A stretch of DNA of 64,000 bases, taken from assembly GCF_030296775.1 (NCBI RefSeq), contig NZ_AP027742.1, positions 1,116,001 through 1,180,000 of the forward strand. Direction: 5' to 3'. Shown piece after piece: positions 1-64,000 of this stretch (its first letter is position 1; the number at the start of each line of letters is the position of its first letter). Made by a program: the position numbers and the translations under genes. Source of the stretch: Claveliimonas bilis (GTDB taxonomy: Bacteria > Bacillota > Clostridia > Lachnospirales > Lachnospiraceae). The notes beneath the pieces were generated by a model that was not told the DNA's origin, ran no database searches, and saw only the letters and a list, made by a program, of their open reading frames with translations.

Positions 1-336
1 AAAACTTCGTATGAATTATTGTGGAAAGAATTGAAAAATGCGAATGTCGGGTCGGCTAATATGCTTATGAATGTTATGCGACGCATTTTAGAACATTATT
101 TCATGATTATCGGTGGGATTGATTACGAGAAATGTATCAATCAAATTGAAGGTACAGATAAAATAATTTGTAAGGCGTTGGTTTCTTTTATAAATGATGG
201 TTCACATTCTGTGTTTGAAGATTTAATTTTTACTCCGGACGATGGAGATATAGAAAATTATAAAAGAGTATTTAAATTGGTATTTGAAAAATTAGGTCAT
301 ATCGACCATTACAATATGATGATGAATAAAATTTAA
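1..336 (+). CDS. AAA_13-family ATPase, C-terminal end (partial)
   Basis: Frame 1 is open from the first base to the stop at 334-336, so this is the 3' end of a longer gene. The 111 visible residues contain segments such as YELLWKELKNAN, ALVSFINDGSHSVFEDL and HIDHYNMMM, which I recognise as the tail of AAA_13 ATPases. That group includes the anticodon nucleases RloC and PrrC, and uncharacterised mobile-element ATPases. The Walker motifs and any nuclease domain would lie upstream, outside the window. It probably belongs to the element's defence cargo. The family call rests on memory of conserved tail motifs. Confidence 0.6.
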   Translation, partial: KTSYELLWKELKNANVGSANMLMNVMRRILEHYFMIIGGIDYEKCINQIEGTDKIICKALVSFINDGSHSVFEDLIFTPDDGDIENYKRVFKLVFEKLGHIDHYNMMMNKI

Positions 337-427
337 ATTGGCAATTTATTCGATAACATAGTGGCATGATTCGCTTAGACAAAGATGAATAGGAAGAGGT
401 AATGAAAGCTACGAAATGATTGACACT

Positions 428-470
428 GCAGTACATACCTGTTACACTTCGTGTAACAGGTATGTACTGC
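428..470. repeat. Perfect 20-bp palindrome with 3-nt loop
   Basis: Bases 428-447 are exactly complementary to 451-470, leaving only TTC as the loop. The core reads GTTACAC/GTGTAAC. It lies 91 bases after the AAA gene and just before the AbiF RNA promoter. No T-tract follows directly, although TTCTTTTTTG occurs about 20 bases on, so it may serve as a terminator for the upstream gene, or it may be a mobile-element end or protein site. Confidence 0.75.
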
Positions 471-512
471 AAGAAATAGTGGGAGCTTGTATTCTTTTTT
501 GAAAAAGGAATC

Positions 513-540
513 TTGACAGCCGCAATAAAAGTTGTATAAT
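513..540 (+). promoter_or_regulatory. Consensus sigma-A promoter for the AbiF-associated RNA
   Basis: A perfect -35 box TTGACA (513-518) and a perfect -10 box TATAAT (535-540) are separated by 16 bases. Transcription should start near 547, directly in front of the first structured RNA and 69 bases before the AbiF start codon. Such a strong promoter suits constitutive production of a small RNA. Confidence 0.8.
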
Positions 541-546
541 GATAGT

Positions 547-601
547 AACAGAACCCACCACGCCTCTGATTTTCATGCGCAACCCGGTGGGACTTTTTCA
601 T
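547..601 (+). ncRNA. Candidate abiF-type structured RNA, upstream copy
   Basis: Transcription from the consensus promoter would give a short RNA whose outer stem pairs CCCACC (554-559) with GGTGGG (586-591), followed by a T-rich end ACTTTTTC. Inside is a short CGC/GCG hairpin (561-563 with 577-579) and then a single-stranded CAACCC before the closing strand. AbiF-family genes are known to be stably associated with a conserved upstream noncoding RNA, described as an RNA antitoxin. Position, promoter and fold fit that role. A second RNA of like design lies after the gene at 1551-1597. Confidence 0.6.
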
Positions 602-615
602 TTATGGGGTGTTTT

Positions 616-1524
616 ATGTATCAATATCCAAAACAAATATTAACAATGGCACAGCAGGTGCAATCATATATTGATGCGGGAATGGTAATTACTTCTCGTG
701 CGGACGTAGAAAAGGCATTAAAGTCAGTTGGATTTTATCGTTTGCGTGGATATTCGTTCCATTTATATGATAATGCTTCAAAGAAGTATGTTCCGGGAAC
801 AAAGTTTGAAGATATTTTAAAGTTGTATCAATTTGATCAGGAATTATCTGCATTGATTTTTTCAATGATTTCCAAGATTGAAGTGGCTTTGAGAGTGCGA
901 TTGGTGGAAGCGTTGCTTATACACGGAGAACCACTTGTTTTGCAGGATTCATCGATTTTTAAAGAGAAAAAACTGTATTGGCAGAATATGTCTACAGTAG
1001 CGTCAGAAATTGCTCGCTCTAATGATGTGTTTATCAAACATAATTTTGACAATCATGATGGAGAGGTGCCTGTATGGGCAGCTGTTGAAGTTCTTTCATT
1101 TGGTACGCTATCGAAAATAATTAAGAATTTGAAAACAGGTACTGGAAGTTCGTATTCTATATTAGCGGCTAATTACCAATATAAATCGAAAAAAGGAAAT
1201 TTGGTAAATCCATCACAGAAAATGCTTGCTTCATGGATACAGGGAGTTTCAGTATTGCGTAATATGTGTGCTCATAATTCCAGAATTTACAATCGCACAA
1301 TACATACGACACCGGAAATTCTGGATGCAGATAAAATCTCACCACCGCCGGCACATAACGGTTTGTATCAAATTCTATTGGCGATGAAGTATTTGCGTTC
1401 ATCCGATGAGGAGTGGACAGTATTTGTAGATGCTTTCGATAAGCTGATTCAAAATAATATCAGTGTGGTCAGTCTTACAGCAATGAATCTTCCAGCGGAT
1501 TGGAAAGTACATTTAAGTGTATAA
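616..1524 (+). CDS. abiF: AbiF/Abi_2 family abortive infection protein (HEPN ribonuclease-type toxin)
   Basis: The 302-residue protein has the Abi_2 N-terminal signature (VGFYRLRGYSF near residue 40) and a HEPN-type R-x4-H motif, RNMCAH, at residues 215-220. HEPN domains with this motif are usually metal-independent ribonucleases. AbiD/AbiF proteins stop phage growth by abortive infection, and the AbiF branch has been described as a toxin held by a noncoding RNA and as related to the ancestors of Cas13. I chose the ATG at 616 because a GGGGTG ribosome binding site precedes it and because earlier in-frame starts lie inside the upstream RNA. The gene is AT-rich and is part of the mobile element's cargo. 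Confidence 0.85.
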   Translation: MYQYPKQILTMAQQVQSYIDAGMVITSRADVEKALKSVGFYRLRGYSFHLYDNASKKYVPGTKFEDILKLYQFDQELSALIFSMISKIEVALRVRLVEALLIHGEPLVLQDSSIFKEKKLYWQNMSTVASEIARSNDVFIKHNFDNHDGEVPVWAAVEVLSFGTLSKIIKNLKTGTGSSYSILAANYQYKSKKGNLVNPSQKMLASWIQGVSVLRNMCAHNSRIYNRTIHTTPEILDADKISPPPAHNGLYQILLAMKYLRSSDEEWTVFVDAFDKLIQNNISVVSLTAMNLPADWKVHLSV

Positions 1525-1550
1525 ATGAAGTAGAGCTGCATAAAATAGTA

Positions 1551-1597
1551 AAGCAGACCTAACCAAGCATTGTTATGCTCAAACCGGTTAGGCTTTC
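1551..1597 (+). ncRNA. Second abiF-type structured RNA, downstream copy
   Basis: An outer 7-bp stem pairs CCTAACC (1558-1564) with GGTTAGG (1586-1592) and encloses an AGCAT/ATGCT hairpin (1566-1570 with 1575-1579), then CAAACC (1580-1585). The layout of outer stem, inner hairpin, CAA(A/C)CC and closing GG strand matches the upstream RNA at 547-601, while the stem bases differ in a way that keeps the pairing. A weak -10-like TAAAAT is at 1541-1546. It may be independently transcribed or cut from the abiF 3' end. Confidence 0.5.
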
Positions 1598-1637
1598 GGC
1601 GGAGTGTTACGATAAGCACTTCGCCACTTTTATTTTG
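1598..1637 (+). terminator. Terminator after abiF and its downstream RNA
   Basis: GGCGGAGTG (1599-1607) pairs with CACTTCGCC (1617-1625), with one G-T wobble, and is followed by ACTTTTATTTT. It would end transcription of abiF and the second RNA. Confidence 0.7.
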
Positions 1638-1696
1638 TGGAAATTAAATGGAATTTGGGCTTCGTCTGTTTGTAATATTTATTTTGCTGAATAATC

Positions 1697-1705
1697 TGAT
1701 ATAAT
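1697..1705 (+). promoter_or_regulatory. Extended -10 promoter for the two-gene HNH unit
   Basis: TGA-TATAAT (1697-1705) is an extended -10 element 38 bases before the start codon at 1743. No good -35 box is present at the expected distance, which is usual for extended -10 promoters. Confidence 0.5.
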
Positions 1706-1742
1706 ATTCGTAGATAAATTGTGCTATAGAAGGAGCAGATAC

Positions 1743-2660
1743 ATGAGAAGAAGTGATGGACGAGAAACTTGGCATAGATTATTAGAATGGGATAAAGGAC
1801 AAGCACCGGCAGAACGCTTGGCTGCGGTAGTGCTATTTAGTGATGGATTTAGAAATGTTGATCCGTCTCATCCATTAGGTGGCAGAGATGGGCTGAAAGA
1901 TATGATTTTAACTAATAATGGAACTAAGTGGATAGGAGCAGTTTATTTTCCAAGAGGACAGCAGAGTTTTTCTGATATTAAATCAAAATTCGAACACGAT
2001 TTACAAGGAGTGAAACAGAACGAGGCAAATGGCATTGTGTTTGTTACAAATCAGGAGTTAAGATTATCGGAACGAAAAGAATTAACGGAAATCGATGATG
2101 ATATAGATGTACAAATCTATCATTTGGAGAGACTCGCAACTTTGTTGAATTCACCGGCAAATTATGGGGTTCGTATGGAATTTCTGGAAATTGAAATGAA
2201 CAAAGAGGAACAGTTGGCCTTTTTTGCAAATCAGAATCAGAAAATATCTAATATTGAAGCCACATTAGAAAAATTGACCATAGGCTTAGAAGAATATAAA
2301 TTAAGTAAGAGACTTCCAGAAGCAAAACAGGTAGAAAATCTTTTTGAAAGTGAGGAAGAAGAATTTTATGAAGAAGATGAACCACGTAGCATAGATGAAA
2401 TAGTTGATGCTGTGGGGGGGTTTCTTGATAAGATATGGTTTGATAGGCATTTGTCTTTGAGATATCGAATCGAAACGGGGATGGAAGCCGTTGATCCGGA
2501 AATATGGAAAGGTGCGTTAAATTCTGCCCAGAAAGTAATCGATAAATACGGAGAAGAAAATCTTGGACCGTATAGTGATTTTGAATGGGGCATGCTTAAT
2601 GGTAAACTTTCTGCTCTCAGATGGGTTTTAGGCGACGACTGGGATATGTTAGATACATAA
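1743..2660 (+). CDS. Uncharacterised protein, possible nuclease-like N-domain, first gene of HNH-ATPase pair
   Basis: I do not recognise a named family for this 305-residue protein. The N-terminal 150 residues (GGRDGLKDMIL, WIGAVYFPRG, KFEHDLQ, GIVFVTNQ) resemble domains fused to many defence proteins and could be a PD-(D/E)XK-type nuclease fold, but the usual (E/Q)xK pair is not evident, so activity is uncertain. A probable coiled coil follows (residues about 160-185), then an acidic stretch, EEEEFYEEDE, and a C-terminal block ending WGMLNGKLSALRWVLGDDWDMLDT-like, split here only for length. The ATG at 1743 follows an AAGGAG site. The next gene starts 21 bases later, so the two are one operon. 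Confidence 0.6.
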   Translation: MRRSDGRETWHRLLEWDKGQAPAERLAAVVLFSDGFRNVDPSHPLGGRDGLKDMILTNNGTKWIGAVYFPRGQQSFSDIKSKFEHDLQGVKQNEANGIVFVTNQELRLSERKELTEIDDDIDVQIYHLERLATLLNSPANYGVRMEFLEIEMNKEEQLAFFANQNQKISNIEATLEKLTIGLEEYKLSKRLPEAKQVENLFESEEEEFYEEDEPRSIDEIVDAVGGFLDKIWFDRHLSLRYRIETGMEAVDPEIWKGALNSAQKVIDKYGEENLGPYSDFEWGMLNGKLSALRWVLGDDWDMLDT

Positions 2661-2681
2661 TAAGTGAAAAGGGGTGAACGT

Positions 2682-3767
2682 ATGGGATTTCCAACAAGTG
2701 TTGCAGATGACGTACTGGTTCGTTGTGGCAGACATTGCTGTTTGTGTGGAAAGTATGTAGGTCAAAAAATTGAATTGCATCACATAAAGCAAGTTGCTGA
2801 TGGCGGAGAAGATACTGCGGATAATTGTATTCCTCTGTGCTTTGATTGTCATGCAGAGGTAAAGGCTTATAATCCGCATCATCCAAAAGGGAGAAAATTT
2901 ACCGAAAAAGAGTTAAAGGGACATAGAGATAAGTGCTATGAAAGATATTCGTTAAAAAATAATGATAGTTCAGCATTAAATTCTGAAAAGCCGAAAAGTA
3001 TATTTCCACCTCCTGAGAATACGTCATTGATACGTTGGGGTTACCCAGAGCAGGATAAATTGTGTCCTGTTTTTCCGGGTAATATAGTATTGGTAGCTGG
3101 TTGTACCGGTACGAAGAAAAGTACATATTTGCACCATGTTGTCAATCAGAATATTATATCTGGTCATAGAGTAGTATATTGCTGTATGAAGGACAAACCT
3201 TTTGATGTAAGCATTGAAATAATTAGTGAAAATGCACATGTAAATGTGGAGTATATAAAGCGTGGAATGGTTACAGAAGAAGATTGGGAAAAATTAACAA
3301 GTAGCCAAGTGGCTTCGAATAGTGAAAATTTGGCACTGATTCCGTATAATGAGATTTCTGAAAGCAATAAGATTTTGGATATTGTTGAAAATTCAGGAGC
3401 GGAAATAGTTGTAATTGACGATTTCAATGGTATTATGTTGGATGATGCTGATTCAGTTGAGCGTTTTCTTTATAAATTAAAGAATATTGCTGCACAAAGC
3501 CAAACTGTTGTATTTGTAATTTATAACCTTAGTATACCGAAACAAAGGATTGATATGAGACCGATGCTGAGAGATTTTCCATCCGATAGCTATTACCGCC
3601 TCTTCGATATTATTCAGTTATTGTATAAACCGGATTTGTTTTTTTATGATGAAGATGATAAGGAAAGATTAGAGATTATTATTGTAAAAGGAGCTTTGAA
3701 GGTTCCTTACACAATAAAGTTATTAGTTCCAGATAAAATTACAGGAGTTTTTTCGTTGGCTGAGTAA
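2682..3767 (+). CDS. HNH endonuclease fused to RecA/DnaB-type ATPase
   Basis: This 361-residue protein joins two domains. Residues about 10-60 form an HNH nuclease with a zinc site: CCLC, then ELHHI, DNCIPLC and FDCH. Residues about 110-355 look like a RecA/DnaB-type ATPase, with a Walker A-like GCTGTKKS (near 140) and a Walker B AEIVVIDDFN (near 243). The Walker A is odd: the residue before the conserved lysine is lysine instead of glycine. The ATG at 2682 follows AAAAGGGGTG. It is co-transcribed with the preceding uncharacterised gene. Nuclease plus DNA-dependent motor in a cargo region suggests anti-phage defence, which is inference. Confidence 0.7.
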   Translation: MGFPTSVADDVLVRCGRHCCLCGKYVGQKIELHHIKQVADGGEDTADNCIPLCFDCHAEVKAYNPHHPKGRKFTEKELKGHRDKCYERYSLKNNDSSALNSEKPKSIFPPPENTSLIRWGYPEQDKLCPVFPGNIVLVAGCTGTKKSTYLHHVVNQNIISGHRVVYCCMKDKPFDVSIEIISENAHVNVEYIKRGMVTEEDWEKLTSSQVASNSENLALIPYNEISESNKILDIVENSGAEIVVIDDFNGIMLDDADSVERFLYKLKNIAAQSQTVVFVIYNLSIPKQRIDMRPMLRDFPSDSYYRLFDIIQLLYKPDLFFYDEDDKERLEIIIVKGALKVPYTIKLLVPDKITGVFSLAE

Positions 3768-3774
3768 ATAAGAG

Positions 3775-3817
3775 CGCCTTTGTTTCCAGATTGTAGTGGG
3801 AACAAAGGCGTTTTTTC
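3775..3817. terminator. Bidirectional terminator between convergent genes
   Basis: CGCCTTTGTT (3775-3784) pairs perfectly with AACAAAGGCG (3801-3810), followed by TTTTTT on the plus strand. It ends the HNH-ATPase operon and may also serve the XRE gene that converges from the right. Confidence 0.85.
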
Positions 3818-4632
3818 TATTTCTTACCTTTTTTACGATTCGGCAGAGCCTTTAACAGCTTTGACCTTTTAAACACATCCTTCATAACCTTATGTTCATC
3901 TACAGAAAGGTGGTCAAATGGAATCTGCATTTCGTCACAGAAGAAATGCCAGAATTCCTCGATAGGGTTGCTTTTGAATTTGAGGGTCTGCAAGAAACGC
4001 TGCACCTTTTTGTCGTTGGACATAGGCCTTTCGATTGGTGTGGATTCGGCAGCGTGTTCGTGATTTTCACGGATAGTGCGGATAATATTGTCCCAATCGC
4101 TGTGAATGGTATGGAAGAAGTATTCTTCCTCCTGGATATGCGAGCTTTCCAGAACTTTTAGATACAGGTCATTGGCATCCGGATTCTTCTGTTGAATGAT
4201 TTGTAGGCGGACAGCATCCAGCCAGTCATTCATATTTTTAATCTGCATGGTAGCAATGCCGTCAACATAAATTTCGGTATCAGTCATCAACTTTATAAAA
4301 TCTGGATGTTTGATGATTTCGCATAAGAGCCTGTTATTGAAATGTCCACTTTTCAAGAGGTCTATAGTTTCATCATCCAACATCAACTCATCTATTTCGG
4401 TGGATGTGGATTCTCTAACTTCGGTGTTTCCAACAAGCCATTCCAAAGAGACACCATAATAGTCAGCCAGACTGTTCAGTATAGCAATATTATATTCCTT
4501 ATTTTCTTTGTTTTCATACTTACTTAATGTAGAACCGGTTATTCCAACAGCAGCCGCAACAATATCTTGGGTCAGTTTGCGTTCTTTTCTTAAATCTTCT
4601 AATTTTTCTTGTATTGATAATTGAGTTTTCAT
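3817..4632 (-). CDS. XRE-family transcriptional regulator
   Basis: The 271-residue protein has an N-terminal helix-turn-helix (residues about 7-62: LEDLRKERKLTQDIVAAAVG, ITGSTLSKYENKE, LADYYGVSLEWLVG) of the Cro/C1 type. The remaining 200 residues are helical and polar with no domain I recognise. It ends in a basic tail, NRKKGKK. It is divergent from the small gene at 5023, and the space between contains two inverted repeats that could be its operators. It probably controls that gene, its own expression, or functions of the mobile element. Confidence 0.8.
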   Translation of the reverse strand: MKTQLSIQEKLEDLRKERKLTQDIVAAAVGITGSTLSKYENKENKEYNIAILNSLADYYGVSLEWLVGNTEVRESTSTEIDELMLDDETIDLLKSGHFNNRLLCEIIKHPDFIKLMTDTEIYVDGIATMQIKNMNDWLDAVRLQIIQQKNPDANDLYLKVLESSHIQEEEYFFHTIHSDWDNIIRTIRENHEHAAESTPIERPMSNDKKVQRFLQTLKFKSNPIEEFWHFFCDEMQIPFDHLSVDEHKVMKDVFKRSKLLKALPNRKKGKK

Positions 4633-5022
4633 AGGTATCCTCCTGATGCAGATATTCTACCATATTTCAGCATAAATTTACAATGTGCCTCGGGTTTTCC
4701 AATCGGAAAAAACGGGGCATTTTTGCGGGAATTTTCGACCATGGAAATAATCCGGGAATTTTGATTTTTCGGTGTATGATGTAGCCAGTTCAGAGATGAA
4801 CGAAAAATTGAATGACCGTCCGAGATGAGATAAACCGCCATGATCATAAAGGGAGCGCTTCCGTAAGGGAGACTGGACAGCACCGCACAGGGGATATGCC
4901 TCCAAGGAAACATCAAGGGTAGAACGGCAGAATCCTGTTTGTGGAATTGCAAGTACTATTGCATTTCCACATTACATAGAGATTTGACAATCTCTAAACA
5001 AAAAATAAGAAGGAGAAAACAG
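4633..5022. promoter_or_regulatory. Divergent control region with two inverted repeats
   Basis: This 390-base gap separates the XRE gene from the small gene at 5023. It holds an inverted repeat with 12-base arms and one mismatch (4941-4952 GTGGAATTGCAA with 4959-4970) and a second perfect 7-bp one (AGAGATT 4978-4984 with AATCTCT 4989-4995). Both lie within 85 bases of the start at 5023, where an operator would act. The left part (4633-4930) holds nothing I can name. Confidence 0.5.
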
Positions 5023-5331
5023 ATGAGATTATCTAAGTATGAGAAAGAAACTATTATTTTGACCAGTGAGGGTGATGACACTGTCCAGATTTACACTTTC
5101 AACGCATCGTTGAAACGTAGGCTTGCGGAATATGCAGAAAAGTATCCGCATCTGGCAAGGTTGGATAAATGGACAGCCGAAGGCAGCGTGACCTATGTTT
5201 TGGATAAATCCAGAGTGTCTATTCGTTTGCTGTCGCCACTTTCAGAGGAAAGACGGAAAGTTTTCAGTGAGTGTGGTAAAAAATACGGCATGAATGCCAG
5301 CAGAAGATTATTGGAACAAGTTGCAACTTAA
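5023..5331 (+). CDS. Small conserved mobile-element protein, unknown function
   Basis: The 102-residue soluble protein begins MRLSKYEKETIILTSEGDD and has the central pattern YTFNASLKRRLAEYAEKYP. I believe similar small proteins are frequent next to XRE regulators in Firmicutes mobile elements, but I know no function. An AAGGAG site precedes the ATG at 5023. It is divergent from the XRE regulator and probably under its control. No transmembrane segment or catalytic motif is visible. Confidence 0.7.
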   Translation: MRLSKYEKETIILTSEGDDTVQIYTFNASLKRRLAEYAEKYPHLARLDKWTAEGSVTYVLDKSRVSIRLLSPLSEERRKVFSECGKKYGMNASRRLLEQVAT

Positions 5332-5442
5332 TGTTGTTTTACAGGCGATATTCATTCAAAATGCCAGTTTCAGAGCTGGTATTTTGTAATGCTTATATAA
5401 CAGCAAGGTAAAATATCAGGTGTAATTCGACAATTCAAATAG

Positions 5443-6091
<649 letters not shown>

Positions 6092-6093
<2 letters not shown>

Positions 6094-6247
6094 ACAGGTA
6101 TTTTTACAGGAATGTGTACCTTTTCGACACCGGAAAAATACGATTTGATGCTCCCCAGAAAGCCTTTAAATATCTGGAAAAACGCTTATTTTTGTGGTAT
6201 GATTTAAGTTAATGAAAAAAACAGGCATTTTACAGAAAGGTACACAT
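6092..6247. repeat. Direct and inverted repeats downstream of the recombinase, possible res site
   Basis: A 12-base sequence ATGTGTACCTTT (6112-6123) recurs in perfect inverted form at 6236-6247. In addition, AAACAGG(T/C)ATTTT with a following ACAG occurs directly at 6092 and again near 6219. Repeated sub-sites spanning about 150 bases beside a resolvase gene are what a res site looks like. The same stretch also holds the promoter region of the helicase gene. Confidence 0.4.
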
Positions 6248-6287
6248 TTTGGAAAGTGCCGTTCGAGATAACACAGGAGGAAACATC

Positions 6288-9200
6288 ATGGTTCACACAG
6301 ATTTAAAATTTTTTACGAATGAGCCGGAAAGAGACTTATACAGCCGCTTTGCAGCCATTCTGAAAAGTAATACGCAATTCTTTGATGTTCTGGTTGGTTA
6401 TTTCAGAGCCAGCGGTTTTTTCAAAATGTACGAAGCTCTGGAACAAGTAGAGAAAATCAGAATATTGGTTGGTCTGAATGTCGATAGATATACGGTTAAA
6501 ATCATAGACCGTGTAAATGATGAAGCCAAATATGCTGCTATTTCAACTGCTGATGGCAAAGAGATTATTGCAGAAGAAATTGAAAAAGAGTTTGAAACAG
6601 CAGCAAGCTCTGCGCAGGTGGAAAAAGGTGTCCGAGTTTTTATGGATTGGCTGAAATCCGGAAAACTGGAAATGCGTATGTATACCGAAGCACCAATTCA
6701 TGCAAAGGTTTATATCATGCGTAAAGATCAGGAGAAAGTACCGGACACATTTGGAAGTGTAATTACTGGTTCCAGTAACTTTTCTGAAGCTGGTTTGGTA
6801 AATAATCTTGAATTTAACGTGGAACTAAAAGATTATGCAGATGTCAAATTTGCATTAGATAAATTTGAGGAACTGTGGGCACAGGGTACAGATATTCGTG
6901 ACACTTATATTGAAGCTGTGGAACAGCACACATGGATGAGGGATGATATTACTCCTTATCAGCTGTATTTGAAGACACTGTATGAATTCTTTAAAGAAGA
7001 AATCAATGCAGATAAAGAGAATTTTGAAACGCTGCTCCCGGAAGGATATATGCGTTTGCAGTATCAGATAGATGCGGTAACACAGGCAAGACAGAAGCTG
7101 GATGCGTATAACGGTGTATTTATTTCAGACGTTGTAGGTCTTGGTAAAACATATATCTGTGCCATGCTTGCCAATAGCTTTAACAGAAATGCATACAAGT
7201 TAATTGTATGTCCTCCGGTATTGGTTGATTACTGGAGAAGCGTTTTGCAGGAATTTGACGTTGCTCGCTGTGATGTGGAATCCCTTGGTAAGTTGGACAA
7301 GATTATTGCCAGAGGAACTGATAAGTACTCCTATGTATTTGTTGATGAAGCACATCGTTTCCGTAACAGCGGCACCGAAGCCTTTACAGAATTGCATCAG
7401 ATTTGCCGTGATAAAAAGGTAATTCTGATTTCTGCGACACCAATCAACAACTATACCAGTGACGTAGAAAATCAGATCTATCTGTTTCAGGCAAAGCAGA
7501 GCGGCACAATCAATGGCATTAAAAATATCGAAGGATTTTTCCGTGGGCTGAATGCAAAACTTGCGAAGAAACCAAAAGGTTCAGCAGCATATATGGAGCA
7601 ACTTCGAGAAAACTCGGAAATTATCCGTGACAAGCTGATTCGAGAAGTTATGATTCGTCGTACCAGAAGTGAAATTCAGCAATACTACGCAGAGGACCTT
7701 GCAAAACAGGGATTGACTTTCCCGAAAGCAGGTAGCCCGGAGAAAATTATTTATTCCTTTGATGAAGAGACAGATGATGCATTCTCTCAAACTATCAATA
7801 TCATCAAGGACTTCAAGTATGCCCGTTATACCCCGTTGCTTTATCTGAAAGATAAAAAGAAGTATGCAACCATGCTTGCAGCACAACGCAACATGGGCGG
7901 ATTTATGAAAGGTATCCTTGTGAAACGTCTGGAAAGCAGTTTTTATGCGTTCCGTAAGACTTTGGAGCGTTTCATTGAATCCTATGAGAAATTTATTGAA
8001 ATGACCAAGACTGGAAAAATCTATATCAGCAAGAAAGTAAATGTGTATGACCTTTTGGATGATGGAAATACACAGAAGCTGATGTATCTGATTGAACAGC
8101 AGGATGTCATGGAATTTGAAACAAAAGAATTTTCTTCACAGTTCTTTCGTGATTTGCAAGCAGATTTGGCACAACTGAAATCCATGCAGTTTATCTGGTC
8201 ATTGATTGGCAATGATCCAAAACTGAATGAGTTTAAGCGAAATCTTACAACAAATCCGTTGATGAAAGGCAAAAAGGCGATAGTCTTTACTGAATCTACG
8301 GAAACTGCACAGTATCTGTATGAAGAATTAAAAGAAATCTACGGAGAAAGAATTATTTATTTCAGCGGTCAGAGCAGTGCTGCATTGAAAGTTGAAATTG
8401 AAGATAGTTTCAATCCGAAATTTAAGAATAAAAACAACGATAAATATGACCTTCTTATCACTACGGACGTATTGGCAGAAGGTATCAACCTGCATCGTGC
8501 GAATGTTCTTGTGAACTATGATCTTCCTTGGAACCCAACCCGCATCATGCAGCGTGTAGGTCGTATCAATCGTGTTGGTACAGAGTACGACCGCATTTAT
8601 GTATTTAACTTCTTCCCAACTGCACAGAGCAAGAAACAGATGCCATTAGAAGAACGTATTTTGGAAAAATTACAGGCTTTCCACGATACGCTTGGCGAAG
8701 ACTTCAAATATCTGTCTGATGATGAAGAAGTATCTTCCAAAAAGCTGTTCTCGGATTTGACCTCTGATTTGGATGGTGAGGAAGAAAGTACTAATCCTGA
8801 ATTGGCTTATCTGGCTATTATCCGCCAGATTCGTGACAATGACCCGAAACTGTTTTCGATGATTAAGCGTTTGCCGAAAAAAGCAAAGGCAGGAAAGGCT
8901 TCTGAAAAGGTATCAGAAGATTCTACAGTTACTTTTATCCGTCAGGGCGCATTAAAAACATTTTTTATCAGCTCTGAAGCTGAAACTAAACAGCTGTCCT
9001 TTATGCAGGCGATTGATTTGATTAAGGCAGAACCGGATGATGCAAAAGTCAGTGTCTCAAGTAAGTTTTATGAACACTTCGACAGTAACAGCACCGCTTT
9101 TGACCAGATGCTTGTGGCAGAGGAAGAAGTTTCTACGGAAAAAGTAATGGTTGCCGGAAATGATGCGAAAATCATTCGTTTGCTGAAAGCAATGAAAACG

Positions 9201-9461
9201 GAACCACGCCTTACCGATGATCAGGAGCAGACGATTGAAAAATTGATTATGCTCTGGGAAAACGGCGAGATTCCGGCAAAGGTTTCGAAGGATGTCATGA
9301 AAAAGAGCAAAGTTGTTGGAGATGTTCTGGAACTTTACTATGAAATCCTGAAATTAGTACCTCCAACTTACTTTGAGGAACGCAAGAGCCAGAAAACACA
9401 GGTGGATGGAGAAAAGCAGATTGTTCTCTCCTGCTATCTGAAAACGGGAGGTACACGATAA
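6288..9461 (+). CDS. PLD-nuclease-domain SNF2-type helicase (restriction-like system subunit)
   Basis: This 1057-residue protein starts with a phospholipase-D-like domain: IHAKVYIM near residue 136 and ITGSSNFSEAGL about 25 residues on, one HKD motif of the kind that works as a dimer nuclease. A superfamily 2 helicase core follows: Walker A DVVGLGKTYI (281), DEAHRFRN (352), ISATPINN (380), TTDVLAEGINL and QRVGRINRVG (about 755). The C-terminal 250 residues are unassigned. The ATG at 6288 follows CAGGAGG. The stop abuts the methyltransferase start, so the two are translated together and likely form a DNA-translocating restriction complex. The layout resembles a split type ISP enzyme; the exact type is unknown. 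Confidence 0.85.
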   Translation: MVHTDLKFFTNEPERDLYSRFAAILKSNTQFFDVLVGYFRASGFFKMYEALEQVEKIRILVGLNVDRYTVKIIDRVNDEAKYAAISTADGKEIIAEEIEKEFETAASSAQVEKGVRVFMDWLKSGKLEMRMYTEAPIHAKVYIMRKDQEKVPDTFGSVITGSSNFSEAGLVNNLEFNVELKDYADVKFALDKFEELWAQGTDIRDTYIEAVEQHTWMRDDITPYQLYLKTLYEFFKEEINADKENFETLLPEGYMRLQYQIDAVTQARQKLDAYNGVFISDVVGLGKTYICAMLANSFNRNAYKLIVCPPVLVDYWRSVLQEFDVARCDVESLGKLDKIIARGTDKYSYVFVDEAHRFRNSGTEAFTELHQICRDKKVILISATPINNYTSDVENQIYLFQAKQSGTINGIKNIEGFFRGLNAKLAKKPKGSAAYMEQLRENSEIIRDKLIREVMIRRTRSEIQQYYAEDLAKQGLTFPKAGSPEKIIYSFDEETDDAFSQTINIIKDFKYARYTPLLYLKDKKKYATMLAAQRNMGGFMKGILVKRLESSFYAFRKTLERFIESYEKFIEMTKTGKIYISKKVNVYDLLDDGNTQKLMYLIEQQDVMEFETKEFSSQFFRDLQADLAQLKSMQFIWSLIGNDPKLNEFKRNLTTNPLMKGKKAIVFTESTETAQYLYEELKEIYGERIIYFSGQSSAALKVEIEDSFNPKFKNKNNDKYDLLITTDVLAEGINLHRANVLVNYDLPWNPTRIMQRVGRINRVGTEYDRIYVFNFFPTAQSKKQMPLEERILEKLQAFHDTLGEDFKYLSDDEEVSSKKLFSDLTSDLDGEEESTNPELAYLAIIRQIRDNDPKLFSMIKRLPKKAKAGKASEKVSEDSTVTFIRQGALKTFFISSEAETKQLSFMQAIDLIKAEPDDAKVSVSSKFYEHFDSNSTAFDQMLVAEEEVSTEKVMVAGNDAKIIRLLKAMKTEPRLTDDQEQTIEKLIMLWENGEIPAKVSKDVMKKSKVVGDVLELYYEILKLVPPTYFEERKSQKTQVDGEKQIVLSCYLKTGGTR

Positions 9462-12400
9462 ATGAATGCTGTTGTTAAAAAGATAGAAACAATTCTGAAA
9501 AGTCCGTATGATACAAAGAATTATGTGGATTTGATTCGAGAAATATTCCCGAAGGTCAGCATGGTGTCACCGGACAAGTTCAGAAAAGAATTTACGAATT
9601 TTTCATCCCATATTGAAGGTTCTATTCATGTGGGCAATTATAAAACGCCAGACAAAAAGAATATCATTATCATGGCAGTGCAGCTGAAAAATGCAGGGTA
9701 CGTTGAAAATTCCAGAAGTACTCAGCGTAGCTATGCCAAAAAACTGATTGAAAATGCTAATGCAGACGCTGCGTTCATTGCTTTCTATACAGAAGGTGAG
9801 CCGAAATGGAGATTGTCTTTTGTTCGTCTCGATTATGAAATGAAAATCGAGAACGGACGTCTGAAGACAACAGAAAATCTGACTCCGGCAAAAAGATATT
9901 CTTATCTGGTAGGCGAAAATGAACCTTGCCATACAGCAATCAGTCGATTTGAACGATTTATCATTGACAGCATGGCAGACCCGGAACACCCTACACTGGA
10001 TGATCTGGAAAATGCGTTCAGTGTTGAAAAGGTTACAGATGAGTTTTTCAAACTGTATTGCGAGAAATTCCATCAGCTGCGTGAAAAACTGGAAGAAAAT
10101 GAAGATTTCCGTATCGAAGCGCAGCAGCACAATTTCACTTCTGCACAGTTTGCCAAAAAACTGATGGGACAGATTGTATTCCTGTATTTCTTACAGAAAA
10201 AAGGTTGGCTGGGCGTAGGCGCATGGCCTAACACTTTGAACGAAAAAGAATACAAGAATGCTTATTATGCCCGTGGAGCAAAATCCAGAGAACTGATTCC
10301 GATGGTATATCGCCCTGTTGGGGATGGTACATATCGTATTTCCAGTGCTGGACTAAACAGCATCAGTGATGAGGACGAAGCCGTTCTTGCTATGTGTGTA
10401 AAGGGTAAGCCTTGGGGCAGTGGCCCTCACAATTTCATGCGCAAATTGTTTGAAATTGCAGAAAAGAAGAACCAGAATTTCTTTGATGAATTACTGGAAC
10501 CATTATTCTATGATGCATTGAATGTAAACCGTGGAGAACAGGGGTATTGTCCGGCTCTGCATTGCAGAATTCCATTCCTGTCCGGCGGTCTGTTTGAACC
10601 AATTGACGGATATGATTGGGAACACAATAATTTCAATATTCCGAATGAAGTGTTTTCCAATGCTGCGACCAAAGGTCGTGAAGCAGATGGTATTCTGGAT
10701 ATTTTCGACAGATATAACTTTACCATGAGCGAAGATGAACCGATGGAACGTGAAGTTGCTATCGACCCTGAAATGTTGGGTAAAGTATTTGAAAACTTGC
10801 TGGAAGTAAACGATAGAAAATCCAAAGGTGCTTTCTACACACCTCGTGAAATCGTGCATTATATGTGTCAGGAAAGCTTGATAAACTATCTGACCAATAC
10901 TTTGCAGATTGAAGAAGAAGCAATCCGTGAGTTTATTCTGTACGGTGACTTTATGAAAGATGAAGATACTGTAAAAGAGAAACGTCAGGGTAATGGCGGT
11001 ATGTATATTTCCGAAAGCCTGTTCAAGCTGGATGCAGACGGAAAAGTTGTTGTAGACAGACTGAAAGATGTGGATGAAGCATTGAAGAATGTCCGTGTTG
11101 CTGATCCGGCGGTAGGTTCTGGAGCATTCCCGCTTGGTATGTTGAATGAGATTGTCCGTGCAAGACAGAATATTTCTGCTTATATGGCAATTACAATGAA
11201 TGCATATGATACCAGACTGATGTATCAGATGGAGCGTTCACCGCACAATCTGAAATATGAAACTATCAAGAATTGTATTTTCGCAGCAGATATTGTACCA
11301 TCTGCGGTAGATATTGCACAGCTTCGTTTGTGGCTGTCGCTGGTAATTGATGATGAGATCAATCCAAATGCACAGAGTGCGTTGGATGGTCATAAAAATC
11401 CATTGCCACTTCCAAACTTGGAAAGCAATATCCTCTGCGGTAACAGTTTGATTGATGAGTTTGAGGGAACCAGACTGATTAAAGAAAGTGAATTATTTGG
11501 GGACAGCACTTATCAGCTGGATATGAACCATTCCCGTTTTGAATCTATTGTCAGTGCATTGATTGATAAACAGAATGAGTTGTTCCATTGTGAAGATACA
11601 GAAAAGAAAAAGCAACTGAAAGATGAAATCGAATCTCTGCGAGATATGGTTATCCTTTCACAGTTGGAGGGATGTGGTTCTGATAAAATCCAGAGATACC
11701 ACGAGAGCAAACGAAGGGCGTCTAAGCCGTATGTACTCTGGCAGTTAGATTTTGCAAGAGTATTCCGTGAAAAAGGTGGTTTTGATATTGTAATTGGAAA
11801 TCCACCGTATGTTGATTCAGAAGAAATGACACGAAGCATGCCAGAACAACGTGAAATTTACACTAAAAAGTATTCTTGCGCAAAAGGTAACTGGGATTTG
11901 TTTGTTTTGTTCATAGAAAAAGGAATGGATTTATTGGCAGAAAACAAAACAATATCTTATATCGTACCAAATAAGTTGATATCTGCTCCATATACAGAAG
12001 CATTGAGAAAAAAGATGGCAAAAAATCGAGTTATTGAGATTCGAGATTATTCCAATGTAAATGTTTTCAAAGAAGCTGCGGTATATCCAGTTGTGTTCCG
12101 TGTAGAAATTAGTAATAACAGAACACCTGTTAAGATGGATGTTATGGATGGAATGGAAATGGTTGGAAATCAGAATACTATATCGCCAGAGAAGTTTTAT
12201 GCAGATATAAACTGGGATAAATATTTTAATACCTCTGCAGAAGCATTGAGCATTGTTGATAAAATGGCAAAATTTCCAATATTGAGTTCCATTGCTGATG
12301 TAAATGGTGCAGCAACTGTTGGTGAAGCCTATCTTGTAAAAGAGTTTATGTATGACGATGATGGGAATGATGATTCTGTTATGAAATTTATCAATACAGG

Positions 12401-12950
12401 TGGAATTGATAAATATAAATCGTTTTATGGTATTGAATATATACGTTATCTCAAAGGTAAATATATGTATCCCGTAGTAAAAGTTGCTGACCTTAAGAAT
12501 ATGTCAGTTAAGCGTTTTAACGAAAGTCAAAGTGAAAAAATAATCATTGGTGGAATGAATAAAGTTTTGGAATGCTTTTATGATGATGGTAATTATTTGG
12601 CAGGAAAATCTACTACTATAGTTTATAATAATCCATACTTGAAAGTTATTACAGCTATATTAAATAGTACATTGATGTCCTTCTATTATGCTACATTCTA
12701 TAACTCAATGTCTCTTGCGGGTGGTTTTTACAGAATTGGTGCACCACAAATCAAAGCATTGCCTATAGCGTTACCAGATGATGATGTTACCATTGGAACT
12801 CTTGAAAATTTAGTGGACAAAGTACAAAAATTATTAAAATCATTACAAGAATCTGATAGAGAAGTCCAAAATGTTTTGAAACAAATAGATAACATTGTTT
12901 ATAAACTCTATGGGCTGACTGATAGCGAGATTTCATGTGTAGAAAATTAA
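9462..12950 (+). CDS. Eco57I-type adenine DNA methyltransferase / specificity protein
   Basis: The 1162-residue protein has an N-terminal domain (about 1-170; KWRLSFVRLDYE) typical of large type IIG-like enzymes. A gamma-class N6-adenine methyltransferase core follows, with motif I VADPAVGSGAFPLGML (about 545) and motif IV IGNPPYV (about 780). A TaqI-like target-recognition region fills the last 350 residues. I see no clear nuclease motif in the N-terminus, so cleavage may come from the PLD domain of the upstream helicase. Base composition drops sharply after about 11,830, just after NPPY, suggesting that the recognition domain was exchanged. The start codon follows the helicase stop with no gap. 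Confidence 0.9.
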   Translation: MNAVVKKIETILKSPYDTKNYVDLIREIFPKVSMVSPDKFRKEFTNFSSHIEGSIHVGNYKTPDKKNIIIMAVQLKNAGYVENSRSTQRSYAKKLIENANADAAFIAFYTEGEPKWRLSFVRLDYEMKIENGRLKTTENLTPAKRYSYLVGENEPCHTAISRFERFIIDSMADPEHPTLDDLENAFSVEKVTDEFFKLYCEKFHQLREKLEENEDFRIEAQQHNFTSAQFAKKLMGQIVFLYFLQKKGWLGVGAWPNTLNEKEYKNAYYARGAKSRELIPMVYRPVGDGTYRISSAGLNSISDEDEAVLAMCVKGKPWGSGPHNFMRKLFEIAEKKNQNFFDELLEPLFYDALNVNRGEQGYCPALHCRIPFLSGGLFEPIDGYDWEHNNFNIPNEVFSNAATKGREADGILDIFDRYNFTMSEDEPMEREVAIDPEMLGKVFENLLEVNDRKSKGAFYTPREIVHYMCQESLINYLTNTLQIEEEAIREFILYGDFMKDEDTVKEKRQGNGGMYISESLFKLDADGKVVVDRLKDVDEALKNVRVADPAVGSGAFPLGMLNEIVRARQNISAYMAITMNAYDTRLMYQMERSPHNLKYETIKNCIFAADIVPSAVDIAQLRLWLSLVIDDEINPNAQSALDGHKNPLPLPNLESNILCGNSLIDEFEGTRLIKESELFGDSTYQLDMNHSRFESIVSALIDKQNELFHCEDTEKKKQLKDEIESLRDMVILSQLEGCGSDKIQRYHESKRRASKPYVLWQLDFARVFREKGGFDIVIGNPPYVDSEEMTRSMPEQREIYTKKYSCAKGNWDLFVLFIEKGMDLLAENKTISYIVPNKLISAPYTEALRKKMAKNRVIEIRDYSNVNVFKEAAVYPVVFRVEISNNRTPVKMDVMDGMEMVGNQNTISPEKFYADINWDKYFNTSAEALSIVDKMAKFPILSSIADVNGAATVGEAYLVKEFMYDDDGNDDSVMKFINTGGIDKYKSFYGIEYIRYLKGKYMYPVVKVADLKNMSVKRFNESQSEKIIIGGMNKVLECFYDDGNYLAGKSTTIVYNNPYLKVITAILNSTLMSFYYATFYNSMSLAGGFYRIGAPQIKALPIALPDDDVTIGTLENLVDKVQKLLKSLQESDREVQNVLKQIDNIVYKLYGLTDSEISCVEN
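11830..12950 (+). other. AT-rich recognition-domain segment of the methyltransferase
   Basis: From about 11,830 to the gene's end, the DNA is near one-third GC by eye, with many AAA, TTT and ATA codons, whereas the first two-thirds of the gene are clearly richer in GC. The change falls right after the catalytic NPPY motif, where the DNA target-recognition domain begins. This is the signature of a swapped specificity module. Confidence 0.6.
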
Positions 12951-12963
12951 CAGAGGTGAACGG

Positions 12964-13272
12964 ATGGAGATTGAAGTAATTGCAAAAGGAAGAAATATGT
13001 GTTATGATGCCGTAGGCATCTACGATGGAAAGGGGCTTACTGTATTAAAAGGAAGTAGAATATCAGCCACTGTGGCGAATAAAATGAATCCAGTTGCTGT
13101 GAAATTAAGAGAGAGCAAAGATACAGTCGATGATGATTTTGTATTGAAAAGAGATGTGACATTTAGAAGTTCTTCTACAGCAGCGTCATTTGTTACTGGA
13201 AGTATAGCCAATGGTATGAGAGTCTGGAAATTAAAAGACGGAAAGCCATTGGGCAGTATACAGGAAAAATAA
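12964..13272 (+). CDS. DUF4357-domain small protein
   Basis: The C-terminal half of this 102-residue protein carries the DUF4357 pattern FRSSSTAASFVTGSIANG followed by WKLKDGKPLG. The N-terminal half (GIYDGKGLTVLKGSRIS) resembles a second related unit. DUF4357 domains often occur at the ends of nucleases and methyltransferases or near restriction systems; their role is unknown. The gene begins 14 bases after the methyltransferase stop, behind an AGAGGTGAA site. I infer that it is the third member of the operon, perhaps a DNA-binding accessory factor or a control protein. Confidence 0.75.
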   Translation: MEIEVIAKGRNMCYDAVGIYDGKGLTVLKGSRISATVANKMNPVAVKLRESKDTVDDDFVLKRDVTFRSSSTAASFVTGSIANGMRVWKLKDGKPLGSIQEK

Positions 13273-13296
13273 GATACATAAATGACCAGGTCAAAG

Positions 13297-13330
13297 GCGA
13301 TCAACCGTAAAAAGTTGGTCGCTTTTGTTT
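13297..13330 (+). terminator. Terminator of the helicase-methyltransferase operon
   Basis: GCGATCAAC (13297-13305) pairs with GTTGGTCGC (13314-13322), with one wobble pair, followed by TTTTGTTTT. It closes the three-gene operon 24 bases after the DUF4357 stop. Confidence 0.8.
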
Positions 13331-13339
13331 TGCTCATTT

Positions 13340-13645
13340 GCAAAATTAAATTGCCGTGGCAATTTACAAATCTCGTATGAAGGTACCGGCATACGAGAAC
13401 AGGCGGTGATAGTTCACGATGTATGTGAATGGTCATCGTCTGAAATTTTCTAAGAAGGCTCCAGTGGAGCGTTCTTAGAAAACGGAGAAACTGTGAGAAC
13501 CAACTGGCCAGTGGTTTGAAACAGATTATCCGGCAGGAGTACAGAGGGCGCAGCTCTTTGTGCAAGGGTACAGGGAATGCAGTATCCCTGTGCGGGTCAA
13601 GGGCGGCAGCCTTGCCCAGTCAGTGGCGTTTCGCCACTTAGTACT
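13340..13645. other. Hairpin cluster upstream of the relaxase: candidate transfer origin (oriT)
   Basis: About 300 noncoding bases contain at least six inverted repeats. These are TAAATTGCC/GGCAATTTA (13347-13366), TCTCGTATG/CATACGAGA (13371-13398), a two-part stem TTCTAAGAA plus GCTCC (13448-13480), ACTGGCCAGT (13503-13512), ACAGGGA/TCCCTGT (13570-13591), CAAGG/CCTTG with outer GGG/CCC (13594-13617), and AGTGGCG/CGCCACT with loop TTT (13622-13638). Relaxase genes usually sit beside their oriT, which consists of such repeats around a nick site. The nick position cannot be read from the sequence alone. Confidence 0.55.
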
Positions 13646-13720
13646 GGGTATTACCTGCGCATAAATGAAGCAGGACAGCAGCAGAGCTGCTTCGATTTCC
13701 TTGACAACACTCAAAAAGAA

Positions 13721-14956
13721 ATGGAGGAAAAGCCTTTGAGGTTGACACGACACAATGGTCGTTCCGGTAAAAATGGTGCTTACAATCCGAAGCATAATGA
13801 CCGTAGGTTTGATTTGGAAAACAGTGAACACATTGATGCGGAACGAGCGAAAAGAAATATTTATTGGGACTGTTATCGTGGAATCACAACTTCCGATAAT
13901 CGTAATGCAGATGCCGAACAGGATTTTTCTTTTGAAAAAGTTGAGCAGATGTATTACACCGCCCAATATGGCGATTTCATTTTCTTTCAAAATGAGAGAA
14001 ATATAAAGAACAGACATCCGGAGAGGAACAGAACCGTGGAGGACTTGCTGAAAAATAAAAAGACCTGTCCAGAAGAAACCATTTATCAGATTGGCACAGT
14101 AGAAGAATCCGTATCACCGGAAATTCTGTTGCAGATTGCAAATGATTTCTTTGGAGAAATGGAAAGCAGGTTTGGCACTCATGTTCACATTCTGAACTGG
14201 GCATTGCACTTGGATGAGGGTACTCCCCACATTCAGGAACGTCATGTATTTGATTGTGAAAATCAATATGGCGAGCTTTGTCCCCAACAGGAAAAGGCAT
14301 TGGAGGAACTGGGAATACCGCTTCCCAATCCGACTAAGCCGAAGGGCAGACACAATAATCGCAAGCAGACATTCGATGCCATGTGCAGAGAATTGTTATT
14401 TGAAATTTGCGAGCGTTATGGTTTGCATCTGGATCGTGAGCCAATCTACGGTGGAAAAGCTTATCTGGAGAAAAATGATTATATCATCGAAAAGCAAAAG
14501 CAGGTCATAGCAGAAAAGGAACAGGCACTTTCAGAAATCACAATGAAACTGGAGGATGCAGAATCTTTGGTGGAAGAAATTGCGGATACTGCCTATGAGA
14601 AAGCCTGTGAGGTAATTGTGGAAACGGTTTTTGCAGAAACACAGAAACAAGATTTGGAGACTGTAGCGAATTATCAGAAGTGGATCACAGAAGAAAGTAC
14701 TGTTCCGGCTGATAAAAAATCGGCTATCAGTAAATCCCTGGATGCCCTGCAAAACAAAATGAAGAAAACGGCGGACAAGCTTCTGAATAAAGTTTTGACT
14801 GCATTGAAGCTTCCGACAGTCAAAGAAAAGAACAAGGCTGTGGTAAAGGAAAAAGCAAAAGAATCGTTACTTGCGAAGTTGCAGCGTAATAAAGAACTTG
14901 TGAAAAAGGATGGTGATTCGGATAAGAAGATCAAACAAAAGAATATGGAACGCTAA
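13721..14956 (+). CDS. MobV-family relaxase (Mob/Pre plasmid recombination enzyme)
   Basis: Residues near the N-terminus (LRLTRHNGRSGKNG, then KHNDR) match the MobV motif I region, and HLDEGTPHIQERH near residue 163 is the histidine-rich metal-binding motif. MobV relaxases nick DNA at oriT and lead one strand into the recipient. The C-terminal 180 residues are charged, probably coiled coil. I placed the start at ATG 13721, giving 411 residues. The frame is open back to 13577, but that stretch is made of hairpins and its translation (cysteine- and proline-rich) does not resemble a relaxase. The ribosome binding site before 13721 is weak. Confidence 0.8.
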   Translation: MEEKPLRLTRHNGRSGKNGAYNPKHNDRRFDLENSEHIDAERAKRNIYWDCYRGITTSDNRNADAEQDFSFEKVEQMYYTAQYGDFIFFQNERNIKNRHPERNRTVEDLLKNKKTCPEETIYQIGTVEESVSPEILLQIANDFFGEMESRFGTHVHILNWALHLDEGTPHIQERHVFDCENQYGELCPQQEKALEELGIPLPNPTKPKGRHNNRKQTFDAMCRELLFEICERYGLHLDREPIYGGKAYLEKNDYIIEKQKQVIAEKEQALSEITMKLEDAESLVEEIADTAYEKACEVIVETVFAETQKQDLETVANYQKWITEESTVPADKKSAISKSLDALQNKMKKTADKLLNKVLTALKLPTVKEKNKAVVKEKAKESLLAKLQRNKELVKKDGDSDKKIKQKNMER

Positions 14957-14998
14957 CAGGCACTTGTCATTTTTATCAGAAATGTCAGGTGCTTTTTC
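14957..14998 (+). terminator. Terminator after the relaxase
   Basis: GCACTTGTCAT (about 14962-14972) is complementary to ATGTCAGGTGC (about 14982-14992), with two mismatched positions, followed by TTTTTC. It lies directly after the relaxase stop and ends before the primase gene. Confidence 0.6.
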
Positions 14999-15015
14999 TA
15001 TGAGAGGACTTAGCC

Positions 15016-15633
15016 ATGAATGTATTTGATGCAGTTAAGCAATCTGTCACAACCAGACAGGCTGCGGAAATGTACGGATTAAGAATCCGTAGAAATAACA
15101 TGGCATCTTGTCCCTTTCACAATGACAGAACTCCCAGCATGAAAGTGGACAAGCGTTTTCATTGTTTCGGGTGCGGAGCTGATGGCGATGTGATTGATTT
15201 TGTATCAAGGCTTTATGGTATCTCAAGTCTGAAAGCGGCACAAAAGACAGCTTCAGACTTTGGAATTTCTTATGACAGTAAGCCTGTAAAAACAAAACCA
15301 AAGAAAGCGGTATGCAAAAAATCAGATGTGCAGATCTATGCAGAAGCCGAGCAGCGTTGCTTTAAAGTTCTGTCAGACTACTATCATCTTCTGAAAAAGC
15401 GGGAAAAAGATTATGCTCCCAACATGGAAGATGAAATATGGCACCCGCTGTTTGTGGAAGCCTTACAGAAAAAATCGCATCTGGAATATCTCTTGGATAT
15501 TCTGGTGTTTGGAGAAATAGAGGAAAAAGCATTGCTTGTGATGGAATATGGGAAGGAGGTGGCATCACTTGAACAGCGAATTTCAGAATTTATCTGTCGA
15601 GAAGCAAAAACAGGTATTGGAAACAGCCAGTGA
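15016..15633 (+). CDS. CHC2 zinc-finger primase-like protein
   Basis: The N-terminal 80 residues form a DnaG-type CHC2 zinc finger: CPFHNDRTPSMKV and FHCFGCGADGDVIDFV supply the cysteine and histidine ligands. No Toprim catalytic domain follows: the remaining 120 residues are helical and charged. At 205 residues it is far shorter than DnaG. Such short zinc-finger proteins next to a VirE-type ATPase are typical of integrative element replication modules, where they presumably help start replication after excision or transfer. Its 3' end overlaps the VirE gene by 65 bases. Confidence 0.85.
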   Translation: MNVFDAVKQSVTTRQAAEMYGLRIRRNNMASCPFHNDRTPSMKVDKRFHCFGCGADGDVIDFVSRLYGISSLKAAQKTASDFGISYDSKPVKTKPKKAVCKKSDVQIYAEAEQRCFKVLSDYYHLLKKREKDYAPNMEDEIWHPLFVEALQKKSHLEYLLDILVFGEIEEKALLVMEYGKEVASLEQRISEFICREAKTGIGNSQ

Positions 15634-16978
15634 TATGGAAAAGCCGTGTAGTCCTTCCGAGGTTAGGGAACGCTTAGACCGAACAGAGAATGGCGGTGTG
15701 AAGAACAGCATCAAAAACTGTCTTACGGTATTTCGTCTGGATGAGGTACTGCACCAAAGCATCCGCTACAATCTGTTCACGGAAAAAACGGATATTGTGA
15801 AGCCGTTATGGTGGCATAAGCGAAGTCCGGTGATGAATGAAACGGATGTGAATTATTTGATGCTTTATCTGGAAGAAACGTATGGGCTGAGTGTTGAAAC
15901 AAAAATAACAAAGGCAATTTCAATCATTGCAGACAAAAATAAATACCATCCGATTCAAGAAAAGTTGAAAAGTCTGGTATGGGATGGCGTAAAACGCATT
16001 GAAAATGCACTGCCTCACTTCCTTGGAGTCGAGAAGAATGAATACACTTGTGCAGCAATGCAGCTGTTTATGCTGGGAGCCATTCACCGAGCATTTCAGC
16101 CTGGATGCAAATTTGAAATGATGCTCTGTCTTGTGGGCGGTCAAGGTGCCGGCAAGTCTACGTTTTTTCGATTTCTTGCAATAAAGGACGAATGGTTCAC
16201 GGATGATTTGAAAAAGCTGGATGATGATAATGTGTTCAGAAAGATGCAGGGGCATTGGATTGTGGAGATGTCGGAGATGATTGCCACAGCCAATGCAAAA
16301 AGCATTGAGGATATAAAATCGTTCCTCAGCCGTCAGAAGGAAACCTATAAGATACCTTATGATAAACAGCCGGATGACAGGCTTCGCCAGTGTGTGTTTG
16401 GCGGCACTTCCAACACATTGGATTTTCTGCCACTTGACCGTACCGGAAACCGAAGATTTCTTCCTATTATGGTTTATCCGGAGAAGTCAGAGGTACACAT
16501 CATGGCAGATGAAAAGGCATCCAGAGCCTATATCGAACAGATGTGGGCAGAAGCAATGGTAATTTACCGAAGCAAAAAGTATAAGCTTTCCCTTTCCAAA
16601 GAAATGGAACAGTATCTGAAAGAATTTCAGAAGCAATTCATGCCGGAAGATACGAAAGCGGGCATGATTCAGGGATTCTTGGATAGCTACAAAGGAAATA
16701 TGGTCTGTTCCAAGATGCTTTATAAAGAAGCCTTGAATCATCCCTTTGATGGGCCGAAGCAATGGGAAATCCGTGAAATCAACGATATTATGAATAACTC
16801 CATTGTGGGATGGAAACAGTTCACAAATCCAAGACATTTTGCCGGATATGGCAGGCAGAAAGGCTGGGAGCGTGACAACAAGCCTGTGGCAACTGGAACG
16901 AATCCTTTGGATGGTTTTGTGGAACTGACGGAGGAAGAAGCCAAACAGATGGAGCTGCCTTTTGTAAATATGGGGTAA
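15569..16978 (+). CDS. VirE-family (virulence-associated E) replication ATPase
   Basis: The protein has a P-loop, LVGGQGAGKSTFFRFLA (about residue 190), and downstream patterns such as WIVEMSEM, FLSRQKETYKIPYD and DRTGNRRFLPI, matching the VirE/PF05272 group of primase-helicase-like ATPases in mobile elements. I place the start at TTG 15569 because AAGGAGGT (15553-15560) is ideally spaced before it, giving 469 residues. The alternative ATG at 15548 lies upstream of that site. It overlaps the zinc-finger primase gene, so the two are translationally linked and probably work together in replicating the excised element. Confidence 0.85.
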   Translation: MNSEFQNLSVEKQKQVLETASDMEKPCSPSEVRERLDRTENGGVKNSIKNCLTVFRLDEVLHQSIRYNLFTEKTDIVKPLWWHKRSPVMNETDVNYLMLYLEETYGLSVETKITKAISIIADKNKYHPIQEKLKSLVWDGVKRIENALPHFLGVEKNEYTCAAMQLFMLGAIHRAFQPGCKFEMMLCLVGGQGAGKSTFFRFLAIKDEWFTDDLKKLDDDNVFRKMQGHWIVEMSEMIATANAKSIEDIKSFLSRQKETYKIPYDKQPDDRLRQCVFGGTSNTLDFLPLDRTGNRRFLPIMVYPEKSEVHIMADEKASRAYIEQMWAEAMVIYRSKKYKLSLSKEMEQYLKEFQKQFMPEDTKAGMIQGFLDSYKGNMVCSKMLYKEALNHPFDGPKQWEIREINDIMNNSIVGWKQFTNPRHFAGYGRQKGWERDNKPVATGTNPLDGFVELTEEEAKQMELPFVNMG

Positions 16979-16984
16979 ATTGTC

Positions 16985-17165
16985 AGTTAAAATGTCATCG
17001 GGTTGTCGATTTGGTTGTCTGGAAAAATCTTTATTTTCCAAGGAGTTTTCTAATCTGACAACCAAAACAACCTATAATTATAAAAAGAATAGAATTAGAA
17101 TAGCAGAGCTTTGTGTTGAGATTTGACAGTTTGTTAAGGTCGGTTGTCGAACTTTGTTGTCATTT
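16985..17165. repeat. Repeated GGTTGTC motifs between VirE and excisionase genes
   Basis: The heptamer GGTTGTC occurs at 17001-17007, 17013-17019 and 17142-17148, in inverse at 17057-17063, and as a six-base version ending at 17161. Four exact copies in about 150 noncoding bases is more than chance suggests. They could be iterons for the replication protein or binding sites for the recombination proteins encoded downstream. Confidence 0.45.
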
Positions 17166-17201
17166 CTCCTTGCAAGGCTCTTTTTACGGAGGTAAGTGAA
17201 A

Positions 17202-17411
17202 ATGAACGTGCGAAATGAAGTGAGATCACATCTTGTGTGCGAGGGAGTGACCATGCAGGATGTGTTAAAAAAATTGGAACAGCAGTATGGATGGAGCAGG
17301 AGCATTTCCAATCTGTCAGGGAAGCTCCATCGAGAAACGCTGCGATATAAGGAAGCCGTGGAGCTGGCAGATGTGCTGGGTTACGAGATTGTTTGGAAAA
17401 AGAGGGGGTAA
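17202..17411 (+). CDS. Small conserved element protein, possible DNA-binding
   Basis: The 69-residue protein (NVRNEVRSHLVCEGVTMQDV, then KLEQQYGWSRSISNLSGKL) looks like a compact helical, possibly helix-turn-helix protein. Similar proteins regularly lie between VirE-type genes and excisionases in these elements; I think the family is DUF6471, but that is from memory. The ATG at 17202 is preferred over GTG 17196 because GGAGGT at 17189-17194 is 7 bases before it and almost touches the GTG. It is followed at once by the excisionase gene. Confidence 0.65.
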   Translation: MNVRNEVRSHLVCEGVTMQDVLKKLEQQYGWSRSISNLSGKLHRETLRYKEAVELADVLGYEIVWKKRG

Positions 17412-17417
17412 GTGCCT

Positions 17418-17648
17418 ATGGTGAAAGAACAGAATCAGAATGTAGATAAGTATGATATTCCTGTCTGGAGAAAATACACTTTGAGTGTACAGAAAGCGGC
17501 AAAATATTTTCACATCGGAGATAAAAAGCTGCGAAAGCTGATTGACGAGAATCCAGATGCAGAGTTCATTCTGTGGAATGGGTCAAGACCTCAGATCAAG
17601 CGCAGAGTGTTTGAACAATATGTAGATGAAAAATTATCTGCCATATAA
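17418..17648 (+). CDS. xis: Excisionase-like protein (Tn916 Xis type)
   Basis: The 76-residue protein reads YTLSVQKAAKYFHIGDKKLR, then FILWNGSRPQIKRRVFEQYV, the winged-helix pattern of Tn916-family excisionases. These small proteins bend DNA at the attachment sites and direct the integrase towards excision. The gene lies just before the integrase, as expected. ATG 17418 is chosen over GTG 17412 for better spacing from AGAGGGGG. A terminator follows, so integrase expression can be separate. Confidence 0.85.
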   Translation: MVKEQNQNVDKYDIPVWRKYTLSVQKAAKYFHIGDKKLRKLIDENPDAEFILWNGSRPQIKRRVFEQYVDEKLSAI

Positions 17649-17673
17649 AAACGGCAAATACACGATAGATTCG

Positions 17674-17720
17674 GAGCCAAGTTTGTGATATTATAGGTAT
17701 ATCATAGCTTGGCTCTTTTC
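17674..17720 (+). terminator. Terminator between excisionase and integrase
   Basis: GAGCCAAG (17674-17681) pairs with CTTGGCTC (17708-17715), followed by TTTTC. The loop contains a second small inverted repeat (GATATTA...TATATC). It separates xis from int transcription. Confidence 0.75.
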
Positions 17721-17754
17721 TATGACAGTTAGGTTGATAGAAAGGAGAAACTGA

Positions 17755-18996
17755 ATGTCAGAAGTAAGACGAGACAATAAAGGTCGCAAGTTATTTAATG
17801 GAGAGAGCCAGCGCAAAGACGGGAAATATGAATACAAGTATCAGGATGCATGGGGCAAGAGAAAGACGGTGTACAGTTGGAAGCTGACACCGACTGACCG
17901 AGTTCCTGCAGGAAAACGTGATGATATTTCCCTGCGAGAAAAGATTAAGCAGATTCAAAAGGATTTAAACAGCAATATCACACCGGATGGCGGTAATTTT
18001 TCAGTTCTTGAACTGGTAGAAAAATATATTTCACAGAAAACCGGTGTCCGTCACAACACAAGGTCAAATTATAACTTTGTGGTCAATGTGATTAAGAAAG
18101 AAGCCTTTGGGCAGAAGCGCATTGATAAGATTAAGGTGTCCGATGCCAAAGAATGGCTGATTAAGATGCAGCAGATTGATGGGCGAGGTTACAGTTCTAT
18201 TCACACAATCCGTGGTGTGGTAAGACCTGCCTTTCAGATGGCGGTGGATGATGATTTGCTGGTAAAGAATCCATTTGAATTTCAGCTGAACACCGTTGTC
18301 GTAAATGATAGCGTCACAAGAGAAGCTATCACACGACAGCAGGAAAGAGATTTCTTGGAGTTTGTGAAGAACGACAAGCATTTCTGCAAGTACTATGACG
18401 GTATCTATATCCTGTTCAAGACAGGACTTCGTATCTCAGAGTTTGTTGGGCTGACGAAGAAAAACCTTGATTTTGAGAACAACAGAATCATCGTGGATCA
18501 TCAGCTTCAGAGAACCAGAGATATGAAATATATCATTGAAGATACCAAGACAGAGAGTGGCGAACGTATGGTGCCGATGACACCGGAAGTGAAGGAAGCC
18601 TTTCAGCGTATCCTTGCCAACAGAAAAAATCCAAAGGTTGAGCCTATGGTAGATGGGTACAGCGGATTTTTGTATCTGGACAAGAATGGCAGACCGATGG
18701 TGGCGCTTCACTGGGAGAAATATTTTCAGCATATCCGTGAGAAGTACAACAAGATTTACAGAAGCCAGATGCCGAAAGTAACTCCTCATGTTTGCAGACA
18801 CACTTTCTGTTCCAATATGGCGAAGTCCGGAATGAATCCGAAGACGCTTCAATATATTATGGGTCATAGTGACATCAGCGTAACGCTGAACACCTATACG
18901 CATCTGAACTATGATGATGCAGAGGAAGAAATGCAGAAAGTAGTAGGTATAGCTTCTAAGAAATCGACAACGCACCGCAAAAGGTGCGTGTCGTAA
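17755..18996 (+). CDS. int: Tyrosine recombinase integrase (Tn916 Int type)
   Basis: The 413-residue protein has an N-terminal arm-binding domain (WGKRKTVYSWKLTPTDRVP), a SAM-like core-binding domain (about 85-180) and a C-terminal catalytic domain. Catalytic residues are visible: Arg in TGLRISEF, His-x-x-Arg in HVCRHTF, His in GHSD, and Tyr in NTYTH. It integrates and excises the element. AAGGAG precedes the ATG. Its 3' end carries a CGCACC/GGTGCG hairpin (18971-18988) and runs into repeated ATTTACGAC motifs that are probably its own arm-binding sites, marking the element's right end. Confidence 0.95.
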   Translation: MSEVRRDNKGRKLFNGESQRKDGKYEYKYQDAWGKRKTVYSWKLTPTDRVPAGKRDDISLREKIKQIQKDLNSNITPDGGNFSVLELVEKYISQKTGVRHNTRSNYNFVVNVIKKEAFGQKRIDKIKVSDAKEWLIKMQQIDGRGYSSIHTIRGVVRPAFQMAVDDDLLVKNPFEFQLNTVVVNDSVTREAITRQQERDFLEFVKNDKHFCKYYDGIYILFKTGLRISEFVGLTKKNLDFENNRIIVDHQLQRTRDMKYIIEDTKTESGERMVPMTPEVKEAFQRILANRKNPKVEPMVDGYSGFLYLDKNGRPMVALHWEKYFQHIREKYNKIYRSQMPKVTPHVCRHTFCSNMAKSGMNPKTLQYIMGHSDISVTLNTYTHLNYDDAEEEMQKVVGIASKKSTTHRKRCVS

Positions 18997-19100
18997 ATCT
19001 TTTGAATTTACGACAGAATTTACGACAAATGATGGCAAAAACAAGCCAAAATAAGCGTAGTTATACCAAGTTACGGTTGTTAAGCCTCTGTCGTAGAAAT
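18989..19100. repeat. Candidate integrase arm-binding sites at the element's right end
   Basis: GAATTTACGACA occurs twice in perfect tandem (19004-19015 and 19016-19027). The same motif in inverse, TGTCGTAAAT, is at 18989-18998, and a near copy, TGTCGTAGAAAT, is at 19089-19100. Tn916-family integrases bind short direct repeats near the element ends through their N-terminal domain, so this cluster probably marks the right attachment region. Confidence 0.6.
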
Positions 19101-19156
19101 GCCGAAAAGTGGCGTAAAATCAAGGAAAATCAGCATTTTCAAGGAGTTTTAAATAT

Positions 19157-19630
19157 ATGATTAAAGTACTTTTCATCTGCCACGGCAACATCTGCCGATC
19201 TCCCATGGCCGAATTTATATTCCGGGACATGGTACAAAAGCAGGGGCTGGGAGATCATTTCCACATTGCCTCGGCGGCTACCAGCCGGGAAGAGCTGGGA
19301 AATCCGGTTCACCGGGGAACACGGGAGAAATTAAGGCAGCATGGCATTGAAACAACAGGGAAATACTCTGTGCAGATGACAAAGAAAGATTATCAAAATT
19401 ATGACTATCTTATCGGGATGGATGACTGGAATATCCGTAATATTATGAGGATCATCGGAAAGGATCCGGACCATAAGGTGCATAAACTTCTGGAATTTGC
19501 TCAAAGTTCCGATGATATTGCGGATCCTTGGTATACCGGGAATTTTGACCGGACATATGAGGATGTAGTGAAGGGATGCAGGGGATTGCTGAAAAAACTT
19601 GTGGAAGAGAAGCGGGAAGCTATGGTATAA
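19157..19630 (+). CDS. Low-molecular-weight protein tyrosine phosphatase
   Basis: The active-site loop C-x5-R is at residues 8-14 (CHGNICRS), and the general-acid aspartate is in ADPWYTGNF (Asp123). At 157 residues it is the full family length. These cytoplasmic enzymes remove phosphate from tyrosine residues on proteins, often in capsule or exopolysaccharide control, though no such genes are near. An AAGGAG site precedes the ATG. It is the first chromosomal gene after the mobile element and runs away from it, so its promoter region lies at the insertion junction. Confidence 0.92.
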   Translation: MIKVLFICHGNICRSPMAEFIFRDMVQKQGLGDHFHIASAATSREELGNPVHRGTREKLRQHGIETTGKYSVQMTKKDYQNYDYLIGMDDWNIRNIMRIIGKDPDHKVHKLLEFAQSSDDIADPWYTGNFDRTYEDVVKGCRGLLKKLVEEKREAMV

Positions 19631-19686
19631 TTCAAACTAATAAATCATCTAAATAAATGACAGAATAATTTTTGTACAGCAAAAGA

Positions 19687-19737
19687 CGCATGCCGCGGAT
19701 TGAAAATGAAAGGTCCCCGGGGTGTGCTTTTCTGTTG
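19687..19737 (+). terminator. Possible terminator after the phosphatase
   Basis: GCATGCCGCGG pairs with CCCCGGGGTGTGC, with wobbles and one mismatch, around an A-rich loop, followed by TTTTCTG. It sits 56 bases after the phosphatase stop and before the molybdenum hydroxylase operon. Confidence 0.4.
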
Positions 19738-19786
19738 CAGAGAAAAAGAAAAACAAATAAAAAGAAAAAAGCAAAGGAGAAAAGGT

Positions 19787-20566
19787 GTGTTAACGATCAA
19801 GCAGTATGTAAAGGCGTCCAGCCTGGAGGAAGCGTATGAGCTGAACCAGAAGAAAAGCAATGTGGTTCTCGGCGGTATGCTGTGGCTGAAGATGCAGAGG
19901 AAAAATGTGGGAACCGCCATTGATCTGTCTGGTCTGGGATTAGATACGATAGAAGAGGATGAAAAGGAGTACCGTATTGGGGCGATGGCAACGCTCCGTC
20001 AGCTGGAGCAGCATGCGGGCTTAAATGCCTGGACAGGGAATGCGCTGCAGGAGAGCGTGAAGCACATCGTGGGCGTGCAGTTCCGAAATATGGCGACTGT
20101 AGGCGGCAGTATTTTCGGACGGTACGGATTTTCCGATGTGCTGACGGTGATGATGGCCCTTGATGCACAGGTGGAGCTGTATAAGCGGGGACGGATTTCT
20201 GTGGAAGAATTTGCCGCTCTTCCTTACGACAGGGATATTCTGACCGGGATCGTGATCCCGAAAAAGCCGGTCAAAGCAGTGTACCTTTCACAGAGAAATA
20301 CAAAAACAGATTTTCCGGTGCTGACCTGTTGTGTATCCCAGATAGAAGATGAGATTCGCTGTGTGATCGGCGCGCGGCCTATGAAGGCAGTCTGCTTAAG
20401 AGATGAAAAGGGAATCCTCTCCCAGGGGATCAATAAAGAGAGCGCCGAAAAGTTCGGAAGCTATGTTTCCGAGACTGTGGAGACAGGGACAAATCTTAGG
20501 GGAAGTGCGCAGTACAGAAAGCTGATTGCAGGTGTGCTGGCAAAACGTGCGCTTCTTGCTCTGTAA
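19787..20566 (+). CDS. Molybdenum hydroxylase FAD-binding subunit (xanthine dehydrogenase family)
   Basis: This 259-residue protein matches the FAD-binding subunit of xanthine dehydrogenase-type enzymes: VVLGGMLWLKMQ near the start and RNMATVGGSIFGRYGFSDVL in the middle form the FAD site. It accepts electrons from the Fe-S subunit. The start is probably GTG 19787, eight bases after AAAGGAG; longer versions begin with an unlikely lysine-rich stretch. It is the first gene of a three-subunit operon. The substrate cannot be told from sequence; purines or aldehydes are both possible. Confidence 0.88.
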   Translation: MLTIKQYVKASSLEEAYELNQKKSNVVLGGMLWLKMQRKNVGTAIDLSGLGLDTIEEDEKEYRIGAMATLRQLEQHAGLNAWTGNALQESVKHIVGVQFRNMATVGGSIFGRYGFSDVLTVMMALDAQVELYKRGRISVEEFAALPYDRDILTGIVIPKKPVKAVYLSQRNTKTDFPVLTCCVSQIEDEIRCVIGARPMKAVCLRDEKGILSQGINKESAEKFGSYVSETVETGTNLRGSAQYRKLIAGVLAKRALLAL

Positions 20567-20641
20567 GAAAGTTTATTTTCTATATGGCAGGACTGACTCG
20601 CCAGGCAAGGTAAACCAGTAATTTGATGTGAGGATGAAAGA

Positions 20642-21127
20642 ATGCAGATTCAATTATGGATAAATGAAAAAGAGGTGAATGCGGAAATTTCCGCTGATAT
20701 GCTGCTGATTGATTTTTTGAGGGAGCAGGGATGCTACAGTGTGAAACGGGGCTGTGAGACATCCAACTGCGGTCTGTGCACGGTTTTTCTGGATGATAAG
20801 CCGATTTTATCATGCAGCCTTTTAGCTGCCAGAGCAGACGGACATAAGGTGACTACTTTGGAAGGACTTCAGGAGGAGGCCAAAGGATTTGGCGCTTATA
20901 TTGCGGATCAGGGGGCGGAACAGTGCGGCTTCTGCAATCCGGGATTTATGATGAATGGAATTGCCATGTTCCGGGAGAACCCGGATCCGACAGACGAGGA
21001 GATCAAAGAATATCTGGCAGGGAATCTTTGCAGATGTTCCGGATATGAGGGACAGCTTCGGGGAATCCGCGCCTATATTGAATATAAGAAGCAAAATGCA
21101 AGTCAGGAGAAGGGAGGGGAAGCATAA
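20642..21127 (+). CDS. Molybdenum hydroxylase [2Fe-2S] subunit
   Basis: Two iron-sulfur clusters are encoded: the plant-ferredoxin type CETSNCGLC with a later Cys (residues about 39-60), and the C-terminal type CGFCNPG with LCRCSGY. The length of 161 residues is normal. It passes electrons from the molybdenum subunit to the FAD subunit. The stop overlaps the ATG of the next gene by one base, so expression is coupled. Confidence 0.92.
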   Translation: MQIQLWINEKEVNAEISADMLLIDFLREQGCYSVKRGCETSNCGLCTVFLDDKPILSCSLLAARADGHKVTTLEGLQEEAKGFGAYIADQGAEQCGFCNPGFMMNGIAMFRENPDPTDEEIKEYLAGNLCRCSGYEGQLRGIRAYIEYKKQNASQEKGGEA

Positions 21128-23439
21128 TGCCGGATAAAGTGCCAGGAATGAATTGCCGCTATGTAAATAAGCCGGTGCGAAAGAAAGACGCTATGGCTCT
21201 TGTGACAGGTCAGCCGGTTTATACCGACGACATTACTCCCAGAGACTGCCTTGTAGTAAAGATACTGCACAGTCCCTATGCTCATGCCCTTATTGAGGAA
21301 ATTAATACGGATATTGCCATGAAGGTTCCGGGAATTGAGGTGATCTATACTTACAAAGATGTGCCCAATAAGAGATTTACAATGGCCGGACAGACCTATC
21401 CGGAGCCAAGCCCCTATGACAGGCTGATCCTGGATCAGAGAATGCGCTTTGTGGGAGATGCGGCTGCAATTGTAGCTGGTCAAGATGAGAAAGCAGTGGA
21501 CAAGGCCCTGCGCCTGATCAAAGTAAAATATAAAGTACTGGAGCCGGTATTGGATTTCCGTACGGCAAAAGACAATAAAGTGCTTGTGCATCCGGAGGAT
21601 AACTGGAAAGCTCTGTGTCCGGTGGGGGCAGATAACACCCGCAACCTTTGCGCTTCAGCAAAGGATGGACACGGGGATGTGGATAAGGTAATGGATGAGT
21701 GCGATGTGGTTCTGGAGCATAAATATCACACGAAAGCCGACAGTCAGGCTATGATGGAAACGTTCCGCACTTATACCTGCATGGATCCCTATGGACGGCT
21801 TCATGTAACCAGCTCCACGCAGATTATTTTCCATGTGCGCCGTATTCTGGCAAACGCCCTTGATATTCCAAAATCCAAAATCCGTGTGTCTAAACCACGG
21901 ATCGGAGGAGGTTTCGGGGCGAAGCAGTCCTGTGTAACAGAAGTATTTCCTGCTTTTGTCACATGGAAGACAGGTAAGCCTGCTAAACTGATCTACACAA
22001 GGCAGGAGAGTCAGATCGCCGGTTCGCCGCGCCATGAGATGGAAGTTAAGGTGCGGATCGGAGCGATGAATGACGGAACGATCCGGGCTTTGGACGTCTA
22101 TACCCTTTCCAACACAGGGGCATATGGCGAACACGGGCCGACGACAGTAGGACTTAGCGGACATAAATCCATTCCGCTTTACAATAGTAATATGGAAGCT
22201 TACCGTTTCTGCTATGACGTTGTCTACACCAATGTGCAGGCAGCGGGAGCATACCGGGGCTATGGAGCGACTCAGGGAATCTTTGCAGTGGAAAGTATCG
22301 TCAATGAGCTGGCGGATAAGCTTCATATGGATCCGGTGGCAATCCGTGAGAAGAACATGGTAAGAGAAGGTCAGACAGCCATGGCCTATTACAATGAAAA
22401 AATGACAGCCTGTGCACTGGACCGCTGCATGGCAAGAGCAAAAGAGATTACCCACTGGGATGAGAAGCCTCTTTCCTGGGATGCCGGCAATGGAAAAATC
22501 CGTGCGAAAGGCGTTGCCATGTCAATGCAGGGCTCTGGAATTTCCGGTGTGGATGTAGGTTCTGCTACGATCAAGCTCAACGATGAAGGCTTTTACATCC
22601 TTTCCATTGGAGCGGCGGATATGGGAACGGGATGTGACACTACATTGGCACAGGTGGCAGCAGAATGTCTGGAATGCAGCCTGGACAATATTATTGTTTA
22701 TGGCGCTGACACAGATTCTTCTCCCTATGATTCCGGTTCTTATGCATCCAGTACAATGTATGTAACGGGAAAAGCAGTAGAGAAAGCCTGCAAGGAATTA
22801 AAAGAAAAGATCTGTCATATTGCAGCGGATTTAATGGAGTGCGCTGTGGAAGATGTCGTGTTTGAGGCAGACCATGTAAGAATGGCAGACGGTTCCGCAA
22901 GCGTTTCCCTTGGACAGGTTGCTACGAAATCCATGAGCGGTAACCGGGAAGCGGTTCAGGTGACGGTTACTCATTCTTCGCCTGTTTCTCCTCCGCCTGT
23001 CATGGTAGGTATGGCAGAGCTGGAGATTGACAAGGAGACAGGAGCAGTGGAGATCCTTGACTATACAGCTGTTGTGGACTGTGGAACTCCTGTCAATCCG
23101 AACCTTACCAGAGTGCAGACAGAAGGCGGTCTGGCCCAGGGGATCGGAATGGCGCTCTATGAAGATATTACTTATAATAAAAACGGAAAAATATTAGAAG
23201 ATTCTCTTATGCAGTATAAGATTCCAAGCCGTTTGGATGTGGGACGGCTCCATGTTGAATTTGAAAGCAGCTATGAAGAGACAGGACCATTCGGAGCAAA
23301 ATCAATTGGAGAGGTTGTTATTAACACCCCGGCTCCTGCAATTGCTCATGCAGTCTTTAATGCAACTGGCATCTGGCATCGTGAACTTCCGATCACACCG
23401 GAGAAAATACTGATGGGGATTCTTGAAAAAGAACAATAG
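21127..23439 (+). CDS. Molybdenum hydroxylase catalytic (molybdopterin-binding) subunit
   Basis: The 770-residue protein is the large subunit of the xanthine dehydrogenase family. Visible marks are GGGFGAKQ (molybdopterin contact), GAYRGYGATQG, ADMGTGCDTTLAQVAAE, and the C-terminal GPFGAKSIGEV with the catalytic glutamate. It hydroxylates an N-heterocycle or aldehyde with water as oxygen source. No cofactor maturation genes (XdhC, molybdopterin cytidylyltransferase) are nearby. The purine permease at 56245 is too distant to assign the substrate. The operon ends in a clear terminator. Confidence 0.92.
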   Translation: MPDKVPGMNCRYVNKPVRKKDAMALVTGQPVYTDDITPRDCLVVKILHSPYAHALIEEINTDIAMKVPGIEVIYTYKDVPNKRFTMAGQTYPEPSPYDRLILDQRMRFVGDAAAIVAGQDEKAVDKALRLIKVKYKVLEPVLDFRTAKDNKVLVHPEDNWKALCPVGADNTRNLCASAKDGHGDVDKVMDECDVVLEHKYHTKADSQAMMETFRTYTCMDPYGRLHVTSSTQIIFHVRRILANALDIPKSKIRVSKPRIGGGFGAKQSCVTEVFPAFVTWKTGKPAKLIYTRQESQIAGSPRHEMEVKVRIGAMNDGTIRALDVYTLSNTGAYGEHGPTTVGLSGHKSIPLYNSNMEAYRFCYDVVYTNVQAAGAYRGYGATQGIFAVESIVNELADKLHMDPVAIREKNMVREGQTAMAYYNEKMTACALDRCMARAKEITHWDEKPLSWDAGNGKIRAKGVAMSMQGSGISGVDVGSATIKLNDEGFYILSIGAADMGTGCDTTLAQVAAECLECSLDNIIVYGADTDSSPYDSGSYASSTMYVTGKAVEKACKELKEKICHIAADLMECAVEDVVFEADHVRMADGSASVSLGQVATKSMSGNREAVQVTVTHSSPVSPPPVMVGMAELEIDKETGAVEILDYTAVVDCGTPVNPNLTRVQTEGGLAQGIGMALYEDITYNKNGKILEDSLMQYKIPSRLDVGRLHVEFESSYEETGPFGAKSIGEVVINTPAPAIAHAVFNATGIWHRELPITPEKILMGILEKEQ

Positions 23440-23458
23440 AGCTCAATAACAAGAAAAT

Positions 23459-23490
23459 AGCTTCAGGCGGCGAAACCTGAAGCTGTTTTC
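23459..23490 (+). terminator. Terminator of the molybdenum hydroxylase operon
   Basis: AGCTTCAGG (23459-23467) pairs perfectly with CCTGAAGCT (23476-23484), followed by GTTTTCCGTTTT. Confidence 0.85.
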
Positions 23491-23856
23491 CGTTTTAAAG
23501 GATTCTATTGTATGAAAAAAGGTTTTGATTCTTGCACAGCAGTTTTATCGGACATGACCGCTGTGAGAATACTGCGTACCTGGGACGCTGTGAAGAATAT
23601 GTAGAAAGAAGCGATTGTTAAAAATATATCTATCTTCTTTCTGCATGTATCATATCATGTCAGCAGAAAATAGTAAATATCAATAGGTCACAAAGTTTTC
23701 ACAGAAAAACCGGAAAAAATTGTGAATAATATAACAAGGCTGTTTTGTAACAAAAAATGGCAAGGTTGACTTGTGGACAGGCAGCAGGTAAAATAGTACA
23801 GGAAATAAAGAAAAGCGGCGCCGATGCCGCAGACAATAGGAAAAGGAATAAGATCA
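23491..23856. promoter_or_regulatory. Intergenic region with murT promoter
   Basis: Most of this gap shows no gene. Near its end, TTGACT (23766-23771) and TAAAAT (23789-23794), spaced by exactly 17 bases, form a strong promoter, with a start of transcription near 23801. That leaves a short leader before the murT ATG. Confidence 0.65.
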
Positions 23857-25197
23857 ATGGGCTTAAGAAAAATAGCGGCCATATGGGCTGCAAAGACAGC
23901 AGAAAAGTTAAGTGTCCATATTTTTCACCGACAGGGAGTGACCTGGGCCGGGAAAATTGCACTGAAGATATATCCGCAGATTCTGGAGGATCTGGCATCC
24001 CAGGTGAGGAAAGATATTTTTGTCGTGTGCGGAACAAATGGAAAAACGACGACCAACAATATGCTCTGCGCAGCGCTGGAAGCAGAAGGAAATAAGGTTG
24101 TGTGCAATCATACCGGCTCCAATATGCTCAATGGAGTGGCAGCTGCATTTGTGCTGGCATCCGGTCTTACAGGCAGGCTGGATGCAGATTATGCTTGTAT
24201 AGAGGTCGATGAAGCATCCACCCGAAGAGTATTTCCGCACTTCAAACCGGACTACATGGTGCTTACCAATCTGTTCCGGGATCAGCTGGACCGGTACGGC
24301 GAGATTGATATTACCATGAATCTTTTAAAAGAAGTGATGCAAAGCGCGCCGAAGATGAAGCTGATCGTAAACGGGGATGACGCCCTTTCGGCTTTCCTTG
24401 CCATGGATGCGGGAAATGAGTACATTACTTACGGAATCAATGAAAAAGTACTGGACGACAGCGATTCCAATGAAATCCGGGAAGGACGGTTCTGCAAGAA
24501 ATGCGGAGCTGCCTTGGAGTACGAGTTTTATCATTACAGCCAGCTTGGAATTTATAAGTGCAGCCAGTGTGATTTCAAAAGACCGGATATTGACTATACA
24601 GCTTCTGGTATTGAGATCAGAAACGCCCTTTCTTTCCAGGTGGAAGGAAGGAATCTGACTGCCAATTACCGGGGATTTTACAACATATACAATATTCTTG
24701 CGGCCTATGCAGCCGGGCGGACAGCCGGACTTGACCTTGCTCACTTCCAGTCGATGCTGGAGCATTTTAATCCGGAGAACGGCCGTATGGAGCAGTTCCA
24801 GATCAAAGATACCAAGGTTGTGCTTAACCTTGCCAAGAATCCGGCTGGTTTTAATCAGAATATTTCTGCGGTGATGCAGGACGAGTCTTTGAAAGATCTG
24901 ATCATTGTCATCAATGACAATGCCCAGGACGGTATTGATGTGTCCTGGCTGTGGGATGTGGATTTTGACCGGTTTAAAAAGACGGCAGTAGGTTCCATCA
25001 CCGTGAGCGGCATCCGCTGCCAGGATATGCGCCTTCGCCTGAAGTATGTGGATATTCCGTCCATGCTGGAAGAGGATGTGGAAAAGGCCATTCTGGAACG
25101 GGTGGAAAACGGGTGCGGCAACCTTTATGTACTGGTAAATTATACAGCGCTTTTCAGTACAAGAAATGTGCTTAAGAAATTGGAGGGACAGAAGTAA
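23857..25197 (+). CDS. murT: MurT, lipid II isoglutaminyl synthase, Mur-ligase subunit
   Basis: The protein has the Mur-ligase ATP loop VCGTNGKTTTNNM (about residue 57), ACIEVDEAS, and a zinc ribbon, CKKC ... CSQC (about 220-245), followed by the C-terminal DUF1727 domain, all typical of MurT. With GatD it converts D-glutamate in lipid II to D-isoglutamine. The start at ATG 23857 (446 residues) is preferred for AGGA upstream; ATG 23824 in the same frame is possible. Its last base is the first base of the gatD ATG. Confidence 0.93.
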   Translation: MGLRKIAAIWAAKTAEKLSVHIFHRQGVTWAGKIALKIYPQILEDLASQVRKDIFVVCGTNGKTTTNNMLCAALEAEGNKVVCNHTGSNMLNGVAAAFVLASGLTGRLDADYACIEVDEASTRRVFPHFKPDYMVLTNLFRDQLDRYGEIDITMNLLKEVMQSAPKMKLIVNGDDALSAFLAMDAGNEYITYGINEKVLDDSDSNEIREGRFCKKCGAALEYEFYHYSQLGIYKCSQCDFKRPDIDYTASGIEIRNALSFQVEGRNLTANYRGFYNIYNILAAYAAGRTAGLDLAHFQSMLEHFNPENGRMEQFQIKDTKVVLNLAKNPAGFNQNISAVMQDESLKDLIIVINDNAQDGIDVSWLWDVDFDRFKKTAVGSITVSGIRCQDMRLRLKYVDIPSMLEEDVEKAILERVENGCGNLYVLVNYTALFSTRNVLKKLEGQK

Positions 25198-25949
25198 TGG
25201 AAGGGAATGAACAAAGAAAAATCACCATCGGACATCTGTATCCGGATCTTCTGAACCTCTACGGGGACAGAGGAAATATCGCCTGCCTGATGCAGCGCTG
25301 TAAATGGCGCGGTATCGAGGCGGAAACAATAGAGTTTGAGTTAAACGATGAAATTGATTTTACAAAACTGGATATTGTGCTTTTGGGAGGAGGGTCTGAC
25401 AGAGAGCAGATGATCGTATGCCAGAAGCTGAAATCTATTCAGAAAGATTTTAAAGACTATGTAGAAGACGGCGGCGTGGTAATTGCTGTGTGCGGAGGCT
25501 ACCAGCTTCTTGGAAAATATTACCGCACGGAAGATGGTATAATAGAAGGCCTCGATCTGGTAGACTTATATACAGAGCAGGAAGAGGGCAGACTGATCGA
25601 CAACATTGTGCTGAAAAGCGACCTTTTTGACTTGCCAGTGGTGGGATTTGAGAACCATGGGGGAAGAACGTATATTAATGGAAACAAGCCTTTTGGGAAA
25701 GTGCTGTATGGGTCGGGAAACGACGGAAAAAGCGGATATGAAGGAGTTGTATATAAAAATGTGATCGGCACCTATCTGCACGGACCGTTGCTTCCGAAAA
25801 ACCCGCAGGTAAGTGATTACCTGATCGCACGGGCCCTGGAACGCAAGTATGGAGATGACAGTTTGATTCCCCTGGATGACAGTCAGGAAATTTCGGCCAA
25901 TCAATATATTTACGACAGATTTGTAAAGAAAGCAGACGCGGACAGCTAA
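25197..25949 (+). CDS. gatD: GatD, lipid II isoglutaminyl synthase, glutaminase subunit
   Basis: This 250-residue class I glutamine amidotransferase has the nucleophile in IAVCGGYQLLG (Cys near 99) and the catalytic histidine in GTYLHGPLLPKNP. It makes ammonia from glutamine and passes it to MurT. Translation is coupled to murT by a one-base overlap. Its 3' end overlaps the convergent XRE gene by four bases, so no terminator lies between them. Confidence 0.95.
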   Translation: MEGNEQRKITIGHLYPDLLNLYGDRGNIACLMQRCKWRGIEAETIEFELNDEIDFTKLDIVLLGGGSDREQMIVCQKLKSIQKDFKDYVEDGGVVIAVCGGYQLLGKYYRTEDGIIEGLDLVDLYTEQEEGRLIDNIVLKSDLFDLPVVGFENHGGRTYINGNKPFGKVLYGSGNDGKSGYEGVVYKNVIGTYLHGPLLPKNPQVSDYLIARALERKYGDDSLIPLDDSQEISANQYIYDRFVKKADADS

Positions 25950-26299
25950 TCCTGGTTCTTTTCCCAGAGTTCGAGAAGCTGAAGATAACGCAGAGTTTCC
26001 TCCTTAGAATGAAGGGAAAGCTGACGATACAGCTTCATGACTTTGTCATCCAGGAGACGCTCATGCTGTGTCTGCAGTACAGAAGAAGATAAAAGGGGAT
26101 TATCGGTATCTTCCAGGAGATAGTCCACAGTTACACCGAAAATGGAAGCCATGTCTGCCAGCTTTTCGTGAGAAGGCTGGCGGTTTTTCGTTTCGTATCC
26201 TGTGATCGTGGTTCGGGCAAGGTTCATGCGTGATGCCAGTTCCTTCTGAGTCATATGGTGTTCGGCGCGTAGTGTTTTTAGTCTGGTTGCAAATGACAT
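25946..26299 (-). CDS. XRE-family transcriptional regulator
   Basis: The N-terminal helix-turn-helix is clear: RLKTLRAEHHMTQKELASRM, then ARTTITGYETKNRQPS, IFGVTVDYLLEDTDN. The last 45 residues are helical and may dimerise. The start at 26299 gives 117 residues and follows AAGGAGG. Its target is unknown; the divergent neighbour at 26530 is 230 bases away and is a candidate. It converges on gatD with a four-base overlap. Confidence 0.88.
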   Translation of the reverse strand: MSFATRLKTLRAEHHMTQKELASRMNLARTTITGYETKNRQPSHEKLADMASIFGVTVDYLLEDTDNPLLSSSVLQTQHERLLDDKVMKLYRQLSLHSKEETLRYLQLLELWEKNQD

Positions 26300-26529
26300 A
26301 CCGTATCCTCCTTTGTAGTGATACCATATTTTACCAGTTTCGATTTTCCAGTTGGAGAAAGGTGGCAATATTCAACAAAATGTTGCACAAATGACGCGAA
26401 AAGAGAAAATAGAAAAATGAGGTGTCTAAACCAGTGAAAGGATATCCCGTTGACAGGGGAGAGAAAACAAAATATAATTTTAAGAAAGGGGTTTCATTAA
26501 AAAATGAAATCTGAGAGGACTGAGGAAAT

Positions 26530-26991
26530 ATGTTAATAGCAAACAATAATGAAGCGGAAAGAAGCAGATTATGGAGAATTGTGATGACAGTCAGCTCTAT
26601 TGTGATTATTCTGATCGCAATTTTCTTCCTGGTACGTATGTTTACTTCCAATCCTCTGGAGGGGACATGGAAAAGTGAAGATAATGATCTGGTTCTTGAG
26701 ATAAATGGAAAAGATTCCCTGACGGCAAATATTCCGGAGGTTGGAGAGGCCGGCAATGTACAGGTAGAATTGGGATGTTCCATTGACAAAGAAGAAAAGA
26801 CAATTGCTATCAGGGCAGATGCAGAGGAACTTACCCGGGCGGCAGAGGCATCCGGAGGAACATATACGGAAGAAAACCTTCAGAATGCTTTGACAAATCT
26901 GACGACTACCTTTTCTTACAGTGTAGATCAGCAGCAGCTTACACTGACAGAGAGAGAGTATGGAGAACAGATGATATTCGAGAAACAGTAG
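26530..26991 (+). CDS. Membrane-anchored protein of unknown function
   Basis: The 153-residue protein has one transmembrane segment near the N-terminus (about residues 17-38, VMTVSSIVIILIAIFFLV), with the rest predicted outside the cell. The extracellular part (NPLEGTWKSEDNDLVLEING, then LTLTEREYGEQMIF) looks like a small lipocalin- or DUF5640-like beta domain. I cannot assign a function. It is divergent from the XRE regulator and is followed by a possible terminator. Confidence 0.7.
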   Translation: MLIANNNEAERSRLWRIVMTVSSIVIILIAIFFLVRMFTSNPLEGTWKSEDNDLVLEINGKDSLTANIPEVGEAGNVQVELGCSIDKEEKTIAIRADAEELTRAAEASGGTYTEENLQNALTNLTTTFSYSVDQQQLTLTEREYGEQMIFEKQ

Positions 26992-27009
26992 AGCAGGTGT
27001 ATAAAGAAA

Positions 27010-27063
27010 AGCCCTTTATGTCATACCGGAGCATATGTCTTACGGGAAGGCAGGAGGGCTTTT
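27010..27063 (+). terminator. Possible long-stem terminator before ispG
   Basis: AAAAGCCCT (from about 27010) pairs with AGGAGGGCTTTT (to about 27063) around a 35-base loop containing a smaller GTCATAC-type hairpin. The T-run closes it. It would separate the membrane protein gene from ispG. Confidence 0.45.
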
Positions 27064-27103
27064 AGTGGCAAAGGGCCAGATGAAAGGAAAGAAGGAAAAT
27101 GTT

Positions 27104-28159
27104 ATGACAAGGAACGAGACAAAACAGATCAGAATCGGAGACGTCTGGATCGGCGGCGGAAACAAAGTTGCCATTCAGTCCATGACAAATACAAAGACAG
27201 AAGATGTGAAAAGTACGGTGGATCAGATACATCGTCTGGAAAAGGCCGGATGTGAGATCATCCGCTGTGCAGTTCCGACGATGGAGGCTGCACAGGCACT
27301 TAAAGAGATCAAGAGACAGATTCATATTCCTCTGGTGGCGGATATTCATTTTGATTATCGCCTGGCCATTGCAGCCATTGAAAACGGGGCGGATAAGATT
27401 CGGATCAATCCGGGAAATATTGGTTCTAAAGACAGGGTGCAGGCAGTGATTGACAAGGCGAAGGAATTTCAGATTCCCATCCGTGTGGGAGTAAACAGCG
27501 GTTCTTTGGAGAAACCTCTTGTAGAAAAGTACGGAGGAGTTACGGCAGAGGGGATCGTGGAGAGCGCCATGGACAAGGTACATATGATCGAGGAGATGGG
27601 TTATGACAATCTGGTAGTCAGTATCAAATCTTCCGATGTTCTGATGTGCGTAAAAGCCCATGAGGAAATTGCGAAGGTATGTCCGTATCCTCTTCATGTG
27701 GGAATTACCGAGTCAGGGACGTTACTCTCCGGAAATATTAAGTCTGCAGTTGGTCTTGGCATTATTCTCAACCAGGGGATCGGGGATACCATTCGCGTAT
27801 CTCTTACCGGAGACCCGGCAGAAGAGATCAAAAGCGCGAAGCTGATCCTTCGCACGCTGGGCCTGCGAAAGGGAGGAATAGAAGTTGTATCCTGCCCCAC
27901 ATGCGGAAGAACCAAGATCGATCTGATCGGACTTGCCAATCAGGTGGAAAATATGGTGGCAGATATTCCTCTGGATCTGAAGGTGGCTGTTATGGGCTGT
28001 GTGGTAAACGGGCCCGGAGAGGCCAGGGAAGCAGACATCGGTATTGCGGGAGGAATCGGTGAGGGCCTTCTGATCAAAAAAGGTCAGGTTGTGAAAAAAG
28101 TAAAAGAAGAGGAACTTTTAGACACACTTAGATGGGAGCTTATGCACTGGAATGACTAA
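27104..28159 (+). CDS. ispG: IspG, (E)-4-hydroxy-3-methylbut-2-enyl-diphosphate synthase
   Basis: The 351-residue iron-sulfur enzyme performs the next-to-last step of the MEP isoprenoid pathway. Visible are the TIM-barrel start (VAIQSMTNTKTEDV), VADIHFDYRLA, KIRINPGNIG, and the C-terminal [4Fe-4S] ligands CPTCGR and MGCVVNGPGE. The start at 27104 follows GGAAAATGTT with purine-rich DNA upstream; an earlier in-frame ATG at 27035 would add a non-conserved extension within a hairpin. Its stop overlaps the polC start by eight bases. Confidence 0.95.
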   Translation: MTRNETKQIRIGDVWIGGGNKVAIQSMTNTKTEDVKSTVDQIHRLEKAGCEIIRCAVPTMEAAQALKEIKRQIHIPLVADIHFDYRLAIAAIENGADKIRINPGNIGSKDRVQAVIDKAKEFQIPIRVGVNSGSLEKPLVEKYGGVTAEGIVESAMDKVHMIEEMGYDNLVVSIKSSDVLMCVKAHEEIAKVCPYPLHVGITESGTLLSGNIKSAVGLGIILNQGIGDTIRVSLTGDPAEEIKSAKLILRTLGLRKGGIEVVSCPTCGRTKIDLIGLANQVENMVADIPLDLKVAVMGCVVNGPGEAREADIGIAGGIGEGLLIKKGQVVKKVKEEELLDTLRWELMHWND

Positions 28160-31100
28160 AACGTTTTTTGAAGTATTTCCTACTTTAAAAGTAAATGAAG
28201 AGATCAGAATGATGTTTGAAGGAGTGGAGGTGACAAAAGTCGCCTCCAATTCCACGCGGGATTTTATACGTGTCTACATTTTCAGCCGTCACCTTATACA
28301 GAAAAAACGGATCTATGAAGTGGAGACGATGATAAAAGAGCAGCTCTTTGCCCGAACAAAGATCCGCATTGAAGTAAGAGAACAGTATGAGTTGTCTGCG
28401 CAGTATACTCCGGAAAATCTGATGCGGGAATATTTTGACAGTCTGCTTCTGGAGGCGGAGAGAAAAAGCGTGGTGGAAAAAAATATGCTGCAAAGTTCCA
28501 CCTACTCTTTTGAAAACGGAAATATCCTTTGCCTGAAAATGGAAGATACAGTCATTGCTGAAGGCAAAAAAGATTCAGTCGTCCAGCTTCTTCAGACGGT
28601 ATTCAACGACCGTTTTCACGTACCGGTTGAAGTGCGCGTGATATATGAAAAGCCCAAGGAAAGCAAGCTGAAATACAATGAGCTGAAACTTCAAAAAGAA
28701 GTGGAGGCTATTGTAGAGAAAAATCAGTCCCTTCGAAAAGAGCGGCTTCTTAGGCAGCAAAAAGCCGGGGAAGAAAAGGAAGAAAAGAAGGAAGAACAGG
28801 CAAAATCCAAGGAGCCGCGGAGCAAGGCGGGACAGGAGAACCCACGCAAAAGCGGAGGTTTCCAAAAAGGCGGCGGCTTTCCCAAACGGGAGTTTTCTTC
28901 CTTCCGGAAATCAGACGACCCGAATATCATATACGGACGGGAGTTTGACGATGAGGCCATTGAGCTGGAGAACGTGGTCGGCGAGATGGGCGAGATTACC
29001 ATTCGGGGAAAAGTCATCAGCTTTGACACACGGGAAATCCGCAATGAAAAGACTATCCTTATGTATGCAGTGACAGATTTTACAGATACTATTATGGTAA
29101 AAATGTTTGTGCGCAACGAACAGCTGCCGGATATGCTGGGAGAGATAAAACCGGGGGCTTTTCTGAAGATCAAGGGTGTCACTACTATTGATAAATTTGA
29201 CGGGGAGCTTACCATCGGCTCTGTGACCGGCATACGCAAGATTCCGGATTTTACTGTATCCAAGAAAGATACAGCGCCGGAGAAGCGTGTGGAGCTCCAC
29301 TGTCATACGAAGATGAGCGATATGGACGGAGTGTCCGAGGTGAAGGATATCGTGAAGCGCGCCCACGACTGGGGGCATAAGGCAATTGCTATCACCGACC
29401 ATGGAGTTGTCCAGGGATTCCCTGACGCAAACCATTACATAGAGACTTTGGATAAGGATGACCCTTTTAAGGTTATTTACGGAGTAGAGGCCTATCTTGT
29501 GGACGATCTGACCGATGTGGCTGTCCATGAAAAAGGACAGAATGTAAAGGATACGTATGTAGTATTCGATATTGAAACAACAGGGTTCAGCCCTGTTTCA
29601 GACAAAATTATAGAGATCGGTGCAGTGAAAGTGGAAAAAGGGAAAATTACAGACAGATTCAGTACCTTTGTAAACCCCAGAGTGCCGATTCCCTTCAGGA
29701 TCACTCAGCTTACCAGTATCACTGATGCCATGGTTATTGATGCACCGGGGATTGAAGAGGCTTTGCCGGCGTTCCTCGCCTTTGTGGGGGACGCAGCTTT
29801 GGTAGCTCATAACGCATCTTTTGATGTCAGTTTTATTGAGGAGAACTGCCGCTGTCAGGGAATCCAGCCGGATTTCACTTCTGTGGATACGGTGGCGATG
29901 GCCCGGATCCTTCTGCCGACTCTGGCCCGGTTCAAACTGAATATTGTGGCAAAGGCCCTGAATATTTCTCTGGAAAATCATCACCGGGCAGTGGACGATG
30001 CAGGAGCTACAGCGGAAATATTTGTAAAATTTGTGGAAATGCTGGAGGAAAGAGGGATCCATACTTTAAAAGCCCTGAACGAATTCGGCGCCAACAATGC
30101 AGATGCCGTGAAGAAGCTGCCCTCTTATCATGCCATCATTCTTGCAAGAAACGACATTGGACGGACAAACCTTTATACACTGATCTCCAAATCTCATCTG
30201 GAATACTTTGCGCGGCATCCCCGGATTCCCAAGAGTGAATTTTCCAAATACCGGGAAGGTCTGATCCTGGGAAGCGCCTGTGAAGCGGGAGAACTCTATC
30301 AGGCTATTTTAGATGATAAATCAGAGGAGCGGATCGCAGGGATTGTAAATTACTATGATTATCTGGAAATCCAGCCGCTTGGAAACAATGCCTTTATGAT
30401 CGACAGCGAGAAGATCAGCAAAGTACAGTCCAAGGAGGATCTTAAGGAGATCAACCGTCAGATCATACGCCTGGGTGAGAAGTTCAATAAGCCGGTGGTT
30501 GCCACCTGCGACGTGCATTTTCTGGATCCGGAAAATGAGGTTTACCGGAGGATCATCATGGCCGGAAAAGGATTCTCCGACGCTGATGACCAGGCGCCGC
30601 TTTACCTCCGGACGACCGATGAAATGCTGGAAGAATTTGAATATCTTGGTTCTGCCAAGGCGAGAGAAGTTGTCATTGACAATCCCAATATGATCGCTGA
30701 CTGGGTGGAGAAGATATCGCCTGTGCGTCCGGATAAATGTCCGCCGGTCATCCCAAACTCCGATCAGATGTTAAGAGATATCTGTTACAACAAGGCCCAC
30801 GAAATGTACGGTGAGGACTTGCCGGAAGTAGTAACGGAACGGTTGGAGAGAGAGCTTAATTCCATTATTTCCAATGGGTTTGCCGTGATGTATATTATTG
30901 CTCAGAAGCTGGTATGGAAGTCGGTGGAAGACGGTTATCTGGTAGGTTCCCGTGGATCGGTCGGCTCTTCTTTTGTAGCCACCATGGCCGGAATCACAGA
31001 GGTAAACCCGTTAAGTCCCCACTACTACTGCAGCCATTGTCACTACAGCGACTTTGATTCAGAAGAAGTGCGGAAATATGCCGGCGGCTGCGGGATGGAC

Positions 31101-32690
31101 ATGCCGGATAAGAAATGTCCGGTGTGCGGCGAAATGCTTAAGAAGGACGGATTTGATATCCCCTTTGAGACATTTCTCGGATTTAAGGGAAATAAAGAGC
31201 CGGATATCGACCTTAACTTCTCCGGCGACTACCAGAGCAATGCGCATAAGTACACGGAGGTTATTTTCGGAGACGGGCAGACATACCGTGCAGGAACCAT
31301 CGGAACCCTGGCGGATAAAACCGCCTTCGGTTTTGTAAAGAATTATTTTGAAGAGAGAGGGGCAAGAAAGCGGATCTGCGAGATTGATCGTATCGTTCAG
31401 GGATGTACCGGAATCCGGAGAAGTACCGGACAGCATCCGGGAGGAATTATAGTCCTTCCTTTGGGGGAGAATATCAACTCCTTTACTCCGGTCCAGCATC
31501 CGGCCAACGATATGGGGACAGATATCGTAACCACTCACTTTGATTACCACTCCATTGACCACAACCTTTTGAAACTGGATATTCTGGGACACGATGATCC
31601 GACTATGATCAAGACGCTGGAGGAATTTATCAGTTCCCCGGCTATGGAAAATGAATACAATGAGACGGACAACCGTTTTGACGCTACGAAGATCCCTCTG
31701 GACGATCCGGGAGTAATGAGCCTGTTCCAGGGGACAGAGGTTCTTGGCATTAAGCCGTCAGATATTGGGGGCTGCCCGGTAGGATGTCTTGGAATACCGG
31801 AGTTCGGTACGGATTTCGTTATTCAGATGGTGGTGGACACCAAACCCCAGACATTGTCAGATCTGATCCGTATTTCCGGTCTGTCCCACGGGACGGACGT
31901 ATGGCTGAATAACGCCCAGGATCTGATCTTAAGCGGCAAGGCTACGATTTCTACGGCGATCTGTACCCGTGATGACATTATGACGTACCTGATCAACAAA
32001 GGGATGGACAGTGAGGAATCCTTTACGATCATGGAGAGAGTGCGTAAAGGGGCGGTGGCCAAAGGAAAATGTAAGGAATGGCCGGATTTTAAAAAGGATA
32101 TGACGGAGCACGGCGTTCCCGACTGGTATATCTGGTCCTGTGAACAGATCAAGTATATGTTCCCCAAGGCTCACGCGGCGGCCTATGTTATGATGGCATA
32201 CCGTATCGCTTACTGCAAGATCAATTATCCGCTGGCATATTATGCGGCGTATTTCGGTATCCGTGCAGACGCCTTTTCCTATGAGTTAATGTGCCAGGGA
32301 AAGGAGCAGCTGAATTTCTATATCAACGACTACATGAGACGGAAGGATTCCCTGAGCAAAAAAGAGCAGGATACCCTGAAAGATATGCGCATTGTACAGG
32401 AAATGTACGCGAGAGGATTTGAGTTCGTGCCAATTGATATTTACAAGGCTAAGGCGTCCCGTTTTCAGATCGTGGACGGCAAACTGATGCCGCCTCTCTC
32501 CAGCATTGAAGGAATGGGAGATAAGGCGGCAGAAGCAGTGGAAGCTGCTTCCGAGCAGGGACCGTATTTAAGCCGGGATGATTTCCGGCAGAGAACCAAG
32601 GTAAGTAAAACAGTGATCGATCTGATGAACGATCTGGGACTTTTCGGGGATATACCGGAGAGCAACCAGTTATCACTCTTTGACTTTTAG
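28152..32690 (+). CDS. polC: PolC-type DNA polymerase III alpha subunit
   Basis: At 1512 residues this is a complete Gram-positive replicative polymerase. In order it shows an N-terminal region, an OB-fold (about 275-370), a PHP domain (ELHCHTKMSDMDGV, about 378) interrupted by a DEDD proofreading exonuclease (VVFDIETTGFSP, about 471), the palm with GSRGSVGSSFVATM (about 935) and DIDLNFSGDY (about 1017), and a zinc module (CSHCHYSD ... CPVCGE). A lysine-rich insert at about 190-255 is low complexity. It overlaps ispG and converges on the ABC transporter with a four-base overlap. Confidence 0.97.
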   Translation: MTKTFFEVFPTLKVNEEIRMMFEGVEVTKVASNSTRDFIRVYIFSRHLIQKKRIYEVETMIKEQLFARTKIRIEVREQYELSAQYTPENLMREYFDSLLLEAERKSVVEKNMLQSSTYSFENGNILCLKMEDTVIAEGKKDSVVQLLQTVFNDRFHVPVEVRVIYEKPKESKLKYNELKLQKEVEAIVEKNQSLRKERLLRQQKAGEEKEEKKEEQAKSKEPRSKAGQENPRKSGGFQKGGGFPKREFSSFRKSDDPNIIYGREFDDEAIELENVVGEMGEITIRGKVISFDTREIRNEKTILMYAVTDFTDTIMVKMFVRNEQLPDMLGEIKPGAFLKIKGVTTIDKFDGELTIGSVTGIRKIPDFTVSKKDTAPEKRVELHCHTKMSDMDGVSEVKDIVKRAHDWGHKAIAITDHGVVQGFPDANHYIETLDKDDPFKVIYGVEAYLVDDLTDVAVHEKGQNVKDTYVVFDIETTGFSPVSDKIIEIGAVKVEKGKITDRFSTFVNPRVPIPFRITQLTSITDAMVIDAPGIEEALPAFLAFVGDAALVAHNASFDVSFIEENCRCQGIQPDFTSVDTVAMARILLPTLARFKLNIVAKALNISLENHHRAVDDAGATAEIFVKFVEMLEERGIHTLKALNEFGANNADAVKKLPSYHAIILARNDIGRTNLYTLISKSHLEYFARHPRIPKSEFSKYREGLILGSACEAGELYQAILDDKSEERIAGIVNYYDYLEIQPLGNNAFMIDSEKISKVQSKEDLKEINRQIIRLGEKFNKPVVATCDVHFLDPENEVYRRIIMAGKGFSDADDQAPLYLRTTDEMLEEFEYLGSAKAREVVIDNPNMIADWVEKISPVRPDKCPPVIPNSDQMLRDICYNKAHEMYGEDLPEVVTERLERELNSIISNGFAVMYIIAQKLVWKSVEDGYLVGSRGSVGSSFVATMAGITEVNPLSPHYYCSHCHYSDFDSEEVRKYAGGCGMDMPDKKCPVCGEMLKKDGFDIPFETFLGFKGNKEPDIDLNFSGDYQSNAHKYTEVIFGDGQTYRAGTIGTLADKTAFGFVKNYFEERGARKRICEIDRIVQGCTGIRRSTGQHPGGIIVLPLGENINSFTPVQHPANDMGTDIVTTHFDYHSIDHNLLKLDILGHDDPTMIKTLEEFISSPAMENEYNETDNRFDATKIPLDDPGVMSLFQGTEVLGIKPSDIGGCPVGCLGIPEFGTDFVIQMVVDTKPQTLSDLIRISGLSHGTDVWLNNAQDLILSGKATISTAICTRDDIMTYLINKGMDSEESFTIMERVRKGAVAKGKCKEWPDFKKDMTEHGVPDWYIWSCEQIKYMFPKAHAAAYVMMAYRIAYCKINYPLAYYAAYFGIRADAFSYELMCQGKEQLNFYINDYMRRKDSLSKKEQDTLKDMRIVQEMYARGFEFVPIDIYKAKASRFQIVDGKLMPPLSSIEGMGDKAAEAVEAASEQGPYLSRDDFRQRTKVSKTVIDLMNDLGLFGDIPESNQLSLFDF

Positions 32691-33457
32691 TGTTTCTTTT
32701 CGCCATGTCCGAAAAAGAGACAGGAGAGTAAGAGACACAGAATGAAAATAGAGGCAGCAGCCGGTATCCATGGCAGAAGGTCAATCTTTTGCGCGGTATC
32801 ACCGGCCAGCTGCCCATATTTTTGCGTAATTACGTAAAAAGGATAGCAGGTCGGGTACAGAAACCATACTTTTGTGTTGATGAAAAGGACGCTGGGAACC
32901 ATGGTGGCAAGCCCCAGGACCATAGAAAAGACGGGAGTCTTGAGGATTACGGCCAGCATCCAGTACAGAGCCGTCATAGGAAGAGCGGACAAAAATACGG
33001 AAACTGCAAGTGGAAGAGCTGTCCTTAAGGGACTGGTCAGGTCGGCGCCGGTGTATACGGAGGCGATCCGGGAACAGAGAAGGTAACACCCTGTCATAAG
33101 GGCACACTGCAGTGCGGTAAGAGACAACAGCACACTGAATTTGGATAAGGAAAGGGCGGACGGATGAAGGGGGAGAGCCAGCATTTTGAGGATTCCCCGA
33201 TTTGTCCGTTCCATTTGCTGCAGCATGACTGTACATACAATAATGCTGGCTGGCAGAATGAACCATACGTATCCCATAAAACTCTGGATGAGAAAATTAT
33301 TTGCCGGAGAAATTCCTTCCATGACAGGTTCTGCACTCATGTGCGCGTTTATCACATTGGGAAGCCACAAAATGATGAGAGGAACCGTCAGAAGCAGCAG
33401 GATTTTAGAACGTTTGATCTTATAAAATTCCATTGTGGTAAGGGAAAGAATATTCAT
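32687..33457 (-). CDS. ABC-2 permease, lantibiotic immunity type (LanG-like)
   Basis: The 256-residue protein has six likely transmembrane segments and begins MNILSLTTMEFYKIKRSKIL, the usual opening of LanE/LanG-type permeases. With the next permease and the ATPase it would form an exporter that removes lantibiotics or other cationic peptides from the membrane. It is the last gene of the operon, overlapping its upstream partner by four bases. The divergent two-component system fits this role. Confidence 0.85.
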   Translation of the reverse strand: MNILSLTTMEFYKIKRSKILLLLTVPLIILWLPNVINAHMSAEPVMEGISPANNFLIQSFMGYVWFILPASIIVCTVMLQQMERTNRGILKMLALPLHPSALSLSKFSVLLSLTALQCALMTGCYLLCSRIASVYTGADLTSPLRTALPLAVSVFLSALPMTALYWMLAVILKTPVFSMVLGLATMVPSVLFINTKVWFLYPTCYPFYVITQKYGQLAGDTAQKIDLLPWIPAAASIFILCLLLSCLFFGHGEKKH

Positions 33458-34173
33458 ATGGTGTACCTCCTTCTACGAGTAAAAATAACAGCGGTTATCC
33501 CCAGGATGAGGATTTCGGCAGCAGCGCCGCCGATGTAGGAAAGAGCTTCTCCTTCTGTCTGAACCAGTGTCTGAAAGGGTGTGATGAAGGGACAGAGTCT
33601 GAGAAGAAATGGCCCTTCTGTCAGGGAGGATGCCAGAGAAAGGAAAATGACGCCGGTTCCCAGGGACACCCACATATTCTGGCAGGCAGAAGCGATCAGC
33701 AGCATGAGCAGGATACTGGGGAGAGAAAGAAACGCGCTGTAGAGTGCATTTTTTAAAAGTAATATCCAAAAATCCTCTGTGATGGTGAACCAGTGTGCCG
33801 TGCAGAAAACAAGGGCGCTGCTCTCCAGGATCAGCAGAAAGAGAAGACCAAGAATCAGAATCACGGCTTTTTGCAGGTAAAGACTTTCCGGCGTTATAGG
33901 CAGGGAAAGCATTTTGCGCAGGGCATGTTCGGAATATTCCGTGTGGTACAGGATACAGGAACCGCAGATCATTAAGATCAGATTGAGCATGATCATCATC
34001 TGGCTGTTGGCATCCAGAAGAACGACAAGGGGAGAATCAGGCAAAGAGGTAAAAAGCTCCGTGCGAAACCAGGTGTTCAGAACAGGGAGCAGCGCCGCTG
34101 CCATACCTCCGGTCAGGATGGCCAAAATCAATCCGGTGGATTTTAATTTTTTAAGTTCGATGGAAAGTTTCAT
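33454..34173 (-). CDS. ABC-2 permease, lantibiotic immunity type (LanE-like)
   Basis: A 239-residue membrane protein with six likely transmembrane segments, beginning MKLSIELKKLKSTGLILAIL. It is the second permease of the LanFEG-like exporter. Four-base overlaps link it to the ATPase before it and the permease after it, so the three are made together. Confidence 0.85.
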   Translation of the reverse strand: MKLSIELKKLKSTGLILAILTGGMAAALLPVLNTWFRTELFTSLPDSPLVVLLDANSQMMIMLNLILMICGSCILYHTEYSEHALRKMLSLPITPESLYLQKAVILILGLLFLLILESSALVFCTAHWFTITEDFWILLLKNALYSAFLSLPSILLMLLIASACQNMWVSLGTGVIFLSLASSLTEGPFLLRLCPFITPFQTLVQTEGEALSYIGGAAAEILILGITAVIFTRRRRYTI

Positions 34174-34925
34174 TGCATATGCCTCCGTTTCCTGTTGTCC
34201 TCATCGACGAGAGCGAGAAAAGTTTCTTCCAGATTGTCAGAAGGGAATCCCTTCATCGCAGCTTCCTCTCTTAATTTTTCCATACTTCCTTCAAACAGCA
34301 GTCTGCCCCGGTTCAGGATCCCCACATCATCTGCCATCAGTTCGATTTCCGGAAGAAGGTGGGATGATACCAGTACGGTACAGCCCAGTTTCTCCGGAAG
34401 GGAACGGATCAGAGAGCGGATCTCGTGGATGCCTACCGGATCCAGACCGTTGGTAGGTTCATCCAGAATGAGAAGGGGCGGTCTTCCCAAGAGGGCGCCG
34501 GCAAGACCGAGGCGCTGCTTCATGCCCAGGGAATATTTTTTTGCCGGACGGTTGGAAAACTGGGTCAGGCCGGTAAGCTCCAGGGCGTCGTCCACGGAAT
34601 TTTTTGGAAGCTTCAGGATCCGCCGGATAATTTCCAGATTTTCCCGGCCGCTTAAATTCCCGTAAAAGGCAGGTTCCTCGATCAACGATCCCACATTTTT
34701 GAGAATTGTCATCCGGTCTTTTGGATACTGCAGCCCATTGATCAGAAATCCTCCGGCTGTAGGACGGGTAAGGCCGAGAAACATTTTCATAGTTGTGGAC
34801 TTTCCAGCGCCGTTAGGGCCAAGAAAACCGTAGACAGTTCCCTTCTTTATATGGAGGTTCAGGTGGTGAACCGCTGTGAAACTTCCGTATGTCTTTGTGA
34901 GATTGTGTGTTTCAATGATATTCAT
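34170..34925 (-). CDS. ABC transporter ATPase, lantibiotic/bacitracin immunity type (LanF/BcrA-like)
   Basis: The 251-residue ATPase shows Walker A GPNGAGKSTTMK, the signature YSLGMKQRLGLA, Walker B LLILDEPTNGLDP, and the H-loop SSHLL. It resembles LanF, BcrA and CprA, which power export of antimicrobial peptides. It is the first gene of a three-gene operon transcribed away from the response regulator gene, and the shared intergenic region carries a direct-repeat operator candidate. Confidence 0.93.
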   Translation of the reverse strand: MNIIETHNLTKTYGSFTAVHHLNLHIKKGTVYGFLGPNGAGKSTTMKMFLGLTRPTAGGFLINGLQYPKDRMTILKNVGSLIEEPAFYGNLSGRENLEIIRRILKLPKNSVDDALELTGLTQFSNRPAKKYSLGMKQRLGLAGALLGRPPLLILDEPTNGLDPVGIHEIRSLIRSLPEKLGCTVLVSSHLLPEIELMADDVGILNRGRLLFEGSMEKLREEAAMKGFPSDNLEETFLALVDEDNRKRRHMQ

Positions 34926-34993
34926 ATATGATGCCTCCTTTTCTTTTGATAATCTGAGTATAGGGCTCCATCCTTACAGCATCATTTCCCCTG

Positions 34994-35015
34994 CCTTACA
35001 TTTACCTTACATTTG
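34994..35015. promoter_or_regulatory. Direct-repeat operator for the response regulator
   Basis: CCTTACATTT occurs twice, 11 bases apart (34994-35003 and 35005-35014), between the divergent ABC operon and the two-component genes. Tandem repeats at one helical turn are the usual binding site of OmpR-type regulators such as those of CprR-like systems. Confidence 0.65.
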
Positions 35016-35048
35016 CCGCATCTCTTCGCAATCGTGCCGGATATGGTA

Positions 35049-35054
35049 TATAAT
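35049..35054 (+). promoter_or_regulatory. -10 box of the two-component operon
   Basis: A perfect TATAAT lies 35 bases before the response regulator ATG. No -35 box is present at the right distance. The direct repeat lies 35-55 bases upstream, so activation by the regulator itself is plausible. Confidence 0.55.
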
Positions 35055-35089
35055 TGGGAAAGAAAAACAGGAAAGGAAGACTTTAAAGT

Positions 35090-35812
35090 ATGGGTCAGGA
35101 ATATTTGAAGAGGAAACGGATCCTCCTTGTGGATGACGAGAAGGAACTTTTAGATATGGTATATTCTATTTTAAAGGAGGAGGGCTATAGCAGTATCCGC
35201 ACTGCTTCCACCCAGAAGGAGGCGGTGGAGACGGCCCGTTCCTTCCATCCGGAGCTGGCTGTTCTGGATGTGATGCTGCCGGATGGAAATGGCTTTTCTC
35301 TCTTTGAAAAGTTAAGAGAGATGGAAGACTATCCGGTTCTCTTTCTCACTGCATGCGGGGAGGATGAAGATAAGTTCAAGGGACTGGGACTTGGGGCGGA
35401 TGACTATCTGGTAAAGCCTTTTCTACCCAGGGAACTGACTTTGAGGATAGGAGCTATCCTTCGACGGAGCTATAGAAATGAGAATCCCCTTGTCGAGCTG
35501 AAAGGATGTCAGATTGATTTTGACCGGGCAGAAGTTGTAAAGGATGGGGAGAAGGTTGCTCTTACCGCAAAGGAGTTTGAAATCCTCGGGGCCCTGTATC
35601 GGAATGCAGGCAGGATCGTGACCATTGACGCTTTGTGTGAGGCGGCCTGGGGTGAGAATACTTATGGTTATGAAAATTCTCTGATGGCCCATATCCGGCG
35701 TATCCGTGAAAAGATTGAGGCAGATCCGTCTCATCCGGCATCATTGATCACAGTGAAGGGGCTGGGATATAAACTGATGACGGAGGATGGGCAGAGGGGA
35801 GCGGTAAGATGA
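35090..35812 (+). CDS. OmpR-family response regulator
   Basis: The 240-residue protein has a receiver domain (acidic pair VDDEKE at 15-17, phosphorylation site Asp60 in LAVLDVMLPDG, LVKPF lysine) and a C-terminal winged helix (LTAKEFEILGALYRNAGRIV, GYENSLMAHIRRIREKIE). It resembles the regulators paired with lantibiotic-resistance ABC transporters. It overlaps the kinase gene by four bases. Its likely targets are its own operon and the divergent transporter. Confidence 0.93.
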   Translation: MGQEYLKRKRILLVDDEKELLDMVYSILKEEGYSSIRTASTQKEAVETARSFHPELAVLDVMLPDGNGFSLFEKLREMEDYPVLFLTACGEDEDKFKGLGLGADDYLVKPFLPRELTLRIGAILRRSYRNENPLVELKGCQIDFDRAEVVKDGEKVALTAKEFEILGALYRNAGRIVTIDALCEAAWGENTYGYENSLMAHIRRIREKIEADPSHPASLITVKGLGYKLMTEDGQRGAVR

Positions 35813-37227
35813 AAAACGTATTAAAATTAGCTCGAAGGCTTGTTTTGACTTTGCTTTGTGTATTTGGGCTTCTGCCGATCTTAAATCTTGTTGTTCTGTT
35901 TAGTGTAACATACGGCTTTCAGTCTAATGGCCGTCCTTACAGTACGGCAGAAGAGGTGGCGGCAGGGCTTACGAAGACTGCAGACGGATATCGCTTGCCG
36001 GAGGAGATAGAGAACAGGCTGAAAGAGGAACATGTGTGGGCTTTTTTCGCTGAAGATGCAACGGGGAAAGTGCTGTGGCATACCGACAATCTTCCGGAAG
36101 AGATGCCGCTGACCTGTACTCCTTCCATGGCAGCAGAACTGACAAGGGGCTACTTCCAGGACAGCCCCACTTTCCCGGCAGCAGCAGATGGAGGGCTTGT
36201 GATTATCGGATACCCAAAGCAGACATTTTGGAAACATCTTTATCCCGCCTGGGATTATAATATGGTCAAATATGCCGTTCCATTTGCTGTTATCATGATC
36301 GCTGTGAATATCGGAATTGTAATATTTATTTATCTTTTTACAGATATGAAGCTTTTGAAATCTGTGGGGCCTATTGTGGAAGGGGTAGAGAATCTGGCAA
36401 AGGGCAGATCAGCCTATATTCCCAAGAAAGGGCTGCTTTCTGATATTGCAGGCAGTTTGAATCAGGCTTCTGAGATTCTTCAGTCCAGGAACAGGGAACT
36501 GCGGAAAAAAGAAACGGCAAGGGCAAACTGGATTGCCGGGGTATCCCATGATATCAGAACGCCGCTTTCCATGATCATGGGATATGCGGGACATCTTCTG
36601 GGAGATGCCAATCTTACGGACCGACAGAAAAAAGAGCTGGATGTGATCTGCCGCCAGAGCCAGAGGATGAAAAATCTTGTCAATGACCTGAATCTTGCCT
36701 CTAAGCTGGAATACAATATGCAGCCTACTGATTTGGAGGAAATAAATATTGTTGCGGTTGTGAGACAGACGGTAGTGGATTTTATCAATACAGATCCGGA
36801 GGAGAAATATCCGATACAATGGCTGACAGAGGATTCCCTTGGCATCTGTCTGGTGGAGGCTGACAAGGGGCTGATCGGGCGGGCAGCCGGGAATCTGCTT
36901 CAGAATAGCATCAATCATAACCCGGAGGGATGTTCCATTTATGTAACGGTAGAGAAAGACAAGGACCGGTGCCGGATCCGGGTGGAAGACGACGGTCAGG
37001 GAATTACAGAAGAACAGCTGGAGAAACTGAACCATGAGCCCCATTATATGATGTGCGATGAAAACGTGACGGGACAGCGTCATGGACTGGGCCTTCTGAT
37101 CGTCCGGCAGATTGCACAGGTGCATGGAGGAACCATGCAGATCGGACACAGCAGATATGGAGGATTTGAAGTCATCATTGATCTGCCCTGCAGGACGGAA
37201 ACTTCGGAACAAAGAGTTTCCTATTGA
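35809..37227 (+). CDS. Sensor histidine kinase
   Basis: The 472-residue kinase has two transmembrane segments (about 13-33 and 160-180) flanking a 125-residue extracellular sensor domain, then a HAMP-like linker. The phospho-acceptor His247 is in SHDIRTPLSMIMGY, followed by the N box (NLLQNSINHN) and G boxes (VEDDGQGI, GQRHGLGL). It probably senses cell-wall-active peptides and phosphorylates the upstream regulator. Confidence 0.93.
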   Translation: MKNVLKLARRLVLTLLCVFGLLPILNLVVLFSVTYGFQSNGRPYSTAEEVAAGLTKTADGYRLPEEIENRLKEEHVWAFFAEDATGKVLWHTDNLPEEMPLTCTPSMAAELTRGYFQDSPTFPAAADGGLVIIGYPKQTFWKHLYPAWDYNMVKYAVPFAVIMIAVNIGIVIFIYLFTDMKLLKSVGPIVEGVENLAKGRSAYIPKKGLLSDIAGSLNQASEILQSRNRELRKKETARANWIAGVSHDIRTPLSMIMGYAGHLLGDANLTDRQKKELDVICRQSQRMKNLVNDLNLASKLEYNMQPTDLEEINIVAVVRQTVVDFINTDPEEKYPIQWLTEDSLGICLVEADKGLIGRAAGNLLQNSINHNPEGCSIYVTVEKDKDRCRIRVEDDGQGITEEQLEKLNHEPHYMMCDENVTGQRHGLGLLIVRQIAQVHGGTMQIGHSRYGGFEVIIDLPCRTETSEQRVSY

Positions 37228-37228
37228 A

Positions 37229-37262
37229 TAAAAAAGAGCTGCCGCATTGAAGCGGTAGCTCT
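37229..37262 (-). terminator. Terminator of the J-domain gene (bidirectional)
   Basis: AGAGCTGCCGC pairs with GCGGTAGCTCT, with one wobble pair. Read on the minus strand it ends in TTTTTTATT, a strong terminator for the J-domain gene; it also lies directly after the kinase stop. Confidence 0.75.
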
Positions 37263-37291
37263 TGGCACAGCTGGAAATAGAGAAAAATTTT

Positions 37292-37951
37292 TTAACCTAA
37301 TTGTCTGTATGTAATGAGCTTATCCAGGTTGTTTAAAAATAAAGAAGCCTGGCTGGTGATTTTCCGTTTTTCCAAAGCAGATTTACATTGTTCCAGATAG
37401 CTGTCATACATAGAATAAAGAAGCGCATAAGGAAGATCCCTGTTCTGGCTCCACTGGAACAGCAGCCAGTTCATAGCGTGAGAGAACCAGTATTGCCGGG
37501 GAATTTCACCCTGTTCCAGAACCTGTATGTGGGGATAAGCCTCACCGGCAATAGCCGTCAGCCGTTCCTCATCCGGCTCCTGTCTGCCAAAACGTTTCGG
37601 TTTCAAAAGAAGAGCGCTTTCGGTCACCAGGCCGTTCAGCTTGTTGCCGGCTTCCCAGTAAGGAGCAAAATTAGGGGACAGAGGTCTGCTTTGCTCCTCA
37701 GCTCTTTCGGCCGCTGTCTCTCTTCGGATTGGATTTCTGATGCGGCGGTCGTAAATCCGCCGGCTGTTAGGATCGCTTAAAATCCGATAAGCAGTCAGCA
37801 CATTTTGTATATAAGAAGTCGTATCAAAGCTGCAATTTACATTGGCATCCGGATGCATTTTTTTCACTAAAAAATTCTTGGCGTCTGCGATTTCTTTTTC
37901 GTCTGCATCCATAGGAACACCAAGAAGATCATAATAAGTACAGTCTTTCAT
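37292..37951 (-). CDS. J-domain (DnaJ-like) protein
   Basis: Residues 5-70 form a J-domain: YYDLLGVPMDADEKEI, the HPD tripeptide in KKMHPDAN, and AYRILSDPNSRRIYDRR. The rest (about 150 residues) lacks the Gly-rich, zinc and client-binding regions of true DnaJ, so this is a specialised J-protein that could recruit DnaK to one task. ATG 37951 follows AAGGGGAG at good spacing and gives 219 residues. Confidence 0.87.
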   Translation of the reverse strand: MKDCTYYDLLGVPMDADEKEIADAKNFLVKKMHPDANVNCSFDTTSYIQNVLTAYRILSDPNSRRIYDRRIRNPIRRETAAERAEEQSRPLSPNFAPYWEAGNKLNGLVTESALLLKPKRFGRQEPDEERLTAIAGEAYPHIQVLEQGEIPRQYWFSHAMNWLLFQWSQNRDLPYALLYSMYDSYLEQCKSALEKRKITSQASLFLNNLDKLITYRQLG

Positions 37952-38105
37952 ATACATCTCCCCTTGAAAAATCCATCTATATACTCCCACTTATTATAAT
38001 ACGTCACGGAAGAAGGGAAATCAACCGCAGATTTGGAAAATGGCTGGTATTTCCAAAGGGGTTGGGGTATTCTTATAGAAGAGTTGCAGTGAAAGGAAGA
38101 AGAAT

Positions 38106-38687
38106 ATGACAGAGAATCGATGTGAAAATTTTTCCCGGATTACAGATTGGTGTCATGCTCTGATCCGGTCTTTGGCACCGCGGGAGGGAAACTATATTGA
38201 TGCGACTATGGGAAAAGGGAATGATACCCTCCTTCTTGCAAGGTTGGCGGGAGAACAGGGGCAGGTTCTTGCTTTTGATATTCAAAAGGAGGCGCTGGAT
38301 ATGACAAAGGCGCTTTTGAAAGAAAATGGTGTGGAGGACCGGGCAAAACTGATCCTGGATGGACATGAACAGATGGATCGGTATGCAAAGAAAGAGAGTA
38401 TGGATGTCATCTGTTTTAATTTCGGATATCTGCCCGGAGGAGATCACAATATTGCTACCGCCGCCAAAACAAGCGTTGCAGCTGTTCAAAAAGGACTTGA
38501 GATATTGAAACATGGAGGTTTTATGAGTCTTTGCATTTACAGTGGCGGAGATACGGGATTTGAAGAAAAAGAAACCTTACTTGCTTTTTTAAAGGAGCTT
38601 TCTCCCGGAGAATATACGGTAATCCTTCAGGAATACTATAACAGGAAAAATCATCCTCCTCTGCCTGTGCTTATATTTAAAAAGTGA
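38106..38687 (+). CDS. mnmM: MnmM (YtqB) tRNA mnm5s2U34 methyltransferase
   Basis: The 193-residue protein has the SAM-binding motif YIDATMGKGNDT and the family mark NFGYLPGGDHN of the YtqB group (PF06962), shown to methylate the wobble uridine side chain in some tRNAs of Gram-positive bacteria. AAGGAAGAA precedes the ATG at 38106. It stands alone between the divergent J-domain gene and a DUF4234 gene. Confidence 0.88.
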   Translation: MTENRCENFSRITDWCHALIRSLAPREGNYIDATMGKGNDTLLLARLAGEQGQVLAFDIQKEALDMTKALLKENGVEDRAKLILDGHEQMDRYAKKESMDVICFNFGYLPGGDHNIATAAKTSVAAVQKGLEILKHGGFMSLCIYSGGDTGFEEKETLLAFLKELSPGEYTVILQEYYNRKNHPPLPVLIFKK

Positions 38688-38699
38688 TCTGCGGCCCTC

Positions 38700-38728
38700 T
38701 TGTAAGAGGAAGAAAGGGATAGTATAAT
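38700..38728 (+). promoter_or_regulatory. Promoter of the DUF4234 gene
   Basis: TTGTAA (38700-38705) and a perfect TATAAT (38723-38728) are 17 bases apart and 31 bases before the ATG at 38760. Confidence 0.7.
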
Positions 38729-38759
38729 AGCACTGACAATTTTTTTTGGAGGATAGGAT

Positions 38760-39089
38760 ATGCAGAGAAGAAATATTGGGCTATGTGTGGTGTTTGCCAT
38801 CATCACATGCGGCATTTATATGTTTTACTGGATGTATCAGATCAATGAGACAGCCAGGAGAATCAATCCCCAGAGGTGGAATACAGACGGAGGAATGGTC
38901 ATTCTCTTTACAATTATTACATGCGGCATTTACGGGTATTACTGGAATTACCAGATGGGAAAAGCGTTTCAGGTATTTCCGGATGTAACGGATAACAGTA
39001 TTCTGTATCTGATCTTAAGCATTCTTAATCTGGATATTGTAAACTATTGTCTGATCCAGAATGATATTAACCGTTATACGCCGGAATAG
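38760..39089 (+). CDS. DUF4234 small membrane protein
   Basis: The 109-residue protein contains three hydrophobic segments and the repeated element TCGIY(M/G)(F/Y)YW(M/N)YQ, at about residues 17 and 58, characteristic of DUF4234. The function is unknown; family members are small membrane proteins found in many Firmicutes. TTGGAGG precedes the ATG. The next gene starts 11 bases later, probably in the same transcript. Confidence 0.85.
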   Translation: MQRRNIGLCVVFAIITCGIYMFYWMYQINETARRINPQRWNTDGGMVILFTIITCGIYGYYWNYQMGKAFQVFPDVTDNSILYLILSILNLDIVNYCLIQNDINRYTPE

Positions 39090-39100
39090 GAGGGGAAAAC

Positions 39101-39580
39101 ATGAGAAGACCAAAACGTGAGATCAAAGATTTAAAAGATATTCAGGAGATTATAAAGGAATGTAAGGTGTGTCGGATCGGTATGCAAAGCCAGGGGAAGA
39201 TTTATATTGTTCCCATGAATTTCGGCTGTGAATATGAGGACGGCCAACCGGTATTCTATTTTCACAGCGCAAAGGTGGGACGCAAGATTGAAACCCTTCG
39301 GGAGGAGCCGGAAGTTTGCGTGGAGCTTGATTGCCGCCATGGCTTGATGGAAGCGGAAAAGCCCTGTGATCACAGTTATTATTTTGCCAGCCTGATCGGA
39401 ACCGGGAAAGCAAGAATGATGCAGACACCGGAGGAAAAACTGTACGGTCTGAAAGTAATTATGCGTCACCAGACGGGAAAGGACTTTGATAACTTTGATG
39501 AAAAGTGGATCAATGCGGTGGAAGTGATCAAGGTTAAGTTGGAAGAATATGCCTGTAAGCATCATGACGGGACGAACTGA
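39101..39580 (+). CDS. Pyridoxamine 5'-phosphate oxidase-like flavoprotein (NimA-like)
   Basis: The 159-residue protein belongs to the FMN-binding split-barrel fold: CRIGMQSQGKIYIVPMNFG, FYFHSAKVGRKIETL, and VCVELDC are its core strands. Relatives include 5-nitroimidazole reductases (NimA) and other small flavin or haem binders; the true substrate is unknown. It is preceded by GGAGGGG and follows the DUF4234 gene closely. Confidence 0.85.
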   Translation: MRRPKREIKDLKDIQEIIKECKVCRIGMQSQGKIYIVPMNFGCEYEDGQPVFYFHSAKVGRKIETLREEPEVCVELDCRHGLMEAEKPCDHSYYFASLIGTGKARMMQTPEEKLYGLKVIMRHQTGKDFDNFDEKWINAVEVIKVKLEEYACKHHDGTN

Positions 39581-39727
39581 TTTTGTGAAACGGATATGAG
39601 AGGGAAAGCCGCTGGCTTTCTCTTTTGTGGTTGAAAGGAAATTTTAAAACAATCCTGTTCTGGAAAATTTTACAGCTGATATATATTAGCACTATTACAA
39701 AAAATTTTATTTTTCGCAAATTAATGC

Positions 39728-39756
39728 TTTAACTCGCGAAAGTAATGTGCTATAAT
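39728..39756 (+). promoter_or_regulatory. Candidate promoter of the aryl-pyruvate operon
   Basis: TATAAT at 39751-39756 with a weak -35 (TTTAAC, 39728-39733) 17 bases upstream. If used, the operon would have a leader of about 365 bases carrying a large hairpin and the 65-bp repeat array. Confidence 0.5.
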
Positions 39757-39780
39757 ATCCGCGTAGGCAATGAGCCGTGC

Positions 39781-39837
39781 AGAAATACAAGAAGACAAAA
39801 CGCCTGCTTGCAGGCGGAGTTGGCGTCTTGTATTTCT
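39781..39837. repeat. Large two-part hairpin ahead of the 65-bp array
   Basis: AGAAATACAAG (39781-39791) pairs with CTTGTATTTCT (39827-39837), and inside it CGCCTGC (39801-39807) pairs with GCAGGCG (39810-39816). Both stems are perfect. It is followed within five bases by the tandem array. Confidence 0.8.
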
Positions 39838-39841
39838 ATAG

Positions 39842-40082
39842 GGCGAAGCCCGTGAACGAGAACTCGAAGAGTTCGAGGGGCAGGGCGAATGGTAAAAAAC
39901 CATGAAGGCGAAGCCCGCGAACGAGAACTCGGAGAGTTCGAGGGGCAAGGCGAATGGTAAAAAACCATGAAGGCGAAGCCCGCGAACGAGAACTCGGAGA
40001 GTTCGAGGGGCAGGGCGAATGGTAAAAAACTATGAAGGCGAAGCCCGCGAACGAGAACTCGGAGAGTTCGAGGGGCAGGGCA
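39842..40082. repeat. 65-bp tandem repeat, 3.7 copies, three hairpins per unit
   Basis: Units start at 39842, 39907, 39972 and 40037 and are nearly identical; the last is cut after about 46 bases. Each full unit holds three inverted repeats: GGC-GAA-GCC, GAACTC-G(G/A)A-GAGTTC and ATGGT-AAAAA-ACCAT. The middle stem stays perfect while its loop varies; the last stem has one change in the third unit. The 65-base period is not a multiple of three, so the array is not coding. It lies 45 bases before the paaK start codon. Confidence 0.9.
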
Positions 40083-40127
40083 AAGTACTACAAAAGGATC
40101 AAGATTCTCAAAAAAGGAGGAACAGTC

Positions 40128-41438
40128 ATGATTTGGGCAAAGGAAGAGACTCTGCCAAGAAATGAAATAGAAGCAATCCAGTTAAAAAAATTGAAAGAGA
40201 CAGTTCATTATATTTATGAGAAGGTTGCTCCTTATCGAAAAAAGATGGATGAAGCAGGGGTGAAGCCGGAGGATATCCGTACTTTGGAAGATCTGACGAA
40301 ACTGCCCTTTACATATAAAGCGGATTTCAGAGACAATTATCCGATGGGACTTTTTGCAGTGGACAAAAAAGATCTTGTACGATTCCACGCAAGTTCCGGG
40401 ACAACAGGAAAGCCGACCGTTGTAGGTTACACAAGGCATGATCTGGATGTATGGCTGAATAATGTTGCACGTATTGCCTGTATGGGAGGGGCGTCGCCGG
40501 ACGATGTGGCACAGATTTCTTTCGGCTATGGAACATTTACCGGAGCGCTGGGTCTGCATGGCGGACTGGAGAAGATAGGCGCATCAGTGATTCCCATGTC
40601 ATCAGGAAATACAAAAAAGCAGATCATGTTTATGCAGGATATGGAAGTAACACTGCTTGTGGCAACACCGTCCTATGCATTGCATTTAGGAGAGGAAATC
40701 CGGGCAAGAGGAATAGACCCCGCAAAGGATCTTAACGTACATATTGGTCTGTTTGGCGGAGAAGGAATGACGGAACCTATGCGGGATGAAATGCACAAGG
40801 TATGGGGAGAACAGTTCCTGTGCACGCAGAATTACGGTATGAGCGAGCTGTGCGGGCCGGGAGTGGCCGGAGAATGTGAGCAGCTTGCGGGAATGCATGT
40901 CAATGAGGATTGGTTTATTCCGGAAATTGTTGATCCAAAAACCGGAGAAGTTCTGCCCCCGGGAGAGAAGGGGGAACTGGTTGTTACCTGTCTTGGGAAG
41001 GAGGCTCTTCCGCTTGTGAGATACCGTACCGGGGATCTTACAAGGCTGATGTATGAACCATGTAAATGCGGAAGAACAACGGTCCGCATGGAAAATCTTT
41101 CCGGACGTGCAGATGATATGCTTGTCATCAGAGGAGTCAATGTATTCCCGACGCAAATAGAGGAAGTACTTTTCCAGATTCCGGAGATCGGACCTCATTA
41201 TGAAATCCTTGTGGAGAGAAAGAACCGACTGGATGTTATGACGATCACAGTAGAGCTTGTAGATGACAGACTGCTTGACAGCTACTCCATGTTAAGCGAG
41301 CTGGAGGCAAGAATAAAGAAAGGGCTGAAAGCCCAGCTGGGACTTGCCACTCAGATTAAGCTGGTAGCGCCTTATTCGCTTCAGAGATTTGAGGGAAAGG
41401 CAAAGAGAGTAACAGATTTGAGAAAGGATGGACTATAA
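40128..41438 (+). CDS. paaK: Phenylacetate-CoA ligase family enzyme 1
   Basis: The 436-residue AMP-forming ligase has the phosphate-binding loop SSGTTGKPTVVGYT (about residue 88), YRTGDLTRL and SGRADDMLVIRGVNVFPTQIE, and the family's C-terminal domain. It joins aryl-acetates to CoA, or runs in reverse to make ATP from aryl-acetyl-CoA. The start at 40128 follows AAAGGAGG; the frame is open further upstream, but there it runs through the repeat array. It heads a six-gene operon and ends just before iorA. A second copy lies at 44273. Confidence 0.93.
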   Translation: MIWAKEETLPRNEIEAIQLKKLKETVHYIYEKVAPYRKKMDEAGVKPEDIRTLEDLTKLPFTYKADFRDNYPMGLFAVDKKDLVRFHASSGTTGKPTVVGYTRHDLDVWLNNVARIACMGGASPDDVAQISFGYGTFTGALGLHGGLEKIGASVIPMSSGNTKKQIMFMQDMEVTLLVATPSYALHLGEEIRARGIDPAKDLNVHIGLFGGEGMTEPMRDEMHKVWGEQFLCTQNYGMSELCGPGVAGECEQLAGMHVNEDWFIPEIVDPKTGEVLPPGEKGELVVTCLGKEALPLVRYRTGDLTRLMYEPCKCGRTTVRMENLSGRADDMLVIRGVNVFPTQIEEVLFQIPEIGPHYEILVERKNRLDVMTITVELVDDRLLDSYSMLSELEARIKKGLKAQLGLATQIKLVAPYSLQRFEGKAKRVTDLRKDGL

Positions 41439-41439
41439 A

Positions 41440-43194
41440 ATGTCAGAGTCAAAGAAAGTAATTATGCTCGGCAACGAGGCGATTGCCAGGGGAGCATACG
41501 AAGCGGGAGTGAAGGTGTCAGCTGCTTATCCCGGAACACCGAGCACAGAAATCAGTGAATATCTGGTACAGTACAAAGACGATCTGTACTGTGAATGGTC
41601 ACCTAACGAAAAGGTGGCAACCGAGGTGGCGATTGGAGCTTCTGTTGCCGGGACAAGAGCTATGTCCTGTATGAAGCATGTAGGATTTAATGTAGCAGCA
41701 GATCCGGCCTATACAGTTTCTTATATGGGAGTTAACGGAGGGCTGGTTATTATTGTGGCAGACGATCCGGGACTTTACAGTTCCCAGAATGAACAGGATA
41801 CCCGTATGGTGGCAAGAGCAGCGCAGCTTCCTGTTCTGGAGCCGTCCGACAGTTCGGAAGCAAAAGAATTTATGAAGATGGCCTTTGATTTAAGTGAAAA
41901 ATTTGACCGTCCTTTTGTTTTCCGTACGACAACAAGGCTGGCACATTCCCAGGGAATCGTAGAGCTTCATGAAAGAGAAGAAATCCCGGATAAACCCTAT
42001 GAGAGGAATATCGCAAAAAATGTTATGATGCCCGGCAACGCAAAGGGACGTCATGTGGAAATTGAAAAGAGAAACAATGAACTTGCGGAAGAAGCAAATA
42101 GATTGCCAATTAACCGAGTGGAGATGGGAGATACCAAAATCGGCGTTATTACCAGCGGGATTCCTTACCAGTATGTAAAAGAAGCTTTGCCGGAAGCGTC
42201 TGTTCTGAAACTTGGTATGGTGAATCCGCTTCCAAGAAAGATGATCGAGGAATTTGCTTCCAAGGTTGAGAAACTCTATATTGTAGAAGAATTGGATCCG
42301 GTTATCGAGGAACAGGTGAAATCCTGGGGAATCCAGGCAGTGGGAAAAGAGATTTTCACTGTTCAGGGCGAATACAGTGCCAATATGATCCGGGAGGCAA
42401 TTCTGCATGAAAATCTGGAGCTTTCTGCTCCTGCAGCAGTGCCGGGACGTCCGCCGATCCTCTGTCCGGGATGTCCTCACAGAAGTGTATACTATGTGCT
42501 GAATAAGTTGAAAATCCATGCGGCGGGAGATATCGGATGCTATACGCTGGGAGCAGTGGCGCCCCTTAGTGTTGTGGATACCACTGTCTGTATGGGAGCC
42601 AGCATTTCCACCCTTCATGGTATGGAGAAGGCAAAGGGGAAAGAATACATTAAGAACTGGGTGGCAGTGATCGGCGATTCCACATTTTTACATACAGGAG
42701 TTAATTCCCTGATGAATATGATGTACAACAAGGCGACAGGAACTGTCATTATCCTGGATAATTCCACAACGGGAATGACGGGGCATCAGGATCATGCCGC
42801 AACAGGGAAAACGCTTCAGGGAGATCCTACTTATGCTATCGATATTCCGGGACTTTGCCGCGCCCTCGGCGTAAAACATGTCCAGGAGATCAATGCGTTT
42901 GATATTGAAACACTGGAAAAGGCAATTAAGGAAGAGGTAGCACGGGATGAAGTTTCCGTTATTATCACAAAGACACCGTGCGTTCTCCTTTCAAAGGAGA
43001 AGAAACCTCTGTATATTGCACATCCGGATAAATGTAAGAAGTGCGGGATGTGTATGAAACCGGGATGTCCGGCTATGACAAAGAATGAAGATGGAACCAT
43101 CCATATTGACGATACGATGTGCACCGGATGCGGACTGTGCGATTCTCTGTGCAAGTTTGGTGCGATTGAATTAGTAAAGGAAGGTGACAGATAA
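41440..43194 (+). CDS. iorA: Indolepyruvate ferredoxin oxidoreductase, alpha subunit
   Basis: The 584-residue protein has the pyrimidine-binding domain (AAYPGTPSTEISEY), the thiamine diphosphate domain (CPGCPHRSVYYVL, GDIGCYTLG, VIGDSTFLHTG) and two C-terminal 4Fe-4S motifs (CKKCGMCMKPGC, CTGCGLCDSLC). It decarboxylates aryl-pyruvates from tryptophan, phenylalanine and tyrosine to aryl-acetyl-CoA while reducing ferredoxin. ATG 41440 is preferred to 41428 because GAAAGGATGG precedes it. It overlaps iorB by one base. Confidence 0.95.
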   Translation: MSESKKVIMLGNEAIARGAYEAGVKVSAAYPGTPSTEISEYLVQYKDDLYCEWSPNEKVATEVAIGASVAGTRAMSCMKHVGFNVAADPAYTVSYMGVNGGLVIIVADDPGLYSSQNEQDTRMVARAAQLPVLEPSDSSEAKEFMKMAFDLSEKFDRPFVFRTTTRLAHSQGIVELHEREEIPDKPYERNIAKNVMMPGNAKGRHVEIEKRNNELAEEANRLPINRVEMGDTKIGVITSGIPYQYVKEALPEASVLKLGMVNPLPRKMIEEFASKVEKLYIVEELDPVIEEQVKSWGIQAVGKEIFTVQGEYSANMIREAILHENLELSAPAAVPGRPPILCPGCPHRSVYYVLNKLKIHAAGDIGCYTLGAVAPLSVVDTTVCMGASISTLHGMEKAKGKEYIKNWVAVIGDSTFLHTGVNSLMNMMYNKATGTVIILDNSTTGMTGHQDHAATGKTLQGDPTYAIDIPGLCRALGVKHVQEINAFDIETLEKAIKEEVARDEVSVIITKTPCVLLSKEKKPLYIAHPDKCKKCGMCMKPGCPAMTKNEDGTIHIDDTMCTGCGLCDSLCKFGAIELVKEGDR

Positions 43195-43772
43195 TGGCAG
43201 TAAAAAATATTATGATCGTAGGCGTCGGAGGCCAGGGAACTCTTCTTACCAGCAGAGTTCTGGGAGGACTTGCCATTGCAGGGGGATATGACGTAAAGCT
43301 GTCAGAGGTACATGGAATGGCCCAAAGAGGCGGAAGTGTTGTGACCTTTGTGCGCTATGGAGAAAAAGTGGCAGAGCCTATTGTAGAAGAAGGCCAGGCG
43401 GATGTCATTATCGCTTTTGAAAGATTAGAGGCAATGCGGTATGCTCATTTCCTGAAAAAGGACGGAGCACTTGTTATCAATGACTGGAGGATCGATCCCA
43501 TGCCGGTGGTGATCGGAGCAGCCAAATATCCGGAAGGTATTCTGGAAGAGCTGAAAAAAGACCATAAGGTTTATGCGGTGAATGCTACAGAAGAATCTAA
43601 AAAACTGGGCAATCCGAAAGTGTTTAATATGATCGTACTGGGTGTGGCGGCACAGCATATGGATTTCTCAAAGGAAGACTGGTACAAGGTAATTGAAAGT
43701 ACTGTACCACCAAAGACCATTGAGATCAACAAAGCCGCATTCGATGTGGGATATCACCTTGTTTCAAGATGA
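43194..43772 (+). CDS. iorB: Indolepyruvate ferredoxin oxidoreductase, beta subunit
   Basis: The 192-residue gamma-type subunit begins with IMIVGVGGQGTLLTSRVLGG and contains VHGMAQRGGSVVTFVRYG, both typical of IorB. It completes the IorAB enzyme. The overlap TAATG with iorA shows coupled translation. The next gene, an ACT protein, starts 34 bases later. Confidence 0.95.
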   Translation: MAVKNIMIVGVGGQGTLLTSRVLGGLAIAGGYDVKLSEVHGMAQRGGSVVTFVRYGEKVAEPIVEEGQADVIIAFERLEAMRYAHFLKKDGALVINDWRIDPMPVVIGAAKYPEGILEELKKDHKVYAVNATEESKKLGNPKVFNMIVLGVAAQHMDFSKEDWYKVIESTVPPKTIEINKAAFDVGYHLVSR

Positions 43773-43806
43773 TATAGAATTAAAGGAACCAAGAAGGAGG
43801 TGTCAC

Positions 43807-44226
43807 ATGCTAAAGCAACTATCAGTATTCGTGGAGAATAAGCCGGGCAGCCTTATGGAAGTTACATCCAGGCTTACAGAAGCTCATGTAAATATCCGGG
43901 CGGTCGCGTCTTTTGATACTCCGGAGTTTGGTATCCTTCGTCTCATAGTCGATAAGCCAGCAGAGGCGAAGGGTTATCTTACTGAACGGGGATTTGTTGT
44001 AAGAGTCAGCGACGTGATCGGCGTAGAGCTGGAAGATAAAAAAGGCAATCTCAATCAGATGTTGGCAATACTTGCAGAGAATCACATCAATGTAAGTTAC
44101 ATCTACTCATTTGTAATCCGCGAAGGACGCGCTCCGGTTCTGGTATTTAATACAGACGATTATCAAAAAGCAGCTTCCATTCTTAAGAGTGCAAATGTGA
44201 AGACAGTAGATGAATCCGATCTTTAG
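43807..44226 (+). CDS. Double ACT-domain protein 1
   Basis: The 139-residue protein is two ACT domains in tandem (QLSVFVENKPGSLMEVTSRL at the start, then GVELEDKKGNLNQMLAILAE near 76). ACT domains bind amino acids to control enzymes. Free-standing double ACT proteins commonly accompany paaK/ior genes and probably sense aromatic amino acids or their products. AGAAGGAGGTG precedes the ATG. A related protein closes the operon. Confidence 0.88.
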   Translation: MLKQLSVFVENKPGSLMEVTSRLTEAHVNIRAVASFDTPEFGILRLIVDKPAEAKGYLTERGFVVRVSDVIGVELEDKKGNLNQMLAILAENHINVSYIYSFVIREGRAPVLVFNTDDYQKAASILKSANVKTVDESDL

Positions 44227-44272
44227 AACTGGTTTTATACCAGAAGAAATTAAGAATAGGAGTAAAATAAAT

Positions 44273-45604
44273 ATGGCAGGAGTATCATTAGAAAATTGGC
44301 AGGAAAGGATCAGAGATCCGAAAATTGAGTGTATGAGCAGGGATGAAATGTCAGCCCTGCAGAGTAAAAAACTGGTAGATCTGGTGCACAGAGTATACAA
44401 TAATGTGGAATTTTACCGAAAGAAAATGGATGACCTCGGTATAGAGCCAGGGGATATCAAGGGAATTGAAGATATTGGAAAACTTCCCTTCACAACAAAG
44501 GAAGATCTGCGAGACAACTATCCATTTGGACTTCTTGCAGTTCCGCAAAAGCAGATTGCCCGTGTTCAGGGAACTTCCGGAACAACAGGTAAGCTGACCC
44601 TTGCTTCCTATACCCAGAAAGATGTCGAGGTGTGGGGAGAATGTGTAGCAAGAGCGCTGACTATGGCGGGTCTTACAGCAGAAGACCGTATCCATGTTTG
44701 CTACGGCTATGGACTTTTCACAGGAGGAATGGGACTGGACCTGGGTGCACAGGCTTTGGGAGCAATGGCAATTCCAATGTCGGCAGGAAACACACAGCGT
44801 CAGATGATGTGTATGGAAGATTTCGGCGCTACAGCATTTGCCTGCACGCCGTCCTATGCTGTTTATCTTGCAGAGTCTATTCAGGAGGCAGGCCTTGTAG
44901 ATCATATGCAGTTGAAAGCTGGTATTCACGGCGCTGAGCCATGGACAGAAGAGATGAGAAAAAAGATAGAGGATATTCTCCATATCAACTGCTTTGATAT
45001 TTATGGCCTGTGTGAGATTACCGGACCGGGTGTTGCGCTGGATTGCATCCACCATGAAGGTCTTCATGTATATGAGGATCATTTCTATCCGGAAATACTC
45101 AATCCGTCAACTCAAGAACCATGTGCAGATGGAGAGACAGGGGAACTTGTATTTACAACACTTTCCAAAGAAGGAATGCCTCTGCTTCGGTACCGCACGA
45201 AAGATCTTACAAGTATTGATCACAGTACCTGCAAATGCGGCAGAACACTGCCGAGGATCAGCAAGTTTACAGGACGTACTGATGATATGAAAGTTATCCG
45301 CGGTGTCAACGTATTCCCGACTCAGGTTGAAACGGCACTTCTGTCTATGGGCGGCGGAGTAGCTCCTCACTATCTGATGATCGTTGACCGGGAAAATAAT
45401 ATGGATGTTCTGACTGTCATGGTAGAGGTAGATGAACGGTACTTCTCCGATGAGATCCGGAAGCTGGATGAACTGAAAAATAAAGTCGGCGCAGTTTTGA
45501 AGCAGGCGCTGGGAGTGTCTGTACGGGTGAAACTGGTTGAACCTAAGACGATCCAGAGAAGCGAAGGCAAAGCCAAACGTGTGATTGACAACAGGCAGAT
45601 GTAA
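44273..45604 (+). CDS. paaK: Phenylacetate-CoA ligase family enzyme 2
   Basis: The 443-residue ligase resembles the first paaK product in length and motifs: GTSGTTGKLTLASYT, YRTKDLTSI and GRTDDMKVIRGVNVFPTQVE. The two proteins differ throughout, so they may prefer different aryl-acetates (for example indole- versus phenylacetate), which is inference. The start at 44273 follows ATAGGAG. An ACT protein lies on each side. Confidence 0.93.
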   Translation: MAGVSLENWQERIRDPKIECMSRDEMSALQSKKLVDLVHRVYNNVEFYRKKMDDLGIEPGDIKGIEDIGKLPFTTKEDLRDNYPFGLLAVPQKQIARVQGTSGTTGKLTLASYTQKDVEVWGECVARALTMAGLTAEDRIHVCYGYGLFTGGMGLDLGAQALGAMAIPMSAGNTQRQMMCMEDFGATAFACTPSYAVYLAESIQEAGLVDHMQLKAGIHGAEPWTEEMRKKIEDILHINCFDIYGLCEITGPGVALDCIHHEGLHVYEDHFYPEILNPSTQEPCADGETGELVFTTLSKEGMPLLRYRTKDLTSIDHSTCKCGRTLPRISKFTGRTDDMKVIRGVNVFPTQVETALLSMGGGVAPHYLMIVDRENNMDVLTVMVEVDERYFSDEIRKLDELKNKVGAVLKQALGVSVRVKLVEPKTIQRSEGKAKRVIDNRQM

Positions 45605-45620
45605 GAAGGAGGGGAATATC

Positions 45621-46064
45621 ATGGGTATTAGTAATACAGTACAACAGTTATCAGTATTTCTGGAGAACAGAGAAGGGCGTCTGGACGAAGTGCTTGACAC
45701 ACTGGCAAAAGGCGGTGTCAATATTGTGGCCTTAAGTCTTGCAGACACTTCTGAATATGGTATGCTCCGTATGATCGTATCAGAACCTCATAAAGGAAGA
45801 GCAGTTCTGAAAGAAGCAGGCATTACAGCAATGCTTACAGATGTGGTTGCTCTTAGAGTACCGCATGCAACAGGCTCTTTGAGCAGGGCAATGCATCAGC
45901 TGGTCGATGGCGAAGTCAATATTGAGTATATGTATGCCTTCGCAAATGGAAGTGATGCGGCTGCAGTTTTAAAAAGCGATGATCCGGGAAGAGTGATAGA
46001 TATTTTGAAAGGCAGCGGATTTGATGTATATACTGCCGATGAGGCTTACCGGGCAAATGTTTAG
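45621..46064 (+). CDS. Double ACT-domain protein 2
   Basis: The 147-residue protein repeats the design of the first ACT protein (QLSVFLENREGRLDEVLDTL, then ALRVPHATGSLSRAMHQLVD). It is the last gene of the operon, 16 bases after paaK2, with AGAAGGAGGGG before it. Two ligases, each followed by an ACT protein, suggests paired enzyme and regulator units. Confidence 0.88.
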   Translation: MGISNTVQQLSVFLENREGRLDEVLDTLAKGGVNIVALSLADTSEYGMLRMIVSEPHKGRAVLKEAGITAMLTDVVALRVPHATGSLSRAMHQLVDGEVNIEYMYAFANGSDAAAVLKSDDPGRVIDILKGSGFDVYTADEAYRANV

Positions 46065-46090
46065 TAAAAGAATCGAAAAATAATCAGTAA

Positions 46091-46122
46091 ATGAGACTGT
46101 GTATATGCACAGTCTCATTTTA
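46091..46122 (+). terminator. Terminator of the aryl-pyruvate operon
   Basis: ATGAGACTGTG (46091-46101) pairs perfectly with CACAGTCTCAT (46108-46118), followed by TTTATC. It lies 27 bases after the last ACT gene. Confidence 0.85.
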
Positions 46123-46206
46123 TCTGTGAAGGATACTTTGAGGGGACTGGAGAGTGATAAAAGGGAGGCCTGATGTTAAGATTGTGCGAAGAATGAGGTG
46201 AGCGGT

Positions 46207-46251
46207 TTGACGGCAAGTGTAAAATCCGATATAATTACTAACATGGTTAGT
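46207..46251 (+). promoter_or_regulatory. Promoter with MarR operator
   Basis: TTGACG (46207-46212) and TATAAT (46230-46235) are 17 bases apart. Directly after lies a palindrome ACTAAC-ATG-GTTAGT (46237-46251) covering the transcription start. A MarR protein bound there would block its own promoter. Confidence 0.75.
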
Positions 46252-46271
46252 AAAATGAAAGGTGATTTTGT

Positions 46272-46712
46272 ATGTGTTTTGACAAATTGGCAGAGGAATT
46301 TATTGATACAGAAATGGTATTGTGTCATATTCCGGAAAATCAGCAGCTGATTAAAGCAATACATGGGGAAATGTTTGTACTGGGATATCTGTCTGAGCAT
46401 GGAAAACGCGCCTATCCTAAGGAGTTAAGTAAAGCGCTGGATGTCAGTACAGCAAGAATTGCCAGGATGCTGAACCATATGGAGGAGAAAGGACTTATTG
46501 TACGCCAGGTGGACGGACAGGATATGAGACAGAAGATCGTCATTCTTACAGAGAAGGGAGATTCTTTGAGTGTGATACAACATAAGGAAGCAGTCGAGGC
46601 GGCCAGAAGGATTCTGGAAAGACTTGGCTTTGAGGATGCCTGCGAATTTCTCCGGATACAACGAAAAATGATTGACAGCATTGCGTGGGAAGTAACGCAG
46701 ATGCAGCAATAA
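46272..46712 (+). CDS. MarR-family transcriptional regulator
   Basis: The 146-residue protein has the winged helix-turn-helix of MarR repressors: AYPKELSKALDVSTARIARM, LNHMEEKGLIVRQVDGQDMR, and ILTEKGDSL. It probably represses itself and the DUF1538/PII-like genes that follow, through the palindrome in its promoter. The next gene begins 19 bases after its stop. Confidence 0.9.
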   Translation: MCFDKLAEEFIDTEMVLCHIPENQQLIKAIHGEMFVLGYLSEHGKRAYPKELSKALDVSTARIARMLNHMEEKGLIVRQVDGQDMRQKIVILTEKGDSLSVIQHKEAVEAARRILERLGFEDACEFLRIQRKMIDSIAWEVTQMQQ

Positions 46713-46731
46713 AGTAGAAAGGGGCAGTTTT

Positions 46732-48309
46732 TTGAGCAAAAGCAATCTATCACACACAGAAGCAAAGTTTCACAGGATAGAATTGAAACAAAATTTGAAA
46801 GAGAAATGTAAAGAAGCAGTAAGTGCAGTTGTGCCAATTATGGTTATCGTGCTGTTACTGTGCTTTTCAATCGCGCCTATGTCACCCAGTATTATGCTGG
46901 AGTACATAATAGGGGCAGTGATGCTGGTCATCGGAATGATGTTCTTTACACTGGGGGCAGAGATGGCGATGACCCCCATGGGGGAGCGGGTCGGCAGCAG
47001 TATGACCAGATCAAAAAAGCTTTGGATCATGGTGGTTCTGGGATTTGTTCTGGGCTTTATTATTACGATATCCGAACCGGATCTTCAGGTTTTGGCAGAG
47101 CAGGTACCATCGGTGCCGAACATGGTCATTGTCATAGCAGTAGCAGTTGGAGTGGGGATTTTTCTTGTGGTAGCTCTGCTGCGTATTTTGTTTTCTGTTC
47201 CGCTGCCGCCTCTTCTGGTGGTATTCTATGCGGTAGTTTTCGGGCTTGCACTTTTTACTCCAAAGGAATTTCTTGCAGTGGCTTTTGATTCCGGAGGTGT
47301 AACCACGGGACCAATGACAGTCCCGTTTATTATGGCCCTTGGTATCGGTATTTCTTCTATACGAAGCGATAAGCATGCGGCAGACGACAGCTTTGGGTTG
47401 GTGGCTCTTTGTTCTATCGGCCCTATTCTTGCGGTTCTTCTTTTAGGTATGATTTACCAGTCTGACGGAGGATATTACACAGCCAGCAGAATTACGGAGG
47501 TAGGGGATTCTGTGAAATTGGGTCAGTTATTTCTCCATGCTTTGCCGGAGTATTTTCAGGAAATTGCAGTTTCCTTACTTCCTATAGTAGTATTTTTTGG
47601 GCTTTTTCAAATTTTTTCTCTGCGACTCAAAAAAAGATCGCTCATTAAAATTCTTGTAGGTCTTTTTTATACTTATATTGGCCTTGTACTATTTCTTACA
47701 GGAGTAAATGTAGGATTTATGCCGGCCGGAAATTATTTGGGACAGCTTATAGCGCAGCTTCCATATCGCTGGATCATTATCCCCATTGGTATGTTGATCG
47801 GATATTTCATTGTTATTGCTGAGCCGGCCGTCTATGTACTGACGAAACAGGTAGAGGAGCTGACGGACGGGGCAATATCGGGAAATGCGATGAAGACAGG
47901 GCTTTCTATTAGTGTTGCGGTTTCTGTAGGGCTTGCCATGCTGAGAGTTCTCACGGGAATCTCTATCTTCTATCTCCTTGTACCCGGTTATGCGGCGGCG
48001 ATTTTGTTATCTTTCTTTGTCCCGAAAATTTTTACAGCTATTGCTTTTGACTCGGGTGGTGTGGCATCAGGCCCTATGACAGCGACGTTTTTGCTGCCCT
48101 TTGCTATCGGGGCATGTACATCTGTAGGCGGGGATGTGGTAACAGATGCATTTGGTGTAGTTGCTATGGTGGCTATGACACCATTGATTACTATACAGGT
48201 AATGGGGTTGATCTATAAGCTGCAGGGAAAGAGTACGGAAGGATTGTCAGAGATGGAGCCTGCGCTTGGTCTGGATGCCCTTCCGGATGATGCAATCATC
48301 GAATTATAG
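46732..48309 (+). CDS. DUF1538 membrane protein (putative transporter)
   Basis: The 525-residue protein has about 12-14 transmembrane segments in two related halves, each containing a copy of the mark AFDSGGV(T/A)(T/S)GPMT (near 185 and 442), which defines DUF1538. The halves suggest an internal duplication as in many transporters; the substrate is unknown. The start codon is TTG at 46732, 8 bases after AAAGGGG. It is followed by a double PII-like gene, which suggests gating by a small nucleotide or metabolite. Confidence 0.85.
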   Translation: MSKSNLSHTEAKFHRIELKQNLKEKCKEAVSAVVPIMVIVLLLCFSIAPMSPSIMLEYIIGAVMLVIGMMFFTLGAEMAMTPMGERVGSSMTRSKKLWIMVVLGFVLGFIITISEPDLQVLAEQVPSVPNMVIVIAVAVGVGIFLVVALLRILFSVPLPPLLVVFYAVVFGLALFTPKEFLAVAFDSGGVTTGPMTVPFIMALGIGISSIRSDKHAADDSFGLVALCSIGPILAVLLLGMIYQSDGGYYTASRITEVGDSVKLGQLFLHALPEYFQEIAVSLLPIVVFFGLFQIFSLRLKKRSLIKILVGLFYTYIGLVLFLTGVNVGFMPAGNYLGQLIAQLPYRWIIIPIGMLIGYFIVIAEPAVYVLTKQVEELTDGAISGNAMKTGLSISVAVSVGLAMLRVLTGISIFYLLVPGYAAAILLSFFVPKIFTAIAFDSGGVASGPMTATFLLPFAIGACTSVGGDVVTDAFGVVAMVAMTPLITIQVMGLIYKLQGKSTEGLSEMEPALGLDALPDDAIIEL

Positions 48310-48337
48310 ATGAAAAATGGCAAAGGGAGATATGTGT

Positions 48338-49024
48338 ATGAGTGAAGTATTTATGATGGTAACGATTACAGATCGAAAGCGGGCACCGGAATTTCTGGAA
48401 TTTTATAAAGAAAATAAGGCAGAGGTCAGTATTGTTACCTTAGGAAAAGGTACGGCCAATGATGAGGTGCTGGATTATCTGGGACTGGAAGTGGCAGAAA
48501 AAACCGTGATTTTAAGTATAGTGACGGACAGTGTATGGAAAATGCTGAAAAGAGGTCTGCAAAGAGAACTTCAGATTGATGTGCCGGGAGTAGGGATTGC
48601 ATTTATTGTTCCGGTAAGCAGTATTGGCGGAAAACGAGAACTGATGTTTTTAACAGAGAATCAGGATTTTGAGAAAGGTGAGGAGACAATATTGAAAGAG
48701 ACCACACATGAATTGCTTGTTGTGATTGCAAATCAGGGATATAACGAGATGGTAATGGATGCGGCGAGAAAAGCGGGGGCGGCAGGAGGCACTGTGCTTC
48801 ATGCCAAAGGCGTAGGCATGAAGCGGGCAGAAAAGTTTCTGGGAGTTTCTCTGGTATCGGAGAAGGAGCTTGTTCTGATTGTTACAAAGACAGAACAAAA
48901 AAATGAAATTATGAGGGCGATTATGAAAGAGGCAGGAATGGAGACAAAAGCTAAATCACTTGTTTTCTCGCTGCCTGTAACGAGCACAGCAGGGTTAAGA
49001 CTGATAGAGGAAGAGGAAGAATAG
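48338..49024 (+). CDS. Double PII-like signalling protein
   Basis: The 228-residue protein contains two GlnB/PII-like domains. The second is easier to see (ELLVVIANQGYNEMVMDAAR, GAAGGTVLHAKG, KELVLIVTKTEQKNEIM), resembling the T-loop and nucleotide-binding core of PII. The first half is more divergent. It probably controls the DUF1538 membrane protein encoded just upstream, as PII proteins control ammonium and carbon transporters. ATG 48338 is chosen for spacing from AAAGGGAG. Confidence 0.8.
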   Translation: MSEVFMMVTITDRKRAPEFLEFYKENKAEVSIVTLGKGTANDEVLDYLGLEVAEKTVILSIVTDSVWKMLKRGLQRELQIDVPGVGIAFIVPVSSIGGKRELMFLTENQDFEKGEETILKETTHELLVVIANQGYNEMVMDAARKAGAAGGTVLHAKGVGMKRAEKFLGVSLVSEKELVLIVTKTEQKNEIMRAIMKEAGMETKAKSLVFSLPVTSTAGLRLIEEEEE

Positions 49025-49035
49025 AAATATAAAAA

Positions 49036-49068
49036 TACCGGGACAGTATGCTGTCCCGGTGCCTTTTT
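49036..49068 (+). terminator. Terminator of the MarR-DUF1538-PII operon
   Basis: ACCGGGACAG pairs perfectly with CTGTCCCGGT around TATG, followed by GCCTTTTT. It is 15 bases after the stop. Confidence 0.88.
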
Positions 49069-49164
49069 AATCGCATTCGCATGTATTGCTTTTAAATATC
49101 TAAATCGGAATTGCTATTTATAATAAATAAAAGGTACATCTTACTCTCGATTAATTTTTAACCA

Positions 49165-49365
49165 CTAAAGCTTTACTACATTGACAGCCTGTGGTCCTTT
49201 TGCGCCTTCGGTCACCTCAAATTCTACCGCCTGGCCTTCTTCCAATGATTTAAAACCATCCATGACAAGTCCGGAATAATGAACGAATACGTCATTTCCT
49301 GATTCATCGGAGATAAATCCATAGCCCTTCTGGTTGTTAAACCATTTCACAGTACCTTTGTTCAT
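49165..49365 (-). CDS. csp: Cold-shock protein, CspA family
   Basis: The 66-residue protein has the RNA-binding motifs KGYGFI and DVFVHYS of the cold-shock domain. It binds single-stranded RNA and prevents unwanted folding. ATG 49365 follows a GGAGG site on the minus strand. The divergent gene starts 224 bases away, so the csp leader could be long, as is usual for this family. Confidence 0.95.
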
Positions 49366-49507
49366 TGTACTACCTCCATAAAATAATAAAAAAATAAATT
49401 GGAATATGTGCAATCTACAGAATTGTCTGGAAATTGTACTCTCTAACACTAACATATATCAGAGGAAAAGTCAATGGAGACAGGCCGGAGTTTCCAAAGA
49501 TTTTACC

Positions 49508-49536
49508 TTGTCTATACGAAAATTATCCTTTATAAT
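49508..49536 (+). promoter_or_regulatory. Promoter of the PurF-like gene
   Basis: TTGTCT (49508-49513) and TATAAT (49531-49536) are spaced by 17 bases and lie 54 bases before the ATG at 49590. Confidence 0.7.
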
Positions 49537-49589
49537 AGACACGTATTTACAGGAGAACTGATTTTTATAATAAGGAGGCAGAAAATCAC

Positions 49590-51002
49590 ATGGGCGGTTT
49601 TTTTGGTGTTGCATCAAAGAAAGATTGTATATTGGAATTGTTTTACGGAGTGGATTACCATTCACATTTGGGAACAAGACGCGGAGGAATGGCGGCTCAC
49701 GGAGAGGGGGGCTTTTGCAGAGCGATACATAATATTGAAAATTCTCCATTTCGTACAAAGTTTGAGCGGGATGTGGAAGAGATGGAAGGAAATCTGGGAA
49801 TAGGCTGTATTTCAGATTATGAGCCGCAGCCGCTTCTGATCCAGTCCCATCTTGGAAGTTTTGCCATCACTACGGTAGGAAAGATCAACAATCTGGACGA
49901 GCTTTTGAGAAAGGCTTATGAGGACGGACATTCTCATTTTCAGGAAATGAGCGGAGGGCAGATCAACGCTACAGAACTGGTGGCCTCTCTGATCTGCAGG
50001 AAGGCTTCCTTTGTGGAAGGAATACGGTACGCACAGGATATGATAGACGGGTCCCTTACGCTTATGCTGATGACAAAAGACGGCCTGTATGCGGCAAGAG
50101 ACAAATATGGAAGAACGCCTGTTGTGGTAGGAAAGAAAGAAGATGGATACTGTGTGTCCTTTGAAAGCTTTGCTTATATTAACCTTGGATATACAGATTA
50201 CAAGGAACTGGGACCGGCGGAAATTGTTTATATTACGCCGGAGCATGTGGAGACAGTGGCGCAGCCCGGAGAAAAAATGAGGATTTGTTCTTTCTTGTGG
50301 GTATACTACGGCTATCCGACTTCTTCCTATGAGGGAGTCAATGTGGAAGCGATGCGTTACAAGTGCGGAAGCATGTTGGCAAAACGCGACGGAGACAGTG
50401 TGCATCCGGATATTGTTGCGGGAGTGCCGGATTCCGGCATTGCTCATGCAGTTGGATATTCCAACGAATCGGGAATCCCTTATGCAAGGCCTTTTATTAA
50501 ATATACCCCCACATGGCCGAGATCTTTCATGCCCCAGAATCAGAGCCAGAGAAATCTGATCGCCCGCATGAAACTGATTCCGGTAAAGGAGCTGATCGTG
50601 GATAAGAAACTGCTTTTGATCGACGATTCCATTGTACGCGGTACCCAGTTAAGAGAAACTACAGAATTTCTTTATAAGAGTGGGGCAAAGGAAGTGCATG
50701 TCCGCCCTGCATGTCCGCCGCTTGTGTACGGGTGTAAATATCTGAATTTCTCCCGTTCCAAATCAGATATGGAACTGATCACAAGAAGGATGATCCGGGA
50801 TATGGAGGGAGAGGACTGTTCCGATCAGGTGTTGGAAGAGTATACAGATCCGGACAGCTGCCGCTATGCAAAAATGATTGAGGCAATACGGAAGCAGCAG
50901 AATTTTACAACACTTCGCTATCATAGGCTGGATGATCTGATTGCTTCTATTGGAATAGAACCCTGCAAACTCTGTACCTATTGCTTTAATGGGAAAGAAT
51001 AG
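49590..51002 (+). CDS. Amidophosphoribosyltransferase (PurF) paralogue without the catalytic cysteine
   Basis: The 470-residue protein has the fold of PurF: SHLGTRRGG, the PRPP-binding motif LLIDDSIVRGTQLRET (near 342), and cysteine patterns CPP-x5-C and CKLCTYC that could hold a 4Fe-4S cluster. True PurF has an N-terminal cysteine nucleophile right after the start methionine or a short propeptide; here the sequence is MGGFFGVAS, with glycine in that place. The glutaminase should be dead, so the enzyme may use ammonia, sense PRPP, or have another role. No purine genes are adjacent. Confidence 0.85.
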   Translation: MGGFFGVASKKDCILELFYGVDYHSHLGTRRGGMAAHGEGGFCRAIHNIENSPFRTKFERDVEEMEGNLGIGCISDYEPQPLLIQSHLGSFAITTVGKINNLDELLRKAYEDGHSHFQEMSGGQINATELVASLICRKASFVEGIRYAQDMIDGSLTLMLMTKDGLYAARDKYGRTPVVVGKKEDGYCVSFESFAYINLGYTDYKELGPAEIVYITPEHVETVAQPGEKMRICSFLWVYYGYPTSSYEGVNVEAMRYKCGSMLAKRDGDSVHPDIVAGVPDSGIAHAVGYSNESGIPYARPFIKYTPTWPRSFMPQNQSQRNLIARMKLIPVKELIVDKKLLLIDDSIVRGTQLRETTEFLYKSGAKEVHVRPACPPLVYGCKYLNFSRSKSDMELITRRMIRDMEGEDCSDQVLEEYTDPDSCRYAKMIEAIRKQQNFTTLRYHRLDDLIASIGIEPCKLCTYCFNGKE

Positions 51003-51005
51003 TCT

Positions 51006-51455
51006 ATGAAGATATCTACAAAAGGAATTTATGCACTGGAGATCGTGGCGGATCTGGCAGTGCATACCGGCAATGGAAAGCTGGAGAGTCTGGGAAATGT
51101 TGCGCAGAGGAGAGCACTGTCGGAAAAGTACCTGGAACGGATTGTAAAGTCTCTGAAGGCTGCAGGAATTGTGGAAAGCACACGGGGAGCACATGGGGGA
51201 TATGCCCTTAAGTGCTCCCCGGATCAAATTTATGTAAAAGACGTGCTGAATGCTGTGGAAGGATCTCTGGCACCGGTCGAATGTCTGACCCGCCCGGCAG
51301 ACTGCCAGATAGATTGTGATGTCTGTCCTACAAGGGGGACATGGCAGCAGATATGGGACTGCATCCTGGACGTGACTGCAAAAGTGCGTATTTCAGATAT
51401 TATGAAAGAAATGGAAAAGATGAAAAAAGATATTGACAGTCAGGAAAAAGCATAG
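51006..51455 (+). CDS. Rrf2-family regulator with cysteine cluster (IscR-like)
   Basis: The 149-residue protein has the Rrf2 winged helix (MKISTKGIYALEIVADLAVH, AHGGYALKCSPDQI) and a cysteine cluster, ECLTRPADCQIDCDVC, at about 96-111, of the kind that binds a 2Fe-2S cluster in IscR and NsrR. It begins 3 bases after the PurF-like stop and probably shares its transcript. A second Rrf2 gene follows. Confidence 0.9.
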   Translation: MKISTKGIYALEIVADLAVHTGNGKLESLGNVAQRRALSEKYLERIVKSLKAAGIVESTRGAHGGYALKCSPDQIYVKDVLNAVEGSLAPVECLTRPADCQIDCDVCPTRGTWQQIWDCILDVTAKVRISDIMKEMEKMKKDIDSQEKA

Positions 51456-51483
51456 TATAACTTAAAACATATAATATATATAA

Positions 51484-51497
51484 GTTTAGTAGGAATA
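51484..51497. promoter_or_regulatory. Rrf2/CymR-type operator half, upstream of second Rrf2 gene
   Basis: GTTTAGTAGGAATA lies just before the second Rrf2 gene. Its core TTTAGTAGGA recurs in inverse in front of metY (51984-51993). The shared motif suggests one regulator for both. Confidence 0.6.
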
Positions 51498-51528
51498 AAA
51501 GGCGAAAGATATAAGGAGCAAAAGAAAT

Positions 51529-51963
51529 ATGAAAGTTTCAACAAAGGGAAGATACGGTCTTCGCGCTCTTGTAGACCTGACTGTCAGTACGATAGATGCG
51601 CCTATTCCTCTGGCGGATATTGCCGGGAGACAGAATATTTCCCTCAATTATCTGGAGCAGGTATTTGGCCAGCTAAGAAGGGCAGGAATCGTAAGAAGCA
51701 TCAAAGGATCAGGCGGAGGATATCGGTTGGCGAAAGATGCCCGACAAATTACAGTAAAAGAAGTTTTGGAAGCTTTGGAAGGCCCTTTTTCTATTGCGGA
51801 AGATTCCGGGAATCCGGCAGACCCTCTGCAAAGAGCGATACGTCATCTTGTATGGGATGAGATCGATCGGCAGGTCAACAGCCTTTTGGAAGAAAAGACT
51901 CTGGATGATCTGGCAAAAGAATATGAGAAGTCCCGGCAGGACGGAATGATGTATTATATTTGA
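51529..51963 (+). CDS. Rrf2-family regulator, CymR-like
   Basis: The 144-residue protein has the same winged helix as its neighbour (MKVSTKGRYGLRALVDLTVS, GSGGGYRLAKDARQI) but no cysteines in the linker region, as in CymR, the repressor of cysteine metabolism in Bacillus and Staphylococcus. Its position directly before metY- and cysK-type genes supports that role. CymR works in a complex with CysK, and a CysK-type gene is two genes downstream. Confidence 0.88.
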   Translation: MKVSTKGRYGLRALVDLTVSTIDAPIPLADIAGRQNISLNYLEQVFGQLRRAGIVRSIKGSGGGYRLAKDARQITVKEVLEALEGPFSIAEDSGNPADPLQRAIRHLVWDEIDRQVNSLLEEKTLDDLAKEYEKSRQDGMMYYI

Positions 51964-51983
51964 AATTTTTATTTACGTATAAA

Positions 51984-52003
51984 TCCTACTAAATTGATAT
52001 AAT
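51984..52003 (+). promoter_or_regulatory. metY promoter with CymR-type operator
   Basis: TCCTACTAAAT (51984-51994) is the inverse of the motif before the second Rrf2 gene and lies immediately ahead of the -10 box TATAAT (51998-52003), so a bound regulator would block polymerase. Confidence 0.6.
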
Positions 52004-52063
52004 ATGTTATAAATACAGTGGTCCGAAAATTTGTATCAGACACAGACAAAAGGAGAAGACAAC

Positions 52064-53353
52064 ATGAGAAAAGACTATCGTTTTGAAACATTGCAGCTTC
52101 ATGCAGGACAGGAACAGCCGGATCCCGCCAGTGACGCGAGAGCAGTACCTATTTACCAGACAACTTCCTATGTGTTTCGCAGCTGTCAGCATGCGGAGGA
52201 TCGGTTTGCTCTGAAAGAACCTGGAAACATTTATGGAAGACTGACGAACTCGACACAGGACGTGTTTGAACAGAGAATGGCGGCTCTGGAAGGGGGAACA
52301 GCAGCCCTGGCGACGGCGTCAGGCGCGGCCGCAGTTACCTATACCTTTCAGAATCTGACCAGAGCAGGGGATCACATTGTAGCCAGCAAATACATATATG
52401 GAGGAACCTACAATCTTCTGGAACATACACTTCCTTCCCAGGGAGTGACGGCAACTTTTGTAGATCCCGATGAAGAAAGATCCTGGGAGGCAGCCATCCG
52501 GGAAAATACGAAGGCGCTTTTTGTGGAAACAATTGGAAATCCCAATGCGAATCTGGTGGATATGGAAAAGATTGCCGAGATCGCTCACAGACACGGGATC
52601 GTGCTTGTGGTGGACAGTACCTTTGCCACCCCCTATCTCTATCGCCCTTTTGAACACGGAGCAGATATCGTGATACATTCTGCGACAAAGTTTATTGGAG
52701 GACATGGGACAGCAATTGGCGGAGTGATCATAGAAGGAGGCAGATTTGACTGGAAAGCGTCCGGAAAGTATCCTGCACTGACCCAGCCGGATCCAAGCTA
52801 TCACGGAGTTATATTTGCAGACGCTGCAAAAAATGCGCCTTTTGTTACAAGGATCCGGGCGGTTCTTTTAAGAGATACCGGAGCAACGGTAGCCCCTCTT
52901 CATGCATTTTTATTTTTGCAGGGACTGGAAACATTGTCTCTTAGAGTGGAAAGACATGTGGAAAACACCCGTAAGGTGGTAGAGTATTTAAGCAGCCATC
53001 CGCAGATTGAAAGAGTCAATCATCCTTCTCTTCCGGACAATCCCTATCATGAACTTTATAAAAGAGATTTTCCAAGAGGGGGAGCGTCTATTTTTACCTT
53101 TGAAGTAAAAGGAAGCGAGGAGGAAACCCGGCAGTTTATCGACAGTCTGGAGATCTTTTCCCTTCTTGCCAATGTGGCGGATGTGAAATCTTTAGTGATC
53201 CACCCGGCAAGCACCACTCATTCACAGATGACGGAAGAAGAGCTGAAAAATTCAGGAATTAAAAGAAATACTGTCCGTGTCTCCATTGGAACAGAGCATA
53301 TTGATGACATTTTGGATGACTTGGGACAGGCGCTTCGTATATTAAGCAAATAA
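52064..53353 (+). CDS. metY: O-acetylhomoserine aminocarboxypropyltransferase (MetY-type)
   Basis: The 429-residue PLP enzyme shows [49 protein letters not shown], and the PLP lysine in [17 protein letters not shown]. The family forms homocysteine from O-acetylhomoserine and sulfide. AAAGGAG precedes ATG 52064. It is the first structural gene of the sulfur operon under the Rrf2-type operator; cysK follows after 11 bases. Confidence 0.93.
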
Positions 53354-53364
53354 GAATAGATAAT

Positions 53365-54360
53365 ATGAACAATGAAGAAAGGAGAGCGCCGGATTTAGGC
53401 GGCGCAGACAAAGTTATGGGAAAAATATATACAAGTATGGAAGAAATGATCGGAAAAACACCTCTTATGGAAATACAGAGGATAGAGAAAGAGGAAAATT
53501 TAAAAGCCAGGATTCTGGTAAAACTGGAGCTGTTTAACCCGGCAGGGAGTATTAAGGACAGGGCAGCTCTTTCCATGCTGCTGGATGCGGAAAAAAGGGG
53601 ATTGATCAAACCGGGAGATACCATTATAGAGCCTACCAGCGGGAATACCGGCATCGGGCTGGCTGCTGCGGCTGCCTCAAGAGGGTATAAAGCAATCTTT
53701 ACTATGCCGGAGACAATGAGTGTGGAGAGACGGAAGCTTCTTGCGGGATACGGAGCCAGGATCGTGTTGACAGAAGGCGCAAAGGGAATGAGAGGAGCCA
53801 TTGAAAAAGCAGATGAGCTTGCCAGCACTATGGAAGGCGCAATTGTACTTGGACAGTTTGTAAATCCGGCCAATCCCAAGGCACACATGGAAACGACGGG
53901 ACCGGAAATCTGGGAGGATACAGATGGAAAAATTGATATCCTGGTGGCAGGCGTCGGAACCGGAGGAACTATCACCGGGACGGGAGCTTATCTGAAAGGG
54001 AAAAATCCGGATGTCCGTATTGTGGCGGTAGAACCGTCAGATTCTCCGGTACTTTCCGGCGGTATGCCGGGACCTCACGGTCTGCAGGGAATCGGAGCGG
54101 GATTTGTTCCGGATATACTGGATACAGAAATCTATGATGAAATTGTGAAAGTAGAAACGCCGGATGCCTATGCAGCGTCCAGAAAACTGGCGTTTTCACA
54201 GGGGATTTTGACAGGCATCAGCTCCGGTGCAGCCCTTCACGCTGCCATGGTTCTTGCAAAACGGCAGGAAAATCAGGGAAAGACTATTGTGGCGGTGCTT
54301 CCTGACACGGGAGAGAGATATCTGTCCACTCCGCTTTTTGAGGAATCATCAGGAGTTTAA
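53365..54360 (+). CDS. cysK: Cysteine synthase (O-acetylserine sulfhydrylase)
   Basis: The PLP lysine lies in [12 protein letters not shown], the substrate loop is [15 protein letters not shown], and the phosphate site is [12 protein letters not shown]. It joins sulfide to O-acetylserine. ATG 53365 gives 331 residues with a 17-residue extension over the family norm; ATG 53416 would give the usual length but has no ribosome binding site. In CymR-type control, CysK also acts as a co-repressor. Confidence 0.92.
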
Positions 54361-54471
54361 TATCTTGATCAATGGCTTGACTCATCAATTTTTGAGGACT
54401 TGACTGGAAGGGCACCAGCGTGTAAAGTAAAAGTAATGTAATATACAAGTTTAGAAAAGCAGGAGAAAAGA

Positions 54472-56097
54472 ATGATTACTTTAACAGGAAAAAGAGTGTC
54501 TGAAGGAATTGTCATAGGGCGTCTTGTATTTTTTAACAGGGGTGAAAGAGAGATCCGTAAAATTTATGTAGAGGATGCGGAAAAAGAGCTGGTCCGGTTC
54601 CAGAAAGCGCGAAAAAGAGCAGCGTCAGAGCTGCAGGAGCTTTACGATGAGTCGGCGGGCGAGTTGGGTGAGGCCAATGCGATGATATTTGAAATGCAGC
54701 AGATGGTCCTGGAGGACGAGGAGTTTATCAATCCTGTGATCCGCACGATTACAGAACAGAAACTGAATGCGGAGTATGCGGTTAAAGTTTCCATAGAAAA
54801 TTTTCTTAAGGTCTTTTCTTCCAGAGCAGAAAGTTATGTTCGCGGTCATGAAGCGGATATTCATGATGTTGCCGCCAGAGTGTTAAGGATTCTGTCAAGA
54901 AGCCGAAAAGACAGAATGTTTATGGATGAACCATTTATCATGGCGGCCAGAGACCTCTACCCCAGTGAGGCTGTGAGGCTGGATAAATCGAAGGTTCTGG
55001 GATTTGTTACCATGTATGGTTCTATTAATTCTCATACGGCAGTGCTTGCCAGGACAAAGGGGATTCCATCTGTGATCGGAATCGGAGAAGCCCTGAAAAA
55101 GGACTATGAAGGAAAGATGGTCATTATTGACGGGTTTGACGGAAAGCTGTATATCGAGCCGGATCAGACAACAATGGAGAAGATGAAAGAAAAGAAAAAG
55201 CAGAATCTTCAGAAAGTAGAAACGCTGGAACGGCTGAAGGGGAAGGAAAATATTACACAGAGCGGTCAGAAAATAGACGTATGTGCCAATATCGGAAACC
55301 GTGAGGATATCGAAAAAGTATTGAGAAATGATGCCAATGGAATCGGGCTGTTCCGAAGTGAATTTCTTTACATGGAGTCAGGAGGACGTATGCCTACAGA
55401 GGAACAGCAGTTTCAGACATATAAGCTGGCAGCAGAAGCTATGGGAATGAAAAAAGTCATTATACGGACAGCTGATCTGGGAGGGGACAAACAGGCAGAA
55501 AGTCTGGATCTTTCCGGAGAGGGCAATCCGATGATGGGATACAGAGGCATAAGAATTTCTCTCGATAAGGAAGAAATGTTTAAAACTCAGCTTCGTGCTA
55601 TTCTTCGTGCGTCAGCTTTTGGCAATCTTGGCATTATGTTTCCGATGATCACATCTCTTGAGGAAGTGATAGCTGCCAAGAAAGTGTTGCAAAAGGCAAA
55701 GGATGAATTAAAGGAAGAAAAAACCGCTTACGACCAAAATATTAAAGTAGGTGTTATGATTGAAACACCGGCAGCCGTCATGATCAGCGGTGAACTGGCA
55801 AGAGAGGTGGATTTTTTCAGCATAGGTACAAATGATCTGACTCAGCATACTCTGGCCATGGACAGGACAAACCGGCGTCTGGCTGGATATTATAATCCGT
55901 ACCATCCGGCTCTGATCAAGATGATACGTATCGTCACTAATAATGTACATCTTGAAGGAAAGCACATCAGTATATGCGGAGATCTTGCAGCAGACACTTC
56001 TATGACGGAAACCTTTATTCAGATGGGAGTGGATGAGCTTTCGGTGTCTCCGGGTAAGGTTCTTCCGCTCAGGAAAAAGATCCGGGAGATCCGGTAA
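54472..56097 (+). CDS. ptsI: PTS enzyme I (phosphoenolpyruvate-protein phosphotransferase)
   Basis: The 541-residue protein has the HPr-binding N-domain, the phosphohistidine in NSHTAVLARTKGIPSVIG, the PEP-binding barrel (GIGLFRSEFLYM, GVMIETPAAVM, SIGTNDLTQHTLAMDR) and the C-terminal cysteine in ISICGDLAAD. It starts the sugar phosphotransfer chain. The residues before the active histidine (GSIN) differ from the usual GGRT. HPr is not adjacent. A clear terminator follows. Confidence 0.93.
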   Translation: MITLTGKRVSEGIVIGRLVFFNRGEREIRKIYVEDAEKELVRFQKARKRAASELQELYDESAGELGEANAMIFEMQQMVLEDEEFINPVIRTITEQKLNAEYAVKVSIENFLKVFSSRAESYVRGHEADIHDVAARVLRILSRSRKDRMFMDEPFIMAARDLYPSEAVRLDKSKVLGFVTMYGSINSHTAVLARTKGIPSVIGIGEALKKDYEGKMVIIDGFDGKLYIEPDQTTMEKMKEKKKQNLQKVETLERLKGKENITQSGQKIDVCANIGNREDIEKVLRNDANGIGLFRSEFLYMESGGRMPTEEQQFQTYKLAAEAMGMKKVIIRTADLGGDKQAESLDLSGEGNPMMGYRGIRISLDKEEMFKTQLRAILRASAFGNLGIMFPMITSLEEVIAAKKVLQKAKDELKEEKTAYDQNIKVGVMIETPAAVMISGELAREVDFFSIGTNDLTQHTLAMDRTNRRLAGYYNPYHPALIKMIRIVTNNVHLEGKHISICGDLAADTSMTETFIQMGVDELSVSPGKVLPLRKKIREIR

Positions 56098-56125
56098 TAA
56101 ATATTGATTATTATTTTTAACAGAT

Positions 56126-56154
56126 GGGTCCGTTTACTTTACGGACCCTTTTTG
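56126..56154 (+). terminator. Terminator after ptsI
   Basis: GGGTCCGT (56126-56133) pairs perfectly with ACGGACCC (56141-56148), followed by TTTTT. Confidence 0.9.
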
Positions 56155-56244
56155 TTACACTAAAGAGGTCAAATCTCTGAAGCAGACAACAGTTTACTTT
56201 GTGATTTGTGTGATACTAAAGGAAGAAAGAGAAGGAGGAGAAAT

Positions 56245-57627
56245 ATGTTAGAGAAGTTATTTAAGCTTCAGGAAAATGGAACAGATGTAAAAACAGAAAT
56301 TCTTGCCGGTATTACGACATTTATGACAATGGCATATATTCTTGCCGTAAATCCCAGTATTCTGGCGGCAGCCGGAATGGATCAGGGGGCAGTATTTACA
56401 GCCACAGCGTTGGCGGCGTTGATCGGAACCCTTTTGATGGCAGTCTTTGCCAATTACCCCTTTGCGCTTGCACCGGGAATGGGGCTGAATGCTTATTTTG
56501 CCTATACGGTTGTTCTGGGAATGGGGTATACGTGGCAGGTTGCTCTGACAGCCGTTTTTGTAGAGGGAATTATTTTTATCATTCTGTCCCTGACCAGTGT
56601 GCGGGAGGCGATTTTTAATGCGATTCCGCAGAATTTAAAAGCAGCTGTCAGCGTGGGAATCGGACTTTTTATTGCCTTTATCGGCCTGCAGAATGCTAAT
56701 ATTGTAGTAGGCGGCTCTACGCTGCTGGAACTGTATTCCCTGGACGGATACAATGCAGCCAACGGGGCGGAGGCGACGTTTCATGATGTGGGGATTACAG
56801 TGATCCTTGCCATTGTGGGCATCATTATTACAGGTATACTCGTGATCAGAAATATCAAAGGAAATATTCTCTGGGGAATACTTATTACCTGGATTTTGGG
56901 AATCATCTGTCAGATGACAGGAATTTATGTTCCAAATCCGGAAGCAGGATTTTACGGACTTCTCCCGGATTTCAGCAGCGGACTTTCCGTGCCGAGTCTG
57001 TCTCCGATTTTTGCAAAGATGGAATTTGAGGGTGTTTTTTCTCTGAATTTCCTTGTTGTTATTTTTGCATTCCTGTTTGTAGATATGTTTGATACTATTG
57101 GAACTTTGATCGGTGTATCTTCCAAGGCAAATATGCTGGATGAAAACGGAAGGCTGCCCCGCATTAAAGGAGCGCTGCTGGCAGATGCGGTGGCAACGAC
57201 AGCAGGAGCTGTTCTTGGTACTTCTACAACAACAACCTTTGTAGAGAGCGCTTCCGGTGTAACAGAAGGAGGAAGAACAGGGCTTACCGCCTTTACAACA
57301 GCTATTTTGTTTGGGCTTGCCTTATTCCTTTCGCCGATCTTTCTTGCCATTCCATCGTTTGCTACAGCTCCGGCTCTTGTAGTGGTAGGATTTTATATGC
57401 TGACTAATGTAGTCAATATTGATTTCAATGATCTAAGCGAAGCAATTCCCTGCTATATCTGTATTGGAGCAATGCCGTTTTTCTACAGTATATCAGAAGG
57501 GATTTCCATGGGAGTTATCTCTTATGTGGCGCTGAATCTCCTTTCCGGAAAAGTGAAGGAAAAGAAACTTAGCATATTAATGTACGTTCTTTCGGTTCTG
57601 TTTATTTTAAAATATATTTTCCTGTAG
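56245..57627 (+). CDS. NCS2-family purine permease (AzgA/PbuG-like)
   Basis: The 460-residue transporter has about 13 transmembrane segments and the family marks EILAGITTFMTMAYILAVNP, ALAPGMGLNAYFAYTV and GTSTTTTFVESASGVTEGGRTG. AzgA-type NCS2 carriers import hypoxanthine, guanine or adenine with protons. GAAGGAGGAG precedes ATG 56245. No purine riboswitch is evident in the 90 bases before it. Confidence 0.93.
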   Translation: MLEKLFKLQENGTDVKTEILAGITTFMTMAYILAVNPSILAAAGMDQGAVFTATALAALIGTLLMAVFANYPFALAPGMGLNAYFAYTVVLGMGYTWQVALTAVFVEGIIFIILSLTSVREAIFNAIPQNLKAAVSVGIGLFIAFIGLQNANIVVGGSTLLELYSLDGYNAANGAEATFHDVGITVILAIVGIIITGILVIRNIKGNILWGILITWILGIICQMTGIYVPNPEAGFYGLLPDFSSGLSVPSLSPIFAKMEFEGVFSLNFLVVIFAFLFVDMFDTIGTLIGVSSKANMLDENGRLPRIKGALLADAVATTAGAVLGTSTTTTFVESASGVTEGGRTGLTAFTTAILFGLALFLSPIFLAIPSFATAPALVVVGFYMLTNVVNIDFNDLSEAIPCYICIGAMPFFYSISEGISMGVISYVALNLLSGKVKEKKLSILMYVLSVLFILKYIFL

Positions 57628-57642
57628 GAGAGAAATGTTATC

Positions 57643-58758
57643 ATGAGGTATATGAAACCATCTTACTATGACAGTTTTCACTGTCTTGCAGATCAGTGCC
57701 CTGCTTCCTGCTGTGAGGGCTGGCAGATTATGATTGACGAAAAGTCCCTTAAGAGATACTGGAATTGGGACGGAAAACTTAGAGGGCGGCTTATCAACTC
57801 TATTGACTGGGAAGAAGGAGCTTTTTTGCAGTATGACAGGAAATGTGCCTTTTTAAATGAACAATTTTTGTGTGATCTCCAGGCAGAAGCAGGAGAAGAA
57901 GCACTGTGCAGCACATGCAGAGAGTATCCGAGACATGTGGAGGAATTTGAGGGAGTAAGAGAATACTCCCTCTCTTTGTCTTGTCCGGAGGCGGCGCGGA
58001 TCATGCTGACTGAAAAAGGGAAAAGTTCCTTTGTCCAGTGGGAGGACGAGAAGGAGGATGAGTTTGAGGAGGACTTTGATTTTCTCCTTTATACGAGACT
58101 TTTAGAGGCAAGAGAAATTCTGTTTTCTGTGATGGAAAAAGAAGAGGTCCCCTTCTCTGTGCGTATGGAAGAATGTCTGTTTTTTGCCGAAAGACTGCAG
58201 AAACTCCTGGAGGAGGGGGATTTTGCCGCTCTGGAAGAATGGACGGAAGGGTTTGCCTTTGACTGTAACAGAGGGAAAAATAGCATGGAAAAAAGGAAAG
58301 CGAAGCGGTTTGAGAATATGCAAAAAGGCTGGCAGATCCTTATGGAACTGGAACATCTGGAAATTTCCTGGGAGAAAAGGCTGCAGGATGTACAAAAGAG
58401 CTTATACCGGGAAGGAAAAGAGAGCTACGATGCATGTTATGGAAGCTTTGGCAAGGCAAGAGAGCAGGAAGACTTCGGAAGCCGTGAATGGGATAGGATG
58501 ATGGAAAAAATTGTGATTTTTTTCATTTATACCTATTTCTGCGGAGCTGTCTACGACGATGCAGTATATTCCAAGGTACTTCTGGCAGCCTTTTCGGCAG
58601 CGTGGATCGAGGAGTGTCTGATGGCAGAGTATAAAGAAAAAGGTAGGCTGCCAAAAGAGGAGGTCATTCGTATGGCTTATCAGTATGCCCGGGAGATCGA
58701 ACACTCCGATCAAAATTTAAATGCGCTGGAAGACTGGTTCTGGCAAATTTCCCACTAA
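57643..58758 (+). CDS. FliB-like lysine-N-methylase family protein
   Basis: The N-terminal half carries a cysteine-rich cluster: FHCLADQCPASCCEGW (about 12-28), then CAFLNEQFLC and CSTCREYPR. This pattern is the mark of the FliB family, named for methylation of flagellin lysines in Salmonella. No flagellar genes are in the window, so the target may be another protein. The 371-residue length is normal. It starts 15 bases after the permease stop and may share its transcript. Confidence 0.82.
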   Translation: MRYMKPSYYDSFHCLADQCPASCCEGWQIMIDEKSLKRYWNWDGKLRGRLINSIDWEEGAFLQYDRKCAFLNEQFLCDLQAEAGEEALCSTCREYPRHVEEFEGVREYSLSLSCPEAARIMLTEKGKSSFVQWEDEKEDEFEEDFDFLLYTRLLEAREILFSVMEKEEVPFSVRMEECLFFAERLQKLLEEGDFAALEEWTEGFAFDCNRGKNSMEKRKAKRFENMQKGWQILMELEHLEISWEKRLQDVQKSLYREGKESYDACYGSFGKAREQEDFGSREWDRMMEKIVIFFIYTYFCGAVYDDAVYSKVLLAAFSAAWIEECLMAEYKEKGRLPKEEVIRMAYQYAREIEHSDQNLNALEDWFWQISH

Positions 58759-58789
58759 TTATTTTAGATGGATAGTTTTTCTGGAAAAA

Positions 58790-58830
58790 GACAACTTTTT
58801 TGGGGAAATGTATGATAAAATAAAGTTGTC
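58790..58830. promoter_or_regulatory. 9-bp inverted repeat around the dsdA -10 region
   Basis: GACAACTTT (58790-58798) and AAAGTTGTC (58822-58830) are perfect inverse copies 23 bases apart, with a TATGAT-type -10 candidate at 58811-58816 between them. The arrangement suggests a regulator site for the D-serine dehydratase gene. Confidence 0.5.
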
Positions 58831-58860
58831 AGAAAAATGGAGAATGGAGGAAGTGCTGGA

Positions 58861-60174
58861 ATGGAAAAAGAGTATATGAAATTGCCGGTTGTGCAGGAAC
58901 TTGCAGCAGCCAAACAGACTGCATGGATCAATCCGAAGCTGCAGCCCTTTTCTGAAGTACGTCAAGAGATAGGCATGGCTGAAATTGACGATGCGAAAAG
59001 CAGGCTGGACAGGTTTGCTCCCTTTATCAGGAAATGCTTTCCGGAAACAGAAAAAGACGGGGGAATTATTGAATCTGCCTTAAGACCGATTCCGGAAATG
59101 CAGGAATACCTGGAGCATACCTTTCATACTTCTATTCCGGGACGGCTTTTGTTAAAGCAGGACAGCCATCTGGCCGTTGCAGGTTCTGTAAAAGCCAGGG
59201 GAGGTATATATGAAGTGCTGAAGCACACAGAAGATCTGGCGCTTCAGGCAGGAATTCTAAGACCTGGTGATGATTACGGAAAGCTGACAGAGCCGGAAGC
59301 AAGGGAATTTTTCTCGCAATATAAAGTTCAGGTGGGATCTACTGGAAATCTGGGACTTAGCATTGGAATGGCCAGTGCAGCCATCGGCTATCAAGTGATT
59401 GTTCATATGTCCGCAGATGCAAAACAGTGGAAGAAAGATATGTTAAGATCTCATGGCGTGACGGTTATGGAGTATGAGTCAGATTACAGTGAAGCGGTAA
59501 AAAACGGCAGACGTCAGTCGGATAAGGATCCCAAAAGTTATTTTATAGATGACGAAAATTCAGTAGATCTTTTTATGGGATATGCTGTGGCAGCTAAAAG
59601 GTTAAAGGGACAGCTGGAACAGCTGAATGTAGTTGTGGATGAGGATCATCCGTTGTTTGTATATATTCCCTGCGGTGTGGGAGGAGCGCCTGGCGGTGTT
59701 TCCTTTGGAATGAAGCAACTGTGGAAGGATAATGTGCATTGCTTTTTCGTGGAGCCTGTTCAGGCACCTTGCATGCTTCTTGGAATGGCGACAGGGCTTC
59801 ATAATAAGATCAGTGTCCAGGATATCGGTCTTACGGGGCTGACCCATGCAGACGGACTGGCAGTGGGACGTCCTTCCGGATTTGTGGGACGGGTTATGGC
59901 TCCTCTGCTTGGCGGTGAATTTACAGTGGATGACAAATGGCTGTATGAATACATGAGAGGACTTTTAAATACAGAAGGAATCTTTTTGGAACCGAGTGCA
60001 TGTGCATCTTTTGAGGGACCGATCCAGTTATTAAAATATGAAGAAACAAAAAAATATCTAAAAGAACATAATCTTGAAGGTAAGTTGGAAGATGCGGCGC
60101 ATATTGTATGGGCTACCGGAGGCCGGCTTGTGCCGGAAGAAGAGAGAGAAAAGTATAAAAATACTTATCTGTAG
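58861..60174 (+). CDS. dsdA: D-serine dehydratase
   Basis: The 437-residue PLP enzyme has the PLP lysine in AGSVKARGGIYEVL, SSTGNLGLSIG-type loop (VGSTGNLGLSIGMA) and VYIPCGVGGAPGGVSFG, all typical of DsdA. It converts D-serine to pyruvate and ammonia, removing a growth-inhibiting amino acid or using it as a nutrient. ATG 58861 follows a GGAGG site; an upstream in-frame ATG at 58837 lies before that site. Confidence 0.95.
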   Translation: MEKEYMKLPVVQELAAAKQTAWINPKLQPFSEVRQEIGMAEIDDAKSRLDRFAPFIRKCFPETEKDGGIIESALRPIPEMQEYLEHTFHTSIPGRLLLKQDSHLAVAGSVKARGGIYEVLKHTEDLALQAGILRPGDDYGKLTEPEAREFFSQYKVQVGSTGNLGLSIGMASAAIGYQVIVHMSADAKQWKKDMLRSHGVTVMEYESDYSEAVKNGRRQSDKDPKSYFIDDENSVDLFMGYAVAAKRLKGQLEQLNVVVDEDHPLFVYIPCGVGGAPGGVSFGMKQLWKDNVHCFFVEPVQAPCMLLGMATGLHNKISVQDIGLTGLTHADGLAVGRPSGFVGRVMAPLLGGEFTVDDKWLYEYMRGLLNTEGIFLEPSACASFEGPIQLLKYEETKKYLKEHNLEGKLEDAAHIVWATGGRLVPEEEREKYKNTYL

Positions 60175-60206
60175 TGAGTTGTAAAAGAAAAGATTGAGGA
60201 AAAACA

Positions 60207-60241
60207 GAAGAGAGCATCCTGGTTGCAGGACGCTCTCTTCT
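60207..60241. terminator. Shared terminator between dsdA and the convergent gene
   Basis: AGAGAGCATCCTG pairs with CAGGACGCTCTCT, with one mismatch. On the minus strand it is followed by TCTGTTTTT, making a terminator for the gene at 60273-61112; on the plus strand the T-run is weak. Confidence 0.6.
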
Positions 60242-60272
60242 GTTCAGTGAGAGTTCTATGGATGGAACTCTT

Positions 60273-61112
60273 TTAACGGGAAAAAATTCTTCTTAAAATG
60301 CAGCTGATGATTCCGGCGATGCACAAAGGAATCAAAGTGGCAGACAGGCTTCCGAAGATTTCCACAGCTCCGCTAAGTCCCGTGAGAGGTGCAGGAGAAG
60401 CCGGAATCAGTCCGGCAGTCATTCGCGCCAGATAAGAACCGGCGCCAGTGAGGATGAAGACAGACATGCCTCGGCCTGTATCTGCCTGATAACTTCTTCC
60501 ATTTTTGGAGGAGACCCGGGGACCGCTTAGGGACCAGAAAAAAGATAGAATTTCAAACAGCAGTACAAATACAGCAAAGGCGGCATAAGCTGCCATGACG
60601 TAGTTCTTTTCAGAAATTGCTGTGGAAGGGTTTCCATAGCTGGTAAGTCCTTCAAAGAAATGTGTTGCCAGTATATAGATGATCACAGCCAGTATAACAA
60701 GAGAGGCAATTTTGCAGATCATCCGGATGATGCTGGATACGGCTTTTGCTCCTGTTTGTACTGTCTTTTTAACAGGAGAAACGACATTAGGCCGGCGCCG
60801 GGATTTTTTCTTTTCCCTGGAGTCTTCCTGTTTCCGGTTGTTTTTGGAGCTTTTTTTCTTTTTGCTGTTACTGCTTTCTGTATCATCATCCCAGCCATCC
60901 TCTGTATCATCATCCCAAGTGCTGTCGTAATCATCCGCCCATTTGTCTGTTATGTCATCCCGTTCATTATCCAGAGAGCCGGTATCCTTTTCGGGAAAAG
61001 TATCATTAGGACGGATTGGGGGAAGTTCTTCTTCATAAACGACTTCAAAATCGTCTCCAAAAAGGTCATCGTATGTTTTATGGGAAGGATTTTCATATCT
61101 GTTTCTACTCAT
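60273..61112 (-). CDS. Acidic/basic-rich membrane protein of unknown function
   Basis: The 279-residue protein has a long cytoplasmic-looking N-terminus that first is acidic, with a near-repeat TWDDDTEDGWDDDTES (about 64-80), then basic (KKKKSSKNNRKQ, REKKKSRRR). Four hydrophobic segments follow (about 130-155, 170-195, 215-235, 255-275). I do not recognise a family. The DNA coding for the charged region is low complexity. It converges on dsdA. Confidence 0.7.
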   Translation of the reverse strand: MSRNRYENPSHKTYDDLFGDDFEVVYEEELPPIRPNDTFPEKDTGSLDNERDDITDKWADDYDSTWDDDTEDGWDDDTESSNSKKKKSSKNNRKQEDSREKKKSRRRPNVVSPVKKTVQTGAKAVSSIIRMICKIASLVILAVIIYILATHFFEGLTSYGNPSTAISEKNYVMAAYAAFAVFVLLFEILSFFWSLSGPRVSSKNGRSYQADTGRGMSVFILTGAGSYLARMTAGLIPASPAPLTGLSGAVEIFGSLSATLIPLCIAGIISCILRRIFSR

Positions 61113-61263
61113 CGATAAAGCCTCCTGTATTGTCCTTTTTATTCCATATATTTTATCGGCTTTTCAAAAGGGAATCAAGTCGGGAAGAAAAGCTTTAGAA
61201 AGATATAAGAAATTCTTTAGAGTTAGAACATGACTGTAATCTGAAGCAAAAGAATGTCCGCAA

Positions 61264-61298
61264 AAAAGAGTACTTCAATCTATTTGAAGCACTCTTTG
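61264..61298 (-). terminator. Terminator of the YerC-type gene
   Basis: An imperfect inverted repeat, AAAGAGTACTTCAA with TTGAAGCACTCTTT, has one mismatch. Read on the minus strand it ends in CTTTTTTGCG. It lies 48 bases after the stop of the gene at 61346. Confidence 0.65.
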
Positions 61299-61345
61299 TG
61301 TGTTTTCTGAAGCAGTCTTGTCCAAAATAAAATGCGTCCCGCCTT

Positions 61346-61633
61346 TTATTTATTAATTCTTTCAAATACCATATCGTATCCGTCATTTCCATAATTCAAC
61401 GAACGGTTTACTCTGCTGATCGTTGCAGTAGACGCACCTGTCTTTTCAGCAATTTCCAGGTAAGTTTTCTGATCTCTCAGCATTTTGGCAACCTCAAATC
61501 TCTGGGACAATGAAAGAAGTTCATTGATAGTGCAGATGTCTTCGAAGAAAGTATAGCATTCTTCCTTATCTTTCAAACTTAATATAGCGCTAAACAGATA
61601 GTCAACAGCTTCTGTTCTGATTTTTTTATTCAT
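61346..61633 (-). CDS. TrpR-like YerC/YecD family DNA-binding protein
   Basis: The 95-residue protein shows the TrpR-type helix-turn-helix: LSLSQRFEVAKMLRDQKTYL, EIAEKTGASTATISRVNRSL, NYGNDGY. YerC/YecD proteins are small regulators of unclear target in Firmicutes. The length is normal. It is followed in its direction of transcription by a terminator, so it is a single-gene unit. Confidence 0.92.
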   Translation of the reverse strand: MNKKIRTEAVDYLFSAILSLKDKEECYTFFEDICTINELLSLSQRFEVAKMLRDQKTYLEIAEKTGASTATISRVNRSLNYGNDGYDMVFERINK

Positions 61634-61753
61634 ATAATCTCTCCTCCGAACAAGAAATCATTTCCTATACATTTTAGCACACTAAATTCATAAAGTCCAT
61701 AGCTGATAAGGAATATTTCCTGGTTTCTCATGATGCGGAATATTTCTGGTTTC

Positions 61754-62473
61754 CTACCGATTTCTTTTCAGGATCCTGAGTAATTTTTCAAGAGAAGTGT
61801 TGGCGATCAGTTCCACAGGGAAATCAGCAGCCTTTAGTACCTTGTCGGAATATTCGGTATTTGCAATATCTACGTCAATATGAGCATCACTTCCGAGGGT
61901 AACCATGGTCCCATATTTTTTGCAGTATTTTAAAATTTCCAGGGCATTTTCCTGTGTGTTTGTGCGGTAACCACCCGGTCTTAGGGAAGAATTATTAATT
62001 TCCAGCAAAGTACCGGTCTCTTTGGCTGTTTTTGCCAGGATTTCATAATCAGCAGGAAATCTTCCATCATCAGGATGACCTATGATATCGATATAATCCT
62101 TATGCATGGCATTGACATAGGCTGCAGTATTTTGCTGAAGGCCGGCATCTTTGCCATAACATGGCGGGTGGATACTTGCGATTGTAATGTCGAGAGATTT
62201 TATTGTGCTTATTGGAAGGTCTACGTTTCCATGCTCATCCATAATATTTAATTCTGCTCCCAGCAAAAGTGGAATTTCATAGCGTTTCCGGGGAACAACT
62301 TTCAGATTTTGAAAATAATAAAGACAGCAGCTTCCCGGCATTTCCGGAGCGTGTTCCGTGATCGCAAGAGCTTCCAGCCCTTTTTCCAATGCTGTCTCCG
62401 CCATTTCCCTCATGGTGTTGTAGGCATGCCCGCTGGCAAGAGTGTGGGTGTGAGTATCTACTTTTATCTGCAT
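61754..62473 (-). CDS. PHP-domain phosphatase (YcdX-like)
   Basis: The 239-residue protein has the metal-binding motifs of the PHP fold: VDTHTHTLASGHAY at the start, ITEHAPEMPG, IASIHPP, IIGHPDDG and LGSDAHID. YcdX-type members are zinc-dependent phosphatases with broad or unknown substrates. The length matches the family. AAGGAGAAAAG precedes the start on the minus strand. Confidence 0.92.
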   Translation of the reverse strand: MQIKVDTHTHTLASGHAYNTMREMAETALEKGLEALAITEHAPEMPGSCCLYYFQNLKVVPRKRYEIPLLLGAELNIMDEHGNVDLPISTIKSLDITIASIHPPCYGKDAGLQQNTAAYVNAMHKDYIDIIGHPDDGRFPADYEILAKTAKETGTLLEINNSSLRPGGYRTNTQENALEILKYCKKYGTMVTLGSDAHIDVDIANTEYSDKVLKAADFPVELIANTSLEKLLRILKRNR

Positions 62474-62707
62474 TTCTTTTCTCCTTTATGAAAATTAGAA
62501 TATGTTAAAATATGTAATGAATAATATATGGAAATTTTTTCAGTTTTTATTATGCATGAATTTTTTGGGGTATGTCAAGATTACAAGATGAGAAAACAGT
62601 CCCTAAAAGCCTGCATTTATGGTCTGTTTTCTCACTTTATGTATATTTTCCGGCAGCAGGGAAAAGATGATAACAGAGAAATTATAAGAATACAGGAGAA
62701 ATGGCAT

Positions 62708-62986
62708 ATGATAGAACATGAACAGAAAATGAATGCAAAAGAACAGGCAAAGAAACAAGATGTTTCCGGCAGGTGCTTAGAGGATCGGAAGAAAAAAGAA
62801 GAGCAGCGCCGGAATCGCCGGATCATTGATTCGTATGACTATTTGAGCAGCGCAGCATCGGCGCAGGACTGTACAGGACTGATCCCGGCAGAACCAGAGA
62901 CAGAGGCGGAGAGGGAGTCTTATCAGGATCTCTATGAATATCAGTATCTGCCGCCTAAATTTCCACCGGAAAAGAAGGTATTTTAA
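62708..62986 (+). CDS. Small charged hypothetical protein
   Basis: ATG 62708 is preceded by AGGAGA and opens a 92-residue frame rich in Glu, Lys and Arg (HEQKMNAKEQAKKQ, EDRKKKEEQRRNRR), then an acidic and tyrosine-rich tail (YQDLYEYQYLPPKFPPEKK). It is probably soluble with a helical first half. No family is recognised. The frame is open further upstream to 62528, but those bases lack a ribosome binding site and have a non-coding look. Confidence 0.5.
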   Translation: MIEHEQKMNAKEQAKKQDVSGRCLEDRKKKEEQRRNRRIIDSYDYLSSAASAQDCTGLIPAEPETEAERESYQDLYEYQYLPPKFPPEKKVF

Positions 62987-63053
62987 ATCCGGCTGCGACA
63001 GACACATTCCACTTTTTTATGCATATAGTAAGGAAAAAAGGAATGTGATTATT

Positions 63054-63530
63054 ATGGCGCAACAGACCCTTGTCCCGATCAGCGGGATCATTCAGCGTAT
63101 AACCCCTATTTCCCAGGACTGCTGTTCCTGGCAGGTATCCATTGTGAACAATAACGGAATTACAAATTTTGTAGTCAGTCCTGTTACGTATGTCATTCAG
63201 GAGGTGCGGCTGCGCCCCGGTATGCAGGTGACAGCATTTTATGACAGCAATCTGGCAATTCCTCTCATCTATCCGCCGGAATATCAGGCAGTGATCATTG
63301 GAAGAAGAAATGCAAATGAGACGATCTACGCAGGATATTTTGATGACAATCTGGTAGCGGAAGATCAGTCACTGAAACTCAATATAGCACCGAGTACAGA
63401 AATTATGACGTCCAATGGACAGAGATTCACCTGCAGCCTGGGCGGACAGCTGCTGGTAGTTTACTATTCTGCTACGACGAGGAGTATCCCGCCGCAGACT
63501 ACACCAAGGCGGATTATAGTGATGTGTTGA
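63054..63530 (+). CDS. Hypothetical protein, beta-rich
   Basis: The 158-residue protein (ISGIIQRITPISQDCCSWQV, VIQEVRLRPGMQVTAFYDSN, AVIIGRRNANETIYAGYFDD) has an alternating pattern suggestive of beta barrels, without a signal peptide. Similar uncharacterised proteins occur in Lachnospiraceae, as far as I recall, but I know no function. ATG 63054 is about 9 bases after AAAGGAA. It is followed by a perfect palindrome at 63536-63570. Confidence 0.65.
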   Translation: MAQQTLVPISGIIQRITPISQDCCSWQVSIVNNNGITNFVVSPVTYVIQEVRLRPGMQVTAFYDSNLAIPLIYPPEYQAVIIGRRNANETIYAGYFDDNLVAEDQSLKLNIAPSTEIMTSNGQRFTCSLGGQLLVVYYSATTRSIPPQTTPRRIIVMC

Positions 63531-63535
63531 CAGTT

Positions 63536-63570
63536 TAGGACGTAACACTTTTTAAAAGTGTTACGTCCTA
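63536..63570. repeat. Perfect 17-bp palindrome
   Basis: Bases 63536-63552 are exactly complementary to 63554-63570 around a single central T; the arm is TAGGACGTAACACTTTT. No T-tract follows beyond those in the arms, which would themselves form the loop, so it may be a terminator for the gene at 63054 or a dispersed repeat. Confidence 0.75.
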
Positions 63571-63687
63571 AATTGCATTAAACCCTGTGCAAAACTGCAA
63601 AAAACGGTGGGGAAAAATGACATTTCTTCTATTTGTATCTATACAAACTGTCGTAAAGATTTTATATTAGATATAAGGAGGAATGTC

Positions 63688-64000
63688 ATGAGGGAAAAAG
63701 CAGGAAAGATTTTGTTATATACTTTGGCTGTTGTATTTGCAGCACAGATCAGTATGACTGTGTTTATTGTGGATTTCCAGATTTCGATAGGAGTTATTCT
63801 GCTTGCAGCCTTCTTTTTTCTTGTAGATGGATTTCCTGTTCTGACGGTGACGTTACTTTCTTCCGGAGGTGTCTTTGCGGCACGTATTATCATATATTGG
63901 CTGCAAAATGGAGATGTTGCCGGCCGGATGAATGCTTTTATGCCAGAAATCGTTTTTTATATAAGTTACGGGCTTTTGCTGTATTTGTATGGATTAGTTT
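63688..64000 (+). CDS. Membrane protein, N-terminal part (cut by window end)
   Basis: ATG 63688 follows ATAAGGAGG at ideal spacing and the frame is open to the end of the window (104 residues). The sequence holds at least three hydrophobic segments (ILLYTLAVVFAAQI, SIGVILLAAFFFLV, EIVFYISYGLLLYLYG). It may be the input domain of a sensor kinase or another signalling protein, but no catalytic part is visible here. Confidence 0.6.
   Translation, partial: MREKAGKILLYTLAVVFAAQISMTVFIVDFQISIGVILLAAFFFLVDGFPVLTVTLLSSGGVFAARIIIYWLQNGDVAGRMNAFMPEIVFYISYGLLLYLYGLV

Follow-up and report, generated by a model that had tools for sequence, protein, structure and literature searches.

A DnaB-type motor with replaced catalytic residues that carries an HNH nuclease, and its modular neighbour, in a candidate defence locus of a gut bacterium

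Two adjacent genes of a gut bacterium, here called P1 and P2, lie within a cluster of anti-virus genes and, judged by their sequences, resemble a defence unit of a kind not described before. P2 contains HNH and DnaB_C domains with altered motor residues, P1 is modular, both genes bear the marks of purifying selection, and the P1-P2 stretch is found in three genomes. Our preferred reading, held tentatively and at a little short of an even chance, is that the two form an accessory defence unit in which a DnaB-like ring that does not hydrolyse ATP would gate the P2 nuclease, P1 serving as sensor or adaptor. Nuclease plus ATPase pairs are already known in defence; if P2 is a gate, or a decoy, bacteria would here have turned their own replication machine into a phage trap.

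Results

Organization of the P1-P2 locus

Both open reading frames are present, in tandem on the + strand, in the window, by which we mean the whole 64,000-nucleotide stretch analysed. The features on which the argument draws are these:

1697-1705, + strand: extended -10 promoter element, TGATATAAT, from sequence reading
1743-2660, + strand: P1, 305 aa, from ORF reading
1743-2198, + strand: N-module of P1, predicted restriction-endonuclease-like (PD-(D/E)XK) fold, from AF2 topology, Foldseek and an 11-row alignment
2376-2657, + strand: C-module of P1, three predicted helices, ending ...EWGMLNGKLSALRWVLGDDWDMLDT
2667-2674, + strand: P2 ribosome-binding site, AAAAGGGG, preceding ATG 2682
2682-3767, + strand: P2, 361 aa, HNH nuclease plus DnaB-type motor
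2682-2957, + strand: HNH head of P2 (Pfam HNH)
3000-3764, + strand: P2 motor, DnaB_C/RecA fold with altered active-site residues (Pfam DnaB_C; aligned with 18 DnaB sequences)
3099-3122, + strand: altered Walker A, GCTGTKKS
3770-3815, + strand: intrinsic terminator, fold -27.9 kcal/mol

P1 starts at ATG 1743, with a GGAG ribosome site before it. An earlier note on this DNA had set the start of P2 at GTG 2664; this is less likely than ATG 2682, on which the ribosome site and the homologue starts agree. The N-termini of the P2 homologues (MGFPTS, MGFPTN or MAFSTS) and the GGGG site before ATG 2682 fit this start, making 2682-3767 the better gene model. The same note's proposal that the genes have their own promoter and terminator held up: the extended -10 element is identical in three genomes, those of the window and of loci L003 and L004, and the terminator is strong in the window (z -8.6 against shuffles), whereas most of the left arm is absent from L004. 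The promoter element lacks a good, consensus -35, which is probably why a consensus promoter scan did not list it.

The nuclease and motor of P2

Pfam recognizes HNH (4.3e-7) and, above its cutoff, the RecA-fold domain DnaB_C (3.6e-12) in P2, as expected of the fusion of an HNH nuclease to a RecA/DnaB-type ATPase that the earlier note had described. The HNH core and the zinc cysteines are present, with C19, C22, H34, N48, C53, C56 and H57 invariant in an alignment of eight heads (L008, which has an internal stop, was left out), and judged by its residues the nuclease of P2 is intact. PADLOC gave six matches to P2 at E up to 1, weak and partial, the best being mREase_IV (2.5e-6) over the HNH.

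Five P2 homologues have both domains: those of the window, L003, L004 (taken as the same contig as G141:C53), L005 and L006. Their motors were compared with 18 DnaB sequences, a non-random set comprising the host copy, seven chosen plasmid copies and L071-L080, the next ten loci after L065 and L070 in a search with L065, several of them near-identical; L085, a split gene, was left out. The aligned columns that we take to be the Glu and finger sites, and the names and roles presumed for H3 and H4, come from our own reading and recall. The glycine preceding the Walker A lysine is K in four of the five P2s, too many copies for a sequencing error, and G in L005. The "degenerate Walker A" reported earlier is thus present in most copies, but the term understates the change, since other motor residues are altered in all five: the catalytic Glu, E in 17 of 18 DnaBs, is K; the Arg finger, R in all 18, is A; the H3 Gln, Q in all 18, is N; the H4 Gln, found in 17 of 18, is R; and the position following the Walker B Asp, Y in 17 of 18, is D. 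Single DnaB rows vary too, one being without the glycine and one without the catalytic Glu and the H4 Gln. Every P2 retains the lysine of Walker A and the Asp of Walker B, and the second Asp of the P2 Walker B (IDD) might take over catalysis. According to PMC8421360, DnaB-type helicases work with a Walker A motif, a catalytic Glu, and fingers of arginine and of lysine; taken by its catalytic Glu, Arg finger and H3 Gln positions, where it has K, A and N, P2 does not read as a DnaB helicase.

Low dN/dS among the three close copies (0.06-0.13) indicates that both genes are maintained. The values are 0.085-0.100 for P1 (three pairs of three genomes) and 0.062-0.127 for P2 in three pairs with dS under 1; five P2 pairs with dS of 1.6-2.7 gave 0.089-0.182, and two of the ten pairs were saturated. 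By this measure P1 and P2 are both under purifying selection.

A motor altered in this way could also be a lure. P2 would then keep the surface of DnaB and not its chemistry, and a phage loader or replisome part would bind it mistakenly; in a variant, P2 would mix into DnaB rings. Either way its nuclease would be placed at the phage fork or switched on. The DnaB fold is alignable over its length, the catalytic residues are replaced in all five copies, segments such as T(E)EDW and RPML.D, putative interfaces, are kept in four of the five P2s (L006 differs), and a similarly altered motor occurs under another nuclease head, that of L065. On the other side, P2 shows no Pfam match to the DnaB N-terminal domain at E up to 1, the HNH occupying its N-terminus, and it is only 25% identical to the host DnaB; neither a loader nor a phage partner came to light, and a literature search for DnaB or loader decoys in an anti-phage context found none on point. 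We regard this explanation as improbable. For the gated nuclease that we prefer, ring formation is argued from homology, the AF2 model of P2 being poor (pLDDT 37).

A GIY-YIG counterpart

The L065 protein (G943, same order) is a GIY-YIG nuclease fused to a DnaB motor in which the Glu is replaced by Arg, the H3 Gln by Thr and the Arg finger by Lys, Walker A being normal; its gene sits between type III methyltransferase and restriction endonuclease genes. A second, similar GIY-YIG-DnaB protein is present as a truncated open piece at L070 (G861), its Glu replaced by Lys, near an ORF that reads by eye as a cytosine methyltransferase. Identity between P2 and L065 is 24%, as against the 25% between P2 and the host DnaB. 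In an unrooted tree (260 columns kept, those with more than 50% gaps dropped, and the L070 piece left out) a split with support of 99.9/100 lies between the 18 DnaB rows on one side and L065 and P2 on the other, and the P2 branch is very long; on these sequences L065 and P2 may be one family. The L065 query matched in 189 of 196 genomes, its own included, mostly in ordinary DnaB genes, and because these were matched the search says nothing on how frequent the fusion is.

A broader proposal, to which we give little credence, would make a family of HNH or GIY-YIG nucleases set on disarmed replicative-helicase motors, acting as decoys or platforms engaged by phage replication; they would cut the invader at its fork, and P1 would be a second, modular sensor.

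The modules of P1

P1 matched nothing in PADLOC or NCBIfam, and in Pfam nothing above cutoff. Its AF2 model (mean pLDDT 68) has a predicted alpha-beta-beta-alpha-beta fold, and restriction enzymes and RPB5 lead the fold matches: the Foldseek neighbours include Pol II chain E (RPB5), R.BspD6I, Avs4, MspJI and phage restriction endonucleases, with weak E-values (best 1.1e-3 against the PDB, with TM under 0.35 by query length, and 1.8e-4 against the viral set), and unrelated folds such as MACROD2 are also listed. The nuclease-like domain suspected in P1 thus finds backing at the level of predicted fold. The N-module (residues 1-152) has no (D/E)xK in the second core strand: in an alignment of 11 rows, three of them P1s, D49/D53 are kept, A66-V67-Y68 stands where (D/E)xK is expected, and V67 and Y68 are invariant. 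An invariant lysine at a moved position, K82, is a possible substitute. One relative, L015, weakly matches Mrr_cat (0.097, under cutoff). N-modules with different C-termini occur at L057, L060 and L068 and in the actinobacterial plasmid proteins L014-L016, and of the 392 order genomes searched with the N-module profile four gave a match, counting that of the window and G141.

The C-module, about 94 aa, forms the terminal part of the protein and has no Pfam match in P1 or in seven stand-alone relatives at E up to 0.001. It was found in 44 plasmid records and in one other genome among 398 drawn from the whole phylum. Viral contigs gave 22 loci, some of them near-identical, of which 14 have PIN_12 (14 of the 21 relatives scanned), seven are stand-alone and one is P1-like; phage records yielded no relative. 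A piece of C-module in G264 matches in a frame with stops, and a Methylocystis relative, annotated as DUF4062, has an N-terminus that scores 2e-4, under the DUF4062 cutoff. The module is thereby common to PIN nucleases, P1-type proteins, a DUF4062-like protein and small stand-alone proteins, and its bearers belong to Pseudomonadota, Actinomycetota, Bacteroidota and Bacillota. The P1 model also has a fold match in a 92-residue phage protein of uncharacterised function (E 0.020; TM 0.81 by target length); its size fits a stand-alone C-module, the matched part of P1 being unspecified. P1 is, on these alignments, a modular protein whose N- and C-modules are found with different partners elsewhere.

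PIN_12 plus C-module genes in L040, L041, L042, L044 and L048 lie beside neighbours common to these prophage-like contigs, where they occupy the place of a cargo (moron) gene. Clustering of 531 neighbouring ORFs showed that C-module loci share neighbours mainly within these five related prophages; one further ORF family is common to L025, L026 and L051, cytosine methyltransferase ORFs join L006, L008 and L013, and the other shared families join two loci each.

Pairing and distribution

P1 adjoins P2 at three of the five P2 loci (window, L003, L004). At L005 and L006 P2 stands without P1, the homology beginning at the P2 start codon, and at L013 a P1 with a broken frame stands without P2 within the 9.5 kb examined. 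Co-occurrence of the pair, as the earlier note envisaged it, is therefore seen at three loci, but the genes are separable, and an obligate pair is ruled out by the solitary copies. The window shares 1560-4234 with L003 and 456-3886 with L004; the DNA common to all three, about 1560-3886, is P1-P2 with the promoter and terminator region. Since the three copies are close (88-93% identity), their pairing counts as the evidence of one lineage, and by its sequence P1-P2 is a recent, retained combination of separable genes, seen in one close set.

Gene order is changed in L003, where the window stretch upstream of AbiD (about -5521 to -1961) comes after P1-P2; it is 96% identical to the window over most of its length, against 88.5% for P1-P2. 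The AbiD leader (window 416-516) is at L003 6448-6548, after the rearranged stretch and near the other end. At L003 2525-3235, the right edge of the shared segment, a chimeric ORF combines a sigma-like N-terminus with the C-terminal half of the window's HTH gene, and is on this composition a recombination scar.

Restriction-modification (R-M) genes were found at three of the five P2 loci, a count to set against how common R-M genes are: a type IIG gene lies about 5.7 kb downstream of P2 in the window and about 1.9 kb downstream in L005, and a C5 methyltransferase gene lies one small ORF upstream of P2 in L006. No R-M gene was seen by eye in the 6.6 kb of L003 and none was recognised in L004, which carries a retron I-C RT-Toprim and a ThsB-like TIR gene. 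Related cytosine methyltransferase ORFs are present at L006 (P2), L008 (HNH head) and L013 (P1).

These arrangements bear on a rival reading in which P2 is a stand-alone restriction-type nuclease or an R-M accessory, and P1 an unrelated neighbour co-travelling in one lineage. That L005 and L006 are without P1 and each near R-M genes, and that the GIY-YIG relative lies inside a type III R-M locus, would suit it; against it, three genomes keep P1-P2 and the shared promoter although the left neighbour differs, and purifying selection acts on both genes. We consider this reading unlikely, if well worth keeping in mind.

Full P2 was found in two of 299 family genomes (two more matched the HNH head only), two of 392 order genomes (three more matched one domain only) and one of 11 genus genomes, the three samples overlapping. 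In G296, a genome of the same species, window 1-19000 had a single match, which lies at 416-961 (with 40 of 62 candidates scored). A phage origin of P2 was considered and rejected: in viral contigs the single-query search came up empty, the P2 profile had one weak match, to the HNH part (L038), and the motor profile none. Four phage records matched P2, all of them Listeria phages, at 24.9% over the DnaB part, and none matched P1; the 17 plasmid records matching P2 were DnaB genes or HNH head only.

So rare and patchy a distribution, together with the HNH heads that have other C-termini (L009, L019, L063, L064), would also be consistent with a selfish or homing-type element, the HNH being a mobile nuclease and the cassette spreading itself without serving host defence. 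Set against this, the window has no Rfam match and hence no catalogued intron family, the two genes form an operon with its own terminator, and a DnaB motor is, to our knowledge, not usual in homing endonucleases; we judge such an origin very unlikely.

Genomic surroundings

The pair had been placed in a defence cargo region, and a PDC-S06 tail, AbiD, a PLD-SNF2 helicase and a type IIG R-M gene do lie around P1-P2. Window 1-336 is the tail of a 727-aa AAA_13-type ATPase (L036, 8154-10337), the PDC-S06 matches coming from the scan of this tail. The AbiD gene (513-1524; PADLOC 4.6e-92) is upstream of P1, and its leader has a 12-of-12 match to a sigma-70 promoter and a CCCACC...GGTGGG hairpin; the leader's fold is no stronger than that of shuffles (z -0.6) and has no Rfam match. 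The hairpin recalls the RNA-controlled AbiF systems (PMC12373285). AbiD as a third member of the unit is unsupported, as AbiD is the immediate left neighbour of P1 in the window and in L004 and not in L003, where the gene itself may lie beyond the end of the contig. Further along, at 6249-12950, the PLD-SNF2 helicase gene abuts the type IIG restriction-methylase gene (9461/9462), the two being likely to form a joint system, and at 15016-15633 a 205-aa ORF, overlapping the next ORF and possibly a remnant, has matches to defence reverse transcriptases (UG29, RT-DnaG-like) in their N-terminal portion.

Discussion

In the mechanism that we tentatively favour, for which we infer the defence function, the trigger, the substrate and the interaction of P1 with P2, P2 would be the effector, an HNH nuclease held on a DnaB-derived RecA-fold ring. 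This ring may still bind nucleotide; without the residues for ATP hydrolysis and movement on DNA, it would have lost hydrolysis and would act as a gate or platform keeping the nuclease off until infection. P1 would be the sensor or adaptor: its restriction-endonuclease-like domain, devoid of (D/E)xK, could bind DNA, and would be joined via a long helix to the small helical C-module, which in other proteins appears coupled to different effectors. We count in favour of this model the parallel altered motors (L065, L070), the R-M neighbours, the unit boundaries and the P1 fold.

As the earlier note had supposed, no named defence system matched P1 or P2 in Pfam, NCBIfam or PADLOC-DB, the last in its 2023 release, with later systems outside its coverage. 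The nearest working analogue is PtuA-PtuB, of Septu and the retron Eco7 effector, in which an ATPase works with an HNH nuclease in anti-phage defence (PMC11555353). P1-P2 likewise combines ATPase and HNH; PtuA and PtuB, however, are separate genes, whereas P2 is a single protein that joins the HNH to a DnaB_C-type motor whose catalytic residues are altered, and PtuA/PtuB models are absent among the PADLOC matches at E up to 1 (none for P1, six for P2). Like DnaB, P2 has a RecA-fold motor (E 3.6e-12) alignable over its length; unlike DnaB, it gives no match to a DnaB N-terminal domain and has the catalytic Glu, the Arg finger and the H3 and H4 Gln replaced in five copies of five. The P2 head resembles type IV enzymes of the EcoKMcrA type, through mREase_IV (2.5e-6, profile 209-256 of 277) and PDB 6ghc (P2 residues 19-67), but P2 has no match to them outside the HNH, after which the motor domain comes next; with the profile match confined to the HNH, no McrA-like modified-base reader joined to it is recognised. 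The head also matches the HNH of IscB, under the curated cutoff. In our literature search we met no account of a nuclease joined to a replicative-helicase motor whose motor residues are lost.

The P1 model has Avs4/Mrr-like and RPB5 folds among its Foldseek neighbours, at weak E-values; P1 differs from these in having no (D/E)xK motif and showing no STAND ATPase. Pfam contains models of effector-associated domains (EADs), and the C-module, unlike EADs, has no Pfam match, nor was a second copy noticed on a neighbouring NTPase gene in the loci read. EADs are nevertheless the nearest analogue concept for the C-module (Kaur et al. 2020, PMC7159879): like them it is a small helical domain placed at the ends of various effectors and also found on its own. 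As a connector still without a name, it could flag many effectors yet to be described.
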